The position numbers were made by a program, and so were the translations under genes. Positions 1 through 22,892 of a stretch of DNA of 22,892 bases are shown in pieces. This DNA is from a virus. Location of the stretch: positions 1 to 22,892 of IMG/VR virus record IMGVR_UViG_3300035670_001300, one strand, 5' to 3'. How positions within the stretch are numbered: position 1 is the stretch's first letter; each line of letters begins with the position of its first letter. The notes under the pieces are model-generated. The model searched no databases. It saw nothing but the letters and a program-made list of their open reading frames with translations, and was not told where the DNA came from.

Positions 1-123
1 ACCCACATCCTCAAGAGTGTCATCAAAATATGAGCAGTTACCCGGGCAGACGTCTTTAGTGATATTGCAAAATTCAAGTTGGTCATCCTGCGCATAATGG
101 AACTGGTGCAGACAGCCTACCAT
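1..123 (-). CDS. Partial small hypothetical protein, cysteine-containing (cut by window edge)
   Basis: An open frame starts at an ATG at 123-121, overlapping the end of the endolysin gene by 7 bases, and runs 41 codons to the window edge without a stop. An AGGGG Shine-Dalgarno lies about 8 bases upstream of the ATG. The visible N-terminus has four cysteines (C4, C19, C26, C30), three of them in CNITKDVCPGNC, which could bind metal. I do not recognise the family. Its position after the lysis genes suggests a late or accessory gene at the end of the minus-strand operon. The C-terminus is outside the window, so no function is claimed. Confidence 0.6.
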   Translation of the reverse strand, partial: MVGCLHQFHYAQDDQLEFCNITKDVCPGNCSYFDDTLEDVG

Positions 124-653
124 TCCGCACCCCTGATTTTCCAGTGTGCAGGCATGACTTCACCAGTTGAAAACTTTCCTTTCAGCGATTCGTAGGCAAT
201 GGCGCATATATCGACATGGATGAACGTCTGACCTATCTGCCTGTATTGCTTATGCCCTATGCGCAGATATCCATTATAGGATATGGTGCTGACCATATGG
301 CAGGCAACGAGAAGATGTCTGTACTCTTCGTCCGTGTTATAATCGATGTCAAGAGCCCATCCCTGACAGTGCGGTGAAATAGCTGCAGCCTTATATCCTT
401 TTGCTATCAGTTCAGCCTGTTTTTTCTGTGTGCGGTACCCGGAATTGATTTTCAGCGGTTTCCCATATTCCTTGCGGATTTTTTCAAACATGTCAAGAAC
501 GATTTCATTGATTATCAGTTCACGGCTGTCATCGTCGACTTCGGAAACGGCAATATGTGGTGATACCTGGTTCGACAGATATCCGTTTTTTGCCTGCCAG
601 TCTGCCAACGGTTGACAGGTTCTGAAGTCTGACATCTCAATGAGTCGTGTCAT
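117..653 (-). CDS. Endolysin, M15-family peptidase (D-Ala-D-Ala carboxypeptidase-like)
   Basis: This 178-residue protein probably cleaves the peptide part of host peptidoglycan at the end of infection. The M15 (VanY/Ply-type) signature is visible: SGYRT at 71-75, then SPHCQGWALDID at 93-104, giving zinc ligands H95 and D102, and FIHVD at 144-148 with H146 as the third ligand. No signal peptide is seen, so export probably depends on the two upstream membrane proteins. The start at 653 has GGAGAG about 5 bases upstream; ATG codon 7 is a weaker alternative. The gene is separated from the upstream holin-like gene by a 22-bp perfect palindrome. It ends with TAG, one of only two TAG stops among the genes here. 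The family assignment is firm; the exact bond cut is inferred. Confidence 0.88.
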   Translation of the reverse strand: MTRLIEMSDFRTCQPLADWQAKNGYLSNQVSPHIAVSEVDDDSRELIINEIVLDMFEKIRKEYGKPLKINSGYRTQKKQAELIAKGYKAAAISPHCQGWALDIDYNTDEEYRHLLVACHMVSTISYNGYLRIGHKQYRQIGQTFIHVDICAIAYESLKGKFSTGEVMPAHWKIRGAEW

Positions 654-666
654 TTATACTCTCCAA

Positions 667-688
667 TTTGTCCAAACGTTTGGACAAA
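667..688. repeat. 22-bp perfect palindrome between holin-like gene and endolysin
   Basis: The half-site TTTGTCCAAAC is followed directly by its reverse complement GTTTGGACAAA, with no mismatch. In the minus-strand mRNA it lies between the holin-like stop codon (692-690) and the endolysin Shine-Dalgarno (GGAGAG). It can form a 7-bp TTTGTCC/GGACAAA stem with an 8-nt loop. No U-tract follows, so it is not a typical terminator; a dimeric-protein operator or a translational control hairpin are both possible. Confidence 0.75.
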
Positions 689-689
689 A

Positions 690-887
690 TTATTTTTCTC
701 TTTCCGCAAATTTCTGTGCGACCTTTCCACCGAACCCGGCTGACAGCCATATGGTCAGGATTTCCCATTGTATCGGATTATCGGCTATCGTCTGAAATAC
801 CGTGTAGAACATTGCTTGCACCAATGCGATGAACGACATAACCCGGGTCAGCGATACCTTACCGCCTCGCTCTTTGAACATCGTCAT
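690..887 (-). CDS. Holin-like small membrane protein (two membrane segments)
   Basis: The chosen start is the ATG at 887, which overlaps the stop of the upstream XhlA-like gene as ATGA, giving 65 residues (MTMFKERGGKVSL...). A longer upstream reading exists but lacks this coupling. Two hydrophobic segments are visible: roughly residues 12-35 (SLTRVMSFIALVQAMFYTVF) and 41-58 (WEILTIWLSAGFGGKVAQKF), joined by a short polar turn, with charged ends. This size and layout match small phage holins, which open the membrane for the endolysin encoded directly downstream. No specific holin family was recognised, so the role rests on topology and position. Confidence 0.65.
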   Translation of the reverse strand: MTMFKERGGKVSLTRVMSFIALVQAMFYTVFQTIADNPIQWEILTIWLSAGFGGKVAQKFAEREK

Positions 888-1225
888 TTCAGTATCCCGA
901 AGGCCTTCAGACCGGCAATGATACCAACCACAGACCCACCGATTGCAAGCCACGATTGCCATTCTTTGCGGTTCCGTTCGGGTCGTGTTTCTATCAGTTT
1001 CAGCCTACCATCCAGTGATGCAAGCTGACCATTACAGCCATTCTGACAGAGTTCCTGCTTGTGCTTGAGTTCCCGAACGTATGTACCGAGTTCCATCTGC
1101 GATTTGTACAGGTCTTTCATCTGCTCAAGTGTGTCTTCCATCTTCTCAAGCCGGTTGATTATTGGATCAAGTATGATTGTTTTTATAAGTTCCAGTTCCT
1201 CTGCGGTCAGGTCTGCGGTGGACAT
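884..1225 (-). CDS. XhlA-like coiled-coil protein with C-terminal membrane anchor
   Basis: This 113-residue protein has a long charged helical region (about residues 5-90) with heptad-like spacing, and one C-terminal hydrophobic segment (WLAIGGSVVGIIAGLKAFGIL, about 92-112). That arrangement resembles XhlA, a PBSX-type lysis protein that works with a holin. A short cysteine pair (CQNGC) lies in the middle. The start at 1225 follows GGGGGAG at good spacing. The gene overlaps the 48-residue ORF before it by 19 bases and the holin-like gene after it by 4 bases, so the lysis genes look translationally coupled. The XhlA match is based on architecture, not on a diagnostic motif. Confidence 0.6.
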   Translation of the reverse strand: MSTADLTAEELELIKTIILDPIINRLEKMEDTLEQMKDLYKSQMELGTYVRELKHKQELCQNGCNGQLASLDGRLKLIETRPERNRKEWQSWLAIGGSVVGIIAGLKAFGILK

Positions 1226-1353
1226 TCTACTCCCCCTTTGGTCATCTTTATATATTCTGCTTTCACCTTGTCATATAATCCAAGTGCTACCCGGAGCGGT
1301 AACTGTTCAAGTCCTGCCAGTATAATTTCAAGTTCATTTTTATTCAATTGCAT
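1207..1353 (-). CDS. Small hypothetical phage protein (48 residues)
   Basis: A short frame begins at the ATG at 1353-1351, overlapping the upstream 81-residue gene by 14 bases, and ends with TGA at 1207-1209. The product begins MQLNKNELEIILAGLEQLPL and continues RVALGLYDKVKAEYIKM. It is largely helical and amphipathic, and similar short ORFs commonly sit between tail fibre and holin genes in Firmicutes phages. A weak purine-rich stretch (CGGGG) lies upstream. It overlaps the XhlA-like start by 19 bases. The function is unknown; the evidence is tight packing in the operon and protein-like composition. Confidence 0.55.
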   Translation of the reverse strand: MQLNKNELEIILAGLEQLPLRVALGLYDKVKAEYIKMTKGGVECPPQT

Positions 1354-1585
1354 TGGTCAGCCCCGTGTTGATGATAGTCAGACGCAGATTATCAATGTAC
1401 AGCTTGTCTTCTTCTCCAAACGTTGCTGATGCATCCTGACCATAAACAAGTTGATAATATGGATTGCCCTGTAATTCTGCAATCTTCTGTGACATGTAGT
1501 TCAGATGGTTTTTCAAACCTTCTTCACTTGATTTGATTTCTTTCCACAGTTCGTCTGCTTTAAGCTGTTCGTCTTTTGTTGCCAT
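1340..1585 (-). CDS. Small hypothetical protein (81 residues)
   Basis: The gene has a strong Shine-Dalgarno (AAGGAG) 7 bases before its ATG and sits 12 bases after the tail-fibre gene. The protein is polar, with a helical N-terminal half (KDEQLKADELWKEIKSSEEG) and a C-terminal part that reads as strand-rich (DKLYIDNLRLTIINTG). No domain is recognised. Its position between fibre and lysis genes suggests either a small tail-fibre accessory or chaperone-like protein, or an unrelated cargo gene; nothing in the sequence decides between these. Confidence 0.7.
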   Translation of the reverse strand: MATKDEQLKADELWKEIKSSEEGLKNHLNYMSQKIAELQGNPYYQLVYGQDASATFGEEDKLYIDNLRLTIINTGLTNAIE

Positions 1586-1597
1586 TGTATATCTCCT

Positions 1598-3976
1598 TTA
1601 TGCCGTTGTACTGTCTGTAATCAATCCATAATTTGCAAGTTGTGTTAATAATGATGCAAGTGCGGCATTTCCACCTCTTGACCCTGTAATCGTTGGCTTT
1701 GCAAGCGGTGTTACGTTGTTGAATCCTACTGCACCGCCTATTTTTACCGCCCCTACAGTTTCAATGCTTGAAGTCCCATAGACTTTCATAGTGTATGAAC
1801 CTACCGCTCCGCCTATGCCCCATAGTCCTGCATTTGATACTCGTCCACGCAATGTTGCTGTACCTGATACACCTGTATAAAAATCTATATTTCCATTGTT
1901 ACTGGATGCTAAATATATATGTCCTGTAGCTGTATAGGAGTCCCCTAAAACTGAAATATACGCCCCATTTGCTACGTTAGCGAGTGTTCCTCCGCATATG
2001 TTTAACCTTCTAGCGTCTGTATCTCTGTATATATTTGCAATAGCCTGTGTTCCGAATGTCTGATTACCACCTAGAGTTACAGCACCACTGAATAATCCTG
2101 ACGAAGCACCGCTGACCGCAAGAGTATACGTGCTGTCTATTGCCTGTCCAATTCCGGCCTTGGTGAATTGCACGCTGTCTGTGATGTTTATTGGTTGGTT
2201 GCTGTGGTAATATGCACCGGATGCACCGCCCTGTATGCCTGACAGCGCATTGTGCACAGCTACGTTTGATGCGATTACAGACCGCAGGGTTGAGCCTCGC
2301 AGGTCTTCTACTGCTTCAATTCTGACCTTGCCGGATGTGCCGTAGCTTGCGTTTGTGCGGTATGTAATCTTGTATATTACTACCAGTTCCTGTGACGGCA
2401 GAGTACCGAGTGAAAGGCTTGAGAACGTCTCACCCTGTGCAAGTGCAAGGGATGCATGAGCCACCTGTCCGGCAACAATCATGATATGGTAAGTGCTATC
2501 CATGGCCGGGATTCCGAGGACATAGTAATTGATGTACTGGTTTGCACTTGCCTGTGATAGTCCCCATGTGCCACCAGCAAAGGTGTTGATATTGATGTAT
2601 CCGCTTGTCGTGAAATAGTATGGTATTGAACGCCCGGTGAACCATATCCATTCACCGCTTGCGCCTGTTCGGTACCATACAACATAGGTAGAAACCCCGA
2701 CACCTGTCAGAGCTTTTGCGATGTCCTCGTCTTTGATTGTGCCGTTCCCAAGTGTCCATTGGATATCTGCATCGGATGGTGATGCCGGTTGGAGAGTATA
2801 GGTCAGGGCAAAGTCCGTCTTAATCGGGATATAGGTTCCCCGCTCAAAGTGGTCTGCATAATGCCATGCCACGTTTCGCTTGCATGTGTGCCGTTCCTCA
2901 AGCAGTATCCCGGCACCCTTTGTGGTGCTATAATAGAGCAGGGTGATTGGTGCATCGTCGATGATGGACCATGCAGAGGTGTCAAGAGTTGGTGCCATGT
3001 ACTCGTCAAAATACAGAAAGTAATTGCCTGCGGTGTTGTCGTGTGCCTCGGTTGTGTAGCTGTCTACAATACGGTGTTTCCGCCCTCGCATGTAGACGTC
3101 ATAATATGCACCCGATGGTGCTATGGTTATGGTCTTACTCGTCGCGTCGTAGGTAATCACGCTGTCAACATGGTTCACGAAGCCGGTGGAAAAGTGGGTG
3201 TCATCGCCCTGCTGAAGCAATCCTGGTACTGACTCACCCGTGAAGCTGTAATCCTCGTTGACCTCTTTCACCGCAACATAGCGCAGACCGGATTTCATCT
3301 CGTACCTTGAAATGACGATATACACACCCCGTCCGTCATACTGCACCCAGTCCCCGGGTTCCATCTCAAGGCCGGATTCAAACTGGATTTGAGCCGATTT
3401 CATCTTTAACTTGTTCACGCATGCTTTTTTTTCTGACAGGCTGATGTAGTCCGGGATGATAGCCTTGGAATTGACGGCAATAGTCATGTCATATCCGGTT
3501 TCACCTTCATACCCGATGGAGTAATCAGGGTTCAGATTGCTTTCGACAATGATTTGTGAGCGGGTCACGATGCCACGATAGACGCCGGTTCGGGTCTGAT
3601 TTATGAAATGGATCCCGTCATCAGCGAATACCGTCCAAAAAAGGTCGCTCACCAGTTCGGTGGGTGTCGTGATATTGAACCACAGCTTGTAATCGGTGGT
3701 AAGGTTTGACGATGCCAGTGTTATTCCGTGGTCTTCGCAGAACTGTGCGACGGTGCGGTGTGCATTGTCATTGTTGATGGTCTGAAGGTATGACCTTACA
3801 ACAGGAAGGCCATAGAAATATACGTCGTCCACCTCACGGGTATATGCGGTATATATCTGCTCGTCCTGACCCTCAACACGGGTACTCGTGCCATCAATCT
3901 CTGACACACGGCATAGACAATTGATAACAGCCTGTCGTGCGTTCCCGGTGTCGAGTTCCGGGCAAATGAACCTCAT
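1598..3976 (-). CDS. Tail fibre / distal tail protein (792 residues)
   Basis: The start is set at the ATG at 3976 because it overlaps the upstream stop as ATGA and has AAGGTGG about 7 bases before it; this gives MRFICPELDTGNARQ and 792 residues. The N-terminal third (about 1-250) is a compact mixed-fold region that may dock to the tail tip. The remainder is rich in Gly, Ser, Thr and short strand repeats, for example LSGIQGGASGAYYHSNQPIN and SGLFSGAVTLGGNQTFGTQA, typical of trimeric fibre shafts. The C-terminus has GSRGGNAALASLLTQLANYG, a pattern I associate with fibres of phages from gut Firmicutes. It probably takes part in host recognition. No peptidase or intramolecular chaperone signature was seen. 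Confidence 0.7.
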   Translation of the reverse strand: MRFICPELDTGNARQAVINCLCRVSEIDGTSTRVEGQDEQIYTAYTREVDDVYFYGLPVVRSYLQTINNDNAHRTVAQFCEDHGITLASSNLTTDYKLWFNITTPTELVSDLFWTVFADDGIHFINQTRTGVYRGIVTRSQIIVESNLNPDYSIGYEGETGYDMTIAVNSKAIIPDYISLSEKKACVNKLKMKSAQIQFESGLEMEPGDWVQYDGRGVYIVISRYEMKSGLRYVAVKEVNEDYSFTGESVPGLLQQGDDTHFSTGFVNHVDSVITYDATSKTITIAPSGAYYDVYMRGRKHRIVDSYTTEAHDNTAGNYFLYFDEYMAPTLDTSAWSIIDDAPITLLYYSTTKGAGILLEERHTCKRNVAWHYADHFERGTYIPIKTDFALTYTLQPASPSDADIQWTLGNGTIKDEDIAKALTGVGVSTYVVWYRTGASGEWIWFTGRSIPYYFTTSGYININTFAGGTWGLSQASANQYINYYVLGIPAMDSTYHIMIVAGQVAHASLALAQGETFSSLSLGTLPSQELVVIYKITYRTNASYGTSGKVRIEAVEDLRGSTLRSVIASNVAVHNALSGIQGGASGAYYHSNQPINITDSVQFTKAGIGQAIDSTYTLAVSGASSGLFSGAVTLGGNQTFGTQAIANIYRDTDARRLNICGGTLANVANGAYISVLGDSYTATGHIYLASSNNGNIDFYTGVSGTATLRGRVSNAGLWGIGGAVGSYTMKVYGTSSIETVGAVKIGGAVGFNNVTPLAKPTITGSRGGNAALASLLTQLANYGLITDSTTA

Positions 3977-5427
3977 GAGCGCACCACCTTGGATGTAATA
4001 TCCCGTAGTGTGATAGACCCGGACAGCGGTGCGTCCTGATATGTCCATGTGTTCTGAATACCGCTGACTTCCTCGGGTATTTCAAGAATGTTGAAACATC
4101 TTATTGGAACGTAGACAAGGTGCGGGTAATACTCGCTGAAAGCCGTGCTGTATATCCGGCCCTTGTGCCATGCTAATACGGCCTCGACACCACCGGAAGT
4201 CTTTGCCCAAAATAAAAATGATTCGTCATTACGGTATGGATATATACTGCCGGAAACAATATAATTCTGATACAATACCCAAGCATTACCCGAATTAAGA
4301 AACGAAAACAAATCACCTTCACCATCCTCGATATCTTTTCTCCACAGGATGAAATAGTCGGTGTCATCGAAATACTTGAGACTGTCATCAATCTTGCGGT
4401 TATCCTGGAATGACAAGCTGTAAAATTGGGTCTTGATATCGCCATACAGCTTGCGGTATGTTCTTTTGATTGACGTAATTATAAAATCGGTTGTGAAATA
4501 GTTACCGGTTGCGCTGATGGTTGATGTTGTCAATTTCCATTCACCGTCTATTATCTGCTGACCTTCTAAATATGGCTTAATTCTATAATTTGTGTTTGGA
4601 TACTCAAATGTCCATGTATCGGTGTATAATATATAATCCTCTGTTGTCTTTGTTACGTCGGGATTGAAATATGGTGAGTTTTCTAATTTACAGTTTAGAT
4701 AGTTTATATTGGACGGGTTGGCAACAGAATGTCCCCAATCTGCACTATCAAAATCTTTTATAATGCAGTTTTTAAAAGTTAAATCTGCTGTAGCTGTTAT
4801 TGCAATTCCATAAATATATGTTGCTCCTGATTCTAAAGTGAATCGGCAGTTCTCTACTATTTCGGATCCACCAGGGAATGTTAGGTCTATTGTTCTGTCA
4901 CCTCCGGCTGTTACTGTTGCTGTAACACATGATATTTTCGTATCTTTTAATTCTGCTATGCTGTATGTCAATTTTACACTATTGCCAAGCAGTCTAATAT
5001 TACTATTCAAAAACCGTAAATTAGTCAATCCGGCTGTGCCTACTTGAAAATCAATCCATCTGAATGTCACTTTGTCATAATTTCCGCTTGATGTAAAAGT
5101 AAATGTGAGTGTGTCAGTATGGCTTGTATAAATGTATCCAGCGTTTATCCTAACTACACCTGTTATAATAACTGAAGTTGCACCACTTATGGCTGAAGTT
5201 GCTACAGACTTTGTACCTGATGGAGTGCTTGACCATACAATTATTTTTTTACCTGTTATTACTGGTATATCTGCACTACCGGCAACGGATTGCACACTAT
5301 AACCTTCTGATTCGTATTCAGCTATAATACGCTCAATGTCTTCGATTCTGTTTTCTATATTTTCTTCAGTCCAAAAGTCTTTTTTCTGTTTGTTCATTAT
5401 CCGTGCTGTTTTGCTGTTGTATATCAT
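3973..5427 (-). CDS. Distal tail protein with beta-helix-like region (484 residues)
   Basis: The gene starts at the ATG at 5427, overlapping the tape-measure stop as ATGA with AGGCGGG just upstream. It occupies the slot where siphoviruses normally encode the distal tail (Dit) protein. Residues about 14-45 form a charged helix (WTEENIENRIEDIERIIAEY). Residues about 110-250 contain short repeated strand turns such as LTNLRFLNSNIRLLGNS, CRFTLESGATYIYGI and LTFKNCIIKDFDS, a pattern of right-handed parallel beta-helix proteins used in receptor-binding spikes. The C-terminal part is aromatic-rich and ends ITLRDITSKVVRS. The DNA for the N-terminal half is visibly more AT-rich than that for the C-terminal half, which suggests mosaic origin. 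It could be a Dit variant, a spike, or both; I cannot decide. Confidence 0.6.
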   Translation of the reverse strand: MIYNSKTARIMNKQKKDFWTEENIENRIEDIERIIAEYESEGYSVQSVAGSADIPVITGKKIIVWSSTPSGTKSVATSAISGATSVIITGVVRINAGYIYTSHTDTLTFTFTSSGNYDKVTFRWIDFQVGTAGLTNLRFLNSNIRLLGNSVKLTYSIAELKDTKISCVTATVTAGGDRTIDLTFPGGSEIVENCRFTLESGATYIYGIAITATADLTFKNCIIKDFDSADWGHSVANPSNINYLNCKLENSPYFNPDVTKTTEDYILYTDTWTFEYPNTNYRIKPYLEGQQIIDGEWKLTTSTISATGNYFTTDFIITSIKRTYRKLYGDIKTQFYSLSFQDNRKIDDSLKYFDDTDYFILWRKDIEDGEGDLFSFLNSGNAWVLYQNYIVSGSIYPYRNDESFLFWAKTSGGVEAVLAWHKGRIYSTAFSEYYPHLVYVPIRCFNILEIPEEVSGIQNTWTYQDAPLSGSITLRDITSKVVRS

Positions 5428-7226
5428 AATCCCGCCTGTAATAATGCGCCTGATATCGCTTTTTCCAATGTCTGTCCGCTTGCCTCGTTTACTTCTATGT
5501 TCATGGAGCCAATCTGAATTCCTGTTATACCAAGTCCTGACAGTATTTCCGACTGGTCTGCACCTGATATTCCACGGGCTTCAAGCTGTCTCATCACTGA
5601 GCGCTGTCCGTAGATATTTTCGGGGTCAATCAGGCCGTATTCAGAGTATTTATTGATAATGTCATTTATTATACCGAGCCTTTCTTTATAGGCATCGTTA
5701 CCATCTTTGACGGTCTTTGTAAGCGATTCTTCAAAGCTGACATAATCGGTCAGAATTGAAAATATTTCCTGTGCGCCTTCGGAGCCGTATAACTGCGACA
5801 TAGTATCATACTGTTCGTATAGTCTGATAAGACCCTCTGACCCTGCGCCATAGTTGGTTATCTGCCCTATCAATCCGGTAACGTCTCCACGTTCAGCTTG
5901 ATTGAAAAATTCTTCAATTGCCTGATTAAGTCTTGTCTGTGCTTTGGCACGTTCTTCTTTTGCTGTGAAATTATCTCCAGTGAGAAATTTGGGGTCACTT
6001 ATGAAGTTTGCGAGGGTGTATTTGGATTCAAGAGCCTGGTTCTCAATGGCTAATATCTGGTCTTGTAATATGCTTTTCTGTGATGTCTGTAACCTCTGTC
6101 TCTGTGAGTCTGACAGATTGAGGCCCATAAGTGATGAATAATAGGACGCTTTATTATTAAGGTCTGCCTGTAGCCTGTTAAGTTCCTGTAATGCACTTGC
6201 CTGATCCCACAGCTTATCATTAGTACCTGTTACACGGTCATAAATATCTTTTCCAGTTCTTACCCATATATCAATAATGCCCGATAATATGCCTGTAATT
6301 GCACCGCCTACGTCACCGCTTAAGAGGTCGGTAATAATACCTATGCTATTATTCATTTTGTCAAGTTCGTCCGATGACATGCCGAGTTTTTCAGCCATGT
6401 CAGAAAGCAAGGGTATCATGCTTGTCAATAAGTTTATTGATTCTTGTTGTTGCTTTTTCTGTTTTTCAAATTCTTTCGTCTGTTCTTTTGACCAGTTATT
6501 AATATTTGTGTTATAAGTTTCTTGTGCAAGGCTTTTTTCATCTTCTAATTTTTTTTGTATTTTTAATTCTTTATTTACTTTTTTCTGTAGTTCCTCAAGC
6601 ATTTTTAGTCTGTTTATTTCATTCTCGTCAGCCGTCTTTTTTTTACCTGCTTTTTTTTCCTGTTCTATTTTCGTATTAAGTATTCCATATAATTCTAAGG
6701 TTAAATTGTCATATAATAATCGTTGTGTTTGTTCGCCTTCTAACCTGTATCTCTTTTCTAATCTAATAGCATATTCGTACATTTCAAATATTTGTGAGGA
6801 TGATTTATCTTTTAATCTTTCTGCTAATCCTGTACCTGTTAGTTTTTCTGTTGCTAATAATTCTGTCTCTGATTCTGCTGAAGTCCTTCCACCTGTTGCA
6901 ATACTCATTAGATTCTGCATTGCGGGTGCAAGTCCTTGTCCGATTTTTATTTTCGCTATTTCAAGCTGCGTATTGTAAGATGCCATAGTATCTGCCATTT
7001 GCTTATTGGCTGACATTACTTTTTTTGCACCATCCATTGCAAAAGTAAAAAACTTACCAAGAGCCATTATGCCAATATCTACAAGTTTTGACATCCCAAA
7101 TGCTTCAAATAATTTCCCTTGAACTTTTTTTGCTTGCTGTTCAATGAAATCAGTTTGTTTTTTTACGCTATTTTTATCTGTTTTTATTTCCACATTATAG
7201 TAATAATCTGCTATCTTTTCAGCCAT
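5424..7226 (-). CDS. Tail tape measure protein (600 residues)
   Basis: This is the longest mainly helical protein in the tail region and lies directly after the probable chaperone, overlapping it by 8 bases. The N-terminus (VEIKTDKNSVKKQTDFIEQQ) and the amphipathic segment FGMSKLVDIGIMALGKFFTF are typical of tape measures. Residues about 200-260 form a lysine/glutamate-rich coiled coil, followed by a hydrophobic stretch (IGIITDLLSGDVGGAITGIL) that may enter the host membrane. The C-terminal half is again helical. Tape measure length sets tail length; with the accepted rule of about 1.5 angstrom per residue, 600 residues would predict a tail near 90 nm. No lysozyme or peptidase insert is seen. 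Confidence 0.85.
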   Translation of the reverse strand: MAEKIADYYYNVEIKTDKNSVKKQTDFIEQQAKKVQGKLFEAFGMSKLVDIGIMALGKFFTFAMDGAKKVMSANKQMADTMASYNTQLEIAKIKIGQGLAPAMQNLMSIATGGRTSAESETELLATEKLTGTGLAERLKDKSSSQIFEMYEYAIRLEKRYRLEGEQTQRLLYDNLTLELYGILNTKIEQEKKAGKKKTADENEINRLKMLEELQKKVNKELKIQKKLEDEKSLAQETYNTNINNWSKEQTKEFEKQKKQQQESINLLTSMIPLLSDMAEKLGMSSDELDKMNNSIGIITDLLSGDVGGAITGILSGIIDIWVRTGKDIYDRVTGTNDKLWDQASALQELNRLQADLNNKASYYSSLMGLNLSDSQRQRLQTSQKSILQDQILAIENQALESKYTLANFISDPKFLTGDNFTAKEERAKAQTRLNQAIEEFFNQAERGDVTGLIGQITNYGAGSEGLIRLYEQYDTMSQLYGSEGAQEIFSILTDYVSFEESLTKTVKDGNDAYKERLGIINDIINKYSEYGLIDPENIYGQRSVMRQLEARGISGADQSEILSGLGITGIQIGSMNIEVNEASGQTLEKAISGALLQAGL

Positions 7227-7749
7227 TTCTTTTCCTCGGTTTTATGTGTTTGACTCTATCAAGTGCTTCAGCGGTGCTCATGTGTGTCTCGGTGCCGTCT
7301 AATAATCGGTTCAGTTCTCCGGGGTTATGTTGTACCAAGGCAAGTTTATTCAGCCACATCTTCTCCCGTTTCAGTATGGCCTTGGTCAGTTCCTCGGCTT
7401 GGAATATGTCCACGTTCTCAAGGATATAATCTATCGTCCATCCGTAGGAATGGCAGAGCAGGTCAATGAATGTTGCTATGTGGTTCGTCTGCTCGCCTTC
7501 TGTTTCTTCTGCCTTTGTCTGTTCGGTGTGCCGGACGTTGAAATCTATTACACCCCGGATGATATACTCATATTTACCTTTCAGTATATAGCGCACTTTC
7601 GGCTTGATATTGGTATATGTTTCCAGTATCCATGCCTTTTCAGAGGCTGTCACTTCAGGCTTTTTGATGATGTTTGTGAGCCGGATGAAATACCCTATTC
7701 CCCGTCGGTAGTATTCTACACCGTCAATGCTTATCTTTTTTAACAGCAT
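7219..7749 (-). CDS. Probable tail assembly chaperone (176 residues)
   Basis: The protein lies immediately before the tape measure gene, the usual place for tail assembly chaperones, and has the expected helical C-terminal half (IDLLCHSYGWTIDYILENVD, then QAEELTKAILKREKMWLNKL). The start at 7749 follows AGAGGTG and overlaps the end of the glycosyltransferase gene by 26 bases. I found no second overlapping frame that would indicate the programmed frameshift product common in lambda-like phages. The assignment rests on position and general composition. Its coding sequence contains a near copy of the 21-bp repeat found before the portal and tail tube genes (7582-7596). Confidence 0.5.
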   Translation of the reverse strand: MLLKKISIDGVEYYRRGIGYFIRLTNIIKKPEVTASEKAWILETYTNIKPKVRYILKGKYEYIIRGVIDFNVRHTEQTKAEETEGEQTNHIATFIDLLCHSYGWTIDYILENVDIFQAEELTKAILKREKMWLNKLALVQHNPGELNRLLDGTETHMSTAEALDRVKHIKPRKRNG

Positions 7750-8782
7750 TCAACACCTCTTCCCACATGTGGTAATTCTTGTCTATGTCATACCGTTCCA
7801 TTACATATTGCCGTGCGTTCTGCCCTATATGGTGCCGGAGTTCCTCGTTGCCTATGAGGTCCATGAGAGCCTTTTTCCAGTCTTTGAAGCGGTCGCTGAC
7901 CTTAAACCCTGTTTTACCCTGTTCGATTTCCTTGTATGGCTCCATGTCTGATGCTATAGTTGGTATGCCCATGGCAGAATACTCAAGGAATTTTATATTG
8001 CTTTTTGAACGGTTGAATATATTGTCTGCAAGCGGAATAATACCTATATCAAACTCTGCAAGTGATTGCCCGAAACCGTCCGGGCTCTGCCATCCGTCTG
8101 ATATTACTTTATGCTGTAAATGTTTGAACTCATCGAACTTACCGAAGTTCTCACCGACAAATTTAACGTAAACGTTCGGCATGGTCTCGAGGATGTGGAC
8201 TAAGGCATCCACGCAGACGGCAAAGTCGCCAAGATGCGACGAAGATCCGGCCCATCCTATCACAACCCGCCCATCTTTTTCTGCCATCACTCTCTGTCTG
8301 CTCTTATAATGCCTGTTCCAAACGCTGAAGTCAAGGCTGTTCGGTAGAACATAAACGGGTGCTTTAGTGTACCGTCGCATTTCGGTCGCAAGGTACTCGG
8401 TTGATACCGTAAGTGCGTCCACGTTGCGAATGTAATCCATCATATTGTCCTTCACGTTTGGAGTTAGATTATAGGCCTTGTGCGCCATGATATTTGTAGG
8501 CTCGATGTGGAAAAGGTCATCGTCTATTTCATAGATGCATACGGTACCGTGCTGTTTGGCCCACAGCATGTTGTTAAACACTGGTGCAAGGTACTGTCTC
8601 TGCAATATCATTACCTCGGGAATGCTTTTAATGTCCTCTGCATACATGGTGCCGGTAATCTTAACCCCCGGTATCCGATTATACGGCAGTTTTATTCGAT
8701 AATATCCGCACCCGCCATCGTCAGCCTGGAACGCTAAAAATTTCCAATTTCTTTCGTCTGCCTTGATTGCCTTGAATCCCAT
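7724..8782 (-). CDS. GT-B fold glycosyltransferase, GT4-like
   Basis: This 352-residue enzyme probably transfers a sugar from a nucleotide-sugar donor. The C-terminal half carries the GT4-type hallmarks: VVIGWAGSSSHLGD at about 173-186 beginning the second Rossmann domain, and FNRSKSNIKFLEYSAMGIPT at about 256-275 followed by IASDMEPYKEI, where the S/K and E residues bind the donor. The N-terminal half contains FQADDGGCGYYRIKLPY and IYEIDDDLF, as in glycosyltransferases of phage and surface-polysaccharide loci. No membrane segment is present, so it acts in the cytoplasm. It is the last of a three-gene cassette between the tail tube and chaperone genes. The acceptor could be a virion protein or a host glycan; context favours the virion but does not prove it. 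Confidence 0.82.
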   Translation of the reverse strand: MGFKAIKADERNWKFLAFQADDGGCGYYRIKLPYNRIPGVKITGTMYAEDIKSIPEVMILQRQYLAPVFNNMLWAKQHGTVCIYEIDDDLFHIEPTNIMAHKAYNLTPNVKDNMMDYIRNVDALTVSTEYLATEMRRYTKAPVYVLPNSLDFSVWNRHYKSRQRVMAEKDGRVVIGWAGSSSHLGDFAVCVDALVHILETMPNVYVKFVGENFGKFDEFKHLQHKVISDGWQSPDGFGQSLAEFDIGIIPLADNIFNRSKSNIKFLEYSAMGIPTIASDMEPYKEIEQGKTGFKVSDRFKDWKKALMDLIGNEELRHHIGQNARQYVMERYDIDKNYHMWEEVLNAVKKDKH

Positions 8783-8791
8783 ATAAACCCC

Positions 8792-9529
8792 TTATATTTT
8801 GTGCCTGAACATGATTATCGAATCCTTGTAATATGCCGTGCTATCATCCAGTGTCACGCCATACGGCACCGGAAAATGTCCATGAGTATGGAAATCATAG
8901 TCTGCTATGACCGGCTGAAACAGGAGGTTGATTATGCATGACAGAAGAAACTGCTGTTTGGCATAGTGCCCGAGTACATTATCAATCATATGCCAATGAT
9001 AGTTATAAGCCTTGTATATGCCTTTCCAGTCCTTTACTGATGCAGTTAGAACCCCGGTATTATAGCATGGCAGAAAATCCATCTCACCGCAGAAATACTC
9101 GTTTATGACACTGATATCATCTTTACTTTCAAGTCTTGACCATTCCCGGCTCATGGTATCGTGTTCTCCGGCATTATAAGAGCATATTACAGACCCGTCC
9201 TGAAGGCTGTCAATATATCCACGTTCCTCTGCTGTAAGTCCTCTCTGCATGAGTATATCTGCATCCGTAAATATTACTTTATCATCATCAGGCAGTTGTA
9301 AGAACTCAAGCCATCCCCCATGTTGTATGCATCCGTTTATGTTCGGGCTTTTGACCTTTGTACTGTCACCTCGGACGAATCGAATTGTTTTATATCGGTG
9401 CCTTAACTCGCTGTCATAGTCAAGTGTAATCACAATGTTGTTCATATTAGAGTTATGCTCAATGCTGTCAAAGTACGGTTTTGCCTTTTCCTCGTAGTTC
9501 TTTGTTATGGCTGTTACCAAGTGTATCAT
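8792..9529 (-). CDS. GT-A-like glycosyltransferase (DxD motif)
   Basis: This 245-residue protein looks like a nucleotide-sugar transferase of GT-A fold. The N-terminal MIHLVTAITKNYEEKAKPYF resembles the start of GT8-like enzymes, and the metal- and nucleotide-binding DxD motif is visible as VIFTDADILMQ with D89-A90-D91. A His-rich C-terminal segment (FHTHGHFPVPYG) may complete the donor site. The gene overlaps the preceding methyltransferase by 4 bases and has the leader AAGGGGATTGTATG, identical to that of the methyltransferase gene, which suggests the two were acquired together. Substrate and acceptor are unknown. With the downstream GT-B enzyme it could add a two-step glycan. Confidence 0.72.
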   Translation of the reverse strand: MIHLVTAITKNYEEKAKPYFDSIEHNSNMNNIVITLDYDSELRHRYKTIRFVRGDSTKVKSPNINGCIQHGGWLEFLQLPDDDKVIFTDADILMQRGLTAEERGYIDSLQDGSVICSYNAGEHDTMSREWSRLESKDDISVINEYFCGEMDFLPCYNTGVLTASVKDWKGIYKAYNYHWHMIDNVLGHYAKQQFLLSCIINLLFQPVIADYDFHTHGHFPVPYGVTLDDSTAYYKDSIIMFRHKI

Positions 9530-10077
9530 ACAATCCCCTTTTCTAAAAAAATTGTTACATTTTTTTTATTTACAATAATTTTAGAAATACTATCTTTGTG
9601 TTTTTCTATAATCTTATCTATCGTTTGAGTAACTACCGGTATATCATGTTTGTAATCATGGAAAGATACCCATCCGCCAATAACAGTATTGCTCCAAGCT
9701 GTTTTAAAGTCTGCATTAACATGTTTCTCATCATGGTTTCCATCGATAAAAGTAAAACATAATGGTGTTTTATGTTTATATTTTATCGAATCGATTATAT
9801 GTAATCTTATATTATCATAATGTTTTGTATTTTCTTTAAACTGTTCTAATTGAGTTCCATTTTTTAGCTTTAAGAATTTTTCATAAAGCATTGTATTATC
9901 AGGGTCAGATGATAACTCGAACGGATCAACAGTATCAATTATTTTTTTACTTACTTTTGCAAGTTCTGCCGTCCCTTCACCAGTAAATGTACCAATCTCA
10001 AGAAAACCGCCCGACATATCATTTATATTTTTTTCTTTTATAAAATCGGTAAGTATCTTATAATTTGCTAATGGCAT
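9526..10077 (-). CDS. Class I SAM-dependent methyltransferase (Methyltransf_24-like)
   Basis: The 183-residue protein has the SAM-binding motif GGFLEIGTFTGEGTAEL at 23-39 and the later acidic motif FTFIDGNHDEKHV at 108-120 followed by GGWVSFHDY at 134-142, as in small-molecule and sugar methyltransferases of the Methyltransf_24 / cephalosporin hydroxylase-like group. It begins the glycosyltransferase cassette, so methylation of a sugar is a reasonable inference. The coding DNA is strikingly AT-rich compared with the neighbouring tail genes, which points to recent acquisition. The start at 10077 has AAGGGG upstream. DNA methylation is unlikely because the NPPY/DPPY signature of DNA amino-methyltransferases is absent. 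Confidence 0.78.
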   Translation of the reverse strand: MPLANYKILTDFIKEKNINDMSGGFLEIGTFTGEGTAELAKVSKKIIDTVDPFELSSDPDNTMLYEKFLKLKNGTQLEQFKENTKHYDNIRLHIIDSIKYKHKTPLCFTFIDGNHDEKHVNADFKTAWSNTVIGGWVSFHDYKHDIPVVTQTIDKIIEKHKDSISKIIVNKKNVTIFLEKGIV

Positions 10078-10102
10078 ACAATCCCCTTAAAAAAATAAAT
10101 TT

Positions 10103-10126
10103 CCCCGGCAGTTTGACCCACCGGGG
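10103..10126 (-). terminator. GUCAAA-loop hairpin after tail tube gene (terminator-like)
   Basis: On the minus strand, CCCCGGTGG and CTGCCGGGG pair with two G-U wobbles, closing the hexaloop GTCAAA. It is followed by AAATTTATTTTTTT, a T-rich tract, and then the Shine-Dalgarno of the methyltransferase gene. It fits a partial intrinsic terminator that would lower expression of the accessory cassette relative to the tail tube. A second hairpin of the same design lies after the capsid gene. Confidence 0.72.
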
Positions 10127-10145
10127 TTGAGAGGTTCCATGTCTA

Positions 10146-10775
10146 TCAAGCCGTAGCTGTGAAAGATCCAAAATATGCCTTGTATCCTTCCGCTGACCCG
10201 CTACCGGTATTGGCAAGTGCACGGAACTCAAGGGTGATAAGGTCTCTTTCATTGTTCCATGTCATACCGGCTTCAGATACAGGAACAGCATTGAAAACTA
10301 TCCATGTGAACGGGTCTGCCGTTACTGCCGGGGTATCGGTTTCGTTTGTCGGGTCGGTGTTCTTGTTGTATATCAGGAATGACATTCCTTTCGTGCCGAG
10401 CAGAGAGCCCCTGCTTTCCTTGTCGCCCATTGCTCCAGTTGTTCCGGTAGTGCCAAGGTTGAAAACATTAAGGCTCTGTAGTTCTGCCAATCCAGTTGCT
10501 GAAAGGGTCACACGCAGTGTGCTGTTCTCACGGTCAACAGAAACATCTACCACGCCAAGCTGTTGGTTTTCGATATCGCTTGTTTCCCTGCCTTTCATGT
10601 AGCTGACACCGCCGTCACCAGTATATAGCTGGTACCATCCGCTTGTTGCTATCTTACCGGACGTTACTACGGCATTACAATCTGCGTCCGAAAGTTTGGT
10701 CACATTCCCGGAACCATCGGTCTTGACGAATATCCTTGCTATCGGTTTCTTTTCCGCTGTCCTTGTATATCCCAT
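10146..10775 (-). CDS. Probable major tail tube protein (209 residues)
   Basis: The gene has the position (after the tail-completion gene and before chaperone and tape measure), size and strand-rich composition of a tail tube protein. The N-terminus MGYTRTAEKKPIARIFVKTD is followed by Gly/Thr/Ser-rich strands, and the end reads GYKAYFGSFTATA. GAGGT lies upstream of the ATG at 10775. A 21-bp repeat also found before the portal gene sits in the short upstream gap, and a terminator-like hairpin follows the stop, both consistent with a highly expressed gene. No sheath gene is present next to it, as expected for a siphovirus. The identification is by context; I saw no diagnostic motif. Confidence 0.65.
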   Translation of the reverse strand: MGYTRTAEKKPIARIFVKTDGSGNVTKLSDADCNAVVTSGKIATSGWYQLYTGDGGVSYMKGRETSDIENQQLGVVDVSVDRENSTLRVTLSATGLAELQSLNVFNLGTTGTTGAMGDKESRGSLLGTKGMSFLIYNKNTDPTNETDTPAVTADPFTWIVFNAVPVSEAGMTWNNERDLITLEFRALANTGSGSAEGYKAYFGSFTATA

Positions 10776-10792
10776 TACATTACCTCATCTGC

Positions 10793-10813
10793 TTTTTCCA
10801 GTATATAGCGCAC
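10793..10813 (-). repeat. 21-bp direct repeat, copy before tail tube gene
   Basis: The minus-strand sequence GTGCGCTATATACTGGAAAA plus one further A is identical to 16228-16248. Here it occupies the gap between the tail-completion stop codon and the Shine-Dalgarno of the tail tube gene. Shorter matches (TGCGCTATATA core) occur inside genes at 7585-7595 and 13687-13697. Confidence 0.8.
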
Positions 10814-10814
10814 A

Positions 10815-11219
10815 TTACACGCTGAACTGGTATTCAATCTCTATCAATGCCGTTCTGCTCGTGCCGGTGTTCTCCAATACGCTGTCAATGCTGATAATCT
10901 CACCGCCCTGCGTGTCTGTTGTCAGACGGTAGTTCTCAAGGATGTTCAACACACCCTTTGCCAGTTCCAGGTTGTTGAGTTCGTCGGTGGTCTGCGATTG
11001 CAGGACAATTACTATATTGACCATCCAGTCACCAAGTTCCCGGACGTTATCCGGCAGGATCTCCAGTATCTTGATGACCGCATTCGGGTAAGCACCCGCT
11101 TTGCCGAGGTCTGCATAGTCGGTGGAAACCATGTTATAGGTTCCAAGTGCTTCAACCCGTGTCTTGATATTGCCGAGTACTGCCTGTATTGCATCGACTT
11201 TCTGTTGGTATGTGTTCAT
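10815..11219 (-). CDS. Probable tail completion / tail terminator protein (134 residues)
   Basis: This small mixed alpha/beta protein follows the HK97 gp10-like gene with a 4-base overlap and precedes the tail tube gene, the usual position of the tail terminator protein that caps the tube and joins it to the head. It starts with a helix (YQQKVDAIQAVLGNIKTRVE) and has strands including WMVNIVIVLQSQ and TALIEIEYQFSV, as in that family. No catalytic motif is expected. The call comes mainly from gene order in HK97-like siphophages. Confidence 0.55.
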   Translation of the reverse strand: MNTYQQKVDAIQAVLGNIKTRVEALGTYNMVSTDYADLGKAGAYPNAVIKILEILPDNVRELGDWMVNIVIVLQSQTTDELNNLELAKGVLNILENYRLTTDTQGGEIISIDSVLENTGTSRTALIEIEYQFSV

Positions 11220-11659
11220 GCTTTCGCTCCCATTTGTTTGGCCTTCACAAGCCTGCGTATTACACGTCTGAAGGCTTCCTCACTTTCCCGGATAGAATCC
11301 CGCATGAAAGGCCTTAATATCTTGCCTCTCCATGCCGGATTTGCCTGTTTGTACACGTTGACTTGGTACTTTTCCTGTTTTTTCGTTGCCTTGAAATATG
11401 CTTTCCGGCCTGTTTCATATGCTACACCGTAAGGCATCCGTGTGCCGACAATCAATCGGCTGTTTTTGTAGTCTATCACGGCTCCGGTTGTTCTGCGTAG
11501 CTGTCCAGTTCTCACACCAAGATATCCACCATCAAGTTTACGGTATATGCGCTTCACGATATCAGCCTTGAGGTATTTCAAAAAAGTTTCCTCGTTGGAT
11601 GACAGCACCTTGAGCAGGTCTTGAGCCATGGCACCCTGTGCAAACGGTTTAGATGCCAT
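11216..11659 (-). CDS. HK97 gp10-like head-tail joining / minor tail protein
   Basis: The ATG at 11659 (MASKPFAQGAMAQDL) overlaps the end of the connector gene and gives 147 residues; a longer frame to 11695 is less likely because it would overlap more, and codon ATG at 11629 is a further option with CAGGG upstream. Features shared with HK97 gp10-type proteins are visible: GVRTGQLRRTTG, MPYGVAYETGRKAYF, and near the C-terminus RPFMRDSIRESEEAFRRVI. Such proteins act at the head-tail junction. The protein is strongly basic, in keeping with a role near packaged DNA. Confidence 0.68.
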   Translation of the reverse strand: MASKPFAQGAMAQDLLKVLSSNEETFLKYLKADIVKRIYRKLDGGYLGVRTGQLRRTTGAVIDYKNSRLIVGTRMPYGVAYETGRKAYFKATKKQEKYQVNVYKQANPAWRGKILRPFMRDSIRESEEAFRRVIRRLVKAKQMGAKA

Positions 11660-12203
11660 CGTAATTATAGTACCTGAACAGCTTGTCCATGGCATTCTGT
11701 CTCATGGTGCTTGCATCGTTCCATGAGATGTTGATATCACCGAGAATCTGATTGCCTACATAACCGGCTTTATCTTTATTGTACTGCTTCACGTACTCGT
11801 AGACCACAAGGTCAAGAACTACCTCGGCAAGTATTCGCTCAAGGTCGGACGGACTGTAGTCGAGGCAGATTAACCGGCCTGCCTGTGTCGGGTAATAGAA
11901 TCGATTCTTTTCGACCTGTGTGATGTTGGTCGTAGCGTTGCTATCCGTAGCCCATGCGGTGCCAGTCCAGTACTTTGCTGTGTTAATTTCAATCGTGTTC
12001 CACCGGGAGCGAACATAGAACATGCCGGCACTATCCACCTGACATTTTTCGGTAATACATTCTGCATTATCACCATGGCTGTGGGTCTCAAAGTACTGCA
12101 ATGGTAATGATGCGTATGCGGATTTGATGTAATCCTCAATCTTTGTGTCATCCCCGGTGCCGGATATGTTCAGCACCGTCTTGACTTCGCTGACCTCAAG
12201 CAT
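11649..12203 (-). CDS. Head-tail connector protein, gp6-like (184 residues)
   Basis: The N-terminus MLEVSEVKTVLNISGTGDDT followed by KIEDYIKSAYASL is the characteristic start of gp6-like connectors, which form a ring below the portal. The C-terminal part is helical (DLERILAEVVLDLVVYEYVK) and ends NAMDKLFRYYNYDGI. Between these lies a strand-rich insertion of about 80 residues (roughly 38-120) that is larger than in the shortest family members. The gene overlaps the upstream 73-residue gene by 8 bases and the downstream gp10-like gene by 11 bases. Confidence 0.68.
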   Translation of the reverse strand: MLEVSEVKTVLNISGTGDDTKIEDYIKSAYASLPLQYFETHSHGDNAECITEKCQVDSAGMFYVRSRWNTIEINTAKYWTGTAWATDSNATTNITQVEKNRFYYPTQAGRLICLDYSPSDLERILAEVVLDLVVYEYVKQYNKDKAGYVGNQILGDINISWNDASTMRQNAMDKLFRYYNYDGI

Positions 12204-12417
12204 AGTTAAAATCCTCGCCTTCCTTCATGTTGCGGAGTTCCCGGCTGTCCTTTGGCAAGGTGTAGGTTCTACCGGGGTCGTAGACGGAACCGAATATAGA
12301 ATACCTTTTCAGAGCGATGATTTTAACGGTCTGCTGTTCCATTTCCTTGCGCTCAGGCTTCATAGGTTCGGGCTTTTTCTCTGCCATTACTTTATGTTCG
12401 GGTTTCTTTACTGCCAT
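12196..12417 (-). CDS. Small hypothetical protein after the major capsid gene (73 residues)
   Basis: The gene has a clear AGGAG 7 bases before its ATG and is placed between the capsid and connector genes. Residues 1-27 are a highly charged, proline-rich tail (KKPEPMKPERKE), and residues 28-73 look like a small beta domain (VKIIALKRYSIFGSVYDPGR). Small proteins in this position can be capsid decoration or head-joining factors, but no motif settles this. It lies just downstream of a hairpin that could reduce its expression relative to capsid. Confidence 0.62.
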   Translation of the reverse strand: MAVKKPEHKVMAEKKPEPMKPERKEMEQQTVKIIALKRYSIFGSVYDPGRTYTLPKDSRELRNMKEGEDFNYA

Positions 12418-12439
12418 GTTATGCTCCTTTAATAATATT

Positions 12440-12463
12440 CCCCGGATGTTTGACCATCCGGGG
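12440..12463 (-). terminator. GUCAAA-loop hairpin after major capsid gene
   Basis: On the minus strand a 9-bp perfect stem CCCCGGATG/CATCCGGGG closes the hexaloop GTCAAA. It is followed by AATATTATT and then AAAGGAG, so the U-tract is poor and termination would be partial at best. The stem-loop shares its ends and loop with the hairpin at 10103-10126. It may act as a 3' end or stability element of the capsid mRNA. Confidence 0.72.
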
Positions 12464-12491
12464 CGGGGGCTATATGGAGAAGTTTATAGGG

Positions 12492-13562
12492 TTAAGATCC
12501 GGTTGCCGTCTTGATAATTGCGAACTGCTTGGCTACCGTCTTGGCATCGATACGCCTCATCATGCGGATAAGGGTCTGATTGGTCGTGAATCCGGCATCG
12601 GTAGAGGTTGCGACCTGTATCGTTCCACGGTCACCGATGAGCAGGCCACGGAAGTCGCCAAAGATACCGAACGAGGTGCCAGTTGCGGAAGCAGAGGAAG
12701 CAGGCATTACACCTGTAGGAGTCCAGTAAACAGGGTAACCCCAAATCCTTTCAACGTCACCGTTTCCGGCAGGCGTCCATATGATATTAGAACCACCGTC
12801 ATTCAGCTTGCGGACATAAGACCGGATAGTCTTGTCGAAAATGAACACAGGGTTGGTAAGGCTTCCGGTAGCAAGGTCAATCATTGCAGAAAGGTCATCA
12901 ACACCGATTCCGCTGAATGCTGTTGAGGTCATCGTGTGTGCTGATACGTTGGCAGTGTTCATGACACCGGTAATACCGCCGTTGGTTGCGTCGAGTGCGC
13001 CGGTTCCCTTAAGGAATGCGTTGTCTTCCCATTTGCCAAATGCACGCATGGCATTCTCTTCAATGAAACGGATTTTCGCAGGGGTGACATCATCGAGGAA
13101 GTTGTTGTCGAACCTCAGGATTGCCCCGACGTTCTTGAGGGACAGCGCATAGTTGGAAGCTGTCAGGTTCTGTTCACCGATGGAGGCGGATCCGGAAACG
13201 TAGCCAACTGAAATGGCGTCGATATCCTGTACGTTCAGAGTGTCGGAAGTCATCGGCAGAACAGTTGCCATCGGGCGGACGATACCGAACGACGGGTTGT
13301 AATTCAGAATGTCGTTTGCCCACTCTTCGGGTACCAGGTAACCACCCTCACCGGCGGTATATTCGTTGATAGACTTTGTGACGACACCTTTCCAAAAGGC
13401 TTTTTTTCGTTCAAATTCGGACTTCTCACGGGTTCCTTCAGTGATGATGCTGACAGCTTTCATCGTTTCCAGTTCTTTCTTCAGATTGTCCAGTTCGCCC
13501 TTAACTGCTGGCAGGTCAGACACGGCCTTTTCGATTGTTTCAAGGCTCTTTTCGAGTTCCAT
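12492..13562 (-). CDS. Major capsid protein, HK97 fold
   Basis: This 356-residue protein directly follows the prohead protease. Residues 1-60 form a charged coiled coil (LETIEKAVSDLPAVKGELDN) that matches the scaffold-like delta domain removed during maturation. The rest fits HK97-type capsid proteins: GEGGYLVPEEWANDIL, then SFGIVRPMATVLPM, a helix with LRFDNNFLDD, and the C-terminal GIFGDFRGLLIGDRGTIQVA with TNQTLIRMMRRIDAKTVAKQ. The gene is one base from the protease stop, and a hairpin follows its stop codon. The start at 13562 has AAAGGAG upstream. The exact processing site cannot be read from the sequence. Confidence 0.9.
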   Translation of the reverse strand: MELEKSLETIEKAVSDLPAVKGELDNLKKELETMKAVSIITEGTREKSEFERKKAFWKGVVTKSINEYTAGEGGYLVPEEWANDILNYNPSFGIVRPMATVLPMTSDTLNVQDIDAISVGYVSGSASIGEQNLTASNYALSLKNVGAILRFDNNFLDDVTPAKIRFIEENAMRAFGKWEDNAFLKGTGALDATNGGITGVMNTANVSAHTMTSTAFSGIGVDDLSAMIDLATGSLTNPVFIFDKTIRSYVRKLNDGGSNIIWTPAGNGDVERIWGYPVYWTPTGVMPASSASATGTSFGIFGDFRGLLIGDRGTIQVATSTDAGFTTNQTLIRMMRRIDAKTVAKQFAIIKTATGS

Positions 13563-13563
13563 A

Positions 13564-14247
13564 TTATTCTCCTTTAATTTTTTTTTCTATCGATTTGAAG
13601 CGTTCCACAATTTCCGGCTTCAGCATTGGCGAGAAACCTTCCCGGCTCTCGATGCCGTCTGCCATCTTCTGTAGACGTTCTGCGATTATATAGCGCATGG
13701 ATTCAGCCTTCGCTTTTTCACTGTTGATTTCATCGGTCAGGCTTTCCACTTTGGCAAGCAGTTCAGCCGTCTGCCGTTCCAGTTGAAAGCCTTTTTTCAC
13801 GAGTGCATACTGGTTGGCTGGAACTGTAACAGCGGATACTTCAAGCAGTTCGCTTTCGTAGACGTCGTACCCTTTCCGCTCCTCATTTCTATTGTAGACC
13901 TTCGGCACAAACTGGATTGAAACTGCATTCATGAAGCCGTTTTCGTACAGGTACTTGTATTCAATGCCATCCTCGGTGTCAGCGAATACTACATCAATCT
14001 CAAGGCTTTTCGGGTCACCATCAAGCATCTTGCGGAATGCGGTAATCTTGCCTATTGGCTTACTTCGAATATTATGGTTGGCAAGGAATACAGGGTTTTT
14101 CTGAATGTTTGCCGTATCGATTCCGCTGATATAGATGATATCGTTATCCCGGTCCGGCAGTTCCACCGATGCAAGGAAGGTAAGCCCATCTTTCCCGGCT
14201 TCGTTTGCTTTGCGTATTGCCTCAAAACTTTTCTTAATCTCTGTCAT
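13564..14247 (-). CDS. Prohead protease, HK97 family (U35-type serine protease)
   Basis: This 227-residue protein matures the procapsid by cutting the capsid delta domain. The family signatures are visible: DRDNDIIYISGID at 32-44, FLANHN with catalytic H58, FMNAVSIQF with catalytic S110, and LLEVSAVTVPANQYAL at about 134-149. After residue 155 the protein continues as a helical tail (QTAELLAKVESLTDEINSEK), perhaps a scaffold-like part. It lies between the portal and major capsid genes, the canonical order, with AAGGAGA before its ATG. Its coding sequence includes one core copy of the TGCGCTATATA repeat (13687-13697). Confidence 0.88.
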   Translation of the reverse strand: MTEIKKSFEAIRKANEAGKDGLTFLASVELPDRDNDIIYISGIDTANIQKNPVFLANHNIRSKPIGKITAFRKMLDGDPKSLEIDVVFADTEDGIEYKYLYENGFMNAVSIQFVPKVYNRNEERKGYDVYESELLEVSAVTVPANQYALVKKGFQLERQTAELLAKVESLTDEINSEKAKAESMRYIIAERLQKMADGIESREGFSPMLKPEIVERFKSIEKKIKGE

Positions 14248-14256
14248 ATATTCTCC

Positions 14257-16212
14257 TTATGGTACCGGTGCGAGTGTGCATCGGCAGTTAATTATTTCGT
14301 CTGCTGTACCGTTCGGGTCTCCGGGGTATTTCAAACCGTTCGGGTAAGTGTCTGATATCGGTATAGTTTTATTACGCTGATCCCAGTGGCTTTTTCTTGT
14401 TTCACCATCTGATGTAGCAATCCATTTTTTCCGAGTGAAACCTTCGGCCTTGTACTGTTCGTCAAGCATTTCGTTTGCTATGCTTCCGATTTCTGTTCGT
14501 GCTATCGTTAATGCTCTGACTTTGGCGTTCTGATATTTCCCATCAATCTGCTGTGCCAGTTCCTGTACCGTCCAGTTTTCACGGGTGGCCTGTTCTGTCA
14601 GGTCGAGGACTTCAGAGCGCACGGTGTTCTGTGGGGTGACCATCCGCAAGCTGTGGTTGACGATTACCTGAGTCATCTTTGCGGATTCCTTGAACGCTAT
14701 GTCAAACTCGGCAAGCTGTGTCATTACAAGGTTCCGCTTGATGTTTTCGAAATTGTCTTCACCTATCTGCTCAATTTCCCGGTCCAGTTTCTCATCATTG
14801 ATGTACTTCAGCACCTTGTCAATGTATACATACAATTCAGTCGTTGCCTTGGCCTCGCTCCGTGACAGGTCTCTGATGTAGTTCCTCTGCCGGACGAAAT
14901 ACTTTTCAATGTCGTTCTGAAACTTGCGCTCTACTTTGCCATGCGCTTTCAGCCATTGATTGCCGAGGTAATCTTCAAACGCCTTTTCAGCTTTCAGCCG
15001 GTACCGTTTCTGCTCATCGGTTTCGATTGGTTCTGTGGTACCTGTGGTCGGTGTGGTCTCTATGCTATCAATGTCGAACGGGATTTCAAGTGCTTCCGTG
15101 ACCGATTGCAGGGAATATCCGATTGCCACCGCATTATAAGCCTGATTCAATGTTTCGGTCAGGTCTGACTTGAGTGCCGACACCATGCTGTAATCATATT
15201 CAAATCGTAATGTCCTGTCAGCGAGCAATTCCTTAGACAGCTTCCCTGCCATGGATGCAAGCAAAGGCTTAATCGTGTTTTCCCAAAAGATTTTGGTCTG
15301 CTCTTTTGCGTTGGCATAGTTGACGGATTCCGTGTAGCCAAGGACTACCGGCGGTACTCCAAGCAGGGAGAATATCTCGCCCTTGCCCATTGTCTTAAGT
15401 GCACTGTACCCCATATCCTTAGGGTTGGCCCCAGTCTGCTGGTATTTCAGACCCTTGCCGAGTATTGCAGTTTTCCCGGCAGAGTCCGCACCACCGAAAC
15501 GATTGTCCCATTCCGAGGACATCAGGTTAATATCCTCTTTCGTCAGTGTCTGCTCGGATGACAGAACGCCCTTGAGTTCCCCGCCTTTCTGCATAAGGGA
15601 TGCGTTGAAGCGGTCAGCATATGAGTTATTGATGATGGAAAACAGGGCATGCTTGATTACGGACGTGCCTTTCAGATAGCTTGCTCCGAAAGTCGAGTCC
15701 TTCCAATGGATGATGTCGTCCCTGGTGTATGTCGTTGCCTTACCGTTAAGCCTGTACTGGTACCGTATCTGATTAGCTACAATCTCCGGTGTGACATTGT
15801 TTGAGTTAATCGGCATCAGGCCGGTAATCGTGTTCCCGGTTTTCAGTTTGAGTATATATGCGTTTCCGTCCCACAGATAGTTGAACAGGACATACTGCAA
15901 GAAGTCCTCATAAGACTGTAGAGGATTCGGGTTCTCAAGCATCATTAGACTTGGGTGGTCAACATATTCCCCTGTTCTGCTGTTCCATACCTTCAGCCAA
16001 GGGATTATGCTGTTCTGTAGAATCTTGCGAATGCTTGAAGCAAGGTAGGTATTATACTCTGCGATTTTTTGCAGTTCATCTAAGTATGCGCTGTCTGAAA
16101 AAGCGCCTATCTGAAAGCCGGTTGTCTGCCAAGTTGGATTACTGACTGACTTGATAATGGTTTCGGTCGTGTGGGTGGCCTGTTTTGCTTTGAATATATC
16201 GGAAAAACCCAT
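14257..16212 (-). CDS. Portal protein (HK97 type) fused to a MuF / SPP1 gp7-like domain
   Basis: The ATG at 16212 (MGFSDIFKAKQ) is preferred over a GTG at 16248; AAGGG lies about 7 bases upstream, giving 651 residues. Residues 1 to about 385 match an HK97-family portal, including LWDGNAYILKLKTG, YLKGTSVIKHALFSIINNSY and FSLLGVPPVVLGYTESVNYA. A Thr/Pro linker (ETTPTTGTTEPIET) at about 384-398 leads to a helical region and then a Mu F / SPP1 gp7-type minor head domain: IARTEIGSIANEML, KKWIATSDGETRKSHWDQRN and the terminal EIINCRCTLAPVP. Usually these are two genes. The portal part forms the DNA channel; the MuF part is an internal head protein. No stop or frameshift separates the halves. Confidence 0.88.
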   Translation of the reverse strand: MGFSDIFKAKQATHTTETIIKSVSNPTWQTTGFQIGAFSDSAYLDELQKIAEYNTYLASSIRKILQNSIIPWLKVWNSRTGEYVDHPSLMMLENPNPLQSYEDFLQYVLFNYLWDGNAYILKLKTGNTITGLMPINSNNVTPEIVANQIRYQYRLNGKATTYTRDDIIHWKDSTFGASYLKGTSVIKHALFSIINNSYADRFNASLMQKGGELKGVLSSEQTLTKEDINLMSSEWDNRFGGADSAGKTAILGKGLKYQQTGANPKDMGYSALKTMGKGEIFSLLGVPPVVLGYTESVNYANAKEQTKIFWENTIKPLLASMAGKLSKELLADRTLRFEYDYSMVSALKSDLTETLNQAYNAVAIGYSLQSVTEALEIPFDIDSIETTPTTGTTEPIETDEQKRYRLKAEKAFEDYLGNQWLKAHGKVERKFQNDIEKYFVRQRNYIRDLSRSEAKATTELYVYIDKVLKYINDEKLDREIEQIGEDNFENIKRNLVMTQLAEFDIAFKESAKMTQVIVNHSLRMVTPQNTVRSEVLDLTEQATRENWTVQELAQQIDGKYQNAKVRALTIARTEIGSIANEMLDEQYKAEGFTRKKWIATSDGETRKSHWDQRNKTIPISDTYPNGLKYPGDPNGTADEIINCRCTLAPVP

Positions 16213-16250
16213 TAGTGCGCCCTTATGTTTTTCCAGTATATAGCGCACTA
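16213..16250 (-). promoter_or_regulatory. Inverted repeat spanning terminase stop and portal start
   Basis: On the minus strand TAGTGCGC (16250-16243) and GCGCACTA (16220-16213) form a perfect 8-bp inverted repeat around a 22-nt loop. The first arm begins with the terminase TAG stop, and the second arm ends directly at the portal ATG. The portal Shine-Dalgarno (AAGGG) is partly inside the second arm. Folding would hide the portal start and could couple its translation to terminase translation. Confidence 0.6.
16228..16248 (-). repeat. 21-bp direct repeat, copy before portal gene
   Basis: This copy is identical over 21 bp to 10793-10813 and begins within the terminase stop codon. It forms one arm and part of the loop of the inverted repeat described at this junction. 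Its GTGCGC part pairs with GCGCAC near the portal start. Confidence 0.8.
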
Positions 16251-17465
16251 TATGAGGTAGATTTTCGGCCTGTCCTCGGTGGCATCCTGTTCACATGCAT
16301 ACCTTATGGCATCAATGGCATGGTTGAAATTATCGCTGTATTTCCCGGCAATGTTTACCCCGTTCCGGTCTTTCTTATGGCTGTAGTTTTCAAACTCTGT
16401 AATGATATTGGTTGATGATGCGGTTATATATATCTTTTTCCCCTGTAGCCATTCCACACCATGCCGGATTGAATCAGGGCCCTTTTTCACAGGCTGTGCA
16501 GGTATGCCTGCCCGTTGTATCTCGTCAATGGTTCGCAGTTCCGCAGAGTCACACCACAGGACATCGGTGATATCCATGGCCTTCAGTTCGGATATAAGCC
16601 CGGATGTCGGCAGGCCGGTTTCATACAGCAGTTCGTTGATGTACAGGTTATTTCCGTCAAGGTAGCATTCCACCATGGCACACGGGTCAACCGAGAATCC
16701 GAAGTCAAGGCCGAGCCGTCTGCGTTTCAATCCATCGGGAAGGCTTTCGATAATCTGCCAATTTTTGAAGACCTGGTTCTCAGGGTCTGAAAATTCCCCA
16801 TGCAGAAACCGTCTTTGTTTTTCCTCTGACAGATTCCGCAGGGTCTCAAGAAACTCGTCGTCAATGTTTTCTGCGTTGTCCTGTGGGTTCATCTGAAGGT
16901 TTCTGTAATACTCCGTCCTGACCGGTGTGCTTTTCAGCGGGTGCAGACCTTTCACGAACAGCTTGTAAGACCAATGAGTTGTGCCCGGTGGATTGCAGTC
17001 ATACCACAGACGATTCGAGCATCCCGGCACCTTGTATGACAGACGGGTCTGCACGGTCTCCACCGTGTCATATGGTATTTCGGATATTTCGTTGAAATAG
17101 ATAGTATTGTATTCCCGGCCAAGTATCTTTTCTACTCTTATCTTATCGTCAAGGCCGTCACACCATATTTCAGCCCCGTTGTAGAACCGAATGAAAAGGT
17201 CAGATTCATATTTCTGATATATGGTGGCCGGTATAGACAGGACGGACAGAACCGCAGGGATGGTTTCCATCCATATACTTTTCTTAATGTGCTTGAAGTG
17301 TTTTCTTAATATGATATGTCTGCTTTTCGGGTGCTTCAATGCCCGAATGACAAGTGACATAACGAATATAAACGTCTTGCCTGACCTTGCCCCGCCATAC
17401 AGAAACACGTTGCGGTAATTGCGGATAAGGTCAACTGCCTTTTTTTGCTTTTCGTTCAGCTTCAT
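16248..17465 (-). CDS. terL: Terminase large subunit (PBSX/Terminase_3-like)
   Basis: The 405-residue motor protein packages DNA into the prohead. The ATPase has Walker A GGARSGKT at 24-31 and a Walker B-like strand TIYFNEISE at 121-129, where the usual Asp before the catalytic Glu is Asn. The nuclease domain begins at GLDFGFSVDPCAMV (D254) and continues with LWCDSAE (D306) and SDNFNHAIDAIRYA (D378/D384). Length is normal for this family. The start overlaps the preceding zinc-finger gene by 35 bases, with only a weak GCGGAA upstream, suggesting translational coupling. It ends in TAG at the inverted repeat before the portal gene. Confidence 0.93.
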   Translation of the reverse strand: MKLNEKQKKAVDLIRNYRNVFLYGGARSGKTFIFVMSLVIRALKHPKSRHIILRKHFKHIKKSIWMETIPAVLSVLSIPATIYQKYESDLFIRFYNGAEIWCDGLDDKIRVEKILGREYNTIYFNEISEIPYDTVETVQTRLSYKVPGCSNRLWYDCNPPGTTHWSYKLFVKGLHPLKSTPVRTEYYRNLQMNPQDNAENIDDEFLETLRNLSEEKQRRFLHGEFSDPENQVFKNWQIIESLPDGLKRRRLGLDFGFSVDPCAMVECYLDGNNLYINELLYETGLPTSGLISELKAMDITDVLWCDSAELRTIDEIQRAGIPAQPVKKGPDSIRHGVEWLQGKKIYITASSTNIITEFENYSHKKDRNGVNIAGKYSDNFNHAIDAIRYACEQDATEDRPKIYLI

Positions 17466-17928
17466 TTTTTTTCCGCTTGCGGTATTCCCGGTAATACTCT
17501 GCCGTTCCCGGTTTTGGCTTTTCGGGTTCCGCTATCTCTACCGGTTCATTCTTTTCACATTCCGGGCAGACGTAACGATAATCTGCATCATAACATCCAT
17601 TGAAATACAAACGATAAGACTTACCACAGATTGAGCAGTAAGGTCTAAGGATTATTTTCATTGATTCGCTGACTTTTTGCAAATCCTGCTTAATCTGCCT
17701 TGACAGGTACTCCACCTTATAGTGGTGCATATCATACCGCATGGCAATTATAATCCATTCGGATACGATGTCAGCGGTTCTGTCGTAGTCCATGGACGGC
17801 AAATTCTTTTTCACCATGGACGCGACGAGTCCACGCAGTTCATAATAGTCCGGCTCTTTGATATTACGCTGTTTTAAGTCTGTGATGAATCGGTATACCT
17901 TATGGCTGATTGTGCTGTCAAATTCCAT
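17431..17928 (-). CDS. Zinc-finger-like protein between the terminase genes
   Basis: The ATG at 17928 follows AGGGAG at good spacing and gives 165 residues; a TTG one codon earlier is less likely. The first 95 residues are helical (IVSEWIIIAMRYDMHHYKVE and LSRQIKQDLQKVSESMKIIL). Residues 97-125 contain two cysteine pairs, CSIC and CPEC, separated by 23 residues, a probable four-cysteine zinc site. The basic C-terminal tail (YYREYRKRKKNEAERKAKKG) may contact nucleic acid. The gene lies between small and large terminase subunits and overlaps both, so a role in DNA recognition during packaging is plausible, but no known family was recognised. Confidence 0.68.
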   Translation of the reverse strand: MEFDSTISHKVYRFITDLKQRNIKEPDYYELRGLVASMVKKNLPSMDYDRTADIVSEWIIIAMRYDMHHYKVEYLSRQIKQDLQKVSESMKIILRPYCSICGKSYRLYFNGCYDADYRYVCPECEKNEPVEIAEPEKPKPGTAEYYREYRKRKKNEAERKAKKGS

Positions 17929-18442
17929 CAAACTCCCTGCCGATGTTAATTTGTATGTTCGTTTGGTTGTGGATGTTGTCCATGCCGTCTAACTTCTGTA
18001 TGTTCATTTCAGCCGATGCTGATAACTGAGTGAGTGCCCGGACGTCTATAATGACGGATTCACCGTTGCGGTATCGGTCGTAATCATCCTTAAGTTTCAT
18101 CAGGATTAGTGCATCGGCAATTTTCTTCTTTTGCATTTCAGCCCGACGGCGTTCTGCTATGTCGGATGATATCGCTTCCTTGATTTCCTGTTCGGTTTCG
18201 GATTTCTTATCATTCGCAACAGATACTGCAAGGTTTCTACCCGCTTGGAATAATGCTTCCCACTGGTTATCTTTTGCCCATTTTCCGATAGTTGACTGGT
18301 TAATTGTTTTTTTATATTTTTTTCTAATTTCATCGGAAATTTTTTGCAGTGTGTGAAGACGTTTGCCGTTCTCATCGGCAAGCAGATAGAGGCTTTGAGC
18401 ATATTCTATTAATCGGCGTTTTTTTTCTGTTGCAGTCATCAT
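17918..18442 (-). CDS. terS: Terminase small subunit
   Basis: The ATG at 18442 overlaps the previous stop as ATGA and gives 174 residues; the longer reading would begin with GTG. The N-terminal part holds a helix-turn-helix, ISDEIRKKYKKTINQSTIGK followed by WAKDNQWEALF, which matches PBSX-type small terminase subunits that bind the packaging site. The centre is a charged helix (IAERRRAEMQKKKIADALIL) suited to ring assembly, and the C-terminus ends NIQINIGREFDGI. It precedes the large subunit by one intervening gene. The identification is strong by motif and context; the packaging site is not located. Confidence 0.8.
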   Translation of the reverse strand: MMTATEKKRRLIEYAQSLYLLADENGKRLHTLQKISDEIRKKYKKTINQSTIGKWAKDNQWEALFQAGRNLAVSVANDKKSETEQEIKEAISSDIAERRRAEMQKKKIADALILMKLKDDYDRYRNGESVIIDVRALTQLSASAEMNIQKLDGMDNIHNQTNIQINIGREFDGI

Positions 18443-18618
18443 ATTTTCCACTTTTTCATATATGCATACCCCTGTTTGCTCTCGTCATCATCAGGGTCAT
18501 TGAATCCGCTGTATACTCCGCATGGGTATGGTGTGTTGACCTGTGGACAAGTATCCGGGATGCATCCACGGCAATCTTTTTTCCGCATGGCCTTTTGTGC
18601 TTTCAGATGTTTCGTCAT
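18439..18618 (-). CDS. Small cysteine-containing hypothetical protein (59 residues)
   Basis: The start at the ATG at 18618 is chosen because it overlaps the upstream stop as ATGA. The product begins MTKHLKAQKAMRKKDCRGCI and contains four cysteines (CRGC, then TC and PCG), consistent with a small zinc-binding protein. The C-terminal half is acidic and aromatic (SGFNDPDDDESKQGYAYMKK). It overlaps the small terminase gene by 4 bases. The family is not recognised. Confidence 0.6.
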   Translation of the reverse strand: MTKHLKAQKAMRKKDCRGCIPDTCPQVNTPYPCGVYSGFNDPDDDESKQGYAYMKKWKI

Positions 18619-18977
18619 CCTATCACCTCGCCTTTGGATGTGTCCGTTGTCCATTCTATTTCACTGTACTGCATTTCATCGCCTTTCCGCTCTACCCTTA
18701 CCATGCATTTCGGGTCGGTGAAAATCAGGTTAATCGGTTTGTGGTCTTCTAGTATGTGCAGTTCACAGCCTTGAGGGAACAGTATATCTATTATGGTTTC
18801 CTCGCTCATCAGATTAGTGAGTATATCAGCCTTGACCTTCCCGTGCCGGAACGGCTCTAACATGTAGTACGTCTGCTGTGCAAGCGGTCTGCATTCGTGG
18901 CATTGAGTTTTGACCCATTCTCCTGTTTTGCCGTAAAGGAAGTCAGCTACCTGCCGGTTCAGTGCAATCCGTTTCAT
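18615..18977 (-). CDS. Hypothetical protein (120 residues)
   Basis: This gene overlaps both neighbours by 4 bases (ATGA), which supports the start at 18977. The protein begins MKRIALNRQVADFLYGKTGE, has a CHEC motif at about residues 26-29 and a single further cysteine pair far apart (C71, C90), and is otherwise a mixed alpha/beta sequence with strands such as CELHILEDHKPINLIFTD and MVRVERKGDEMQYSEIEW. No catalytic motif was recognised. It sits between the deaminase and terminase genes and may belong with the nucleotide-metabolism genes or with packaging; the sequence does not decide. Confidence 0.65.
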   Translation of the reverse strand: MKRIALNRQVADFLYGKTGEWVKTQCHECRPLAQQTYYMLEPFRHGKVKADILTNLMSEETIIDILFPQGCELHILEDHKPINLIFTDPKCMVRVERKGDEMQYSEIEWTTDTSKGEVIG

Positions 18978-19336
18978 GACATCTGCTCTATCTTGAGATC
19001 GTCAATGATGTATACCGCTGATATCCCGGCGGTCTGCAATTCAGCCTGACAGTTTTTGCAGACCTGGTTATGGCCGAACAAGAATATAATCGCTCCCTGT
19101 TTCTGCTCATCTGTCATTTCCCGAATGGCATTGATTTCTGCATGGCCTGTTTGCTTGCATTCCTGTACGCAATGATGGTATCCTTCACCGCTTGCCACCG
19201 TCGCGCGACGGCATTGGATGTTATGCTCTCTGCCATTGTCACCTATTGCCATGGTGCCATCTTTTGCTACAGCAAGCGCAATTACGGTCTGTTTAGCGCA
19301 TGGGAATAGTGATAGATTAGTTTTGCGTATCAGCAT
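18974..19336 (-). CDS. Cytidine/deoxycytidylate deaminase-like enzyme
   Basis: The zinc-deaminase signature is present: TGHAEINAI supplies the zinc-binding His and catalytic Glu (HAE), and VCKNCQAEL supplies the two zinc cysteines (CxxC), with Val in place of the usual Pro. An upstream C-rich stretch (CRRATVASGEGYHHCVQEC) may bind a second metal or the substrate, as in dCMP deaminases. dCMP deamination would feed dUMP to thymidylate synthesis. Three ATG codons in a row offer starts; the one at 19336 is best placed behind AAGGA, giving 120 residues. It overlaps the small membrane-protein gene before it and the next gene by 4 bases. Free cytidine or other bases are alternative substrates. Confidence 0.75.
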   Translation of the reverse strand: MLIRKTNLSLFPCAKQTVIALAVAKDGTMAIGDNGREHNIQCRRATVASGEGYHHCVQECKQTGHAEINAIREMTDEQKQGAIIFLFGHNQVCKNCQAELQTAGISAVYIIDDLKIEQMS

Positions 19337-19439
19337 CATCATCTTCCTTGTCAAGTTCCTGTAATATAGACAATCCAAAAATCAAAGCCCAAACTATTAT
19401 CAGACTTACCACAGCGCATATCAGCATGGTTGACATCAT
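19317..19439 (-). CDS. Tiny single-pass membrane protein (40 residues)
   Basis: A frame missed by length cut-offs starts at 19439, overlapping the stop of the preceding gene as ATGA, and ends with TAA at 19317-19319. It encodes MMSTMLICAVVSLIIVWALI followed by FGLSILQELDKEDDDADTQN: one hydrophobic helix of about 22 residues and an acidic tail. It overlaps the deaminase start. The combination of coupling, clean transmembrane segment and charged tail supports a real gene. Its role is unknown; possibilities include a membrane-associated regulator or superinfection factor. Confidence 0.6.
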   Translation of the reverse strand: MMSTMLICAVVSLIIVWALIFGLSILQELDKEDDDADTQN

Positions 19440-19720
19440 TTTGCACCTCTATCATGAAAGTATGTCAAGAATCCGGCATTGGTGGCAACGTGGTATATGT
19501 GAGGAAGTCCACTTTCCGGGTCAATGTCGCTTCCTTTTTGTATCTCGAGCAGATGCCTCATAAGCGCACCGGTATATCTGAAAACAGGGTCTTCTATCGT
19601 CTGCCATGTGTTGCGACCGTACTTTTCAGCACCGAATGATAACACCTTTGCTACTGCCTCAATCATTTCTGCCGGTACAAGTTGTACTGGATTTTTGCCT
19701 GTGTCGTGTTTTAATCCCAT
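19436..19720 (-). CDS. dATP/dGTP diphosphohydrolase-like protein (DUF5664 family)
   Basis: The protein begins MGLKHDTGKNPVQLVPAEMI and carries the family pattern: LSFGAEKYGRNTWQ, then RYTGALMRHLLEIQKG, SDIDPESGLPHIYHVATNAG. Conserved Glu, Asp and His residues on helices resemble the metal-binding site of all-alpha NTP pyrophosphohydrolases. Such enzymes cut dNTPs to dNMPs and may tune the nucleotide pool. The ATG at 19720 with AAGGTG upstream is preferred (94 residues); a GTG start at 19762 would add 14 poorly conserved residues. It is the first gene of the leftward operon, preceded by the long structured leader, and is followed by the membrane-protein and deaminase genes. Confidence 0.72.
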   Translation of the reverse strand: MGLKHDTGKNPVQLVPAEMIEAVAKVLSFGAEKYGRNTWQTIEDPVFRYTGALMRHLLEIQKGSDIDPESGLPHIYHVATNAGFLTYFHDRGAK

Positions 19721-19730
19721 CTTTTCACCT

Positions 19731-19892
19731 TTATTTTTTTGCCGGTCTTTCCCGGCTGTCACCTATCATTCCTACGAAGTCTGCCCGTATCTTCGGTTTG
19801 AGCCAACTGACATTCGGAATCTTGGTCTTAGTGTCAGTAATCCATACCGCTAAACCTGTCTATAGCCATGCCATGTTATCGGGTAGCGTCAT
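19731..19892 (-). pseudogene. Small ORF in the late leader interrupted by one in-frame TAG
   Basis: Within the 5' leader, a frame reads MTLPDNMAWL, then TAG, then TGLAVWITDTKTKIPNVSWL continuing KPKIRADFVGMIGDSRERPAKK to a TAA at 19731-19733, right at the Shine-Dalgarno of the next gene. The second part looks protein-like and its stop placement is typical of a gene upstream. An alternative is a +1 frameshift from MAIDRFSGMDY (ATG at 19869). No convincing ribosome-binding site precedes either ATG, so this may be a decayed gene, a recoded one, or chance. Confidence 0.3.
19741..19756 (-). repeat. Hairpin upstream of first late gene
   Basis: On the minus strand GCCGG and CCGGC form a 5-bp GC-rich stem around GAAAGA, followed by A-rich sequence and then AAGGTG. 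The tract after it is A rather than T on the transcribed strand, so it is not a leftward terminator. It ends the long leader shortly before the start at 19720. Confidence 0.5.
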
Positions 19893-19938
19893 TTCACATG
19901 GTCAGGGATGCTCTCCTGATTTCTCAGGCATACTACCC
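19871..19938 (-). ncRNA. Predicted pseudoknot in the late-operon leader
   Basis: On the minus strand the order is GGGTAG (19938-19933), a hairpin with AUGC/GCAU and CUGA/UCAG stems, GAAA tetraloop and GAGA bulge (19931-19908), CCATGT (19901-19896), CTACCC (19886-19881), GATA, ACATGG (19876-19871). GGGTAG pairs with CTACCC and CCATGT with ACATGG in an interlocked H-type pseudoknot. It starts about 11 nt after the predicted transcription start. It does not match a riboswitch class I know; the CUGAGA stretch alone is not enough to call a TPP riboswitch. Confidence 0.5.
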
Positions 19939-19955
19939 ACCCTTTGCTTTTAATT

Positions 19956-19984
19956 ATTCTATCATAATTCCCCGTTTCTGTCAA
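19956..19984 (-). promoter_or_regulatory. Leftward sigma-70 promoter for the late operon
   Basis: On the minus strand, TTGACA (19984-19979) is followed after 17 bp by TAGAAT (19961-19956), with TGA giving an extended -10. Transcription would start near 19949, leaving a leader of roughly 230 nt. The -35 box is one arm of the central palindrome. Confidence 0.78.
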
Positions 19985-19996
19985 TATATGTTGACA
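19979..19996. promoter_or_regulatory. Shared operator between divergent promoters
   Basis: TGTCAATATATGTTGACA is an 18-bp palindrome with one mismatched pair. Its two arms are the -35 boxes of the leftward and rightward promoters. A dimeric repressor bound here, for example the small HTH protein encoded at 20043, would block both. This is inferred from geometry. Confidence 0.6.
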
Positions 19997-20019
19997 TATT
20001 TATTTTAGCATGGTATAAT
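19991..20019 (+). promoter_or_regulatory. Rightward sigma-70 promoter for the early genes
   Basis: TTGACA (19991-19996), a 17-bp spacer and TATAAT (20014-20019) match the consensus exactly, with TGG giving an extended -10. The start would lie near 20026, leaving a very short leader with TAGGAG before the ATG at 20043. Confidence 0.85.
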
Positions 20020-20042
20020 TATTCCGATAATAGGAGTAAACA

Positions 20043-20237
20043 ATGGTAGACATTGAACGCATTAACGATGAATATAGGGATTATGTCAAGGGTTTAATCA
20101 AACGAACAGGTTACAACGTGTCCGGTAGACTGCTTGACATGTCACCCGCATACCTTCACAGGGTCGTTAATCAGCCGGGGTATTACGTCTCGGTGAAGCA
20201 GTTGAAAAGAATAGCCGATAAACTCGGCTCAATATAA
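20043..20237 (+). CDS. Small Cro/C1-type helix-turn-helix protein (64 residues)
   Basis: The gene follows the consensus rightward promoter, with TAGGAG 6 bases before its ATG. After a charged N-terminus the protein reads NVSGRLLDMSPAYLHRVVNQ and then VSVKQLKRIADKLGSI. The Leu, Ser, Val and Ile spacing fits a short Cro/C1-type helix-turn-helix, with DMSPAYLHRVV as the likely recognition segment. Its size is typical of phage Cro-like regulators. Its position beside the divergent promoters and their palindrome makes it a candidate for the protein that binds there. A plasmid-type or host-derived small regulator is an alternative. Confidence 0.62.
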   Translation: MVDIERINDEYRDYVKGLIKRTGYNVSGRLLDMSPAYLHRVVNQPGYYVSVKQLKRIADKLGSI

Positions 20238-20248
20238 GGAGGCCTCCA

Positions 20249-20548
20249 ATGGCAGACAGACCAATTGACAGTTTTCGCTGTGGTAATATCACGGTGAACG
20301 TGTGGGAAAAGTTCGGACAGAACGGCAACAGAAACCTGTCGTTCAACATTCAGAAGTCGTACAAGGACACTCAGTCCGGGGAGTGGAAACACACCGGCAG
20401 TTTTCAGCGGTCAGATTTGCCGGTGATTAAAGATCTTCTAATTCTTGCGTCCAACCGGTACCTGGTTGACGATAAAAAAGCAGTTCCGACCCATGGCGAC
20501 ATGGGTTTCAGTGGCGGTAACGATGATGGTGAGGTTAACTGGAATTAA
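20249..20548 (+). CDS. Conserved hypothetical early protein (99 residues)
   Basis: A strong AAGGAGG precedes the ATG at 20249, and the gap from the HTH gene is 11 bases. The protein begins MADRPIDSFRCGNITVNVWE and has strands followed by SFNIQKSYKDTQSGEWKHTG, then a helix SDLPVIKDLLILASNRYLVD and an acidic Gly-rich tail (GDMGFSGGNDDGEVNWN). The shape, a small beta-sheet domain plus one helix, resembles short single-stranded nucleic acid-binding proteins of the PC4 type found in some phages, but I see no motif that proves it. The acidic tail would fit a protein-interaction tail as in SSB. Confidence 0.6.
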   Translation: MADRPIDSFRCGNITVNVWEKFGQNGNRNLSFNIQKSYKDTQSGEWKHTGSFQRSDLPVIKDLLILASNRYLVDDKKAVPTHGDMGFSGGNDDGEVNWN

Positions 20549-20550
20549 AC

Positions 20551-21180
20551 ATGGATTATAATACAGAAACATGGTTCCAGTACATGATTATAGAGTATAG
20601 TGATCTGAATTATCGCAGATTGCATGAAAATTTCTGCGGTTATATCCACGATTCAATCAGGTTCCGCTCAATCTGTGAGATTGGTGCCGGTCCTGGTGCC
20701 TTCCTTGAATCCTGTGACGCATATACCGATGACTGGTACGGCACAGAATTAAATGAATTGCTTATCAAGGCTTTCTACGAGCGCAATCCTGATGCAAAAG
20801 GTAAGTTTGAGTTTAAAAATTGTGCTGACCTGGAACTGGACCGGGATTATGATGTTATCGTATGTGTCGAGGTATTGGAACATTTGAACGATGTAGAACT
20901 GGATAACCTGTTGACCCAAGTTGGAGAGCATTGTAACTGGTTTTTTGTATCCACACCGCCCGATGTAGAGCCTTATAACACGTGGGAAGGTCATGAAGGC
21001 GTCCGGGATGAAGCGGAATGGATTGAAATCTTGAAAGGCTACGGCCTTGACTTTGTAATCCGAACAGGTGCACCTGTTGAATGGGGTACTTTATATCGTG
21101 GTAAGTACCGGATGCCTGATGAGTTGATTCGTGCGCCATTCTTAAAGGAAATAAATAAAAAAGTGTTTGACAATCAATAA
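20551..21180 (+). CDS. Class I SAM-dependent methyltransferase in the early operon
   Basis: The 209-residue protein has SAM motif I ICEIGAGPGAFLES at 41-54, an acidic residue after strand two (GTELNEL, about 64-70), and the motif IV/post-I region DVIVCVEVLEHLND at 101-114, as in Methyltransf_11/23-type enzymes. FFVSTPPDVEPYNTWEGHEG follows. The start is 2 bases after the previous stop, so it is probably coupled. It lacks the NPPY/DPPY motif of adenine methyltransferases and the PCQ motif of cytosine-5 enzymes, so a small molecule, sugar or protein substrate is more likely. It is not closely similar to the methyltransferase in the tail cassette. Its 3' end overlaps the next promoter. Confidence 0.78.
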   Translation: MDYNTETWFQYMIIEYSDLNYRRLHENFCGYIHDSIRFRSICEIGAGPGAFLESCDAYTDDWYGTELNELLIKAFYERNPDAKGKFEFKNCADLELDRDYDVIVCVEVLEHLNDVELDNLLTQVGEHCNWFFVSTPPDVEPYNTWEGHEGVRDEAEWIEILKGYGLDFVIRTGAPVEWGTLYRGKYRMPDELIRAPFLKEINKKVFDNQ

Positions 21181-21195
21181 TTATGGTGGTATAAT
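21167..21195 (+). promoter_or_regulatory. Consensus sigma-70 promoter for the antirepressor gene
   Basis: TTGACA (21167-21172), a 17-bp spacer and TATAAT (21190-21195) match consensus, with TGG before the -10. The -35 lies inside the end of the methyltransferase gene. The start is near 21202. Confidence 0.85.
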
Positions 21196-21201
21196 ATTGC
21201 C

Positions 21202-21316
21202 GATGGATATTATTATTCTCGGTGGTATTATCCAGTAACAGTGTTAATCAACCCCTGTCAGTATGTCGTGGTAGCCGAGAACTACCGTGATAGAAAGCGG
21301 GGGTTTTATTATTTTT
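21202..21316 (+). ncRNA. Structured leader RNA 1 (pseudoknot, AGUA/GAAA loop, terminator)
   Basis: From the 5' end: TTCTCGG (21216-21222), a 27-nt linker, AACCCC (21250-21255), AGTA (21260-21263), an 11-bp helix (21264-21274 with 21282-21292), loop CCGAGAA (21275-21281), GAAA (21293-21296), GC, GGGGTT (21300-21305) and TTATTATTTTT. The loop is fully complementary to TTCTCGG, giving a 7-bp pseudoknot. AGTA facing GAAA is the bulged-G (sarcin-ricin) signature. Leader RNA 2 has the same elements in the same register. The RNA ends immediately before AAAGGAG of the downstream gene. Confidence 0.72.
21250..21316 (+). terminator. Intrinsic-terminator-like helix of leader RNA 1
   Basis: AACCCC pairs with GGGGTT around the structured interior and is followed by TTATTATTTTT. 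It would stop transcription just before the Shine-Dalgarno of the KilAC gene unless the fold is changed. Confidence 0.65.
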
Positions 21317-21329
21317 AAAGGAGATGCAT

Positions 21330-21941
21330 ATGCTACCATCAACAGAAAAGACAATGACAGTAAAAGAAGTCGCTGAGTTACTTGGTGTTCATCGTGACAC
21401 GGTTTTATCATGGGGAAATAAATTATTTCCTGAGAAGTTTGCAAGAGGCGTCACAACATTGTTAAATGAAGAGGAAGTCACAAGAATTAAACAGGCCATG
21501 TCTAAAAATTATAGCTTCCGGAACGTTCCGGAAGTTAGAACTGACCTTGAATATACTGAAATGGCAAAAGAAGTCATGGAATATCTTGTCCATAAAACCA
21601 ACACCTTAAAAGCTGAAGTGGCATTACTAACAACTAGGAATCATGTTCTTGAGAACCGTGTCAATATGCTTGTCCATGATTCGAAAACCTACACAGCAAC
21701 CGAAATAGCAAAAGAATGTGGTATGCAGTCGGCAAAAGCATTAAATGAGTTTCTTGAATTTAATGATGTGCAGTATAAAGTCAATGGAACATGGGTTTTA
21801 CATGCTAAATACAGCGGATGCGGATATGAATCAATCAAACAGGAAGAACTGGACAATGGTAAAATAATTTACAACCGGCATTGGACAGGTAAAGGCCGTG
21901 AGTTCCTGATTGAGTTCGTAAAAAATCATCATATGCATTGA
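21330..21941 (+). CDS. Antirepressor-like protein: MerR-type HTH plus KilAC domain
   Basis: The ATG at 21330 is preferred over 21324 because AAAGGAG is then 6 bases away; this gives 203 residues. Residues 8-35 (TMTVKEVAELLGVHRDTVLS) form a helix-turn-helix of MerR/excisionase type. Residues about 70-112 are a helical linker (TLKAEVALLTTRNHVLENRV). Residues 113-200 match the KilAC (ANT) domain: LVHDSKTYTATEIAKECGMQ, KVNGTWVLHAKY, IYNRHWTGKGREFLIEF. KilAC proteins often act as phage antirepressors, usually with a Bro-N, KilA-N or Rha N-terminus, so the MerR-like N-terminus is uncommon. The gene has its own promoter and leader RNA. A 20-bp perfect palindrome lies in its linker-coding region. Confidence 0.82.
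   Translation: MLPSTEKTMTVKEVAELLGVHRDTVLSWGNKLFPEKFARGVTTLLNEEEVTRIKQAMSKNYSFRNVPEVRTDLEYTEMAKEVMEYLVHKTNTLKAEVALLTTRNHVLENRVNMLVHDSKTYTATEIAKECGMQSAKALNEFLEFNDVQYKVNGTWVLHAKYSGCGYESIKQEELDNGKIIYNRHWTGKGREFLIEFVKNHHMH
21515..21534. repeat. 20-bp perfect palindrome inside the antirepressor gene
   Basis: CTTCCGGAAC is followed directly by GTTCCGGAAG. It lies between the codons for the HTH and the KilAC domain (residues 62-69). Its length and perfect symmetry suit a dimeric DNA-binding protein, possibly the product itself. Confidence 0.7.
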
Positions 21942-21966
21942 CATATTTCCCAAACCATGCTAATAT
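21938..21966 (+). promoter_or_regulatory. Sigma-70 promoter for the replication gene
   Basis: TTGACA (21938-21943), a 17-bp spacer and TAATAT (21961-21966), with TGC before the -10. It overlaps the last codon of the antirepressor gene. TTGACATATTT is also shared with the promoter at 19991. Confidence 0.75.
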
Positions 21967-21972
21967 ATACCA

Positions 21973-22087
21973 TATTAAGCGCATAAGAGTTGATTGGCCC
22001 CTCTCTATTGTGCTTGTGTAGAAAAACCCCGACAAGTAAGTCAAGGCAAGGCCAATTTGCCTGACTGAAAGCCGGGGTTTATTTTTT
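21973..22087 (+). ncRNA. Structured leader RNA 2 (same family as leader RNA 1)
   Basis: From the 5' end: ATTGGCC (21993-21999), a 24-nt linker, AAACCCCG (22024-22031), AGTA (22035-22038), a helix of 22039-22049 with 22057-22066 and one bulged A, loop GGCCAAT (22050-22056), GAAA (22067-22070), GC, CGGGGTTT (22073-22080) and ATTTTTT. The whole 7-nt loop is complementary to ATTGGCC, as in leader RNA 1 but with unrelated bases. AGTA, AGTC and GAAAGC are shared between copies. It ends directly before GGAGG of the replication gene. Confidence 0.72.
22024..22087 (+). terminator. Intrinsic-terminator-like helix of leader RNA 2
   Basis: AAACCCCG pairs with CGGGGTTT over 8 bp and is followed by ATTTTTT. 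It precedes the ribosome-binding site with no gap. Confidence 0.68.
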
Positions 22088-22097
22088 GGAGGTAAAA

Positions 22098-22808
22098 TTG
22101 GAAAGAGATTTTAAAGGTGTTTGGATCAAAAAGGAAATTTGGCTTGATTCTAAAATGTCATGGATGGAAAAGTTGTTTTTAACAGAGATTGAAAGCCTTG
22201 ATAATGAACATGGGTGCTTTGCTTCTAATCATTATTTTGCTGATTTTTTTCAGTTGTCAAAGGGTAGATGCTCTGAAATAATCAATTCATTAAAAGATAA
22301 AGGTTATTTCACAATTAGTTATGAGTATGATGGTAAAGAAGTAAAAAACAGAATTATAAAAACAAGAAAAGAATGGTCACCGAATACCTATTCGGAAAAT
22401 GCTGATGGGGTATTCGGAAAATACGGAGAGGGGTATTCGGAAAATACGAAAGATAATAATACATATATTAATAATACAATTAATAATATTAGCTCCGAGG
22501 TGGAAATTCCACCATCAGAGCCGAAGCTGTGGAATGTGGACTTTGACAAGCAATGGGGATATATACAGGATACCGAACGAAAGGAAGTATTCCGCTTACC
22601 ATGTTTATCAGGAAAAGAGTATATCGTTTACTGGGATATGTGCGATGACTGGAAGAAAGCATATCCGGCATGCAAGATACTGGCAGAACTGCGAGGAATG
22701 AAAGAATGGTTACTGTCTAACCCGAAACAGATGAAAACGCACAACGGAATGAGACGGTTCATTACTGGTTGGTTATCGAGGACGCAGAATAAAGGCGGTA
22801 GCAAATGA
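22098..22808 (+). CDS. Phage replication initiator, winged-helix type (O-like)
   Basis: The TTG at 22098 is the best start, 5-6 bases after GGAGG, giving 236 residues; a TTG at 22086 precedes the Shine-Dalgarno. Residues 1-75 form a winged helix (WIKKEIWLDSKMSWMEKLFL, HYFADFFQLSKGRCSEIINS LKDKGYF), as in HTH_36-type replication proteins. A low-complexity Asn-rich linker (about 95-132) is encoded by the iteron and AT-rich DNA. The C-terminal region ends in ILAELRGMKEWLLSNP and RFITGWLSRTQNKGG, the common end of such initiators and a likely contact for a helicase loader. The next gene overlaps its stop as ATGA. The gene has its own promoter and leader RNA 2. Confidence 0.78.
   Translation: MERDFKGVWIKKEIWLDSKMSWMEKLFLTEIESLDNEHGCFASNHYFADFFQLSKGRCSEIINSLKDKGYFTISYEYDGKEVKNRIIKTRKEWSPNTYSENADGVFGKYGEGYSENTKDNNTYINNTINNISSEVEIPPSEPKLWNVDFDKQWGYIQDTERKEVFRLPCLSGKEYIVYWDMCDDWKKAYPACKILAELRGMKEWLLSNPKQMKTHNGMRRFITGWLSRTQNKGGSK
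22380..22491 (+). other. Predicted replication origin: iterons plus AT-rich tract
   Basis: TATTCGGAAAAT occurs three times, starting at 22389, 22411 and 22434, a 22-23 bp period. The last two copies are identical over 19 bp (GGGGTATTCGGAAAATACG). The first forms an inverted repeat with CCGAATA at 22380-22386. A 43-bp tract with only three G or C bases follows (22449-22491), suitable for strand opening. The arrangement matches lambda-type origins inside the initiator gene. Confidence 0.75.
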
Positions 22809-22892
22809 GCAGATATACACTGATAGACAGGCTTGCAAAAACATTCCGGGCACAGCAGAACGTGGAAGCATACCTGTCAGCTATCCGCATTA
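22805..22892 (+). CDS. Partial replication-region gene (cut by window edge)
   Basis: An ATG at 22805 overlaps the initiator stop as ATGA. The visible 29 residues are MSRYTLIDRLAKTFRAQQNV followed by EAYLSAIRI. The position right after the initiator suggests a replication helper such as a helicase loader or helicase, but the fragment is too short to identify. A GGCGG-like purine-rich stretch precedes it within the initiator gene. Confidence 0.6.
   Translation, partial: MSRYTLIDRLAKTFRAQQNVEAYLSAIRI

Follow-up and report, generated by a model that had tools for sequence, protein, structure and literature searches.

Two near-identical coding-strand hairpins after the capsid gene and the probable tail tube gene of a virus: a candidate mRNA step-down element

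Tailed phages need their capsid and tail tube proteins in hundreds of copies and the connector, chaperone, and tape measure proteins in far fewer. In the record of phage HK97 (NC_002167), putative terminators are annotated after the major head gene (5192-5213) and after the major tail gene (7443-7462). In SPP1, predicted terminators lie at 8775-8815, where the capsid gene ends at 8777, and at 11255-11304, where the extended tube gene ends at 11279 (PMC6316719), and one follows the major tail gene in cluster O mycobacteriophages (PMC4351075). The arrangement is already known in HK97-type phages; two near-identical copies of a hairpin at the two places in one genome, as described here, are mildly unusual.

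The window, that is, the whole stretch of DNA analyzed, is an entire IMG/VR virus record of 22,892 bases (IMGVR_UViG_3300035670_001300). On its minus strand, the late genes form a packed block that runs from the terminase, portal (with a fused Mu F-like domain), prohead protease, and HK97-type capsid genes through the connectors to a gene in the tube position, then through a glycosyltransferase/methyltransferase cassette to the tail genes. The major capsid gene (12492-13562, minus strand; 356 amino acids [aa]) is certain from its matches to PF05065 (E 6e-37), TIGR01554 (E 2e-45), and phrog_10. It is followed on the same strand by a small gene (12196-12417; 73 aa), a head-tail connector gene (11649-12203; Phage_connect_1, barely over the curated cutoff), and a gene for a tail completion or HK97 gp10-like protein (11216-11695; phrog_5). 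The 209-aa product of the tube-position gene (10146-10775, minus strand) is the probable tail tube protein by gene order only, the order capsid, connectors, gp10-like protein, tail terminator, and tube matching Bcep176 and HK97. This protein matched no family and no solved structure, and a single-sequence structure model was useless (pLDDT 34). The preliminary description, which placed the hairpins after the genes of the two most-needed products, is thus certain for the capsid and, for the tube, stands on gene order.

Hairpin 2 (12440-12463, minus strand) lies in the 74 nt that separate the capsid gene from the 73-aa gene. In the coding-strand reading from 12463 to 12440, it is CCCCGGATGGTCAAACATCCGGGG, which folds as CCCCGGAUG-GUCAAA-CAUCCGGGG and is followed by AAUAUUAUUAAAGGAG. 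Hairpin 1 (10103-10126, minus strand) lies between the tube-position gene and a methyltransferase-like gene, which are 68 nt apart; read from 10126 to 10103 it is CCCCGGTGGGTCAAACTGCCGGGG, which folds as CCCCGGUGG-GUCAAA-CUGCCGGGG and is followed by AAAUUUAUUUUUUUAAGGGG. These gaps are the two longest in the otherwise overlapping block from 3973 to 18977, in which no other gap exceeds 39 nt. Both hairpins are 24 nt long, share the GUCAAA loop, and are identical at 20 of 24 positions, in agreement with the preliminary description. The pattern CCCCGG-N3-GTCAAA-N3-CCGGGG, with up to three mismatches allowed, occurs in the window only at these two sites and in none of 100 dinucleotide shuffles of it.

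As minus-strand RNA, each hairpin has a 9-bp stem with seven G-C pairs and a 6-nt loop, and the folding energies (-18.3 kcal/mol for hairpin 2 and -17.0 kcal/mol for hairpin 1) make them the two most stable simple hairpins of that strand. All four differences between the copies fall in two adjacent stem pairs and are compensated, A-U and U-A in one copy being U-G and G-U in the other, as had been noted before. The compensation holds only as coding-strand RNA: read from the plus strand, hairpin 1 loses two inner pairs to C-A mismatches and folds at only -10.2 kcal/mol. When four random changes were made to hairpin 2 in a simulation, all nine pairs survived in 2.8% of cases, and the pairs together with the loop survived in 0.2%. 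Because the differences are compensated and the pairing is lost on the opposite strand, these data support the view that the element kept is an RNA structure transcribed from the coding strand.

The stems satisfy the intrinsic-terminator requirement of at least five pairs, rich in G+C. However, a U-rich tract directly after the stem is absent at both sites, where AAAUUUAUUUUUUU and AAUAUUAUUA have tail scores of -2.3 and -2.2; in the tail of hairpin 1 three A's precede the U's, and AAUAUUAUUA is that of hairpin 2. Because the U-tracts are weak, neither hairpin appears to be a canonical strong terminator. An Rfam scan of the window gave no match at the gathering score and, elsewhere in the region, only a chance-level match (E 4.5).

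No close relative was found among viral contigs with the capsid, tube, and portal proteins or among genome contigs with the terminase. The terminase matched 20 viral contigs at roughly 36 to 44% identity, none of which contained any other gene of the window in tblastn searches. The search of related phages that the preliminary description had proposed was therefore run on distant relatives. Among ten phages first fetched by a match to the window capsid protein, most gaps were short, and a strong hairpin was present after the capsid gene in one (Burkholderia phage Bcep176) and after the tube gene in one (a Christensenellales phage, after the major tail gene). A second set of ten annotated HK97-type phages consisted of HK97 and HK022 together with eight others selected among matches to the capsid protein of HK97 or of the window. 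All ten have a strong hairpin (-12 to -42 kcal/mol) between the capsid gene and its downstream neighbor, and seven have a strong hairpin after the tube gene, or after the gene in its position; these are not unbiased frequencies, the set having been picked partly by capsid similarity to HK97. In Mcat23, CF183a, and GBK2, the tube position is not annotated and was assigned by gene order.

The hairpins of HK97, HK022, Bcep176, GBK2, SPP1, and others occupy the same positions, and their stems and loops are unrelated, differing across phages and also between the two sites of one phage; several, for example the hairpin that follows the HK97 tail gene, have no U-tract. HK97 shares with this virus the gene order, the place after the capsid gene and, as judged from gene order, the place after the tube gene, and strong short hairpins just before the next gene, whereas its two hairpins (loops GAAA and UUGU) are mutually dissimilar and its gaps measure 33 to 34 nt, compared with 74 and 68 nt here. 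In SPP1, the predicted terminators after genes 13 and 17.1* likewise sit right at the capsid and tube gene ends (PMC6316719), but they have long U-tracts, and their sequences and loops are unrelated. Bcep176 (NC_007497), the top-listed capsid match among annotated phages, has a 73-nt gap between its capsid gene and gp75 in which a hairpin is followed by a U-rich tract and a ribosome site, as in this virus; however, its hairpin has a GGGGCGUC stem, a 3-nt loop, and a better U-tract, and no strong hairpin follows its tail gene.

We consider it likely that the pair is a duplicated mRNA step-down element, a leaky terminator and/or a 3'-end barrier, by which capsid and tube mRNAs become more abundant than the mRNAs of downstream genes. 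Each hairpin would close a message segment for an abundant virion protein, the capsid protein in the case of hairpin 2 and the tail tube protein in that of hairpin 1. The hairpin in the coding-strand RNA would (i) partly stop RNA polymerase and/or (ii) block 3'-to-5' exonucleases once the A/U-rich spacer has been cleaved. In either case, capsid and tube messages would outnumber those of the connectors and of the downstream chaperone and tape measure genes. The step-down function, which covers leaky termination and 3'-end protection alike, is the probable one; a complete stop is disfavored because the U-tracts are weak and essential genes lie downstream. Speaking against the step-down element are the weak U-tracts, the assignment of the tube gene by gene order, and how uncommon such hairpins are in the first set of ten phages.

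In another reading, which we regard as unlikely, the hairpins are efficient canonical intrinsic terminators closing two transcription units, and each unit begins at a copy of an exact 21-nt direct repeat, GTGCGCTATATACTGGAAAAA, one copy being ahead of the portal gene and the other ahead of the tube gene. The repeat does sit after the terminase gene and ahead of the tube gene, and the hairpins rank as the top two in a terminator scan. Against this reading, the U-tracts are weak, essential genes follow although neither hairpin gap contains a recognized promoter, a -35 box cannot be recognized in the repeat, and terminator-like sites are no more frequent in the window than in shuffles.

The repeat itself is found at 10793-10813 and 16228-16248 (both minus strand), in each case right after the upstream stop codon, and in none of 100 shuffles. 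It is possibly a late promoter (TATACT). Copies of its 15-nt core with one mismatch occur inside genes at 13683 and 7581. Past the terminase stop codon and ahead of an ATG that is possibly the real portal start (16210-16250, minus strand), the 21-nt repeat has an 8-nt inverted repeat, TAGTGCGC and GCGCACTA, on its two sides.

The preliminary description took the identical loops to go beyond what a terminator requires and to suggest recognition by a protein, or a shared mRNA stability or processing element. An RNA element consistent with mRNA stability, processing, or termination agrees with our data; protein recognition of a conserved loop found no support. By combinatorics, four random changes in 24 positions leave a six-base loop untouched 29% of the time; with pairing of the stem required, the figure is about 7% (the ratio of the two simulation values). 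Two copies with four differences are thus weak evidence, and the identity of the loops is at most a hint. Most simply, the shared loop would reflect duplication, or conversion, of one element; with two copies related in this way, it needs no further assumption.

That an RNA-binding protein of the phage or the host recognizes GUCAAA and coregulates both places, as a regulator of antitermination or translation, is quite improbable in our estimate. The loop and the outer six pairs are indeed identical while two inner pairs changed with compensation, and all four changes would have missed the loop only about 7% of the time given the required pairing. However, the same places in other phages carry unrelated loops, even within one genome (GAAA and UUGU in HK97), about 30 unrelated genomes or viruses contain the full motif, each a single time and never as a set, and neither an Rfam match nor a candidate partner was found. 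GUCAAA does not appear to be a general recognition site, because stems and loops at the same places in other phages differ freely. Homologous sites with unrelated hairpins and varying loops had been named beforehand as the observation that would speak against recognition, and this is nearly what the distant relatives show. A two-site regulon restricted to this virus, with capsid and tube expression adjusted jointly by a single RNA-binding protein that reads the loop, for example through feedback from free capsid or tube protein, seems to us very doubtful. A reading modeled on lambda boxB was dropped, given that the loop has six bases and the sites lie in late genes. A literature search that included the term GUCAAA found no use of it.

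A search for the 18 fixed bases of the motif gave 4 viral stretches, 2 of which are near-identical around the motif, and 29 stretches of bacterial genomes from many phyla; each such genome has one to three copies of a shorter form. The inner stem is fully paired in only 13 of these 33 stretches, and T-rich DNA follows the motif in 10, as at ordinary terminators. The motif was rejected as a widespread family, given this scatter over phyla and the number of incompletely paired inner stems. Two virus contigs (L003 and L004), retrieved by searching for the hairpin motif itself, have a terminator with the same loop, CCCCGGCGGGTCAAACTGCCGGGG, one base off hairpin 1, but there it is a single copy at an unrelated gene, with the CTTTTTT tail of a plain terminator.

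Could the hairpins instead serve the genes downstream, as 5' caps left by processing or as elements that influence ribosome binding? Each ends shortly ahead of a start codon: the ATG of the 73-aa gene lies 22 nt past hairpin 2, with an AAAGGAG ribosome site between, and that of the methyltransferase-like gene (9526-10077, minus strand; PF13578, 28% G+C) lies 25 nt past hairpin 1. The succession of hairpin, A/U tract, ribosome site, and ATG is conserved at both places and in Bcep176. Across phages, however, the shared context is the class of the upstream gene (capsid or tube), whereas the downstream gene differs, here the 73-aa gene and the methyltransferase cassette, and a downstream role is very unlikely. 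That the hairpins are DNA-level palindromes (operators or recombination sites) rather than RNA elements is scarcely credible despite the inverted-repeat symmetry, as two of the nine positions of hairpin 1 pair only as G-U in coding-strand RNA, which breaks the DNA palindrome.

Further features of the window were recorded alongside. The cassette directly after hairpin 1 (7724-10077, minus strand), inserted amid tail genes, comprises a glycosyltransferase gene, a gene for an unassigned 245-aa protein, and the methyltransferase gene; in Pseudomonas phage PP9W2, the head-tail region contains an inserted pair of glycosyltransferase and methyltransferase genes. Two neighboring cassette genes have the same 14 nt, CATACAATCCCCTT, ahead of them (9527-9540 and 10075-10088; start codon and ribosome site, in reverse complement). 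On the plus strand, the leaders of an antirepressor-like (KilAC) gene (21250-21320) and an HTH_36/DnaD-like gene (22025-22092) resemble copies of one structured RNA, with the layout CCCC...AGUA...stem-loop...GAAAGC.GGGG and a T-run directly ahead of the ribosome site (z about -3.1 each). Their AGUA/GAA internal loop points to a loop E motif, and their layout to a leader of the terminator type; they had no Rfam match, and viral contigs scanned with a strict pattern gave no hit. A perfect 22-nt palindrome, TTTGTCCAAACGTTTGGACAAA, lies at 667-688 in the short gap between an M15 peptidase gene and the next gene.

To return to the step-down element, the hairpins probably help this virus to make its capsid and tube proteins in larger amounts than their neighbors. 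Hairpins after the capsid and tube genes recur in distant HK97-type phages, yet several lack a proper U-tract. A pair with compensated changes in one genome provides good evidence for retention of the coding-strand RNA structure, and it offers a clean test object for whether virion protein ratios may be set via termination or via protection of mRNA ends.
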